Below, in pieces: positions 1-41,203 of a stretch of DNA of 41,203 nucleotides; positions within the stretch are counted from its first letter, which is position 1; every line of letters begins with the position of its first letter. The stretch is taken from NCBI GenBank assembly GCA_016841905.1, contig JAENYF010000029.1:1-41203 (forward strand), in the 5' to 3' direction. The stretch is from Desulfoscipio geothermicus (GTDB taxonomy: Bacteria > Bacillota > Desulfotomaculia > Desulfotomaculales > Desulfallaceae). Made by a program: the position numbers and the translations under genes. The notes under the pieces were generated by a model. That model saw nothing but the letters and a program-made list of their open reading frames with translations, was not told the DNA's origin and did not search any database.

Positions 1-3
1 CAT
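1..3 (-). CDS. Start codon of a gene running off the left edge
   Basis: Only an ATG (reverse complement of CAT at 1-3) is inside the window. It is preceded on the minus strand by GGAGGT with a spacing of 7 nt, a good ribosome site that overlaps the end of the YvrJ gene. It is probably the next gene of the same small operon. Its product cannot be told. Confidence 0.5.
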
Positions 4-18
4 TTATTTTACCTCCGG

Positions 19-207
19 TTATGGGTAACGTGCCCGGCCACCCTCTACAATTTGCTGCATTTGCTCCACATCTATATTCGACTGCTTAGCCACGACCATG
101 GTCAGCAGGGTGATGGACTTTTCTAAATCTCTGATTAACGGTTCCAGCCGCACCAGCAGGTAGCCTGCCACTGCCATGGGAAACCCGTAATTAGCGGCCA
201 GTTTCAT
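19..207 (-). CDS. YvrJ family small membrane protein
   Basis: This 62-aa protein has the YvrJ family pattern: ANYGFPMAVAGYLLVRLEPLIRDLEKSITLL, i.e. a short hydrophobic N-terminal segment followed by an amphipathic helix. The function of the family is unknown. It commonly lies beside DUF1659 and DUF2922 genes in Firmicutes, as here (genes at 345 and 657, same strand). The ATG at 207 lacks a nearby Shine-Dalgarno. The good AAGGAG site is placed for CTG codons at 222 or 219, which would add residues resembling the usual start of family members (LEEIMKL). A CTG start is therefore possible; the upstream in-frame stop is at 226-228. The product is probably a single-pass membrane peptide. Confidence 0.8.
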   Translation of the reverse strand: MKLAANYGFPMAVAGYLLVRLEPLIRDLEKSITLLTMVVAKQSNIDVEQMQQIVEGGRARYP

Positions 208-296
208 GATCTCTTCCAGCAGGCTTCACACTCCTTTTTAATTGATTTGTTGGTTTGGCTGCCGGCTGGTTGGCCGGGTAATTCCTTGGGATCATG

Positions 297-339
297 TTGG
301 TTAGTTGGTTAGGAAAACGATACCTAACCAACTAACCAA
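297..339. repeat. Perfect 17-bp inverted repeat between YvrJ and DUF2922 genes
   Basis: The arms at 297-313 (TTGGTTAGTTGGTTAGG) and 323-339 are perfectly complementary around a 9-nt loop. There is no T-run, so it is not a classic terminator. The same GGTTAGTTGG/CCAACTAACC word recurs near 2875-2890, suggesting a dispersed small repeat that can also act as an mRNA-stabilising hairpin. Confidence 0.7.
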
Positions 340-344
340 CTACC

Positions 345-572
345 TTATTCCTGTTCATAAAGCACAGTGGTTGTGGTATCAATGATTTCCGCGCTGTACT
401 TGGACACCAGGTCGCCGCCGGCGGAATTGAAAATGTTTTTGGCAATGATCTGATCCATCGCGGCGGTCACTTCGGCCTGGGTCAGGGTGTCTTTGGGGTT
501 GTCCAGCGAAATAGTGGTCCTGGTACCCGCCGCGTTGACAAAGCTCATCTGTAAAGTTTGGGTTACAGCCAT
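345..572 (-). CDS. DUF2922 domain-containing protein
   Basis: This 75-aa protein matches the DUF2922 pattern: an N-terminal MAVTQTLQMSFVNAAGTRTTISLDNPKDTLT strand pair (family members have 'F.n..Gk..tisl..pk..lt..ev...M..ii..niF'), then TAAMDQIIAKNIFNSAGGDLVSKYSAEIIDTTTTVLYE. The family fills its entire length. No catalytic residues are apparent and the role is unknown. The ribosome site GGAGGCGC lies just before the ATG. It sits between the DUF1659 gene upstream and YvrJ downstream on the same strand, with about 85 bp and 137 bp gaps, probably one transcription unit. Confidence 0.9.
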   Translation of the reverse strand: MAVTQTLQMSFVNAAGTRTTISLDNPKDTLTQAEVTAAMDQIIAKNIFNSAGGDLVSKYSAEIIDTTTTVLYEQE

Positions 573-656
573 TTTTAGCGCCTCCTTTCCCCGGCTTAAT
601 TAATTAATCCAAGTCCTTACCGGCCGGCCGGGAGCCGGTAAGCTTTTGGTGGCTAA

Positions 657-884
657 CTAGATTTCTTCTTCCAATACCGCGCTGTCCACACGCAATACCG
701 CCGTTACGCTGTATTCCTGCAGTGCGACCAGGGCCTGGGCGACATCGTAAATGTCCTGATCTAAAGCGGTGGTTTTAACGTTGCTCAGGCTCTTGGTGCG
801 ATAAACGGGATCGCCGTCGCCGTCCAGTCCGGTTTGGAACTGGATCTTCAAGGATGTGCCGCTGGGTACTTTTTCAACTGCCAT
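657..884 (-). CDS. DUF1659 domain-containing protein
   Basis: This 75-aa protein has the DUF1659 pattern: a basic N-terminus, LKIQFQTGLDGDGDPVYRTKSLSNVKTTALDQDIYDVAQALVALQEYSVTAVLRVDSAVLEEE. In this family a beta-rich N-terminal half (Gxdgngnpv.r.ksfs.ik..a..qdly.va.al..Lq) is followed by a short strand. The function is unknown. A strong AGGAGGTGA site precedes the ATG. It is the first gene of the minus-strand triplet DUF1659-DUF2922-YvrJ, a conserved neighbourhood in spore-forming Firmicutes. Confidence 0.9.
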   Translation of the reverse strand: MAVEKVPSGTSLKIQFQTGLDGDGDPVYRTKSLSNVKTTALDQDIYDVAQALVALQEYSVTAVLRVDSAVLEEEI

Positions 885-1235
885 TTAGTTCACCTCCTCT
901 CCAGGCGTACTCATTCTTTACCATATTGTAACATCGCCAAAACCAGATAAACTGCACGCAAACCGTCCACTTTTAAGTAGTTGGTTAAGAATAACTAATC
1001 CGCAAAACTCCGGGGTAGAAGAAGCAGCGCAGGCTGGAATTAACAAATTTACCATGGAGGGATGTTTTAGGCCCTTTTATAACTAGAAATGCCGACCTCA
1101 CTTAATGTTGGCATTATTCCGGCTATAATTTTACATATCAATTCCCGTATTTACATTAAAAACATGACTAATTAACGCTAAATTAACAATAATTAAAGAT
1201 ATAAAAGTAATCAATGAGGGGAGGAAGCATGGGAT
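885..1235. other. Divergent intergenic region with a small hairpin
   Basis: This gap of about 350 bp separates the minus-strand DUF1659 operon from the plus-strand DUF3231 gene. It is AT-rich to the right and must hold both promoters, though I see no convincing -35/-10 pair. An 8-bp stem hairpin lies at 1089-1114 (ATGCCGAC and GTTGGCAT arms) without a T-run. GAGGGGAGG at 1216-1224 is a good ribosome site just before the DUF3231 start. No gene is supported here. Confidence 0.5.
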
Positions 1236-1610
1236 ATGAATTTAACTATTCCCTTTAACGTTCCATTTCGTAAAGAGGAAGCCGGCCAGGCTATGTTAAA
1301 TGTAGAAGAAACCTATAACTTATGGGATTTGTTGAACACTAAGTATGCGACCATTGATGTTATACAAATTTATTTGGCTTTTGCCCATGACCTTGATTTT
1401 AAATTGCTACTGCAAAAACAATTAAAAGCTTTTCAAAAAGATGTTAATACTTTGGAAACACAGCTAAAAAAATATTCCATTGCCGGGCCGGATAAACCTT
1501 TGGCGGGTATCTCTACATCAGTTAACCCCGAAGTGCTTACCGATGAAAGAATGGGTTTAATGAACCGCCCATCTACCCCAACGTCCCCGTGGCCACCCAA
1601 GAGAAAATAG
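1236..1610 (+). pseudogene. DUF3231 protein, first repeat, truncated and frameshifted
   Basis: Residues 1-110 match the first of the two repeats of DUF3231 proteins: TIPFNVPFRKEEAGQAMLNVEETYNLWDLLNTKYATIDVIQIYLAFAHDLDFKLLL, then a helix and PEVLTDERMGLM. Full proteins have two similar repeats of about 165 residues. Here the first repeat lacks its last roughly 55-60 residues (the HTLALK..TTND..R..F..LL..E part seen in the second repeat). The frame then changes near 1545-1570, so the last 15 residues are out of frame and the ORF stops at 1608-1610. The +1 frame at 1559-1590 reads NEPPIYPNVPVATQEK and continues straight into the second repeat. This points to a deletion in a formerly single gene. 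The biochemical role of the family is unknown; it is common in spore formers. Confidence 0.65.
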
Positions 1611-2068
1611 ATGCTGGCGAAGCTTTTCACCTATGGGATCATTTAACCTTTCGCTACGATAACATTCAAGCGACCCAAATATGGTATGAGCATGCCCACG
1701 ATACCGATTTTAAGTTCCTATTGAAAAATGGCCTGCAGAACGTCTTAAGAAAACAAGCTGAGATGTTGGAAAAGGAATTAATCAAGTTCGGCATCCCGCT
1801 GCCCAAACAGCCGTCGGATGTGGTGAAATCCGCGGGAGACACTACTTTACTTGACGACGACTACATGTTTCGCACTTTAAACATTGGGATTATGGGAGCG
1901 TTGTGGCTGCATACCCTGGCGTTGAAACAATGCACCACCAATGACCGGATTAGGGATATTTTCAGGAATTTATTGATCGATGAAGTTAATGTCTTGGATA
2001 AACTTTTGCTATTGGGGAAGTTGAAAGGGTGGATCAACGCTGTGCCGCTGTATAGCCCACTACAATAG
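1589..2068 (+). CDS. DUF3231 protein, second repeat
   Basis: This 159-aa ORF covers a complete DUF3231 repeat: ATQEKIDAGEAFHLWDHLTFRYDNIQATQIWYEHAHDTDFKFLLK, a coiled segment (RKQAEMLEKELIKFGIPLPKQP), then DDYMFRTLNIGIMGALWLHTLALKQCTTNDRIRDIFRNLLIDEVNVLDKLLLLGKLKGW and a PLY C-terminus typical of the family. The nominal GTG start at 1589 has no ribosome site and lies inside sequence homologous to the inter-repeat linker. It is therefore more likely the 3' half of the broken two-repeat gene than an independent gene, although the domain itself is intact and could still be made from a fortuitous start. It overlaps the first fragment by 22 bp. Confidence 0.7.
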   Translation: MATQEKIDAGEAFHLWDHLTFRYDNIQATQIWYEHAHDTDFKFLLKNGLQNVLRKQAEMLEKELIKFGIPLPKQPSDVVKSAGDTTLLDDDYMFRTLNIGIMGALWLHTLALKQCTTNDRIRDIFRNLLIDEVNVLDKLLLLGKLKGWINAVPLYSPLQ

Positions 2069-2113
2069 TCGATTTGGACAACAAACACATCCGGAACGGC
2101 CTGAACAAGATGC

Positions 2114-2152
2114 CCGGCTCTCGGGCTGGTGGGTCACCAGCCCGAGAGCCGG
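2114..2152. repeat. Perfect 17-bp GC-rich hairpin
   Basis: The arms CCGGCTCTCGGGCTGGT (2114-2130) and its exact complement (2136-2152) enclose a 5-nt loop. It lies between convergent genes (DUF3231 and the phage regulator). It lacks a T-run on either strand, so it is a strong structure but not a typical intrinsic terminator. It may be a REP-like element. Confidence 0.75.
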
Positions 2153-2224
2153 TCTGTGCGGGCAGCCGGGGGTGTGGGAGCGGGGCCGTTATGTTCAACG
2201 ATTCAATGGGAAGATCTTATTATG

Positions 2225-2608
2225 TTAACCACCATATAGCTGCTTGGCCAATTTGTCCAGTGCCCGGCCGCGGATCTTATCTACATACCGCTCACTGTAC
2301 CCTAGGTTAACCTGCAGCCGGGCCGTTGCTCCCGAGCGCAGGGAGTCCCGCAGGTAAAATTCCCTTAATACCTGCCGCTCGGTAGCACTGAGATAGCGCC
2401 AGGCAGGTTCAAACCAATCCATAAATTCCCTTGCCTGTTGGTAGCGCTGCTTAAGAGTTGCCTTGTCTGCACCGCCCGGGTCAGCCTCATATGCTTCCTT
2501 TACCGCCTGCGGGGTAGTGGCCAGGATGTTTTTCATGGCGCTGTAATCTCTTAGAGCGGCCAAGGCGGCTCTGGTTTTGTCCAAATAGAACCAGCCAATC
2601 AAGGACAT
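2225..2608 (-). CDS. Phage-type sigma-70 region-4-like regulator (ArpU/RinA-like)
   Basis: The 127-aa protein starts MSLIGWFYLDKTRAALAALRDY. The C-terminal part (about residues 75-127) reads YLSATERQVLREFYLRDSLRSGATARLQVNLGYSERYVDKIRGRALDKLAKQLYG, the 'L...er.vL..fY' plus helix-turn-helix pattern of small sigma-like regulators that drive late transcription in Firmicute phages. The start at 2608 is chosen because AAAAGGGGG is just upstream and the ORF then overlaps the stop of the preceding gene by 10 nt, the usual phage spacing. The longer reading frame to 2704 is not needed. It is the last gene of the phage replication module here, so its late-gene targets are absent from the window. The precise family is uncertain. 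Confidence 0.7.
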   Translation of the reverse strand: MSLIGWFYLDKTRAALAALRDYSAMKNILATTPQAVKEAYEADPGGADKATLKQRYQQAREFMDWFEPAWRYLSATERQVLREFYLRDSLRSGATARLQVNLGYSERYVDKIRGRALDKLAKQLYGG

Positions 2609-2838
2609 TCCCCCTTTTGCTGAAGCAGCTGCATTTGCCCGCTGTAATAAACTTTGATAATGTGCCGTCGCCTGGGCTCGTCCAGCGCCAGGATATACTG
2701 CCAAACCTTGTGCCTTTCCTGTTCCAGCCGGGCGGTGGTTTTAAAGAAGCTGCAACCGGCTGGCCCCGGGCATTTGGCCACCGCCAGGGCTTGGCAGCGT
2801 CCGCCCCACCGGTAGGCAAAACATGTTTGTGACTGCAT
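2599..2838 (-). CDS. Small phage protein with Cys residues, unknown
   Basis: This 79-aa protein begins MQSQTCFAYRWGGRCQALAVAKCPGPAGCSFFKTTARLEQERHKVW. Four Cys (TCFAYRWGGRC and KCPGPAGC) suggest a metal-binding knuckle followed by a helical tail. The start at 2838 has a strong GAGGAGGG site 7 nt upstream. It overlaps the sigma-like gene downstream by 10 nt, so the two are probably translationally coupled. The function is unknown. Small Cys-containing proteins of this kind are frequent next to ArpU-like genes in Firmicute prophages. Confidence 0.7.
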   Translation of the reverse strand: MQSQTCFAYRWGGRCQALAVAKCPGPAGCSFFKTTARLEQERHKVWQYILALDEPRRRHIIKVYYSGQMQLLQQKGECP

Positions 2839-2840
2839 AC

Positions 2841-2900
2841 TTAATCCCTCCTCAGGGTTGTTAAAATACCCCCCAACCAACTAACCAATTGACTAGTCAT
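2841..2900 (-). CDS. 19-codon upstream ORF with ideal ribosome site
   Basis: ATG at 2900 follows AAGGAGG by 6 nt and opens a 19-aa frame (MTSQLVSWLGGILTTLRRD) that stops 2 nt before the next start at 2838. It may be a leader peptide coupling translation, or the remnant of a gene whose body was lost. Its middle is made from the dispersed CCAACTAACC repeat word. The rest of 2901-3103 holds nothing I can support. Confidence 0.35.
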   Translation of the reverse strand: MTSQLVSWLGGILTTLRRD

Positions 2901-3103
2901 GGTGTACCTCCTTCCCGTCTCCAATAGCTAATCGCTAACCTCCCGCTTTAAATTGGCTATAAAAAATGCTTCTATTATATAGCCACGAATAAGCCAAAAC
3001 CGGATGGTCCAAACAAATATGGCTGGAGAATAAGCCAAACAGCAGGTAAGCTGGGTTCCGAGAAACAATGGGTTGTTAACCACGTCCCTAAACCAAACTA
3101 ACT

Positions 3104-3175
3104 TTGACAGACACAAGGGGACGGTTCTCCTGTGTCATTGATGACACAGGAGAACCGTCCCCTTGTGTCTGTCAA
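3104..3175. repeat. 72-bp perfect palindrome, copy 1
   Basis: The arms 3104-3138 and 3141-3175 are exact 35-nt reverse complements around a 2-nt centre. The core word is GACACAAGGGGACGGTTC. The palindrome overlaps the 3' end of the helicase ORF and supplies its last codons and stop. The same family recurs at 4535-4594 and as one arm at 30456-30480. Such elements are REP/BIME-like or miniature mobile repeats; no transposase for them is visible here. Confidence 0.9.
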
Positions 3176-4503
3176 CCGCTTTTATGAGGGCAGACTGACT
3201 CATTTCCTTGCGCCTTAGTGCGCGCAGGACGTCTTCGTCTATAGTTCCTTTGGTGACAATGTGGTGTATCACCACGGTGTCTTGCTGCCCCTGCCGCCAG
3301 AGGCGGGCGTTGGTTTGCTGGTAGAGCTCCAGGCTCCACGTTAGGCCGAACCACACCAGAGTTGAGCCGCCGGCTTGCAGGTTCAGGCCATGCCCGGCAG
3401 AAGCAGGGTGGATCACGGCCACCGGGATGGCGCCGGCGTTCCAGCGCCGGATGGAATCGGCGCTATTAAGCTTTGTCGCGGTAAACCGTTTTTGGATGCG
3501 CTCAAGGTCATGCCTGAACCAATAGGCGATCAGTACCGGCTTACCGTTGGCTGCTTCGATAAGATCCCCGAGGGCGGTAAGCTTGCGGTCGTGGATATTG
3601 GCGACGCTGCCGTGCTCGTCGTAAATTGCGCCGTTGGCCATCTGCAGGAGCTTCCCGCTCAATGCGGCAGCATTGGCGGCAGTGATTTCCCTGTCCTTCA
3701 GGGCCAGCACCATTCCGTCCCGCATGTTCCGATAGCGCTGTTCCTCGTCCGGGGACATCCTCACCACAACCTCGTTTTCCACAAGTTCCGGCAGTTGGAG
3801 ATAATCCGAGCCTTTCATGCCGATGGTGATGTCGGAAATCAGGCGGTAGATGGCTTCCTTCGCGCCGGGCTTCAGTTTGTAGCTGAACACCACTTGCTGT
3901 TTACGCTTATCCGGTTCGAAGTACGCGCTGCGGTACTGCCCGACGAAGCGCCCCAGCCGCTGTCCCATGTCGAGGAGCCGGAACTGGGCCCATAAATCCA
4001 GCAAACCATTGGCGGCAGGGGTGCCGGTTAGTCCCACTATCCTCTTAACGCCCGGCCTTACCAGCAAAAGGCTTTTAAACCGTTTGGCTTGATGGGATTT
4101 GAAGGAGGAGAGCTCATCAATCACCACCATGTCGTAGTCGAAAGGCAGCCCGCTTTTCTCGACCAGCCAGGCCACGTTCTCCCGGTTGATGAGATAGATC
4201 TGGACCTTCTGCAGCAGGGCGGCTTTGCGTTCCCGCTCGTTCCCGACAGCCACGGCGTAAGTCAGCCCACGCAGGTGATCCCATTTCTCTATCTCGGCAG
4301 GCCAGGTGTCCCTGGCTACCCGCAGCGGGGCGATAACTAAAACTTTACGGATCTGGAAGCTGTCCAGAGTCAGGTCAAATATCGCGGACAGGGTGATCAC
4401 AGTTTTGCTAACCCAGGCCCATATCCAGGAATATCGCCGCAACAGGCCGGGCCAGCAGATAGTCCAGCGCATATTGCTGATAATCGTGTGGTATGAACTT
4501 CAC
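3135..4503 (-). pseudogene. Phage SNF2-like DEAD/DEAH helicase, frameshifted in Walker A
   Basis: The intended start is GTG at 4503, 9 nt after AGGAGG, giving VKFIPHDYQQYALDYLLARPVAAIFLDMGLG; the frame then hits TAG at about 4413. Resuming in another frame gives KTVITLSAIFDL and the remaining helicase: IAPLRVARDTW (motif Ia), VVIDELSSFKSH (DExx box), GLTGTPAANG (motif III) and HGLNLQAGGSTLVWFGLTWSLELYQQTNARLWRQGQ (motifs V-VI). Between GGT/GGG and AAAACT sit four extra bases, splitting MGLG-KT, the Walker A loop. The ATPase is probably dead, or the read contains an error. The last residues, DRHKGTVLLCHQ, come from the flanking palindrome, so the native C-terminus was also altered. In related phage modules this gene follows a VapE-like gene and works in replication or recombination. 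Confidence 0.85.
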
Positions 4504-4534
4504 CGGGCATCACCTCCTGCCAAAGCCGCAGCCA

Positions 4535-4594
4535 GACACAAGGGGACGGTTCTCCTGTGTCTTAGAAGACACAGGAGAACCGTCCCCTTGTGTC
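4535..4594. repeat. 60-bp perfect palindrome, copy 2
   Basis: The arms 4535-4563 and 4566-4594 are exact 29-nt complements around a 2-nt centre. The core sequence is the same as copy 1, differing in the centre (TTAGAA instead of ATTGAT) and outer flanks. It lies immediately upstream of the helicase ribosome site, so the two copies bracket the helicase gene. Confidence 0.9.
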
Positions 4595-4825
4595 CCTGTC
4601 ACTCCTGTGCCGATCATCCGTGCCCAAGCATGGCAAACTCTTACGCGCGTATACACGCGTATATGTGCTTATATACCCTTATTACTATATCTACAACATT
4701 TAATAGATGATTTATCGGCACATAGGCACAACCAGGCAGCCAGGCCGGTAAATCAAGGCTTTGCGCTCGTGCTCACGGTGTGCTGACCGGCGCCGAAGGC
4801 ACAATGGGCACGTGCCCAAACCCAC
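4595..4825. other. Gap between VapE and helicase genes; usual VRR-NUC gene missing
   Basis: In comparable Firmicute phage modules a small VRR-NUC nuclease gene often sits here. I find no such ORF in these 231 bp. The stretch contains a near-palindromic TACGCGCGTATACACGCGTA run near 4642 and a perfect 14-bp palindrome TGGGCACGTGCCCA at 4805-4818. An origin or regulator site is possible but unproven. Confidence 0.4.
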
Positions 4826-7159
4826 CTAAGCTTGCTCATCGGCACGGACAAACACTCGTTGTGGACCGTAAAGCGGGAGATTCTTTTTGCCCGTCTTGTT
4901 GCCCGTGAACTTCTCCCAGCCGCCGATTTTGTTCAAGATGCCCTCAATTTCGTAGGAATCGCCCTTTTTGATAGCCTCGCGATGCTTATCAAAGCACTCG
5001 CACCAGATTTCCATGATGCAAACCTGTTGGCGCTGCCGTGTTCCTCTGGGTGTGACCCCGCCAAATTCACCGCCGTTTAGGAAACTCCGGCGGGCGTATA
5101 AGTCCATGCCATCCCAGCCTTCCGGCAGCAAAGTATCGAGGTATTCGGCCACCAGACCTTCCCGGTCGTCGCCTTCCATGGCCTCGCGCTGCCGGGTGAC
5201 GGCTTCCTCGGCTAGATTGCCTTTGAGGAATAGTTCCTCCCCGGCGTGGTAGCGTGCCACGGCCTCAGCCCAGATTTGGTCCACCTCGGTCAGCCCCCAG
5301 GCGCGGTAGTGGCCTTTTCCCGTAACCCGTACCGGCCAAAAACGCCGGTTGCCCGTAATATCACGCAGAAAGCCGCCGTCACTGTTGGTGGTGCCGACAA
5401 TGATGCAGGAGCGGGGATGGCTTTCCACGGTCGCCCCGTAGGACTGGCGGTATTTGTCGTCAGTGCGGGTGATAAAGGATTTCACCGTCTCCACGTCGAT
5501 TTTCTTAATGCCCGCGAGTTCGCCAAGTTCCAGTATCCAGTAACCCTGCAGCTTCTCAGGCGCGGTCTTGTCCTTCATGTCGGAGATGGCCAGCGAATCG
5601 GAGTACCACTGCCCCCCTAACCGGGCAAAGAGCGTGGATTTACCGATACCCTGCGCACCGTTCAGCACGAGGATGGAGTCGAACTTGACACCCGGCCGGT
5701 AAATGCGCGCCACCGCCGCCACCAGCGTTTTCCTGGTTACGGCCCGGACATACGGTGTATCGTCCGCGCCGAGATAGTCGATGAGCAGGGTATCCAGCCG
5801 CTCGGTGCCGTCCCAGGCCAGCCCGGAGAGGTACTCCTTAACGGGATGGTACAGCCGCTCTGCGGAAACCACTCCCAGCAGTGCGTCTTTAAACTTGGTC
5901 GGCGACCAAATGCCGTAGACGCGCTCAAAGTACAGCTTGGCACAGGCCAGGTCGGTGTCGCTCCAGCCAGGTTTTACCTGCGGCCACGGGAGTTCGCCGA
6001 TTACGTCGAGCATGTTCTTGAACTGGTTGAACACAATGGGCTGCAGCTGAGGGTCAAAACGCAGAATAATGGAGATGTTGGTGAGCGTGTCTTTCACCGC
6101 GCCCGATTTATCCAGTTCCAGCCGGCTTTGCCAGTTGTCCTCATCGGCAAAGTCGGTTTGGGCCTGGGCCAGGCGTTCCCCGGCAAGCTGCACCTTTACT
6201 TGCTCATCTCGAACAGCTAAATCAATCATGGCTTTAAAGGAAGCCTTTTTATCGAGGTCACCGAATTTATGCAACCGCACCAGGTCGAAGGCATTGAGCA
6301 GCTTCCCGCAGACCGGGTCGGTGGCGTGGTGGCTGTAAGCGAACTTGCTGTCGTAGAGCACCACGCCCGCCGAGCTGTCGGCGGGGATGTAATCGTAGCG
6401 GCCGGCCATAGCGGAAGGCTCGTACACGTTCGAAAGAAACGCTGCGATGGCCTCCTCTATGGGGTAAGCCCGGCAAAACGCGCCGATTACCCCGCTTTTG
6501 CTATGCGGGTCCTGCTGCCGGGTCAGTCTGCGCTCAAGCACCTCCGACTGCCGTTTGGAGGTCGGCCACAGGGAGGTGTCCCGCCAGTCGGCGTATTGGC
6601 CAAGATACACGTCGGGGTCAAGCAGCCGGCCTTCTTTCTCGTGAAACACAAACTCCCCGTCTGACGACGTGGATGGCCAGTACATCAGCCGCGTGGGTTC
6701 ATAAGTGGTGTCGTCAAACATGTCGATGTCGATTGACCCGGCTACCATACGGCCCAGAGCGGGATACTCGTCCTCACTCACCTCGCGGGCCAGGGGGATG
6801 ATTAGCCTGAAACGCGGGGCCTCGGGTGTATGTTTGTGGGTCGAGTAAATGCAGCAGGCCCAGTCATAGAGGGAGGCGACCTGCTCCCAGATGCCGGGCG
6901 TGGCATAGTCCATATCCAGCGTAAGCATGGAGCGGCAGAGCACATAGCCACGCCTGCGCTTGCCCTCACGCAGGGCCCCGCCCACGAAACCACCGACATC
7001 TTTGATGGCGTCCTGCCGGGATTTGCTCATTTGGCGATATTCCGCTACCGTCTCTGTTGTGCGCTTGGTGGTGCGGGCAATTTTTTTAAAGTCCTCCCAG
7101 GAGAGGTCCTTGTTTTTCCAGCGTTTATCCATCCGGCTATTGCCGACTGCGATTTTCAT
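4826..7159 (-). CDS. VapE-type primase/SF3-like ATPase of phage replication module
   Basis: This 777-aa protein has two parts. The N-terminal third carries archaeo-eukaryotic-primase-like features: MLTLDMDYA (acidic DxD) and YSTHKHTPEAPRFRLIIPL. The C-terminal half is the virulence-associated E (VirE) ATPase: GAQGIGKST (Walker A, around residue 505), then GYWILELGEL, KKIDVETVKSFITRTDDKYR and CIIVGTTN..GFLRDITGNRRFWPV. The protein probably primes and unwinds DNA at the element's origin. The start at 7159 is chosen for AGGAGG about 10 nt upstream; an ORF extension to 7240 is unlikely. It lies downstream of polA-like, DUF2815 and DUF2800 genes, the standard order of this module. It appears intact, in contrast to the broken helicase downstream. 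Confidence 0.88.
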   Translation of the reverse strand: MKIAVGNSRMDKRWKNKDLSWEDFKKIARTTKRTTETVAEYRQMSKSRQDAIKDVGGFVGGALREGKRRRGYVLCRSMLTLDMDYATPGIWEQVASLYDWACCIYSTHKHTPEAPRFRLIIPLAREVSEDEYPALGRMVAGSIDIDMFDDTTYEPTRLMYWPSTSSDGEFVFHEKEGRLLDPDVYLGQYADWRDTSLWPTSKRQSEVLERRLTRQQDPHSKSGVIGAFCRAYPIEEAIAAFLSNVYEPSAMAGRYDYIPADSSAGVVLYDSKFAYSHHATDPVCGKLLNAFDLVRLHKFGDLDKKASFKAMIDLAVRDEQVKVQLAGERLAQAQTDFADEDNWQSRLELDKSGAVKDTLTNISIILRFDPQLQPIVFNQFKNMLDVIGELPWPQVKPGWSDTDLACAKLYFERVYGIWSPTKFKDALLGVVSAERLYHPVKEYLSGLAWDGTERLDTLLIDYLGADDTPYVRAVTRKTLVAAVARIYRPGVKFDSILVLNGAQGIGKSTLFARLGGQWYSDSLAISDMKDKTAPEKLQGYWILELGELAGIKKIDVETVKSFITRTDDKYRQSYGATVESHPRSCIIVGTTNSDGGFLRDITGNRRFWPVRVTGKGHYRAWGLTEVDQIWAEAVARYHAGEELFLKGNLAEEAVTRQREAMEGDDREGLVAEYLDTLLPEGWDGMDLYARRSFLNGGEFGGVTPRGTRQRQQVCIMEIWCECFDKHREAIKKGDSYEIEGILNKIGGWEKFTGNKTGKKNLPLYGPQRVFVRADEQA

Positions 7160-7314
7160 GTACCTTGCACCTCCTGGCAGGCATTTAGCTACCTTCAGTA
7201 TCTTTTTGATTAACTTCCTAACATAGCTATCAAAGATCAATACACTTTGGAGAGCTACTTCCCTGGTCGGTCGCTTTGCCGCCGATTTGTCGGGTAAATA
7301 ATAAATAGCTTAAT

Positions 7315-7372
7315 CTTGCCTCACCCTGTTTACAAGGTGGGGCTTATTTTACGCTTACCTCTTAAATGACAG
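7315..7372 (-). repeat. Dispersed repeat (possible IS-end relic), copy A
   Basis: On the minus strand this reads AGAGGTAAGCGTAAAATAAG followed by CCCCACCTTG, and then AAACAGGGTGAGGCAAG. A related sequence lies at 37226-37285 on the plus strand (ATAGGTGAGCGTAAAAGAAG, CCCCACCTTG). About 50 bp can be aligned by eye. It lies in the gap of about 280 bp between the polymerase and VapE genes, which holds no other gene. It may be the terminus of a lost insertion sequence. Confidence 0.5.
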
Positions 7373-7436
7373 AAAATGTTAACCGTCCATGTTCCGTAGA
7401 CACAACCACCTATGAAATAAAAATTTAATTTTCCTA

Positions 7437-9386
7437 CTAATCTTTTTTATAAAACCGCCGGCACACATACCCGTCGGCACGCAGCAGCAGCCCTTTGGCC
7501 CAGGGCGGAGTCTCGCTCATGCAGCGGCAGACGGCCTCCAGCGCATCGTCACAGGACGCTGCCCTTGCTTCAATGACTACCTCGTCGTGGACGCTCATCA
7601 CGATGGCACAGCCCATACTGTCCAGCCGCCGCATGGCGTAGCAGAGGATGTCGCGGGCAATGGCCTGCACGATGTTCTCCACAAACTTGGGACCGTAAGA
7701 CTCAAGGCGTCCCCATTTTTTCGCGGCGTCTACACCTTCGTAGGTAACCGAATCGCCGCCAAAGCGATTCCGGCCAATTTGCGGTTTTACGTAGGCCAGC
7801 TGCCTGCCGGATGGCAGGGTTATAAACAGCATCCCACTTTGGCAGGAAAAGCGGATGCCGTGGGTCTGTGTCGCGGTTCGTTCTTTAACCGCCTTCATTG
7901 CCGCCTTGTCCACATCCCACCAGAGCCGCACGATTTTGGGATTGGCGGTTCGCCAGGCACTCACCAGCGGCTGGAGTTCCTCCACGGCAACACCCATCTC
8001 CAGCGCGCCCAGCGCCTTTAAGGCACCCACCGAGCCGCCGTACCCGAGAGCAAGTTCCGCAATTTTACCCTTCTGCCGGAGCAGGCTGCCCCTGGTAATT
8101 GACTCCATGGGGACATGGAACATCCGGCCGGCCGACGCTTCGTAAATCTTGCCGTGGGTGGCGAACACCTCATTGCGCCACGTTTCGCCGGCCAGCCAGG
8201 CAATAACACGAGCTTCAATCGCCGAGAAGTCGGCCACCAGAAAAGCGCAGCCCGGCTTGGGCACAAAGGCGGTGCGGATGAGTTCGGACAGCACGCCGGG
8301 GACAGAATCGTAAAGAGCTTCCAGCATGGCGAAGTCGCCGCTTTTGACCAGGCTGCGCGCCTGCTCCAAATCCAGCAGATGGTTTTGGGGCAGGTTTTGC
8401 ACCTGAATCAGCCTGCCCGCCCAGCGCCCGGTCCGGTTGGCACCGTAAAACTGCAAAAGCCCTCTGGCTCTGCCGTCCCGGCAGACGGCGCTATGCATAG
8501 CCGTGTATTTTTTTACGCTGCTCCTGGCCAATGACTGCCGCAGTTCCAGTACCTGTCCGAGGGGTTCCGGCGCGATTTTCAGCAATTCCTTAACCGCCGC
8601 CTTTCCCAGCGTGTCGGTGGCCAGACCGTGATCGGCCAGCCACGCCTTCAGCTGAGTGACTGAGTTCGGATTGTCCAGTGCGGTTATTGACTTCATGCGC
8701 CTGGTGTTTGCAGCCCTCGATTGCTCGTCGCAGCGGATGGCTTCTGTGACCAGCTCCATATCCAGCCGGATGCCCCGGTCGTTGATTTGCTGGTCAAGAA
8801 TATAGCTGCGCCACTCGTCCCCCGGTACGGGGAACTTCCGGAGCCGGGCCTGCAGCGCCAGTTCGGTTTCCACGTCACGGATATTATAGGCTTTAAATTG
8901 CTCCCACTTGTCCGGCGCATCGGCGGGCAGGTTGCGTGTACGGCCGCCGTTGGCCCTGGTGGGCTTGCAGGGCACAGAGAAAAAGCGGACGAGATCTTTG
9001 CCTTCCTTCAACTTCTGCTTGGCTAGCCCGAGCACCGCGCCTGCGCCCTCAAGAGTTAGCGGCAGCCCCAGGTACGCCGCCCAAACCATCGTGCAGCGCC
9101 AAGACTCCGGCTCCAGCCATTGGCCCAGATACCGGGACAGGCAAACCCGCTCAAACTGAGCGTTAAACGCCCATTTGGTGACTGCTTCATCGGTCAAAGC
9201 CAGCTTGAACTCCTCCGGCAATGCTTCACCGCCCGCCAAATCTATGCACCATACCTCCCCGCCGTCGGCCGCATAGCTGACCAGCAGGATCTCAAAATCC
9301 GGTGCTTCAGCGTATTTGTACACGCCGCACCTGGCCAGATCCCGGCTACTGTAGGTTTCAATATCGATACTGAGATTTCTCATCAT
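7437..9386 (-). CDS. Phage-type family A DNA polymerase
   Basis: This 649-aa protein has an N-terminal DEDD 3'-5' exonuclease (SIDIETYSSRDL, exo I; NIRDVETELALQ, exo III region) and a C-terminal Pol I palm. Motif A is FLVADFSAIEARVIAWLAGE, motif B RQKGKIAELALGYGGSVGAL, motif C VMSVHDEVVIEA. It lacks the 5'-nuclease domain of bacterial Pol I and is the length usual for phage enzymes. All catalytic acids are present, so it should be active. Two adjacent ATGs (9386, 9383) follow GGAG; the second has the better spacing. It sits between the DUF2815 gene upstream and the VapE gene downstream and should copy the element's DNA with them. Confidence 0.93.
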   Translation of the reverse strand: MMRNLSIDIETYSSRDLARCGVYKYAEAPDFEILLVSYAADGGEVWCIDLAGGEALPEEFKLALTDEAVTKWAFNAQFERVCLSRYLGQWLEPESWRCTMVWAAYLGLPLTLEGAGAVLGLAKQKLKEGKDLVRFFSVPCKPTRANGGRTRNLPADAPDKWEQFKAYNIRDVETELALQARLRKFPVPGDEWRSYILDQQINDRGIRLDMELVTEAIRCDEQSRAANTRRMKSITALDNPNSVTQLKAWLADHGLATDTLGKAAVKELLKIAPEPLGQVLELRQSLARSSVKKYTAMHSAVCRDGRARGLLQFYGANRTGRWAGRLIQVQNLPQNHLLDLEQARSLVKSGDFAMLEALYDSVPGVLSELIRTAFVPKPGCAFLVADFSAIEARVIAWLAGETWRNEVFATHGKIYEASAGRMFHVPMESITRGSLLRQKGKIAELALGYGGSVGALKALGALEMGVAVEELQPLVSAWRTANPKIVRLWWDVDKAAMKAVKERTATQTHGIRFSCQSGMLFITLPSGRQLAYVKPQIGRNRFGGDSVTYEGVDAAKKWGRLESYGPKFVENIVQAIARDILCYAMRRLDSMGCAIVMSVHDEVVIEARAASCDDALEAVCRCMSETPPWAKGLLLRADGYVCRRFYKKD

Positions 9387-9448
9387 TACTCCATTGCGGA
9401 AAAGAACGACAGGAACCCTACCGCCCTAGCCCAGGTTGTTTTGAACTG

Positions 9449-10006
9449 TTATTCCAGAAAATCTTCACTATCATCATCCGGGGTGAAATCTTCGGCTGCA
9501 CTGCTCCTTACGCCCAACGGCTCGCCGTCGCGGATTTTCTGGATATTGCCCAGCCCGCAGGCGATACCACGTTTGCCGTTGGAGTTAAAAGCATAAAAGT
9601 TCATGCTAACCCTGGCATACACTCCGGAATAAACCTCCGAGCGGCTCGTAATGGGGCAGAGTGCCTGGTCCACGATCTCCGGGGCGGAGTTGCTGTTGGC
9701 ATTGACGAACCAGCTATCCGCATAGGCTTCATCATCCGGACGGTCGATGTCTCCATCACGCAGCGGGAGCTTCAGAGCGTCCCTGCCTGGAATCTTACCG
9801 CCAAATTTACCGCGCCCTTCCTCAATGGCGGCCTCCACGGCAGCATTGATGGCAGCGATGGTCTTGGTGTCGCTCTTGGGGATAATGACACTGACGCTGA
9901 ATTTCTCCGGGCCGCCGTTAATCGATTTCGGTTCCCACACGTTGGCGTAAGACAAACGCACAACACCCGTGACAACCTTGGTAGGACTATTTGCATTATT
10001 TGGCAT
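9449..10006 (-). CDS. DUF2815 family protein (probable phage ssDNA-binding protein)
   Basis: This 185-aa protein shows the family pattern: TGVVRLSYANVWEPKSINGGPEKFSVSVIIPKSDTKTIAAINAAVEAAIEEG, then GRDALKLPLRDGD..DRPDDEAYADSWFVNANSNSAPEIVD and YSGVYARVSMNFYAFNSNGKRGIACGLGNIQKIRDGEPL, with an acidic C-terminal tail (DDDSEDFLE) like that of ssDNA-binding proteins. DUF2815 proteins have an OB-like fold and accompany DUF2800 and family A polymerases in phages. The ATG lies 2 nt after the stop of the DUF2800 gene, with GAGGA upstream inside that gene. It probably coats single-stranded DNA for the polymerase. Confidence 0.9.
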   Translation of the reverse strand: MPNNANSPTKVVTGVVRLSYANVWEPKSINGGPEKFSVSVIIPKSDTKTIAAINAAVEAAIEEGRGKFGGKIPGRDALKLPLRDGDIDRPDDEAYADSWFVNANSNSAPEIVDQALCPITSRSEVYSGVYARVSMNFYAFNSNGKRGIACGLGNIQKIRDGEPLGVRSSAAEDFTPDDDSEDFLE

Positions 10007-10008
10007 TG

Positions 10009-11145
10009 CTACATATCCTCCTTAAAATCATGTTTTGCAGATGTATCGATGGCCTCGCGCTTGTCCGAGAGCGGAACCAGCGCCGGCTTGCCGGGCGGCT
10101 TTTCGATGAGGCCGCCAAGGATTGACTGAAATTTACTCTTACCCATCAGCCGCTCCATGTCGGTGAGGGTAATCAGGCTCCGGCGGTAAATGTCACGGTA
10201 GCCCGCTTCTTGGGCGGCTTTAGCGACGGCCTCTTCACTTAAGTACCTGCGGTTGGAGCGCCCCTCGACAAGTTTAAAGCCGTGCCACTCCTTGCCGTGG
10301 CTGACCGCCGCCTCCAAAGCGTAAGCCTTGATGCCGTTCGCCCATAAGGTTAGCTCATCCAGCCGGGCGAGAATTGACTCGATGTCCTCGTCCGTAAGCA
10401 ACGGCGGCATGGCGAATTCGAAGCGGGCCAGGCTCAGCATTGCCTCCGCCCGGGCACGGCACGGCACCGCCGCGCGGCAAAACCGGCAATGCTCGCCGGG
10501 AACATAGGCACCTTCTCCAGCGAAGGCGAGTGCCGCCGTTGGTTTGAGGATTTCCTCCGCCCACCGGCACAGCTCTTCCTTGCCTACCGTGTGGGTGCCG
10601 ACGTTTTCACGCCGGGGCTGATAAACCGTCATGGACACCGTGCTAATGTCGTAGATGCCGTCGAAGAGTTCCAGCGCACCGAGGGCGTACAGCTTCATTT
10701 GGGGGTTATCCTCCGCTGCCACTAAAACGCCCCGGCCGTACTTGAAGTCAATTATGTGAAGCAGCCCATCCGCGATAATCAAGCAGTCGCCGGTACCGAA
10801 GCCGTCCGGTACATACTTGGAGAAGTCCAGGCGCTGCTCGACCAGCACCACCGGGTCACTGCATTCCTGCTTGGTCCGGGCAATGAGCTCCCGGATAAAC
10901 TCCACATAACCTTCGGAACACGCGTCCATCTCGTCGGAATCGTACTGGGAGACGGGCTTTTTGGAGCGCATCTTCAGCGCCCGGCGCAGCTTATGTTCCG
11001 CGAGGGCGTGTGCGGCAGTGCCCTCGGCTGCATATGACCCGCTGTTGTCCTCAAACTCACGCTCCAGCCGCGCCGACGGGGTGCAGTTCAGCCAACGGTG
11101 TGCGCCGGACGCCGACAGCAGGGCATGCTTTAAACTTGCGCTCAT
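10009..11145 (-). CDS. DUF2800 family PD-(D/E)XK nuclease-like protein
   Basis: This 378-aa protein matches DUF2800, related to Cas4/RecB nucleases. It opens HALLSASGAHRWLNCTPSARLEREFED (family start 'h..lspSga.rWl.Cp.s..le'). The nuclease core is VLVEQRLDFSKYVPDGFGTGDCLIIADGLLHIIDFKYGRGV, with the D...DFK residues. A Cys cluster, GEHCRFCRAAVPCRARAE, could hold a metal or Fe-S centre, as in Cas4. The start overlaps the preceding stop as ATGA (4 bp), indicating coupling. It probably processes DNA ends for recombination with DUF2815. It is intact and of family length. Confidence 0.9.
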   Translation of the reverse strand: MSASLKHALLSASGAHRWLNCTPSARLEREFEDNSGSYAAEGTAAHALAEHKLRRALKMRSKKPVSQYDSDEMDACSEGYVEFIRELIARTKQECSDPVVLVEQRLDFSKYVPDGFGTGDCLIIADGLLHIIDFKYGRGVLVAAEDNPQMKLYALGALELFDGIYDISTVSMTVYQPRRENVGTHTVGKEELCRWAEEILKPTAALAFAGEGAYVPGEHCRFCRAAVPCRARAEAMLSLARFEFAMPPLLTDEDIESILARLDELTLWANGIKAYALEAAVSHGKEWHGFKLVEGRSNRRYLSEEAVAKAAQEAGYRDIYRRSLITLTDMERLMGKSKFQSILGGLIEKPPGKPALVPLSDKREAIDTSAKHDFKEDM

Positions 11146-11465
11146 TGCAGCTCCTCCGCCTCCGCCAGGAGCGCCGCATAGTTCGCCGGGTCAATCCGGC
11201 TGAGTTTCGGCGCGCCGTACTTGGCCAGCAAAGCCCGCACATCAGCCGTAAATCCTTGCCGGCTCTTGTCGGCCAGTACCGCTCTAACTTGCTCCAGCGT
11301 TATCGTCTTTGCAGCAGGCTGCTCTTCCGTGGCTGTTGCCGGCCGGTCAGGTTCTACCCCTGAAGCAGCTTCGCTTACCGCCAGCGCTTCCGCCACGGCC
11401 CGCACGCCGGCCGCAAGGGTGAGGAGACTGTCGGCCACATCAAGCAGCAGTTTGGTTTTATCCAC
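11142..11465 (-). CDS. Small helical phage protein of replication module
   Basis: This protein of about 107 aa has a hydrophobic heptad N-terminal helix (DKTKLLLDVADSLLTLAAGVRAVAEAL), a Pro/Ala/Glu linker, and a conserved C-terminal part ITLEQVRAVLADKSRQGFTADVRALLAKYGAPKLSRIDPANYAALLAEAEEL. The C-terminal motif is common in proteins placed just before DUF2800 in Firmicute prophages, sometimes misnamed rRNA biogenesis protein. The function is unknown; the motif recalls small Rep- or nuclease-accessory domains. GTG at 11465 is preferred because GGAGG is about 10 nt upstream; GTG at 11474 is the alternative. It overlaps the upstream stop by 8 nt and the downstream start by 4 nt. Confidence 0.75.
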   Translation of the reverse strand: MDKTKLLLDVADSLLTLAAGVRAVAEALAVSEAASGVEPDRPATATEEQPAAKTITLEQVRAVLADKSRQGFTADVRALLAKYGAPKLSRIDPANYAALLAEAEELQ

Positions 11466-11652
11466 GATTTTCACCCCCCTCCTCAACGATGGACAGCGTC
11501 TTTACGCTGTCGCCCGGAAAAATCACCGTCAGCCTGCGCTGCTCACCAAACAGGCGACGCAGCAGCCTTTCCCGTACGGTGACATGGCGGCAGCCGATAA
11601 TTCCGCCGTTCTGCGGTTCACTGGCCACACTAATCTTGAGCGTGTGCTTCAT
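11458..11652 (-). CDS. Small basic phage protein, unknown
   Basis: This 64-aa protein, MKHTLKISVASEPQNGG followed by IIGCRHVTVRERLLRRLFGEQRRLTVIFPGDSVKTLSIVEEG, is a predicted beta-strand/basic helix/beta-strand unit. Similar short proteins occur at this place in Firmicute phage modules; no function is known. The ATG at 11652 is preferred to 11697 because AAGGTG precedes it and the family begins at MK.T.KISV. It overlaps the next gene by 8 nt. Confidence 0.7.
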   Translation of the reverse strand: MKHTLKISVASEPQNGGIIGCRHVTVRERLLRRLFGEQRRLTVIFPGDSVKTLSIVEEGGENRG

Positions 11653-11730
11653 ATGGAGCACCTTGCCTTTCCGAAGGCCGATTTTTTTTGCCCTCACTAT
11701 ATACCAGGAGAAAGGGCAGATCCGGACGGT

Positions 11731-12192
11731 CTATTTCAAAAATTTTTTAAGTTTTTTCCTGGCGCGTTCCATGGCATGGCGTATCGCCGATTCATCCGTA
11801 CCCTCTTCTTGAGCAATCTCCGCATAAGAACACTGTTCCAGAACGCACCTGGTGATGAGGTATTTTTGTCTATCGTTCAGGCAGGTCATGATTTGGGCGA
11901 TGCTTTCCGCTTGCATCAGTTGCTTTTCAAATTGGGTCTCCTGGGCTACATAACGTTTGGCGTGGCTTGGTTTGCCGTCAGCATCATGAAACAGAAAGTC
12001 TTCCAGCTTGCTCAAAGAAGAACGGCGGTCGATACGAGAGTTCTTCCGTTCGTTGCTCCTTTCGTATCTGTAGGATTCCTGGTAGAAAGTCCCAATTTCC
12101 GTACTGACATCGACGACGAGGCTTTTCTCGTAGTCGGTTGAAATTTCTAGTTCTGTAATTGTTCCGTTGACATCCGTGAATCTGATTTTCAT
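11731..12192 (-). CDS. Sigma-70-like phage regulator
   Basis: This 153-aa protein has an N-terminal part (MKIRFTDVNGTITELEISTDYEKSLVVDVSTEIG) followed by a sigma region-4-like domain: QAESIAQIMTCLNDRQKYLITRCVLEQCSYAEIAQEEGTDESAIRHAMERARKKLKKFL. The sequence LNDRQ..L......SYAEIA.EEG..E.A.R....RA.KKL is the classic region 4.2 helix-turn-helix. It should bind promoters or act as an autonomous small sigma factor for the element. AAGGAG lies 8 nt before the ATG. A large hairpin terminator lies 72 bp upstream, so the gene probably has its own promoter or is controlled by antitermination. About 80 bp separate it from the next small gene. Confidence 0.85.
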   Translation of the reverse strand: MKIRFTDVNGTITELEISTDYEKSLVVDVSTEIGTFYQESYRYERSNERKNSRIDRRSSLSKLEDFLFHDADGKPSHAKRYVAQETQFEKQLMQAESIAQIMTCLNDRQKYLITRCVLEQCSYAEIAQEEGTDESAIRHAMERARKKLKKFLK

Positions 12193-12263
12193 TGTTTGGC
12201 TCCTTCGGTTTTCAAAATTTGGCTTTGAAAATCCGCAGGAGCCGCCGGCCTAAATCCGCAAAG

Positions 12264-12311
12264 AAAAAGACGGCAGGTGAATACCCTTATCGGGTATCCG
12301 CACTGTCGTCT
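12264..12311 (-). terminator. Intrinsic terminator upstream of sigma-like gene
   Basis: On the minus strand a stem with arms GACG.CAG..GGATACCC and GGGTAT...CTG.CGTC closes on the loop GATAA and is followed by TTTTTC. It would stop transcription from the 52-aa gene (12357-12515) before the sigma-like gene. Flanking TGCGGATTT words at about 12251, 12229 and, reversed, near 12322 extend the structure. Confidence 0.65.
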
Positions 12312-12356
12312 GGCGCTCTTGCGGATTTTTAGCTATCTACTTTTTATTTACTGCAA

Positions 12357-12515
12357 CTAAACCGCGCCGGTCTTGCGCGTATGGGTAACTTTCATCGTCC
12401 CGTCCGAACCTAGCTGTATAAGGGTCACGCAGTCTTTTTTGACGATTTCCACTATTCCGACATCACTCCGGATGCTGCAGACAAGTTTGCCGTCGAGATT
12501 CCTAACCTCGTTCAT
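12357..12515 (-). CDS. Small conserved phage protein, unknown
   Basis: This 52-aa protein, MNEVRNLDGKLVCSIRSDVG then IVEIVKKDCVTLIQLGSDGTMKVTHTRK, is all beta-strand by pattern. I recognise it as a recurrent type in Firmicute phage control regions but cannot name a function. The ATG at 12515 has AAAGGAG 13 nt upstream, rather far; a CTG two codons earlier would be better placed. It lies between two terminators (12264-12311 and 12590-12640) and so forms a separate small cassette. Confidence 0.55.
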   Translation of the reverse strand: MNEVRNLDGKLVCSIRSDVGIVEIVKKDCVTLIQLGSDGTMKVTHTRKTGAV

Positions 12516-12589
12516 ATTCAGTTGCGCACTCCTTTCTTGGGGCGTCCCCTTTTTCGTTCCCTCTGCGCGCGCCATAATTCCCTAAAGCA

Positions 12590-12640
12590 CAAAAAAAGCC
12601 GGGGTGCGAAAAATCCTCAGATTTCCGCTTTACCCCGGCT
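12590..12640 (-). terminator. Strong intrinsic terminator / attenuator
   Basis: On the minus strand AGCCGGGGT pairs perfectly with ACCCCGGCT around a 26-nt loop that itself contains a GAAATC/GATTTTTC stem; it is followed by TTTTTTTG. It lies after the zinc-ribbon gene and before the 52-aa gene, so it ends or attenuates the first transcript of the phage module. Confidence 0.85.
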
Positions 12641-12753
12641 ATGTGGTGGCTCTAGATAAGGCCCCGATGTGCTCAGTCAGTAAAAACGCGCTTATTTAGT
12701 TGTTAGTTAATTAGCAAAATAAGATTACATTAGGCTTGTCCACCGGCTGCAGG

Positions 12754-12972
12754 CTACTCCAACCAGCGCTTGGGCTGAAGGAGCGGCACTCTTGGCAAGT
12801 GCATTGGCCTAGTCACCTTGGCGGTCAGGTTATCGCTATCCAGCAGGATCGGTCTTCCGCAATTTGCACAACGCACCGATAATAAGCCCCGCGCATTATT
12901 ATAAACATAGAATTTCTGTTTACTGCAGAGCGGGCAGTTGATAATGCCCTTGATACTTGTGGATTCAGTCAT
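12754..12972 (-). CDS. Small zinc-ribbon phage protein (Com-like)
   Basis: This 72-aa protein has the pattern INCPLCSKQKFYVYNNARGLLSVRCANCGRPILLDSDNL, i.e. CPLC-x17-CANC, a rubredoxin-like zinc ribbon as in Com-type translational regulators and other phage ribbon proteins. The C-terminal tail is basic and Pro-rich. A strong GAGGAGGG site precedes the ATG. It is the first clear gene of the minus-strand module. It probably binds nucleic acid; the target is unknown. Confidence 0.75.
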   Translation of the reverse strand: MTESTSIKGIINCPLCSKQKFYVYNNARGLLSVRCANCGRPILLDSDNLTAKVTRPMHLPRVPLLQPKRWLE

Positions 12973-13013
12973 AGTTTTCCCTCCTCTTGTAATCTAACGT
13001 ACCTAGTCCCCCA

Positions 13014-13121
13014 TCAGCACCGCGTTAAACACCTCCCGCTTCCTCCATAAAGCTCCGGGCAGCAAAGCCTAACTGTGCCTTGCTGGATCTCCCCGTCCGG
13101 TTTGGAATATTCAGATATCAA
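13014..13121 (-). CDS. Possible 35-aa Cys-containing ORF
   Basis: TTG at 13121, close behind GGAGGTG, opens a 35-codon frame: MISEYSKPDGEIQQGTVRLC, then CPELYGGSGRCLTRC. The start is weak and nothing is recognised. It would be the first gene of the minus-strand phage module. It could equally be chance. Confidence 0.25.
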   Translation of the reverse strand: MISEYSKPDGEIQQGTVRLCCPELYGGSGRCLTRC

Positions 13122-13317
13122 AACACCTCCGGACGCTTAAAATACGCAGTTTTTATATTGTAAACAACCCGTTGAAAAGTGAAGTTTAGCCCCATATAAT
13201 CAATAATGCCTCACTTACTGCACTTATAATTTACCAGAACAGTGAACTCATGTCAATATAAAAATGTAGTTAGTGAGGTTTACATAAGGTTGTCATAGCA
13301 GGAAAGGAAGGATAAAG
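13122..13317. promoter_or_regulatory. Divergent control region with operator-like inverted repeat
   Basis: This AT-rich region lies between the minus-strand phage module and plus-strand genes. CCTCACTTACT (13209-13219) and AGTTAGTGAGG (13268-13278) form an inverted pair with one mismatch, separated by 48 bp. Further partial copies (AGTGAAGTTTAG near 13178, AGTGAACT near 13241) resemble the half-site. This looks like repressor half-sites across a switch region, but no repressor gene is adjacent. GGAAAGGAAGG before 13318 is a good ribosome site. Confidence 0.5.
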
Positions 13318-13464
13318 ATGAAAATTTCGCTAAAAAAATACGTAAGGCGAGGGGGTGCTAAATCTGACCGGGAAGAGCCGGGTAAACTGGTGGGTGTTTT
13401 TGGTAATGATGGCATCCATGAATTTGGTCGGCAAGCCGGGTATTTGAATGTCCGGCCCTTATGA
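13318..13464 (+). CDS. Small ORF, 48 aa, unknown
   Basis: ATG at 13318 follows AAGGAAGG by 7 nt and opens a 48-codon frame: MKISLKKYVRRGGAKSDREE then PGKLVGVFGNDGIHEFGRQA and GYLNVRPL. It has a basic N-terminus and no recognised domain. The good ribosome site and the operator-like repeats upstream support expression. It lies about 90 bp ahead of the Fic gene on the same strand. Confidence 0.4.
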   Translation: MKISLKKYVRRGGAKSDREEPGKLVGVFGNDGIHEFGRQAGYLNVRPL

Positions 13465-13556
13465 ATAAAGGGCTGCGTGGGGTTGCGCTAGTATTTAACT
13501 AGTAGTAAAGTAGTAGATATAATACCCTGAAAAAATCTAGGCAAGGGTGATTAATA

Positions 13557-14867
13557 ATGGTAAAACTCAGTAACTCTAAAGATGCGAAGGGAGATATTGA
13601 CTTAAATACATTGTATGAACTTTTTACTTTACGTTATCTTAGTAAAAAAGAAATTAAGTATCGCTTACCTACCGGGATACAAATCAATGACTTTTGGTCC
13701 AAGCTATTGGAATACAGAATGAGTAATGGATACAAAGTACCATTGCTTGACCAAAAAGGAAATTATTTTTGGTTTTGCACTTTGCCTTTTTCAGACAAAT
13801 TAGATCTAATAGATACTAATGCAAAACAAACGGTTAATGATCATATAAATATTATCTCCAAGCAATCTTCTAAACAAGAAAAATTTCTTATCATGGATGC
13901 ATTAATAGATGAAGCATTAAATTCAAGCGTCATAGAAGGTGCTTTTTCAACGAAAAAGAGATCAAAAGAAATCATTGAAAAGGGCATTAAACCTGTTAAC
14001 ATTAGTGAGCAAATGATCTATAACAATTATCAGGCATTAGAATATATAATGGATAATTTACACTATAAAATAAATGATCAGCTCATATTACAAGTTTATA
14101 AAATAATAACGCATAACACGCTGAATGAAGAGGATAAAACGGATGGTTATAGGAATGACAGTGTAATAGTATGGGATTATGCAAATCAAAAAGAAGTTTA
14201 TGAAGGCCCCAAATACACCGAAGTACCTAGAATGATGGCTGATTTAATAGATTTTATTAATAACGAAGATAATTTGCATCCCGTCATCAAAGCATCAATA
14301 ATTCATTTCTATTTTGTTTATGTCCATCCATTTTTTGACGGGAATGGCAGAACCGCTCGTGTCCTCTCTTATATGTATCTGCTACAAAAAGGTTATGACT
14401 TTTTTAGATTTTTTTCAATTTCAACAGTAATAAAGGAACAAAAGAATAAGTATTACAAAGCTATTCAAAGTAGTGAAGACCACTTAGGTGACTTAACATA
14501 TTTTATTGATTTTAACATTAGAATGATACTAGACTCAATTATTAATGTTTTAAGCAGGCTGGGAAAAGAGTTTGGAAAGGTACTAATATTCCATAATCTT
14601 GAGAAAAATGGGATATTATTAACGTTTAGGCAAAAAAGATGCTTGTCATATTTTATTAAAACTGAAAAAAATTATATAACAATTGATGAGTATCAAAAAA
14701 AGTTTAAAATAGCTTATGAAACTGCAAGAAAAGATTTAAACAGCCTTGAAACAATCGGATTATTCAATAAGACAAAGGTTGGTAAAAAATTTATTTATAA
14801 GTTTGTAGGACTGGAAAAGTTAGGCTTGGCGCAATTTTCAACAACAAAAGATACTTGTTCCAAATGA
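13557..14867 (+). CDS. Fic family protein AMP-transferase with autoinhibitory motif
   Basis: This 436-aa protein has the Fic core HPFFDGNGRTARV at about residues 257-269, complete with catalytic His and the DGNGR phosphate loop. Upstream, SSVIEGAF (about residues 122-129) is the S/T-xxx-E-G/N inhibitory helix, so this is a self-inhibited (class II-like) Fic enzyme. Such enzymes transfer AMP or another nucleotide part onto a target side chain. The C-terminus, LTFRQKRCLSYF...YITIDEYQKKFKIAYETARKDLNSLETIGLFNKTKVGKKFIYKF, is a winged helix, suggesting DNA binding or autoregulation. AGGG lies near the ATG. The gene is far more AT-rich than its neighbours and sits next to the CRISPR array, consistent with horizontal transfer. 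The target is unknown. Confidence 0.9.
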   Translation: MVKLSNSKDAKGDIDLNTLYELFTLRYLSKKEIKYRLPTGIQINDFWSKLLEYRMSNGYKVPLLDQKGNYFWFCTLPFSDKLDLIDTNAKQTVNDHINIISKQSSKQEKFLIMDALIDEALNSSVIEGAFSTKKRSKEIIEKGIKPVNISEQMIYNNYQALEYIMDNLHYKINDQLILQVYKIITHNTLNEEDKTDGYRNDSVIVWDYANQKEVYEGPKYTEVPRMMADLIDFINNEDNLHPVIKASIIHFYFVYVHPFFDGNGRTARVLSYMYLLQKGYDFFRFFSISTVIKEQKNKYYKAIQSSEDHLGDLTYFIDFNIRMILDSIINVLSRLGKEFGKVLIFHNLEKNGILLTFRQKRCLSYFIKTEKNYITIDEYQKKFKIAYETARKDLNSLETIGLFNKTKVGKKFIYKFVGLEKLGLAQFSTTKDTCSK

Positions 14868-14874
14868 CGCACAG

Positions 14875-15198
14875 TCATTTCCCATATACCGCCAACACCC
14901 GTCTGGCATATTCGCAAATATTAACTCTCAACCAGTCCGGTTCCGGCACCTCCACCATCTCGCCCCACTGCATGATCCAGGTTTTTAACTCAGCCATACC
15001 GCTAACCTGGAAGGATATCACCACCCCGCCGTCAGGCAGCTCCTCTTCAATAACCTGCGAAGGGTGGTAGATCAGGTTTTTAACCCGGTTCGCCACCGCC
15101 GGGTTAAAGCTTAACCTGACCCGGCAGACTTCCCCGTCATTGATCACGCCCCAGCTGTGGGCCATAAAATCCTTTAAGGAAAAATCTGCGGGATCATA
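14875..15198 (-). pseudogene. WYL-domain regulator, C-terminal fragment cut at CRISPR array
   Basis: The frame from 15198 reads YDPADFSLKDFMAHSWGVIN and continues DGEVCRVRLSFNPAVANRVKNLIYHPSQVIEEELPDGGVVISFQVSGMAELKTWIMQWGEMVEVPEPDWLR..I. This is the end of the WYL domain and its C-terminal WCX extension (F.P.dF.l..fm..sWGvi.dgE...VrL.F.p..a..v....yhPSQ...e..DGg). Full proteins have about 300 residues with an N-terminal HTH and WYL core. Here only about 107 codons remain, and homology ends exactly where the first CRISPR repeat begins (15199); an in-frame TGA follows inside the repeat. An ATG at 15165 exists but has no convincing ribosome site. It converges with the Fic gene, 7 bp away. Confidence 0.85.
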
Positions 15199-18335
<3,137 letters not shown>

Positions 18336-18491
18336 ACTAAGGAATCCCTTATAAAACGGACATTCCTTCAAACCAAAGTATATCATTTTTGTCAGTTTCA
18401 TGCGCAGCAAATTGAGCTTTGTTTTCATAACGACCGAACACGTTAAGGAATTTTTGTTTTGGTCTGCTCAGCGTTGATATTCGCTGCTAAA
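18336..18491 (-). promoter_or_regulatory. CRISPR leader
   Basis: This AT-rich gap of 156 bp between cas2 and the leader-proximal repeat must contain the pre-crRNA promoter and integration signals. On the minus strand a TATACT -10-like box lies at 18377-18382, giving a start about 35-40 bp before the first repeat; no good -35 is evident. The word TAAGGAAT occurs at 18338-18345, touching the repeat, and at 18444-18451, each preceded on the plus strand by CAC plus two bases, a possible recognition motif for the integrase. No gene is supported here. Confidence 0.75.
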
Positions 18492-19381
18492 TTATACTAT
18501 TTTTATCAGTTTCTCGTACAACACATGAGTTGTCAAACAATCCGCCAGACTTCGATGTGATGTGTTTGTTTCTATCTGAAATTTTTCAGCTAAGTTTTTT
18601 AACGAATAGTTTTTTACACCCTGAACATGTTTTTTCGATAACTCCAGCGTATCAATCAGTTCGTTGGCTATCAATCCAACTCCATGTTTGGCGCACGCAG
18701 CATTTAAAAAGCCCATGTCAAAGGACATATTGTGGGCTACCAATGGATACAGTCCGATAAACTCAATGAAAGATTTTAAAGCTGTCACCGGCTCTTGGCC
18801 TTCTTTTTCAATCAACTGGCCGGTAATGCCCGTTAGTCTCTCTATATTTGGCGGAATAACGCTTTGGCTGGCCACCAGCACCTTAAAAGTATCTATCACT
18901 TCGTGTTCGGCTATTTTAACAGCGCCGATTTCAATTATTTCATTTTTCTCCGGCGCTAAACCGGTGGTTTCAATATCGATAACAGCATATGAAGACGGAT
19001 ATTTTGCAGCCGGCCGGCTATTTGTACAGTTAGCCGCTTGCTTAGCCAAGCGGCGTTTGCTGGCCTTACTATAACCCAGCCGGAGTTTGGACAGCTTTTT
19101 AACCCGGGCGGGACTTGGATGCAGGATTAGTTTAATCCCGTCGAAATCGATAGGCTCCCATTCGCTGTTATGTACTTTAAAATCCAGACGCTGCTCATTA
19201 CTGGCGTTAAACACCATTGTAGCCCGTCCGTTCTTGGCAAACTTTTTTACAAAGGCCCAGATATTCTCGCGCACCCGGGCGTTCACCCGGCCTACGAAAA
19301 CACCGGGGTTTATTTCCAACAGCCATTTGGTTAAATCGCCGCGCAACGCTGCCGGGCAATCAGTTAAAGTGATGACAACCA

Positions 19382-19382
<1 letters not shown>
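18492..19382 (-). CDS. cas2: Cas2e fused to DnaQ-like DEDDh exonuclease
   Basis: Residues 1-95 are type I-E Cas2: MVVITLTDCPAALRGDLTKWLLEINPGVFVGRVNARVRENIWAFV..F.KNGRATMVFNASNEQRLDF. A basic linker (about 96-130) leads to a DEDDh exonuclease: AVIDIETTG (D136, E138), VAHNMSFD (D222) and HRSLAD (H276, D281), so all catalytic residues are present. Cas2 pairs with Cas1 to integrate spacers. In Streptococcus thermophilus type I-E an equivalent fused DnaQ domain aids spacer integration, presumably by trimming prespacer 3' ends. GTG at 19382 overlaps the cas1 stop as TAGTG, with GGAGG upstream. It is the last cas gene, adjacent to the leader. Confidence 0.95.
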
Positions 19383-21030
<1,648 letters not shown>

Positions 21031-21033
21031 ATG

Positions 21034-21753
21034 CTACACCTCCAATTCGGCTAGGGGGTCGTGCGCGGTAGGCTGCTCGGCTGGCATACTAAGCGGCACG
21101 GCGTTTAAATCGCTAACCACATTGCGAAAAGCATATTTTCTATGCTCCTGGTTAAAAGAGACCGGATAATCGCGGATTGTATATACGCCAATATCATCTG
21201 CCCCTGCGTCGTATACAATTTCGAGATAAGCAGGATGCCGTTTATTCCTTTGCAATTGTTTTTTATACCAATCTGCAGCTTGCCAGGGTGTAACGGCTAA
21301 ATCTTTCAACGCGTCCAGCAAGCACACCCCTTCTTTAATCCCTAACGATACCGGACCGACGGGCGGGCAGGCGCGACGGCCTAAATACAAAGGGAATACC
21401 GGGTTCTTGACGGCTTGCTCAATTTTTTGCAATAAATCTTCTTCACCTTCCAGACCCACAACGAATAAAGCATCGGCCAGATAATAACGGCTGGAAATAA
21501 ATGACTGCTTATTATCGAAAGTATGGGCGGTATGAAAATCCTTTATCAGCTGTCCTTCTTGATCTATCCGCACGCCATATTTTAAGCTTTGCAAATCACT
21601 GATATCATCGGTGCGGCTTCTGCCCAGGGCTGCAGCTATCATGCCTATAACACCGCTTTTAGTCGGCTCGCGCTCGGTCATTCTTTTATTAAATTTGCTG
21701 GAAGAGCCCCAAGCTTGCAATGGGGCGGCCAGCCTAAGCAATAAAGTACTCAT
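21034..21753 (-). CDS. cas5e: Cas5e Cascade subunit
   Basis: This 239-aa protein begins STLLLRLAAPLQAWGSSSKFNKRMTEREPTKSGVIGMIAAALGRSR, the diagnostic Cas5e/CasD N-terminus (RAMP fold, 'L.L.gPlqaWG....f..R.T...PTkSgv.GliaaalG'). LYLGRRACPPVGPV and HPAYLEI are also conserved. It caps the 5' handle of the crRNA and contacts Cas8e. It lies 1 bp downstream of the cas7e stop and 3 bp upstream of cas6e, so the genes are translated together. Confidence 0.96.
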   Translation of the reverse strand: MSTLLLRLAAPLQAWGSSSKFNKRMTEREPTKSGVIGMIAAALGRSRTDDISDLQSLKYGVRIDQEGQLIKDFHTAHTFDNKQSFISSRYYLADALFVVGLEGEEDLLQKIEQAVKNPVFPLYLGRRACPPVGPVSLGIKEGVCLLDALKDLAVTPWQAADWYKKQLQRNKRHPAYLEIVYDAGADDIGVYTIRDYPVSFNQEHRKYAFRNVVSDLNAVPLSMPAEQPTAHDPLAELEV

Positions 21754-21754
21754 T

Positions 21755-22816
21755 TTAAAACCTCGCTAGCATGTCCTTTTCCAGTGCATCCAACAGTTCC
21801 TTAAATGATACATTTTCCGCACCGGTTAATTTTGCGATGTTTTCTCCAACAGCATATTCTTTTTCGGGCGGGCACGAAAAACTACCATATGTATTCATGG
21901 CATATGCGGCTAGTTTGCTTACTGACTTATTAACAAACCCGTCTTCATTTTGTACCGGCTCCTCAAAAGCACCCACTAAATTAAGGGGCTGATCTTTGCG
22001 GATGGATACCATAACCGCGTCGGGCAAAGTACGATTGGCAAAGGTGTTTTGTTTGCCGGTGGGCATAGATGTTACAAAAGCGCGGGCAAATTCTTTTATT
22101 GTGCGGGCCAAAGCAGCCGGATCCTCAGATAACTGTTTAAACAGTTCATGGGCTGCTACCGTTGCATAGCGATATAAGGTGGCTGAATTAAACTCCACCG
22201 TACCTATCATACCGGCGCCGGCGGAGTCTTCCGGAGACATGTCATCCATGGCGGTGTAATAGTCATATTCGTTGTCTACGCGATGAGTTGATATGCTATG
22301 CGCAACTTGGGATGAAGCGTCGGTATTGAGTGCGGGCTCATCCGCCACCATACGGCCGAATAAGGCTACGTCAATGCCATGATTCTTATTCAGTGCTAAT
22401 TGAGCGTCTTTTTTATTGGGCGCCCCATCCCGCAAAATCAGCTCCGCTAAGTTCTGCGCTTGCTTGGTACTCATAAAAAATAACGCTTTTGCTGCTTTGT
22501 CCTTGGTACTTACTCCCGCTGTGTTGATCACCTTTTCAGCCAAAGATAACGCTTCTTCTTCTGTTTTCGAATCATCTTGAACTCTAATGCATTGAGCTAC
22601 CAAGTCAATAATCTTCTTGGTTCTGACGCCTAATTCCGACTCGTCAAAATTCTCACGGAACATCATTCTCATGGCCCGCTTCCAACTCTGTGATGAAACC
22701 CGAGCCCGCCTCACTCCACCGTACACAGCGGTTTTGGGGCTGCCGGTATCGTCACGGTTCACGCAACTGGGCGGTACGGTTTGAATAACATGAAAATCTA
22801 CAAATGTTTTTTCCAT
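21755..22816 (-). CDS. cas7e: Cas7e Cascade backbone subunit
   Basis: This 353-aa protein begins MEKTFVDFHVIQTVPPSCVNRDDTGSPKTAVYGGVRRARVSSQSWKRAMRMMF, the hallmark of Cas7e/CasC. Later motifs LFGRMVADEPALNTDASSQVAHSISTHRVDNEYDYYTAMDD, GTVEFNSATLYRYATV and FVTSMPTGKQNTFANRTLPD also match. About six copies coat the crRNA spacer in Cascade and pair it with target DNA. The protein is full-length. It is separated by 30 bp from cse2, with AAGGAG just before its start. Confidence 0.97.
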   Translation of the reverse strand: MEKTFVDFHVIQTVPPSCVNRDDTGSPKTAVYGGVRRARVSSQSWKRAMRMMFRENFDESELGVRTKKIIDLVAQCIRVQDDSKTEEEALSLAEKVINTAGVSTKDKAAKALFFMSTKQAQNLAELILRDGAPNKKDAQLALNKNHGIDVALFGRMVADEPALNTDASSQVAHSISTHRVDNEYDYYTAMDDMSPEDSAGAGMIGTVEFNSATLYRYATVAAHELFKQLSEDPAALARTIKEFARAFVTSMPTGKQNTFANRTLPDAVMVSIRKDQPLNLVGAFEEPVQNEDGFVNKSVSKLAAYAMNTYGSFSCPPEKEYAVGENIAKLTGAENVSFKELLDALEKDMLARF

Positions 22817-22846
22817 TTTCTATCTCCTTTACTTGTCTCTAGACCA

Positions 22847-23434
22847 TTATCCTTGTCCATTTTCGGTTTTCTCAGCGCTATCCCTAGCTGAAGCCCAAAA
22901 GTCCTGCCCCCAGCGCAATCTAACCTGATCACGCGCATCAGTAAACTGATATCGATACAAATCTGCGGCGAAACGGGGATAATCCAAGGTAACCGGCGGT
23001 TCCGCCGCCTTAAAGAGCTGCACCAGCCCTCTGGCGTGATGCGCTAATTCGGGTAAATCTTTGGCTGTTGTAACAGCATCAAACCTTCTTTTAAGTGACT
23101 GTTCATTATTCCCGTCGGGAGATTTAAGCTTTCTGGCCGCCGCCCCTAAAGAATTGCCGGCTGCACTCATCGAGGCACTTTTACCTTGCCGGTGCAAAGC
23201 ATATAGGGTTAAAGCGGTATGGATAGCCCATTCTGCAGCTGTGGGTTTGTAGTTATCATCTTTCCCTTTAAACGTGAGCTGTTCCGGCAAATCGCCCAAC
23301 GTAACCTCCCAGATTTCCGGGTTCTCTCCGGGTGTTTTGCCGATGCCCCGGCGCAGTTTAGCCAGCGCCGCTTTTGCCCAAGGGGAATCTTGATCCAAAA
23401 CATTAGTCTTGCTTCGCACAAAAGCGTACACCAT
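22847..23434 (-). CDS. cse2: Cse2 (Cas11-type) small Cascade subunit
   Basis: This 195-aa protein matches Cse2/CasB: WAKAALAKLRRGIGKTPGENPEIWEVTLGDLPEQ, then EWAIHTALTLYALHRQG....SMSAAGNSLGAAARKL, LKRRFDAVTTAKDLPELAHHARGLVQLFKAAEPPVTLDYPRFAADLYRYQF and RVRLRWGQDFW-like DQVRLRWGQDFWAS. It is all-helical and stabilises the R-loop as a dimer in Cascade. It lies 21 bp after cas8e and 30 bp before cas7e on the same strand. Confidence 0.96.
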   Translation of the reverse strand: MVYAFVRSKTNVLDQDSPWAKAALAKLRRGIGKTPGENPEIWEVTLGDLPEQLTFKGKDDNYKPTAAEWAIHTALTLYALHRQGKSASMSAAGNSLGAAARKLKSPDGNNEQSLKRRFDAVTTAKDLPELAHHARGLVQLFKAAEPPVTLDYPRFAADLYRYQFTDARDQVRLRWGQDFWASARDSAEKTENGQG

Positions 23435-23455
23435 CTCAGTTTTATTAATCTACAC

Positions 23456-25060
23456 CTACCCCCTTATTATTTTATTAATGCTCGCTTTAAATTTCAGATA
23501 AGCCTTTGGTGCAGTCTTAATTGTTGTCACACCTCTATCGGCGTCTTTCTTATAGATACCGGTAAAGGCTTTTTCCCCGGCATCTTTAACCAACTGCTCG
23601 CCCTGCTGCAGAATAATTTTTTTCATTTGTTCTAGCCAGGCAAACATTGTTTTATCCATATCATCCGTCTCCGGATTAATCCTGGCCAGCCAATTGCGAA
23701 AGGGGATATCTAAACTAAAGTACGCTTGCTCCCGCGCAGTTGCACTGATGCCCTTTTTGCTCGAAGTATCATCATTGCCTGATGCGGCTGCAAGTTCATA
23801 AGCAAGTGTTCCAAGCTGCCACACACATTGATCAGTTATTTCAAGTACCTTTATAATCTTAGGAATCCAATCGGTACCTATTTTAGTTAGTAAATTAATA
23901 TTCATAGAAATGCTGTCGCTAAACACATCTTCTACAAAAAAATCTTTATCACCATATTTTACACTCGCTATTTGAAATCTAACTTCATTATTTTTAATTA
24001 GAGTCTGCCCTTTTAAATAGGCAATCCAATTCACTACTCCCGGCGGTCTATCCGATTCACTGTTTAAAATTAATGAAGCAAAATCTCTCCAAATTTGTCT
24101 GGCAGAGTTATGCCTTTTTGGTATAAATACGACTTCTCTTTTTTTGCCCTCATTGCGCCATAAAGTCATTTGTTCAGTGAATGCATTTTCTCTTGCGAAC
24201 ACATCGCCGCCTAAAAGCTTGTAACCAATAATGTTACCGCAACCATCTTTTTGTAATAGTATCCTTCTTGATTGGATGGTTAGCAATTCCACAGGGCTAC
24301 TGGGCTGTGTTATGACAACTCTTTCATTGCCATTAACTTCTACACACTCCCAGACTGGAACACCTTTTTCGAAAAGCTCTGTGCTATCTCTAATTAGCAC
24401 AAAATTAAGCATCAGAGTCTCAAATAAGCTTTTCCCACTGGCAAATATTAAGCCAAGTTTACCAAGCCAGCCGGCGCCAACAGACGGCATCCCCTTGCCC
24501 CGCACTGAAGGTTTGCTGGAAGTGTCATCATAAGCATTCAAATAAAGCAGCCACCTGATAGCTTCAGCGTTATCCACATACTTTTTAGCTTTGCCGCTTC
24601 TAACCGGAAAAAGCCTGACTTTATTATTGCTCTCAGATAAATCTCCAACAAATTTGGCTGTTGTATAGGCAGTTCCTTTAGTCAGTCCGGCCACCTGATA
24701 AAAAGGTGTTTCGGGGTGAAATAAATAAAAGCGTTCTTCATAATACCTGAGGTATTGCTCAATGGCCTGATCAAGGAAAACACCCATTTCCCACAGCTGC
24801 TTCCAGCGTTCTAAAGCTTCACCTGTACTTGTAATACCTGCAGCATTGCCCTCCGTATCGACCCTGGTAAAGACGGCATAAAGAATAGCCAGTAATAAGC
24901 GCAGCACGGCTACATCCTGAGTTGGCAGCTCGCCGGCTAATGTCTTGAATTGATGAGCGCGCTTGTAGAAATCCAGTAATGATACTTCTTCTTCTCTGCC
25001 CTGCATATTTATGACTTTTATCCACGGTTCGTCAATTAAATTAAACTCTTTTTCAGTCAT
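23456..25060 (-). CDS. cas8e: Cas8e (Cse1) large Cascade subunit
   Basis: This 534-aa protein has the Cse1/CasA pattern: EFNLIDEPWIKVINMQGREEEVSLLDFYKRAHQFKTLAGELPTQDVAVLRLLLAILYAVF at the N-terminus, FYLFHPETPFYQVAGL, and AIRWLLYLNAYDDTSSKPS. It recognises the PAM and recruits Cas3. The ATG at 25060 has GGAGG 6 nt upstream; a TTG one codon earlier is less likely. It overlaps the cas3 stop by 8 bp. The length is typical of the family. Confidence 0.95.
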   Translation of the reverse strand: MTEKEFNLIDEPWIKVINMQGREEEVSLLDFYKRAHQFKTLAGELPTQDVAVLRLLLAILYAVFTRVDTEGNAAGITSTGEALERWKQLWEMGVFLDQAIEQYLRYYEERFYLFHPETPFYQVAGLTKGTAYTTAKFVGDLSESNNKVRLFPVRSGKAKKYVDNAEAIRWLLYLNAYDDTSSKPSVRGKGMPSVGAGWLGKLGLIFASGKSLFETLMLNFVLIRDSTELFEKGVPVWECVEVNGNERVVITQPSSPVELLTIQSRRILLQKDGCGNIIGYKLLGGDVFARENAFTEQMTLWRNEGKKREVVFIPKRHNSARQIWRDFASLILNSESDRPPGVVNWIAYLKGQTLIKNNEVRFQIASVKYGDKDFFVEDVFSDSISMNINLLTKIGTDWIPKIIKVLEITDQCVWQLGTLAYELAAASGNDDTSSKKGISATAREQAYFSLDIPFRNWLARINPETDDMDKTMFAWLEQMKKIILQQGEQLVKDAGEKAFTGIYKKDADRGVTTIKTAPKAYLKFKASINKIIRG

Positions 25061-27884
25061 CAACGACCTCCATGCTTTCCGTTAATAAACCATATTTCTC
25101 ATCGTACTTTAAGGTATAAATTGTCTGGGCAATGCTTATTTCTGCACAGTAACCTTCATCTAAAACAATAAACAGCTCACCTTTGAGCCAGGATGAATCT
25201 TGCCAGCAGCCCGGGAGTTCAGCAATATTACTTTTTTCCAGCGCATCTATTGTTTTATTGATCATCCACGAGGCGGCAAGACTACGGGGTAAGTTAACTG
25301 TACACGAGGACATCAGCGCCGCCATTTCATCATCAGGCGTATAATCAGTTGGTATTTTTTCTCCTCCTCTGGTTTCCAGCCAAGGCAGCAAATAAAAGCT
25401 GCCATTGCGTTTTTTCTGAATTAAAATGACTTCCAGGGAACTATCAATGTCGCGTACGGTTGCTTCCGCCTTTTTCCCGGTATGATCATTAACGCCGGTA
25501 TCCAGCCACCCGATCAGGGTGCCTGAATTATGACGGAGATCGGGGCTGAAAATTTGAAATACGCTCGCTTTTTGTTCTTTTCCCTTGATCTTTTTTTCCT
25601 GGTCAAGCTTAGCTTTGGCGTATTTTTCCGCCAGTTCGGGCTTAACTTCCACGCCTTGGGGAGCATATGCTTTTTGCACTAATAACGGTATATCGGCAGG
25701 TAAAGAGATTTTTGATTCGAGTAACGCTTGACTATTCATCAACAGATACTCGCCATATACTGCTTTAGCGCCTTTATCAAAACCATCTTCTTTTACTCCG
25801 GTAACAAAGCACAAAGGAGTTTTTAGCTTGTCGGGCCTTAGTCTATCATGCCTGTGCAGACGGCCTATACGCTGTATTAGCAAATCCATAGGACAAATAT
25901 CAGTTAGCAAAACATCAAAATCCACATCAAGAGATTGTTCCATCACCTGCGTACCGACTACTATGACCTTATCCGGTCTTTCTTTGGCCGCAGGCCCAAG
26001 CATATCCCTAACCCTTAACTCCTTGGTTACCCGGTCAGTGCTGATAAACCGCGAATGAAGCAAGTGAACCACGTCTTGGCCAAAATGGTCGGCTAACTGT
26101 TTAGCCAGCATTTGCGCACGTTTAACCGTGTTCATGATAATTCCGGCGCATCCCCCGCTGCTGAGCAGTTCCTCCAGTTTAGCGATCATGTCCTCATCTT
26201 TTAAGTAAGCCACAGTCACATCGTATGAATGTGTGGTAGTCGAAACTTTACACTGTTTCACCTCACCGTCGTCAGAATAAGTAATTATCGGGTAATAATA
26301 ATTAGTTGCCCATGCAGGCAGTTCTGCCTTTTCTGCGGCAACATTCAGCCAGGGAACCGCCCCATGCTGCGGCGTTGAATCGATGCCCAGGTAGGCGTTA
26401 ATTAATTTGAAACGCTTGTCCCCCGGCAAAGTGGCGGAAAGCACAAGCACCGGCACATGATAAGCGCCCAGCCAACGCAAAATTTTAAATAAATATTGAC
26501 TCATGTAAGCATCATAAGCATGGCATTCGTCAATAATCACTACCTTGTTGGCCAATCCTAAATGACGCAAAGCTAAATGCTTTTGCTTAAGGCCACCCAT
26601 CAGCACCTGATCGACAGTGCCCACCACAAAGTCGGATAAGATCCCTTTTTTCCGGCCGTCAAACCAATCATGAACCAATACATTGTCCAATTCCCCGTCT
26701 AGGCCGCCAACGTTGGAGTTATATATGATTTTCTGATATTCTTTATTAAAGCGTGATTTACCATGCGCCAGGAACAAAGAATGCGCTTCTCCGTCAGCAC
26801 TCAATTTAGTTATCCAATTATGTACGCGATTAAAAATACCGTCCGCGGTTGCTTGAGTCGGCAAGGCAAAGAATACTCCGCCTCTGCCGGTTTTTTGCGC
26901 TAACATCTCCGCTGCCGCAAGCGCCGCCTCGGTTTTCCCTGCTCCCATAGGCGCTTCAATAACCATAATCCCCGGCGAAGTCGTTTCCCGTATGATGTCA
27001 ATAACTGCTTCTTGCACCGGTCTGGGATTTAAGCCAAACCTATCCTCGAATAGATCATACATTTCCCAGGCATCCGACGCTTCCCAATAAGGCGGCAGAG
27101 CCAAATCATCCCAGGCATCTTCGACCCGCTGTTCAGAAGATTTCATTTTTAAGTTGGGCTGTAAATACTTAAAGCGATATTCGTCACTAACCAGCCAATC
27201 AACCATAATCACCAACCCGGTCAGCAACGCTTGCCCCGGTATATCAACTTCCATCTTGCTCGTTTCATCAATATCTATTAGGCCGGCCAGTTTAAGAGCG
27301 TACATAAGAAGCTCATCTTGAACCGCCGCCCAGCTCATGTTATTAAATCCTGCGTTGTCGCAATAACCGGGGAAATTATTAAGCTGCATATTAGACGGCG
27401 GTTTGCCGTGATGTCCGCCCAGTATTACCGCACAAGTTCTAGGCAGCCCCTTGCGTTCCAAGATCATTTGCGAAGCTAATGAATGGTGCACGGCATGGGG
27501 TGCAAAATAATCTTTATGCGGCTTTAAAGGTAAACCCGTATCTTTAATCCGGTTAAACAATTGCTCGCCTAAGCCTGGATTTCTAAAAGGCTGCTGTGCC
27601 TGAAAAACAGGGATCGCTTTTCCCACGTCGTGGGCTGCCGCCAAGAAAACGAACAGCTTAAACGACCTTTGCATAGCTAAATCAGACCAGGGATCAAGCC
27701 CATCGTTTAACGAAACACCGCAGCTGATTACCTCCCTTGAACCCGGCGGTAACCAGGCGTACCATATCCTTTTCGCCATTTCCGCCGCGTCCGACATATG
27801 GATATATAGCGGCAACCAGGCATCGCCGCTGTTAACTTTGGTCATTTTAGCCCATAAAGACTTGGCTTGCGCCGATAATTGCAT
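25053..27884 (-). CDS. cas3: Cas3 HD nuclease-helicase
   Basis: This 943-aa protein has an N-terminal HD nuclease (LPLYIHMSDAAEMA; FLAAAHDVGKAIPVFQ around residue 85; HAVHHSLASQMIL; GGHHGKPP) and an SF2 helicase: EAPMGAGKTEAAL (Walker A, about 310), VVIIDECHAYD (DEAH-type box, about 452), VLVLSATLP (motif III), GTQVMEQSLDVDFDVLLTD and QRIGRLHRH (motifs V-VI). A C-terminal accessory domain follows. It degrades target DNA recruited by Cascade. The start at 27884 is chosen because AGGTGA precedes it. It is the first gene of the operon and no frameshift is seen, so interference should work. Confidence 0.97.
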   Translation of the reverse strand: MQLSAQAKSLWAKMTKVNSGDAWLPLYIHMSDAAEMAKRIWYAWLPPGSREVISCGVSLNDGLDPWSDLAMQRSFKLFVFLAAAHDVGKAIPVFQAQQPFRNPGLGEQLFNRIKDTGLPLKPHKDYFAPHAVHHSLASQMILERKGLPRTCAVILGGHHGKPPSNMQLNNFPGYCDNAGFNNMSWAAVQDELLMYALKLAGLIDIDETSKMEVDIPGQALLTGLVIMVDWLVSDEYRFKYLQPNLKMKSSEQRVEDAWDDLALPPYWEASDAWEMYDLFEDRFGLNPRPVQEAVIDIIRETTSPGIMVIEAPMGAGKTEAALAAAEMLAQKTGRGGVFFALPTQATADGIFNRVHNWITKLSADGEAHSLFLAHGKSRFNKEYQKIIYNSNVGGLDGELDNVLVHDWFDGRKKGILSDFVVGTVDQVLMGGLKQKHLALRHLGLANKVVIIDECHAYDAYMSQYLFKILRWLGAYHVPVLVLSATLPGDKRFKLINAYLGIDSTPQHGAVPWLNVAAEKAELPAWATNYYYPIITYSDDGEVKQCKVSTTTHSYDVTVAYLKDEDMIAKLEELLSSGGCAGIIMNTVKRAQMLAKQLADHFGQDVVHLLHSRFISTDRVTKELRVRDMLGPAAKERPDKVIVVGTQVMEQSLDVDFDVLLTDICPMDLLIQRIGRLHRHDRLRPDKLKTPLCFVTGVKEDGFDKGAKAVYGEYLLMNSQALLESKISLPADIPLLVQKAYAPQGVEVKPELAEKYAKAKLDQEKKIKGKEQKASVFQIFSPDLRHNSGTLIGWLDTGVNDHTGKKAEATVRDIDSSLEVILIQKKRNGSFYLLPWLETRGGEKIPTDYTPDDEMAALMSSCTVNLPRSLAASWMINKTIDALEKSNIAELPGCWQDSSWLKGELFIVLDEGYCAEISIAQTIYTLKYDEKYGLLTESMEVVDD

Positions 27885-28025
27885 AATTATCACCTATTTG
27901 TATAATCTTGTTTTATTATAACTTATTTAGCTTAATTTAACAGCAAGATAAATGCCTTGAAGAGCATTCTTATGCTTTTCAAAATGACGGATATCACGAA
28001 TCAATATTTCACGCACTCCAATAAT

Positions 28026-28062
28026 AAAAAACATCGCGGCCGTTTATGCTTAACCACGATGT
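28026..28062 (-). terminator. Intrinsic terminator after the DUF1643-like gene
   Basis: On the minus strand ACATCGTGG...GGCCGCGATGT forms an imperfect stem followed by TTTTTTAT. It ends the DUF1643-like transcript before the cas3 promoter region. The remaining gap 27885-28167 is AT-rich and must contain the cas promoter; I cannot fix its boxes. Confidence 0.6.
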
Positions 28063-28167
28063 CTAAAATAGAGCTAATTAATCCGAACACGTATCTATTA
28101 TATCATTGGCATTGACAGACTCATGTCTAACGCTGGTTCTGCCAGAAAGTTTAATCCAATCCACTCG

Positions 28168-28809
28168 TCATATTTTGGCTTCCCAAAAGTTTTTCATTTG
28201 TTTAATCATTGTATTTGCATATTCAATTCTTTGCCTATGTATACGTGGTAATGGATGATATACGAGAATGTCTTTTATTCTTTCATGCTCTTTCTGGCGC
28301 GATGGTATATAAAAACGGTGCATATTTAATGGAATCATTTTAAAAACCTCTTGTTTGAGACTCCTTAATTCTTTATTGGGATCTACACCCCAGGCTAACC
28401 ATACCCAAGGATACTTATCAAATGCAAAAGTTGAATATAACGCATTTTTGTAAATTTTATCTGCAAATATATTTTGATATGTATCTATAGCATCATTAGA
28501 CTTAGAATTACGCAAATTAAACAAGTTACTAATAACAAGCTTACCCTGTAGATCAGGGTGACTAGATTTAATCAAAATATCGGCAACAGTTTCCATTGTA
28601 TCGTCTAATTTTAATTCTCCAGTAACACAATTAACCAGTCCTTGTTCGAGTTTATTCCATTGGACGTTGTCTTTTAATTGTGATTTACCTGGATTTAACA
28701 TAATAATTAGACCCAGAAACTTATCTATATTACCCCATTGAAGATAGGCTTCTGTTCTAAATATGAAGCCGTTTACATATAAGAATTTACCAAAAGCTCT
28801 AGGCATCAT
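28168..28809 (-). CDS. DUF1643-like protein
   Basis: This protein of about 213 aa has the features of DUF1643 proteins: FLGLIIMLNPGKSQLKD (family 'i..NPS.A....D'), GKLVISNLFNLRNSKSNDA ('v.NLf.lR...p'), and YPWVWLAWGVDPN ('..aWG....'). The function of the family is unknown; members are common in phage and defence-related regions. The start at 28809 is chosen because AGGAGA lies 10 nt upstream and the next upstream ATGs fall inside a hairpin. The gene is upstream of cas3 on the same strand but is separated from it by a terminator, so it is not part of the cas operon. Family assignment is by pattern only. Confidence 0.6.
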   Translation of the reverse strand: MMPRAFGKFLYVNGFIFRTEAYLQWGNIDKFLGLIIMLNPGKSQLKDNVQWNKLEQGLVNCVTGELKLDDTMETVADILIKSSHPDLQGKLVISNLFNLRNSKSNDAIDTYQNIFADKIYKNALYSTFAFDKYPWVWLAWGVDPNKELRSLKQEVFKMIPLNMHRFYIPSRQKEHERIKDILVYHPLPRIHRQRIEYANTMIKQMKNFWEAKI

Positions 28810-28832
28810 AGATAACAACTCTCCTGATAAAT

Positions 28833-28866
28833 AAAAAACGCAGAACATGGTGTTCATGACCGCGTT
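28833..28866 (-). terminator. Hairpin with T-run before DUF1643-like gene
   Basis: On the minus strand AACGC...GCGTT with an inner CATG-containing stem (CATGAACACCATG) is followed by TTTTTTA. It lies just upstream of the chosen ribosome site, so it could attenuate the gene or end an upstream transcript. Confidence 0.5.
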
Positions 28867-28919
28867 ACTAATTATTAACTTCCATACTTTCTTGGAAATT
28901 CCTGCTTTAAAGATGTCTG

Positions 28920-28970
28920 TTATTCAAGCACTTTTTTGCTTATCTTTAGCTTTTTCAATACTTTCCCCAT
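28920..28970 (-). CDS. Possible 16-codon ORF
   Basis: ATG at 28970, about 9-10 nt after AAAGGAAG, opens a lysine-rich frame MGKVLKKLKISKKVLE. It is upstream of the DUF1643-like gene. It may be a leader peptide or the start of a lost gene. Confidence 0.2.
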   Translation of the reverse strand: MGKVLKKLKISKKVLE

Positions 28971-29047
28971 GACCCTACTTCCTTTCAAACAACTCCCTTC
29001 CTGAAGTATAGCAAACAGTCTATACCCTCGTTTGGCTCTGCTTATTA

Positions 29048-29581
29048 TTAACAAAACACACGAGTTACGAGACGCTCGAACTCTTCAAACTCCTTATATT
29101 TATTAAGGCTGCAGAGGCCGTCCACCAAACCCTTGTAGTACCACCCCTGCTTATTTTTTTCAGTAACATTAAACCTTTCCCACAGTTTATCCCCAATCTC
29201 TAAATAATCCCTATGCAAAGCCCTGATGTTCGATAGCTTATCTCCCAGGCTGACGATTTTTATATCTTCATCATCTATAGACTTAAGATACTCGATAGTA
29301 TGTGATTTTCTTTCATGCCATGATTTTGTCTTATCCTCGCTCTGTGTTTCAACGAGGAAGGAAACCCTATCGTTGAACATCTCCCGAATGGATTTATATG
29401 GAATATAAGCATCCTCAACTGTATCATGCAGAATCGCAGCACAGATTAAATCTGGATCAAATTTCATCTGGGCCACAACAATGCCGGCCTCCAGGGGATG
29501 TAAAATATAAGGAATGTTTGTGCCCTTTCGTTTCTGGTTGGCGTGTGCGATATTGGCAAATGCAATTGCCTTATTGATCAT
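29048..29581 (-). CDS. HD-domain (p)ppGpp hydrolase-like protein
   Basis: This protein of about 177 aa has the RelA/SpoT-type HD hydrolase pattern: AIAFANIAHANQKRKGTNIPYILHPLEAGIVVAQMKFDPDLICAAILHDTVEDAYIPYKSIREMFNDRVSFLVETQSEDK...LGDKLSNIRALHRD. The metal ligands H..HD..D (HP, HDTVED, GDKLSN) are complete. There is no synthetase or TGS domain, so it resembles small alarmone hydrolases (MESH1-type) that remove pyrophosphate from ppGpp. The start at 29581 is chosen for GGGAG 8 nt upstream. It follows the WYL pseudogene on the same strand, whose stop is 28 bp before this start. Substrate assignment is an inference. Confidence 0.8.
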   Translation of the reverse strand: MINKAIAFANIAHANQKRKGTNIPYILHPLEAGIVVAQMKFDPDLICAAILHDTVEDAYIPYKSIREMFNDRVSFLVETQSEDKTKSWHERKSHTIEYLKSIDDEDIKIVSLGDKLSNIRALHRDYLEIGDKLWERFNVTEKNKQGWYYKGLVDGLCSLNKYKEFEEFERLVTRVFC

Positions 29582-29608
29582 TTTCTTTTCTCCCTTATTA
29601 CCGAACAT

Positions 29609-29860
29609 TTATCTTTTGTAAGACTCCAACTGCTTCTCAATGGTTTTAATAATTTCCTGTCTTAGAGCATCCGGTTTCTGAACTTCTGCCCCGGCACCGA
29701 ACCCTAAGATCCATTTGGTAAATTTTTTATTGAGCAGCACCATGGTGTTCATAATAAAATGCTCAGATCCATCTTTGTGATACCTTTAGGACCGTGGCAG
29801 TGCTCCTCTAAAATTCTCATCACTTTAAGCAGCCTTTCACGGCTATCCAGACCTATGCGA
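29609..29860 (-). pseudogene. WYL-domain regulator with internal deletion and frameshift
   Basis: Near 29844 the minus strand reads SRERLLKVMRILEEHCHGPK, like the N-terminal winged helix of WYL regulators. At about 29780 the frame changes, and from about 29745 it reads MVLLNKKFTKWILGFGAGAEVQKPDALRQEIIKTIEKQLESYKR to a stop at 29609-29611, the C-terminal end of WYL proteins (W..gfG..aeV..P..Lr..i). About 200 central residues including the WYL core are missing. This is a deletion remnant, not a functional gene. With the fragment beside the CRISPR array it is the second broken WYL gene in the window. Confidence 0.7.
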
Positions 29861-29977
29861 TCACTTCCCTCTCACCTATTGCACCAGGTCTTTAAACATG
29901 TGCTGAAATTCCCATAACTGCAATTATATTCTATCAAATTAGCTGCCCTAAAGTTAACAAAAGTTTGGATATAATTA

Positions 29978-30148
29978 CTAAGTATTATCTTGGAGTTCTT
30001 TAACTAACTCAGTTAATGATACTGCTTCAACTTTCGCCTTGATCACCTTATCAGGTGTAGTTTCACCAACCAGGCCTTTGCTCCAAGAAAATTTAGGCCG
30101 CTCACCTTTTTCGATGATTTCATTATTGGGATACTCTTTAATGGTCAT
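29978..30148 (-). CDS. Small ORF, 56 aa, unknown
   Basis: This frame reads MTIKEYPNNEIIEKGERPKF, then SWSKGLVGETTPDKVIKAKVEAVSLTELVKELQDNT, with an amphipathic C-terminal helix. I recognise no family. It overlaps the 35-aa ORF upstream by 11 bp and may be coupled to it, or both may be halves of one frameshifted gene. Confidence 0.4.
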   Translation of the reverse strand: MTIKEYPNNEIIEKGERPKFSWSKGLVGETTPDKVIKAKVEAVSLTELVKELQDNT

Positions 30149-30245
30149 CACGAGAGGTTTCCATATCGGCAAACAGCTTGCTTTCAGCCACTTTTGTCGC
30201 CGCCGAACGGTCATCCGGGCCGGATGTATAAATATGGACAGTCAT
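30138..30245 (-). CDS. Small ORF, 35 aa, with strong ribosome site
   Basis: ATG at 30245 follows AAGGAGG and opens MTVHIYTSGPDDRSAATKVA then ESKLFADMETSRDDH. The N-terminus looks like the first strand and loop of a Rossmann or thioredoxin-like domain, so this is probably the intact start of a longer gene whose frame was lost. The stop lies inside the downstream 56-aa ORF. Confidence 0.4.
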   Translation of the reverse strand: MTVHIYTSGPDDRSAATKVAESKLFADMETSRDDH

Positions 30246-30566
30246 TTAAATCCTCCTTCTCACGTCACTGGTATTTAGCACTTCTTTCCTACAATTGTAT
30301 TTTAGCAAATCAGTTGTACCATATTTGACACAGGTGCAAATGTTTTTATTTTTTTAATTACAACCATGCACTCAACGAAAGATTCCTGTCCTACTTCCTA
30401 AGGCTACACAGTATTTACGGTATTCTACACGCTAAACGAACCATGCCTTTCAACTGACACAAAAGAACCGTCCCCTTGTGCCCCTTATGCTTGCAGAATT
30501 GACGATACCTGCGGTTTAAGGTAGAATATAAAGTGTTTTTATTAAAAGGGAGTGACAAAGGAAAAA
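30246..30566. promoter_or_regulatory. Intergenic region with sigma-A promoter and a palindrome arm
   Basis: A single arm of the palindrome family lies at 30456-30480 (AGAACCGTCCCCTTGTG), with two substitutions. A good sigma-A promoter follows on the plus strand: TTGACG at 30499-30504, 17-bp spacer, TAGAAT at 30522-30527, reading into the CNNM transporter gene. I see no gene in the rest. Confidence 0.7.
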
Positions 30567-30713
30567 ATGGACGATGAACTTGGTGGAAAGCCGAGTATTT
30601 TACATAAAAATCAAAACTTCATTTTATCATCGCAGGCCGTGATGCAGTATGCTTATGCTGTTTTTTGTGGTCTTTTTTTGTTTCTTAAAATTATAGGAGG
30701 ATGTAGGTTTTGA
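30567..30713 (+). CDS. Small ORF coupled to CNNM transporter gene
   Basis: ATG at 30567 follows AAAGGA and opens 48 codons: MDDELGGKPSILHKNQNFIL, then SSQAVMQYAYAVFCGLFLFLKIIGGCRF, ending with a hydrophobic stretch that could span the membrane. Its TGA (30711-30713) overlaps the TTG start of the next gene at 30710. It may be a leader peptide or a small membrane partner. A weak hairpin with T6 (CAGTATgcttATGCTG, 30645-30666) lies inside it, so transcription attenuation is possible. Confidence 0.35.
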   Translation: MDDELGGKPSILHKNQNFILSSQAVMQYAYAVFCGLFLFLKIIGGCRF

Positions 30714-32041
30714 TTACTGCAATTTTATTTTTATTTGTTTTAATAGCAGTGAATTCTTTCTTCGCTGCATCGGAAATAGCGTTAATATCGTTAAATGACA
30801 ATAAGATAAAGATAATGGCAGAAGAAGGGGATAAAAAAGCTAAACAGTTGATTAAGTTACTGGGCGAGCCAAGCAGATTTTTGGCAACTATTCAAATTGG
30901 TATAACCTTAGCGGGTTTTCTGGCAAGTGCATTTGCCGCTGAATCTTTTGCGGATCCCCTTGTCAATATCTTAAAGGGTTTAAATCTGCCAATATCGGAA
31001 TCTCTACTAAAAGTGACTACAGTAATTGTGATCACAATTATTTTATCTTACTTTACCTTGGTACTTGGTGAATTAGTGCCTAAACGTGTTGCAATGAAAA
31101 AGTCGGAGAAGATAGCATTTTTTGTTGTAACACCCCTAACTGTACTATCGAAAGTTACTAGCCCATTCGTTAAGCTCCTTACAGCTTCAACAAATTTCTT
31201 TGTAAGATTGTTTGGCATTGATCCACATTCAATAGATGATGATGTAACCGAGGAAGAAATTAGAATGATGGTAGATGTTGGAGAAGAAAAAGGCGCCATT
31301 GACGAGCGTGAAAAAATAATGATTAACAATATCTTCGAGTTCAATAATAAAACAGCAGAAGATATTATGACCCATAGAATGGAGCTTGTAGGAATACCGG
31401 CTAATATTGAATTGAGAAAATTGCTTAGTATTATTAAGGAAGAGCAGTACTCTAGAATTCCAATTTACGAAGAAAACATTGATAATGTCATAGGAATACT
31501 ACATGTTAAAGATCTTCTTACATTAATTGCCGAGAATGCGGAGAAGGACTTCAAATTGGAACCATTTATTAGGAAACCATTTTTTATTCCAATACACAAG
31601 AAAATCGATGAGTTATTTATTGATCTTCAAGTTGCTAAAACACATATCGCAATTGTAATAGATGAATATGGTGGAACAGCTGGAATTGTAACAATAGAAG
31701 ACCTTGTTGAGGAAATAGTTGGAAACATCTTTGACGAGTACGATGAAGAAGAGGACAAAGAACTCAAACAAATTGATGAATTGACTTTTGAGGCAAGCGG
31801 TATGATTAGTCTTTATGAACTTGAAGAATATCTTGATGTTGAATTGCCGGTTGAAGATTATGAAACTTTAAATGGGTTTTTTATTAGTTTATTTGGGAAT
31901 ATTCCGCCTAAAGGTCAAATCAGTGAGGTAAGGTTTAAACGTTTGCTTATTCAAGCTGTAGAGGTGACGGATAAACGGATTGAAAAAGCGATTATTCGCA
32001 TAGATAATCAAGCAGAAGATTTTCTATCAACAGAGAAATAG
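30710..32041 (+). CDS. CNNM/CorC (HlyC) family membrane transporter
   Basis: This 443-aa protein has an N-terminal CNNM transmembrane domain (about residues 1-190; ILFLFVLIAVNSFFAASEIALISL, FLATIQIGITLAGFLASAFAAESFADPLV, VIVITIILSYFTLVLGELVPKRVAMKKSEKIA), two CBS domains (IMTHRMELVGIP...YSRIPIYEENIDNVIGILHVKDLL and FIRKPFFIPIHKKIDELF...IAIVIDEYGGTAGIVTIEDLVEEIVG) and a C-terminal CorC/HlyC domain. Such proteins export or regulate Mg2+ or Co2+; the name hemolysin is historical. The TTG start is supported by GGAGG 8 nt upstream and by coupling to the small ORF. Confidence 0.93.
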   Translation: MITAILFLFVLIAVNSFFAASEIALISLNDNKIKIMAEEGDKKAKQLIKLLGEPSRFLATIQIGITLAGFLASAFAAESFADPLVNILKGLNLPISESLLKVTTVIVITIILSYFTLVLGELVPKRVAMKKSEKIAFFVVTPLTVLSKVTSPFVKLLTASTNFFVRLFGIDPHSIDDDVTEEEIRMMVDVGEEKGAIDEREKIMINNIFEFNNKTAEDIMTHRMELVGIPANIELRKLLSIIKEEQYSRIPIYEENIDNVIGILHVKDLLTLIAENAEKDFKLEPFIRKPFFIPIHKKIDELFIDLQVAKTHIAIVIDEYGGTAGIVTIEDLVEEIVGNIFDEYDEEEDKELKQIDELTFEASGMISLYELEEYLDVELPVEDYETLNGFFISLFGNIPPKGQISEVRFKRLLIQAVEVTDKRIEKAIIRIDNQAEDFLSTEK

Positions 32042-32110
32042 TCATTCATTAGGCGTTCTGTTCTGTTGTGTTGGATCGCCTCCCAGGGGGTAGCATCGAA
32101 GGTGTAAACA

Positions 32111-32151
32111 AAAACAAGCCGGGCGATTTGTATTGCCCCCCTGGCTTGTTT
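32111..32151. terminator. Bidirectional intrinsic terminator
   Basis: AACAAGCC.GGCG and the complementary GCCCCCC.GGCTTGTT arms form a stem with T-rich flanks, stronger on the minus strand (TTTTTGTTT). It lies between the convergent CNNM gene and hepT. About 20 bp further right, GTGCCTGGCAC is a short palindrome of a type often dispersed in Firmicute genomes. Confidence 0.7.
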
Positions 32152-32270
32152 AACAACAAGTTAATAAGTTAAGTGCCTGGCACCGTTTTCATTTTGTGCT
32201 ACGAGCTGAGTTTTTCGAGCAATCTGGTCCATCATCTGTAAAGCTGGAGCCATAGAAAACACCAACGGCT

Positions 32271-32684
32271 TTATAGCCATGTTAAGACATAGTTGGCAAA
32301 CTTTTTAAAGTCATCTATCTTCCTTAAGCTATCATAAACTATCTTTGGGTCGACATCCAGATAATCATGGACGAGAATATTTCGAAAACCTGCTATTTGC
32401 TTCATGGTATTGGCCAGGTCTGCGGGCAGCAAACCCTCTTCCATTAAAACCGCAAAAATATCTCCATAGCCGAGCGGAGGACGATACTCCCGGTCAGCAA
32501 TAACATGGCTGCCAATATCAATACAAACTTGCGCGGCTATGTGTAAATTCCTTTCAACGCGGTCTTGGATGCCTTCATCCTTTTTATACTCTTCCAAGCT
32601 TACTTTCGACAATTCTTTTAGCTTGCGCAGGGATTGCTCCAGCTTAAAAAGGCGCCTCTCGATCGTTTGCCTATCAACCACCAA
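32271..32684 (-). CDS. hepT: HepT-type RNase toxin
   Basis: This 137-aa helical protein carries the HEPN catalytic motif RNILVHDY (about residues 107-114), which fits RX4HXY exactly. The usual HepT region YRPPLGYGDIFAVLMEEGLLPADLANTMKQIAGFRNILVHDYLDVDP precedes and includes it. HepT cleaves RNA (tRNA in studied systems) and is silenced when MntA adds AMP to the motif tyrosine. AGGAGG precedes the TTG/GTG starts at 32684/32681. It overlaps the antitoxin gene by 11 bp. It is intact. Confidence 0.92.
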   Translation of the reverse strand: MVVDRQTIERRLFKLEQSLRKLKELSKVSLEEYKKDEGIQDRVERNLHIAAQVCIDIGSHVIADREYRPPLGYGDIFAVLMEEGLLPADLANTMKQIAGFRNILVHDYLDVDPKIVYDSLRKIDDFKKFANYVLTWL

Positions 32685-33135
32685 ATCGGTCCTCCTTAAT
32701 TCGCCTTACTAACCCCTCACGTAATATCTTTTCAATGGGTTTGAAGTCAAAATACCGGTCATAAGTGCGTACTTGAAAGTTCACTCGTTGACCTTTTCCA
32801 TCCTCCTTTTCAAAAATAAGTCGCCCCTTACTTAATATCCGGTAAGAAAGGGCTGGTGGTGCATGATTTAGAATTATCAGATCCACTTCGTCTGTCTTAA
32901 GTAATGATGTTATCATTGCAAGTAATTCTAATTTTTTTTCAAAATACCGGCTCGGGGGAAAGTCACCGTTGAGAAGAACCGCGAAGTCAATATCGCTAAT
33001 GGGAGTCTGTCTTCCCTCCGCGTATGACCCAAATAGATAAATGGCCACAATATCCCCGTCAATGCTTAATTTTTTAATTAACAACGGAATATATTCCATT
33101 ACGTTATGTTCTATCTTTTTAAAACGATACAAACT
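32674..33135 (-). CDS. mntA: MntA-type nucleotidyltransferase antitoxin
   Basis: This protein of about 153 aa has the minimal nucleotidyltransferase signature IVAIYLFGSYAEGRQTPISDIDFAVLL, with GSY..G and DID, then DEVDLIILNHAPPALSYRILSKGRLIFE. In MntA-HepT (type VII) systems this enzyme AMPylates the toxin. It is the first gene of the pair, and its stop overlaps hepT. The start at 33135 (MSLYRF) has only a weak GGTG site; 33189 would add residues not typical of the family. Regulation is unclear. Confidence 0.9.
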   Translation of the reverse strand, partial: SLYRFKKIEHNVMEYIPLLIKKLSIDGDIVAIYLFGSYAEGRQTPISDIDFAVLLNGDFPPSRYFEKKLELLAMITSLLKTDEVDLIILNHAPPALSYRILSKGRLIFEKEDGKGQRVNFQVRTYDRYFDFKPIEKILREGLVRRIKEDRFGG

Positions 33136-33237
33136 CATCACCACGATTTGTTGTTTGAATAACTTTATATTACCATAATTCCAGTACAAGGCGCGACCTA
33201 TTTTTCCCAGTCTCTTACTTTCACCTCATCCCACAGC

Positions 33238-33269
33238 AAAAGCAGCAGGGGCATCCTCCTGCCGCTTTT
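33238..33269 (-). terminator. Probable terminator after DUF5320 gene
   Basis: AAAAGC.GCAGG and CCTGC.GCTTTT arms form a stem with a single bulge around GGCATCCT. On the minus strand it ends in GCTTTTGCTG. It lies downstream of the DUF5320 gene. Confidence 0.5.
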
Positions 33270-33357
33270 AGCGTTTATCATAAGCATCCATCGCAGCTTT
33301 CAAATGTTACTTTACGCCTCTAAGGCTTCTTTGGATACTATTAGACTGTAGTAATAA

Positions 33358-33555
33358 TTAGCGTTTGCTCCGCAAGCCAAAGCTTTGTCCAAATCTAAGT
33401 CCCAGACCTCTTGCATATCCCCGTCCAAGGAATCTTCCGCAGCTTCTTCCAAAGCCACCTCCGAAAACAGATGTACTAGCTCCTGTGCAAACACCAAGTC
33501 CTCTTCCTGTCATTGTGCCCATTCCCTTCGGACCAGTTCCATCTCTTCTTGGCAT
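33358..33555 (-). CDS. DUF5320 domain-containing protein
   Basis: This 65-aa Gly/Arg-rich protein begins MPRRDGTGPKGMGTMTGRGLGVCTG, the DUF5320 signature (MP..DGtGP.G.G.mTGRg.G.C), and continues with GRSCGRFLGRGYARGLGLRFGQSFGLRSKR. The function is unknown; family members are often beside NifB/NifX-like and metal-related genes. It lies 31 bp after the second small gene of the same strand, with AAAGGA before the ATG. Confidence 0.85.
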   Translation of the reverse strand: MPRRDGTGPKGMGTMTGRGLGVCTGASTSVFGGGFGRSCGRFLGRGYARGLGLRFGQSFGLRSKR

Positions 33556-33586
33556 ATTAATCTTATCCTTTCTATAGCTTATATGA

Positions 33587-33802
33587 TTAGGCTCTTACCA
33601 TAGCCGTGCCACACTGAGGACACATAACTTTATAACAGGGCTGCCCAGCTTGGTGTGGCGTTTGGGTACCGCAATTAGGACATTTGCAAAATCCCGCCGG
33701 ACCTACCCCCGCTGCTTTACCTCTGCCTGCTCCACGCCCGCCTTGACGTCCCATCCTGCCGCCACCTGAACCAAGCGGTCCTGTTCCATCTCTTCCCGGC
33801 AT
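33587..33802 (-). CDS. DUF5320-like N-terminus with zinc ribbon
   Basis: This 71-aa protein begins MPGRDGTGPLGSGGGRMGRQGGRGAGRGKAAG, like DUF5320, then has a zinc ribbon FCKCPNCGTQTPHQAGQPCYKVMCPQCGTAMVR with CPNC and CPQC knuckles. The start at 33802 has GGAGGTG upstream. It probably binds a metal. It is the first gene after a strong promoter (33849-33876) and is cotranscribed with the DUF5320 gene downstream. Confidence 0.85.
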   Translation of the reverse strand: MPGRDGTGPLGSGGGRMGRQGGRGAGRGKAAGVGPAGFCKCPNCGTQTPHQAGQPCYKVMCPQCGTAMVRA

Positions 33803-33821
33803 ATAAAACACCTCCACTTAT

Positions 33822-33876
33822 TTGTGACATATGTCATTTATTGATTTTATTATATGCCATTTTCGGCAAATGTCAA
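33822..33876 (-). promoter_or_regulatory. Strong sigma-A promoter with CRP/FNR-like palindrome
   Basis: On the minus strand TTGACA (33876-33871), a 16-bp spacer and TATAAT (33854-33849) form a consensus promoter. About 12 bp downstream is the perfect palindrome TGACATATGTCA (33825-33836), extended as AATGACATATGTCACA, which resembles the TGTGA-N6-TCACA site of CRP/FNR-family regulators. A regulator bound there would block transcription of the two DUF5320-type genes. Confidence 0.8.
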
Positions 33877-34084
33877 TAACTAATAGCGTGTCAAGTTAAG
33901 CAATGGATTGCCACTCAGCTTTCAAATATCAGGGATTTGATGCCTAATTAGGCTGCTTTTCAGTTGGCTATTTAAACTATATAGTAATTTTTATTCGCAA
34001 GAATAAAGGTATTTTGTCAGTTTATATCGAACTATATTACCAATTTTTCTCCGAGCCTTTTTGCCTAAGTCTTAAAAGTCATGG

Positions 34085-34170
34085 CAAGTGGGCCGATAAG
34101 GTACAGTGGGAAACCACGGTGCCTCCCAGTGTGGAAAGGAGGGTGCTATATGTTTGGTAACGGTTCACAT
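34085..34170 (+). promoter_or_regulatory. Structured leader of wtp operon, possible metal-cofactor riboswitch
   Basis: The region includes a perfect GTGG-GAAA-CCAC tetraloop hairpin (34106-34117), then GTGCCTCC and GGAGGGTGC arms (about 34119-34147). The gene downstream is a tungstate/molybdate transporter, so a Moco/Tuco-type (molybdenum or tungsten cofactor) riboswitch is plausible. This is inferred from context and simple folding, not from a recognised consensus. The rest of 33877-34084 holds no gene. Confidence 0.4.
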
Positions 34171-34185
34171 AACCGGAGTGGTTAA
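34150..34185 (+). CDS. 11-codon leader ORF before wtp genes
   Basis: ATG at 34150, 7 nt after GGAGGG, encodes MFGNGSHNRSG and stops at 34183-34185, inside the left arm and loop of the terminator. Its position suggests translation-coupled attenuation. The peptide itself shows no obvious regulatory codon run. Confidence 0.4.
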   Translation: MFGNGSHNRSG

Positions 34186-34220
34186 GCCTATTCTAAAACA
34201 CTCCGGTTATTTTATTTTTA
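34171..34220 (+). terminator. Attenuator/terminator upstream of wtpA
   Basis: AACCGGAGTG (34171-34180) pairs perfectly with CACTCCGGTT (34199-34208) around an 18-nt loop and is followed by ATTTTATTTTTA. It lies 23 bp before the wtpA start, so the operon must be read through it or controlled by it. Confidence 0.85.
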
Positions 34221-34242
34221 ATACTGAAAGGGGAGAAATGCA

Positions 34243-35256
34243 TTGCTAAAGTTTAACAAAAAAGCTTTTATTATTGTTGTTGTTTTAATTATGGCGGCTT
34301 TCATGGCCGGTTGTTCAGGCGGCACTGATACCAATAATAACGCCGGCAATGAACAGACGGCTGCCAAGGAACTTTCAGGAGAACTAATTATTTTCCACGC
34401 CGGAAGTTTAGCGGTCCCATTTGATCAAATGGAAAAGGAATTTGAACAGCTTTATACCAATGTCGATGTTAAAAGGGAAGCTGCAGGGAGCAGGGAATGT
34501 GCCAAAAAAGTTACCGAGCTTGGTAAGAAAGCAGATATAGTTGCTTCTGCCGATTACGCAGTCATAGATGAACTGTTAATACCGGATTTTGCTGATTGGA
34601 ATACTCTTTTTGCTAAAAACGAGATGGTTATAATGTATACCGAGCATAGTAAGTACAAGGATGAAATAAATTCGGAAAATTGGCCGGAGATATTGCTCAA
34701 GGAAGATGTTCAATACGGCCATAGCGATCCTAACGCCGACCCTTGCGGTTACCGTGCTTTGATGGTCTGGCAGCTTGCAGAAAAGCACTATCAAATAGCT
34801 GATCTGTACCAAAAGCTTGATGAAAAGCGGCCGGAAAGGAATATCAGGCCCAAGGAAGTTGATTGCATTGCCATGTTAGAGTCCGGCGCCCTAGATTATT
34901 TATTTATTTATCGCTCCGTGGCAGAGCAGCACAAACTGCCTTACGTTGAATTACCGCCCGAAGTTAACCTTAGCGATATCAACCAGAAAGAGTTTTATAA
35001 ACAAGCGACCGTACAAACAACCGGCAAAAACCCCGGTGAGTTTACAACCCAGGTCGGCATGCCGATAGTATACGGAGTTACCCTAATCAAAGATGCACCT
35101 AATCAAGAAAATGCTATTGCGTTTTTAAAATACTTGTTGGATAAGGAAAAAGGGCTTAAGATCATGGAGGAAAACGGTCAACCGGTTGATTATCCTCTCG
35201 TCACAAAAGGAGAAGAAAATCTGCCTGAAGAGCTTAAAACGTTATTATTACAGTAG
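34243..35256 (+). CDS. wtpA: Tungstate/molybdate ABC transporter binding lipoprotein (WtpA-like)
   Basis: This 337-aa protein has a signal peptide with a lipobox (MAAFMAGCSGG; Cys about residue 24), then a substrate-binding domain: GELIIFHAGSLAVPFDQMEKEFEQ, EAAGSRECAKKVTELGKKADIVASADY, WNTLFAKNEMVIMYTEHSKY, YGHSDPNADPCGYRALMVWQLAEKHY and FIYRSVAEQHKLPYVELPPEVNL. This is the WtpA/ModA-like pattern described mainly from archaea and clostridia, which captures tungstate and molybdate. TTG at 34243 with GGGGAG upstream is the only fitting start. It is followed by a perfect hairpin and then wtpB and wtpC. Confidence 0.93.
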   Translation: MLKFNKKAFIIVVVLIMAAFMAGCSGGTDTNNNAGNEQTAAKELSGELIIFHAGSLAVPFDQMEKEFEQLYTNVDVKREAAGSRECAKKVTELGKKADIVASADYAVIDELLIPDFADWNTLFAKNEMVIMYTEHSKYKDEINSENWPEILLKEDVQYGHSDPNADPCGYRALMVWQLAEKHYQIADLYQKLDEKRPERNIRPKEVDCIAMLESGALDYLFIYRSVAEQHKLPYVELPPEVNLSDINQKEFYKQATVQTTGKNPGEFTTQVGMPIVYGVTLIKDAPNQENAIAFLKYLLDKEKGLKIMEENGQPVDYPLVTKGEENLPEELKTLLLQ

Positions 35257-35269
35257 GATAAATAGCTTA

Positions 35270-35293
35270 AGCCGGGGCAGCAACGCCCCGGCT
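35270..35293 (+). repeat. Hairpin between wtpA and wtpB
   Basis: AGCCGGGG (35270-35277) pairs perfectly with CCCCGGCT (35286-35293) around CAGCAACG. There is no T-run. Such structures after binding-protein genes commonly protect the upstream mRNA and lower expression of the permease. Confidence 0.75.
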
Positions 35294-35323
35294 GTGAAAT
35301 AATTGATTAAGGAAGGTTAAACT

Positions 35324-36112
35324 GTGTCAAAAACAAAACCTGACAGATTATATCTATTATCAAAGTTCTCTGGCTTATTAATTATTTCATTTATCATGTA
35401 CCCTATAATTAACTTGTTATTAAGTACAGATGGCAAAATTATGCTGGAAACAATCAGGGATAAGGACGTTATTAATGCCATTTGGACAAGTTTTTTTACA
35501 GCTACAATTACCACACTGATTATATTTGTTTTTGGAGTGCCTTTTGCTTACTTTCTGGCCAGAAACGATTTTAAGGGCAAAAAAATAATAGAAAGTATTG
35601 TTGACATACCTGTTGTAATCCCCCATACTGTAGCCGGCATCATTTTGCTAACGGTTTTAGGTAGGCAATGCTGGTTAGGTAGATTTCTGGAAAGCACAGG
35701 GCTAGAAGTTATAGGTACCAGGGTTGGTATTGTAATTGCGATGATTTTTGTCAGTATGCCCCTGCTCATAAATGCTGCCAAGGACGCTTTTATATCCATT
35801 TCTCCCAAACTGGAAAATGTTTCCCGAACACTTGGAGCCAACCATTTCCAAACATTTTTTTATGTTACATTTGCCATCGGTTGGCCAGGCATCCTAACCG
35901 GCATGATTCTAACCTGGGCCCGCAGTATTAGTGAATTCGGTGCTGTCGTAATGATTACCTACCATCCTATGATCGCGCCCACTCTGATATTTGACCGGTT
36001 TAATGCTTTTGGGCTGGAATATTCCAAACCTGTATCTGCGATTTTAATTACTGTCTCCCTAATTATTTTTATAATCTTAAGATTAGTTGCCCAAAGGGGT
36101 GTTCGAAATTGA
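35324..36112 (+). CDS. wtpB: Tungstate/molybdate ABC transporter permease (WtpB-like)
   Basis: This 262-aa membrane protein has about six hydrophobic segments (FSGLLIISFIMYPIINLLL, IWTSFFTATITTLIIFVFGVPFAYFLAR, VVIPHTVAGIILLTVLG, GIVIAMIFVSMPLLINAAKDAF, etc.). The binding-protein-dependent transport (EAA) loop is SPKLENVSRTLGANHFQTFFYVTFAIGWPGILTGMILTWARSISEFGAVVMI. These features match ModB/WtpB permeases. GTG at 35324 has AAGGAAGG upstream. The stop overlaps the ATPase start as TTGA. Confidence 0.92.
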   Translation: MSKTKPDRLYLLSKFSGLLIISFIMYPIINLLLSTDGKIMLETIRDKDVINAIWTSFFTATITTLIIFVFGVPFAYFLARNDFKGKKIIESIVDIPVVIPHTVAGIILLTVLGRQCWLGRFLESTGLEVIGTRVGIVIAMIFVSMPLLINAAKDAFISISPKLENVSRTLGANHFQTFFYVTFAIGWPGILTGMILTWARSISEFGAVVMITYHPMIAPTLIFDRFNAFGLEYSKPVSAILITVSLIIFIILRLVAQRGVRN

Positions 36113-37188
36113 TAGAGATAAAAGATTTAAACTTTCACCTGCCGGGGTTTGCCCTGTCTGATATTAATTTAACAATTAATAGTGCAGAATTTTTTGCCCT
36201 GCTTGGTCCAACTGGCTCAGGCAAAACTTTATTACTTGAAATTATTGCAGGCATAAAATACCCGAATACCGGCAGTATATTGCTAAATGGCCAAGATGTC
36301 ACTACCATGAAACCAGAACAAAGGAACATTTCAATTGTTTACCAGGATTACGCTTTGTTTCCCAATATGTCGGTTGAGCAGAATATTAACTACGGTTTAA
36401 GGTTCAGAAAGAAGCAAAGTTCTGTTAATTATAAAAGAAAATTTGATTTACTAGTTGAGATGCTTGGTATTCAAAAGCTAATCAAACGTTCTCCTCAAAA
36501 CCTCAGCGGGGGCGAGAAGCAACGTGTTTCCCTGGCCAGGGCGCTGATTGTCGAACCAAATATTCTTTTATTGGATGAACCTTTTAGTGCCCTCGATACT
36601 AATACTAAAGAAGTTATCCAGGTGGAGCTAAAAAAACTGCACAATACGCTCAAGACAACAACTTTGATGGTCACTCATAACTTTAGTGAAGTTTTCTCCT
36701 TGGCCGAAAAAGTTGCAATCATTAAAGGCGGTCATATCCAGCAAGTAGGATTGACAGAGCAAGTTTTTAAAATGCCCAACTCTACGTTTGTGGCAAACTT
36801 TGTTGGCATGAAAAATATTTTTCCGTTATCTTGGGAAAACAATATATTAAGCTTTGGCAGTAAAATTCAATTGAATAAACATCACTTAACAGAACTACAG
36901 CTCACAAATAAACACTCCGATGGTACGGGATACTTTGTTGGCTTAAGGCCGGAGGATTTAGTAATCGGCAATGATACGCTACTAACCGATTATCAACTTG
37001 ATGGCAAAATCATATCAGTGTCTAATAACGGAATATTTACTGAAGTTACAATCCAAGCAGGAAAACTCAACTTTACTGCATACCTTACACCTAACAGGTA
37101 CTTTGAACTGGGGCTGCATGAAGATAAACATGTCTGTCTTGGCTTTGATCAGGCCAATATCAATTTACTTGTGGAAAATTCTCTTTAA
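36109..37188 (+). CDS. wtpC: Tungstate/molybdate ABC transporter ATPase (WtpC-like)
   Basis: This 359-aa ABC ATPase has Walker A LLGPTGSGKTLLLEIIAG, Q-loop IVYQDYALFPNMSV, signature LSGGEKQRVSLARAL, Walker B ILLLDEPFSALD and switch LMVTHNF. The C-terminal part (from about residue 230; VGMKNIF..., FVGLRPEDLVIG, VSNNGIFTEVTIQAG) is a TOBE/MOP-like regulatory domain that may sense the oxyanion. The TTG start overlaps the wtpB stop by 4 bp. It energises uptake through WtpAB. Confidence 0.93.
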   Translation: MIEIKDLNFHLPGFALSDINLTINSAEFFALLGPTGSGKTLLLEIIAGIKYPNTGSILLNGQDVTTMKPEQRNISIVYQDYALFPNMSVEQNINYGLRFRKKQSSVNYKRKFDLLVEMLGIQKLIKRSPQNLSGGEKQRVSLARALIVEPNILLLDEPFSALDTNTKEVIQVELKKLHNTLKTTTLMVTHNFSEVFSLAEKVAIIKGGHIQQVGLTEQVFKMPNSTFVANFVGMKNIFPLSWENNILSFGSKIQLNKHHLTELQLTNKHSDGTGYFVGLRPEDLVIGNDTLLTDYQLDGKIISVSNNGIFTEVTIQAGKLNFTAYLTPNRYFELGLHEDKHVCLGFDQANINLLVENSL

Positions 37189-37225
37189 AATATATTACAA
37201 TCAGCGTATTTAATAGACAACATAA

Positions 37226-37285
37226 ATAGGTGAGCGTAAAAGAAGCCCCACCTTGATTACAAAGTGAAGCTTGCTTACTTACTTT
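37226..37285 (+). repeat. Dispersed repeat (possible IS-end relic), copy B
   Basis: The sequence ATAGGTGAGCGTAAAAGAAG continuing CCCCACCTTG aligns with the minus strand of 7315-7372. It lies just after wtpC. The ORFs here read through it and are not genes. Confidence 0.5.
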
Positions 37286-37307
37286 TATATACCCGACAAG
37301 CGACGGG

Positions 37308-37490
37308 TTAACTTGCGCTTGCCAAAAGTAGGATTGCCAGGAGTATCTGCGCATGAAGATCATAATCAATATCATCGTACATAAAAATCACAACACAGAC
37401 TGTCAGGCCCACGCCTGTCAAACACGCGAAAAGGCAGATTCTTTTTTTTATGGCCTGCAATCCTATCACTCCCTTAGTAATTTCTCTCAT
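37308..37490 (-). pseudogene. Truncated membrane-protein gene (5' part)
   Basis: The 60-codon frame MREITKGVIGLQAIKKRICL, then FACLTGVGLTVCVVIFMYDDIDYDLHAQILLAILLLASAS, has two hydrophobic segments. From IDYDLHAQILLAILLLAS its DNA is identical to the gene that crosses the right edge of the window, whose protein continues SISSGLWIHEYRKSKIARLIM. Here the identity stops at 37317 and a stop codon follows within two codons. It is therefore the 5' remnant of a duplicated or recombined gene. It has no recognised function. Confidence 0.7.
37317..37371. repeat. 55-bp direct repeat, copy 1
   Basis: This is identical base for base to 41149-41203, where the window ends, so the true repeat may be longer. 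Both copies lie in the same frame of a membrane-protein gene. Confidence 0.9.
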
Positions 37491-37507
37491 TCTCTAATCT
37501 TATTTTC

Positions 37508-37543
37508 AAAAAAGCCCCTACCTTTTTAGGCAGGGGCTTTCCT
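37508..37543 (-). terminator. Intrinsic terminator of copper-amine-oxidase-N gene
   Basis: On the minus strand AAAGCCCCTGCCT and AGGTAGGGGCTTT form a stem (one mismatch) around AAAA, followed by TTTGAAA. It lies about 50 bp downstream of the 37591-38943 gene. Confidence 0.85.
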
Positions 37544-37590
37544 GTCAAGCAAGCAGCCTGATTAACTCTTATACTTTCACAACGCTCATC

Positions 37591-38943
37591 TTATTTGAAT
37601 TGGATCGTCACCTTATAACTTACGCCATCCCAGTCAACCTTTGCACCCAGATTGTCTGCAATAAAACGCAGGGGCAGCATGGTGCGGCTGTTCTTAATGA
37701 TCGGCGCGACGTCGGTCATGCCGGGCTTTCCATTGATCAAGGTTTCATTTTTGTCGATCCAAAGATCTATGATGGTGCCCTTTTGCTCAATGGTCACTTT
37801 CTTTTCCGCTGCCAGCCATTTGACGGTGCCGCCGGCCGCTTCGATGACGGCGGCGATGGGCAGAAGTGTTCTGCCGTTGTAAACAATCGGTACTGTGCCC
37901 CGGCCCGGATCAATTTCCCTTTGTGCGCCGTTTACGGTCATATACGGGTTGTTAATGCTCAGAATAATTGTGCCTATGCCGTTCGGAAGGATGGGATTGC
38001 CTGAACCGGATGCCTTTTGTCCGCCGCACGCAGCTGTGGCGCTGGGGGTAGCGCAGGCTTCGTTTGATACAGTGCCCATTCCGCTGCTGTAAACAGGCCT
38101 CATGGTATAGCAATAAGTGGTACCATTTAAAACGTTAGGATCATTATAGGAAGTATCTTTAATGGGGAAATCGGTAACCGGTGTTGTAGTTTCCTTGCCG
38201 CTGCCCGTACCTCTGAAAAGGTGATATCCAATCAGGCCCTTCTTATCTGCAGCAGCACTCCACGTCAGGCATACCTGTTTATTGCCGGCAGTGGCACGCA
38301 GGTTTTGCATGGAAGGCGTCGCCGGGGTCGCCGGGCTCGCTTCCTTCCACTCGTACACATAAGAATAACCGTAAGAATTACCTAATTGCAGCCAGATGGC
38401 TTTTTTGTCTCCCTTTTTGCCTGCCGGGATAACTTTACCGGACTCAAAATAAGTGGCCTGGTTCGTAATATGGGTTTCACCTTTGGTGGATTGGAATCTT
38501 ATCAGACCTGCAGTGGCATAACTGGGGCTTCCCAAATTGGCTAGGTCAAACTTGGCATCTATCGGGGGTGATGACCAGGATTTATTACCAATGGTCTGCA
38601 CCTCAATATTGAAGCCGGTTTTTTGATTGGGGGCAATAAAGGCCGGCGGAGTGTCCCACTTAACCTGATAGTTATAAAAAGCTATGACTTTACCATTGTT
38701 GTCTTTACGCGTACATGAGAGAGTCATATTTCCCTCGTTACCCTCACAGGTAAATGTGTCCCCTAATCCACCACCCTTAACTTTTACATCCAATGATGAT
38801 ACGTGATAATTAGTTTTAATCAGATGCCAGCCTTCGGTTGAAGTGGCTGCCAGGGCTTTTTCCGTTGCAAAGCCGTTTGGCGCCAACAAGACTACTGTAA
38901 AAATTAGGGTGCAAATTAAAACATACATACTTTTTTTGAACAT
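37591..38943 (-). CDS. Secreted protein with fibronectin-III-like and copper-amine-oxidase-N domains
   Basis: This 450-aa protein has a signal peptide (KKSMYVLICTLIFTVVLLAPNGFATEKALA). A beta-rich region of about 170 residues follows, then a fibronectin type III-like domain (MQNLRATAGNKQVCLTWSAA..GLIGYHLFRGTGSGKE...DTSYNDPNVLNGTTYCYTMRPVYSSGMGTVSNEACATP). The C-terminus is a Cu_amine_oxidN1 domain: INNPYMTVNGAQREIDPGRGTVPIVYNGRTLLPIAAVIEAAGGTVKWLAAEKKVTIEQKG and a second half ending TMLPLRFIADNLGAKVDWDG. This domain is not an oxidase by itself; it is a common surface module in Firmicutes. GGAGGG precedes the ATG. Terminators lie on both sides, so it is a single-gene unit. Confidence 0.9.
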   Translation of the reverse strand: MFKKSMYVLICTLIFTVVLLAPNGFATEKALAATSTEGWHLIKTNYHVSSLDVKVKGGGLGDTFTCEGNEGNMTLSCTRKDNNGKVIAFYNYQVKWDTPPAFIAPNQKTGFNIEVQTIGNKSWSSPPIDAKFDLANLGSPSYATAGLIRFQSTKGETHITNQATYFESGKVIPAGKKGDKKAIWLQLGNSYGYSYVYEWKEASPATPATPSMQNLRATAGNKQVCLTWSAAADKKGLIGYHLFRGTGSGKETTTPVTDFPIKDTSYNDPNVLNGTTYCYTMRPVYSSGMGTVSNEACATPSATAACGGQKASGSGNPILPNGIGTIILSINNPYMTVNGAQREIDPGRGTVPIVYNGRTLLPIAAVIEAAGGTVKWLAAEKKVTIEQKGTIIDLWIDKNETLINGKPGMTDVAPIIKNSRTMLPLRFIADNLGAKVDWDGVSYKVTIQFK

Positions 38944-39022
38944 TTGTTATTCCCTCCTGACATTTTTGTCAATTATAGAATTTTCCGCTCCAGGTGTCTT
39001 CACCCAAACCGGGTAGTCTTTG

Positions 39023-39060
39023 TCAAAAAGCCCCCACCCTTTTTCGGGTAGGGACTTAAA
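39023..39060 (-). terminator. Intrinsic terminator after LuxR remnant
   Basis: On the minus strand AAGTCCCTACCC and GGGTGGGGGCTT (two mismatches) pair around GAAAAA, followed by TTTTTGAC. It lies just downstream of the LuxR fragment's stop at 39091. Confidence 0.75.
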
Positions 39061-39090
39061 AATCCTTTGTTTATGCGCCCTGCGACTACT

Positions 39091-39183
39091 TTATCTAGCG
39101 GTGTCCTCGTCCGTCGTCAAAATGATGTCGATCAGCTCAGCTCGGCTCCGGACATTAAATTTGGCATAAATATTTTGTTTTGA
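39091..39183 (-). pseudogene. LuxR-type HTH C-terminal remnant
   Basis: The minus strand reads KQNIYAKFNVRSRAELIDII followed by LTTDEDTAR and a stop. This is the recognition helix and tail of a LuxR/NarL HTH (..k.iy.KlgV.sR.eli...). Only about 30 codons are left; the preceding part is missing and the uridine-kinase-like gene ends 11 bp away. It is a leftover of a deleted regulator. Confidence 0.7.
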
Positions 39184-39193
39184 TAATTATATC

Positions 39194-40582
39194 CTAACGG
39201 CTGAAATATAAACCGCCTCCAATAAATTCCCTTAAAATAGAATTGAAAGGAACTTTTGCATAATCCATAGGTTCGAAAAACGTCAATAGATTCATAAGGC
39301 GCTCTTTTGTATCGCGAAAAGGACTATCATCGCTGATTTTACTTAAGATAGACTCTGCAAAAGGACGTAAGACGTTCATTTCATAAAGGATATTTGAATT
39401 AAACATAACATCTGCCTCTTCCTGGAATCTAAAAATGTTCTCTTCTTCACCTCTGCGCACGCTAGCCCACAGGCTTAATGTTGTTTCGGGGTGGGAACCT
39501 CTGTACCAATCATCCTTAACCAATCTGCGCAGCAATCTAACTTCAGTGGTGGGCATTCTGTTGATTAGGTCAAAATTAAGCCCGCCAAGTGCACTGACAT
39601 AGACTTTAAAAAGCAGATTCCTATTAATGTCGGGCACCAAACTGGGATTTAAGGCATGCATTCCTTCAACAACCAGAATTTCCGCAGGTCCAACATGCAT
39701 AGTCTCAGGTTGCTTAGTCCGCCGGCCGTGGATAAAATCATAAACGGGCACCTCAACAGTTTCTCCGGCAATTAACTGTTCAAGATGTTGCTGCAATAGC
39801 GGTATGTCCAATGCTTCCAAACAGTCAAAATTATATTTTCCATCTGCATCACGCGGCATTTGATCCCTGCTTAAATAGTAGTCATTCAGAGAAAGGGAAA
39901 CTGTCTTCATGCCAAGTACCTGCAATTGCGTGGCAATTCTCTGGGCAAAGCATGTTTTGCCGGAAGACGATGGACCGGCAATAAGCAGCACACGCAAGGC
40001 GCGGCGTTGTTTAATTATCAAATCCGCAATATCGGAGATTGTCTTTTCCTGTACCGCTTCTGCCAGATCAAGCAACTGCAGGCTCCGGCCAGAGGTAATA
40101 TAGTTATTTATATCGGAAAAGAATTCAATACCGACTTGGTTTAACCAGTGCTGGCTCCATTCATAGGTACTTGCTAACAGAAAAGGCGGTTCAATTGGCT
40201 TATTGCTTTTTATGTTGGCTTCACTGAAGTCGATTATAAAACCGTAAGAAAAAGGAGTAATGGTAAACTGATTAGCCAGGGAAGTGGTGGTGTGGGCAGG
40301 ATAGATTATTTTCACTCTCATATCGCTTAATTGGTAGTGATAATAACCATCTTTACTTTCAATAAACTGGATCGGGCTGTCCTGTTCAACCCATTCCCTG
40401 AGTCTCATCTCAATTTGTTTTACCTCTCTTACAGATAGCATAGAACCGACCAAGTTGCCAAAAACCCCTTCACCTATTGAATAAGAGTTTTTAAAAGCTT
40501 CATTGGGAAACAGATCATGCATGACTTTAGCGACTCCCAATTTAAGAGTTTGAGTGCCCTTACGAAAATGGGTTTCGATCAT
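39194..40582 (-). CDS. Uridine kinase-like P-loop protein with tRNA-synthetase-like N-terminus
   Basis: This 462-aa protein has an N-terminal part resembling the SAD/TGS-associated region of threonyl-tRNA synthetases (GTQTLKLGVAKVMHDLFPN; PFLLASTYEWSQHWLNQVGIEFFSDINNYITSGR). The C-terminal phosphoribulokinase/uridine kinase domain has VLLIAGPSSSGKTCFAQRIATQL (Walker A, about residue 200), SLSLNDYYLSRDQMPRDADGKYNFDCLEALDIPLL, VPVYDFIHGRRTKQP and ILVVEGMHALNP. It probably phosphorylates a nucleoside. The ATG at 40582 has GAAGGTGA upstream. Confidence 0.9.
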   Translation of the reverse strand: MIETHFRKGTQTLKLGVAKVMHDLFPNEAFKNSYSIGEGVFGNLVGSMLSVREVKQIEMRLREWVEQDSPIQFIESKDGYYHYQLSDMRVKIIYPAHTTTSLANQFTITPFSYGFIIDFSEANIKSNKPIEPPFLLASTYEWSQHWLNQVGIEFFSDINNYITSGRSLQLLDLAEAVQEKTISDIADLIIKQRRALRVLLIAGPSSSGKTCFAQRIATQLQVLGMKTVSLSLNDYYLSRDQMPRDADGKYNFDCLEALDIPLLQQHLEQLIAGETVEVPVYDFIHGRRTKQPETMHVGPAEILVVEGMHALNPSLVPDINRNLLFKVYVSALGGLNFDLINRMPTTEVRLLRRLVKDDWYRGSHPETTLSLWASVRRGEEENIFRFQEEADVMFNSNILYEMNVLRPFAESILSKISDDSPFRDTKERLMNLLTFFEPMDYAKVPFNSILREFIGGGLYFSR

Positions 40583-40761
40583 ATGCTCACCTTCATATAG
40601 TTATTTGGCAAAGTAAGGTTTCCACAAAATGGCTATAGCGAACTACGGTTAGGCTAATGAACGTAATTTGACAAATTTCTGCAAATTTCTTGTACTTATC
40701 CGAATAATTCGCCAATTATTCATGGACTCCTGCTAACTACAGTACCGATTCTATTATTCCA

Positions 40762-41203
40762 TCAATTTGTAAACGTCGGCGCAATGCCGGTTTCGTAGCG
40801 GAATTTTTCGTAGATTTCTTCCAAATCTGCTTTGTCAATCGCCTCGCGGAGCAGTCGCGTGGTTTGCACCCATTTTTCAGTTCCATAGGTGAGAGCAATA
40901 AAACTATGTCCGATCTCCACAGCCTTTAAATGAATACCGTCCTGATTGAATTTGATGATTTTCGAATCCAGCAGGATCCCGAAGTAGGAAATGAACACCT
41001 CGGAATTGTCGATGTCCTTCGATTCCATATCTGCACCGGATATGCCGCTGATGACGGCAGTGCGGATGTGCAGAATCGGATTTTCCATGATGAGCCGCGC
41101 AATTTTTGATTTTCTGTATTCGTGTATCCATAAACCTGAAGAAATTGAGCTTGCCAAAAGTAGGATTGCCAGGAGTATCTGCGCATGAAGATCATAATCA
41201 ATA
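40762..41203 (-). CDS. Membrane protein, partial at right edge
   Basis: The reading frame enters from the right edge as IDYDLHAQILLAILLLASSI, continues SSGLWIHEYRKSKIARLIMENPILHIRTAVISGISGADMESKDIDNSEVFISYFGILLDSKIIKFNQDGIHLKAVEIGHSFIALTYGTEKWVQTTRLLREAIDKADLEEIYEKFRYETG and stops at 40762. A hydrophobic segment is followed by a soluble domain of about 110 residues that I do not recognise. A TTG at 41157 is only internal. The 5' part is outside the window, but the truncated copy at 37308-37490 suggests how it begins. Confidence 0.65.
   Translation of the reverse strand, partial: IDYDLHAQILLAILLLASSISSGLWIHEYRKSKIARLIMENPILHIRTAVISGISGADMESKDIDNSEVFISYFGILLDSKIIKFNQDGIHLKAVEIGHSFIALTYGTEKWVQTTRLLREAIDKADLEEIYEKFRYETGIAPTFTN
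41149..41203. repeat. 55-bp direct repeat, copy 2
   Basis: This is identical to 37317-37371 and reaches the end of the window. It is part of the edge gene's coding sequence. Confidence 0.9.

Follow-up and report, generated by a model that had tools for sequence, protein, structure and literature searches.

How does a CRISPR array come to end exactly against the remains of a regulatory gene, and does such a neighbour say anything about the control of the array? The question is raised by a type I-E CRISPR locus whose end repeat stands next to the C-terminal part of a WYL-family gene. The window, by which we mean the whole stretch of DNA that was analysed, is a complete contig (C36, 41,203 bases) of a 91-contig draft genome, for which completeness is estimated at 93.19% and contamination at 4.64%. 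The array-WYL junction is present in this assembly, and the join described in the first-pass annotation is thereby confirmed. No description of such a join was found in the open-licence literature. The features around it, from left to right, are the following.

13557-14867, plus strand: Fic-family gene, the neighbour of the WYL relic on the side away from the array.
14875-15192, minus strand: C-terminal relic of a WYL-WCX regulator, corresponding to residues 233-338 of a 338-aa paralog and open to its own stop.
15193-15198, minus strand: ambiguous join bases, TATGAT on the minus strand; filler, trailer remnant, or WYL codons after codon loss.
15199-15226, minus strand: leader-distal end repeat, of the same sequence as the rest of the array.
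15199-18335, minus strand: type I-E CRISPR array of 51 spacers and 52 repeats of 28 nt, transcribed leftwards.
18336-18491, minus strand: leader of 156 bp, between the array and the cas2-exonuclease gene.
18492-27893, minus strand: type I-E cas operon with cas3, cas8e, cas11e, cas7e, cas5e, cas6e, cas1 and a cas2-RNase_T exonuclease fusion.
27894-27969, no strand assigned: last right-hand stretch in common with the cassette of Sporotomaculum syntrophicum, 76 bp upstream of cas3, 96% identity.

The locus is of type I-E both in content and in layout: cas8e, cas11e, cas7e, cas5e, cas6e, cas3, cas1 and cas2 lie in a single operon, and repeats of 28/29 nt with a period of about 61 nt adjoin cas2 and the leader. 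The operon runs on the minus strand from cas3 at 27893 to the cas2-exonuclease fusion ending at 18492. Together with the leader, which is conserved in S. syntrophicum FB (89% identity over 146 nt), it sets a minus-strand reading of the array, and 15199 is therefore the distal array end.

All 52 repeats are identical over 28 nt and none is decayed. The first-pass annotation was right that the leader-distal repeat is intact, as it matches the other 51. It had also treated this state as an anomaly, a view that the control arrays weaken. According to a passage in PMC8047081, terminal repeats are often altered and the distal end of an array is typically conserved. Controls were drawn from a Cas1 search, as the best 80 of 584 confirmed loci; a scripted scan detected array-like repeats in 63 of them, 72 in all, at least one of which resembles a coding repeat. 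Among them, 33 type I-E arrays lie beside cas1-cas2 (an adjacency partly assigned by hand in short loci) and have their far end 150 bp or more from the contig edge. By script, the end repeat is perfect in 10 of these 33 and has at most one mismatch in 16. Inspection of L104, L161, L164 and L172 revealed an extra truncated repeat past the "perfect" end, with 17-18 of 28 bases matching, which cuts the perfect ends in this set from the best 80 loci to 6 of 33. S. syntrophicum (L099) is among these six; its array in fact ends one unit later, in a repeat interrupted by NN. Perfect end repeats are thus in the minority without being anomalous, and here the whole array is undecayed.

No further copies of the repeat were found elsewhere in the assembly with up to 3 mismatches tolerated. 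Its 17-nt core, searched in 60 genomes including the own one, is present only there and in S. syntrophicum (G004), and the exact repeat has no match in viral contigs. The spacers, compared with the window outside the array and with the fetched loci other than L001-L014, L017 and L067-L096 (largely array regions in overlapping copies), gave a single 16-nt match, in L175, which is taken as chance.

The relic on the other side of the join carries the WCX domain alone (PF25583, E 2.5e-18) in a frame open for 107 codons. It is 79% identical in nucleotides over 318 nt, and 82% in amino acids, to the full-length 338-aa paralog on contig C23, of which residues 1-232 (69%) have no counterpart in the relic. 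With the DNA-binding N-terminal part and the WYL domain absent, it does not have the makeup of a functional regulator. The missing WYL head was not found elsewhere in the 93%-complete genome at E 0.01. The Fic-domain gene at 13557-14867 (plus strand) has a PADLOC SoFic match (E 2.8e-49) and a 67% match in a congener (G005); it ends 7 bases from the stop of the relic.

The six bases between relic and repeat deserve closer description. The first-pass annotation ran the WYL homology in frame to 15198; nucleotide homology with the paralog begins only at 15192. Just before a conserved proline, 12 of 13 aligned intact homologues, taken from the 16 stretches with an intact gene, have Y and the remaining one has F, against D here. 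The 'YD' encoded by 15193-15198 may be junction filler, or the product of a YEY-to-YD codon loss in WYL, or a trailer remnant. In S. syntrophicum, whose assembly has an NN gap within that repeat, the bases past the end repeat read TATAAT against TATGAT here, with 5 of 6 equal. GGATCAT, noted earlier at 15191-15197 as equal to the first seven bases of the repeat, is a real match. Outside the array, the window contains the motif 5 times on its two strands, the join counted, which is about chance frequency; its position exactly at the join is an unlikely accident, at about 1 in 1000 by our own after-the-fact estimate. On the minus strand the join reads ATGATCC, one base, ATGATCC. The proposal that short homology guided the event fails in its simple form, since only a single ATGATCC should survive a deletion between 7-bp copies, and two remain. 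An origin of the array from a repeat-like stretch within the WYL fragment was also considered and rejected, as the best local alignment of the repeat with the fragment lies at the level of 1000 shuffles (p 0.92).

Headless copies of this WYL family are present elsewhere in the genus. S. syntrophicum FB has one intact copy and two C-terminal relics, another congener (G003) has a further relic, and broken WYL copies also occur in G005 and G007. The headless relics are located as follows.

G004, C8:145804-146075 and C3:272284-272537: two headless WYL relics.
G003, C11:354474-354750: one headless WYL relic.

All three resemble the window fragment in being C-terminal only, and differ from it in being cut 41-63 nt further in; their frames are broken. 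Nucleotide identity to the fragment is 87 and 90% for the G004 relics and 79% for the G003 relic. In a tree, the fragment groups with both G004 relics in a single clade with a support of 0.97, and the G003 relic is more distant. No array lies within about 10 kb of any of the three. Loss of the WYL head is thus recurrent in the group and needs no CRISPR, because headless relics occur without an array. Among 16 family genomes, no intact copy is as near to the fragment as the G004 relics are, and the best intact copy is the own paralog (82% aa). Plasmids and phages were rejected as carriers of this WYL copy: 180 plasmid and 9 phage records hold only relatives below 60% identity. A second headless tail lies to the right of the cassette at 29609-29776 on the minus strand (WCX, E 5.6e-8, 55 aa); on visual inspection, it does not seem to resemble the left relic.

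The first-pass annotation had suggested that loss of the WYL gene released control of the CRISPR locus. Such a role has precedents in other systems: sll7009, a WYL regulator, represses a type I-D CRISPR locus, as stated in the relevant passage of PMC4012209, and a passage of PMC9122601 counts CRISPR-Cas as 21 of 210 BrxR-associated defence systems. In this family, a homologue at E 1e-10 or better is present in 32 of 60 genomes, own included. The intact own paralog (G000:C23:34662-35675, 338 aa, Pfam WYL and WCX) differs from the fragment in being full-length, in lying beside an HD/OB-fold gene and in having no array in the 19 kb examined. A scan of 34 WYL loci for array-like repeats, covering 19 kb for L015 and about 1.5 kb per side for most others, returned two that are the window itself with this array and one other with a few repeated k-mers.

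Wider neighbourhoods of 8-20 kb were available for part of the WYL homologues, as 21 stretches that include the own paralog and hold 16 intact and 5 broken copies. This array and the type I-E cas genes of the window are absent from all 21, so that the proposed check for an intact WYL gene beside a type I-E locus turned up none. A CRISPR array of another kind is present in two, L063 (periods of 73-79 bases) and L066 (66-67 bases, with a weak cas3 match of 30% identity), which is mild evidence that members of the family can reside close to CRISPR loci of a different kind. An HD/OB-fold gene, presumably YhaM-like, stands about 0.6 kb or less from the WYL gene in 6 of the 21 stretches, among them that of the own paralog. 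Conversely, the family was detected at E 1e-3 in none of the 80 Cas1 loci (best 80 of 584; 4-21 kb each). In S. syntrophicum, the closest relative, the examined flanks of the cassette hold no WYL gene either. From neither side, therefore, does the family show a conserved association with type I-E arrays or cas genes. On this genomic evidence, a role of the lost WYL gene as controller of the CRISPR locus is not supported.

The S. syntrophicum FB locus (G004:C3, NZ_LSRS01000003.1) has the same 28-nt repeat and cas genes as the window and a conserved leader, and the two cassettes align in two long matches of 86-96% identity. The cas genes are 94-100% identical in nucleotides, with cas6e at 100%, except for the middle of cas8e. 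There, about 840 bases (~23842-24680) are unmatched at the nucleotide level in the operon of S. syntrophicum, and the Cas8e proteins share 63% identity, whereas the six further Cas proteins that were compared are at 94-100%. This suggests replacement or fast change of the core of cas8e, whose product we take to be the PAM-reading subunit. The S. syntrophicum array counts 83 intact repeat cores plus the end repeat broken by NN, compared with 52 repeats here; owing to the gap (L097 from 14735; G004:C3:699234), its end and trailer are uncertain. At a threshold of at least 24 equal bases, none of the 51 spacers of the window is matched in S. syntrophicum, the sole relative found with the same repeat and hence the only one in this comparison.

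Homology between the two cassettes stops at the array end on one side and 76 bp before cas3 on the other. Beyond these points, the genes to the left of the G004 array map in the own genome to contigs C85, C86 and C87 (83-98%), and on the right the outer flank of the window (37.3-41.2 kb) corresponds to G004 contig C4 at 93-96% with changed order. As the flanks do not correspond, the cassette lies in different genomic places in the two species. In the match lists of six congeners, inspected by eye, the sequences that flank the cassette nowhere map side by side as in an empty or ancestral site.

Other contents of the window were also noted. A prophage-type replication module lies at 3135-11145 on the minus strand (SNF2 helicase, VapE-like protein, DNA polymerase A, Enc34 ssDNA-binding protein and DUF2800), with collinear matches of 63-72% in G004:C1 and G005:C1. 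Positions 1-975 match each of the six congeners searched at 69-94% identity, often at more than one site, and are by this pattern probably a mobile element. A pair of HepT-like and nucleotidyltransferase genes at 32271-33189 on the minus strand is likely a toxin-antitoxin module.

Taken together, we consider it reasonably probable that the join is the scar of an illegitimate deletion, or of a deletion-bearing rearrangement, at the trailer end of a normal type I-E array. A WYL paralog next to the array would have lost its first two thirds in such an event, with the WCX tail left as debris. Truncation of the gene and its joining to the array would have been a single event, because WYL homology reaches within 6 bases of the repeat. 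The observed join would result from a templated insertion of small size or, alternatively, from slippage by 3 bases within WYL at a later time. The loss of the N-terminal two thirds proposed in the first-pass annotation survives in this form: the gene is truncated at the join, and the absence of both the WYL head and further repeats from the rest of the assembly fits a deletion. The related headless relics in the genus, the prophage-type module in the left flank, and the different placement of the cassette in S. syntrophicum despite its closely similar leader and cas genes also speak for the scar; against it, the ancestral arrangement appears in no sister genome found and the event is reconstructed from one assembly. 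The WYL copy could also have been headless already, like the G003 and G004 relics, before the array came beside it. That the breakpoint coincides with a complete repeat, and that ATGATCC is present a second time, count against a random break. In a further mechanism, which we regard as very improbable, the end repeat would be a preferred joining point, its last bases (ATGATCC) being copied into the join during relocation of the cassette or deletion of the trailer, so that cassettes would move with a complete repeat as their edge. The array and cas genes would work as before, given that neither acquisition nor interference depends on the distal end.

The main competitor to the deletion scar, clearly less probable than it and yet a possibility to be taken seriously, is that the CRISPR-cas block moved as a unit, from the end repeat to the region upstream of cas3, against a WYL copy truncated then or before. 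The same block at another locus of S. syntrophicum, with homology confined to the stretch from the array end to 76 bp before cas3 and with flanks unlike those of the window, is what such a move predicts, and headless relics do exist without CRISPR. However, every array ends in a repeat, which makes the shared left boundary partly trivial; an unsystematic look noticed no recombinase or target-site duplication at the borders; and a pre-existing relic should be separated from the array by unrelated sequence. An assembly chimaera formed at a repeat is very unlikely. A 91-contig draft with 4.64% estimated contamination makes it conceivable, and the end-repeat hairpin appears hard to assemble, since the assembly of S. 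syntrophicum is interrupted by NN within the corresponding repeat; but the join lies outside any long shared repeat, and the WYL tail has its closest kin in the closest congener, and therefore both sides of the join fit one genus. Hardly any weight falls on insertion of the cassette into an intact WYL gene, another first-pass proposal. A WYL tail does adjoin one cassette end, but at E 0.01 the head is neither to the right of cas3 nor elsewhere in the genome, and the WCX piece at 29609-29776 is another C-terminal tail without a head. We give equally little credence to a GGATCAT-guided deletion that took distal array units together with the WYL head and released the locus from control. The 7-nt match at the join, the sll7009 and BrxR precedents, and the arrays of other kinds in 2 of 21 WYL neighbourhoods favour it; against these stand the two motif copies where one is expected, the intact paralog still in the genome, the 6 of 21 stretches in which an HD/OB-fold gene is the neighbour instead, and the counts of 0 of 21 stretches and 0 of 80 Cas1 loci (best 80 of 584).

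The join is an ordinary rearranged trailer end beside pseudogene debris, and what was first seen there is real but over-read. A WYL fragment in contact with an array is not necessarily a regulator of CRISPR, and neither a truncated neighbour nor a perfect end repeat is more than a weak indication of function. Should the join prove to have been templated by the repeat, it would offer a concrete case of the remodelling of distal array ends and of whole cassettes.
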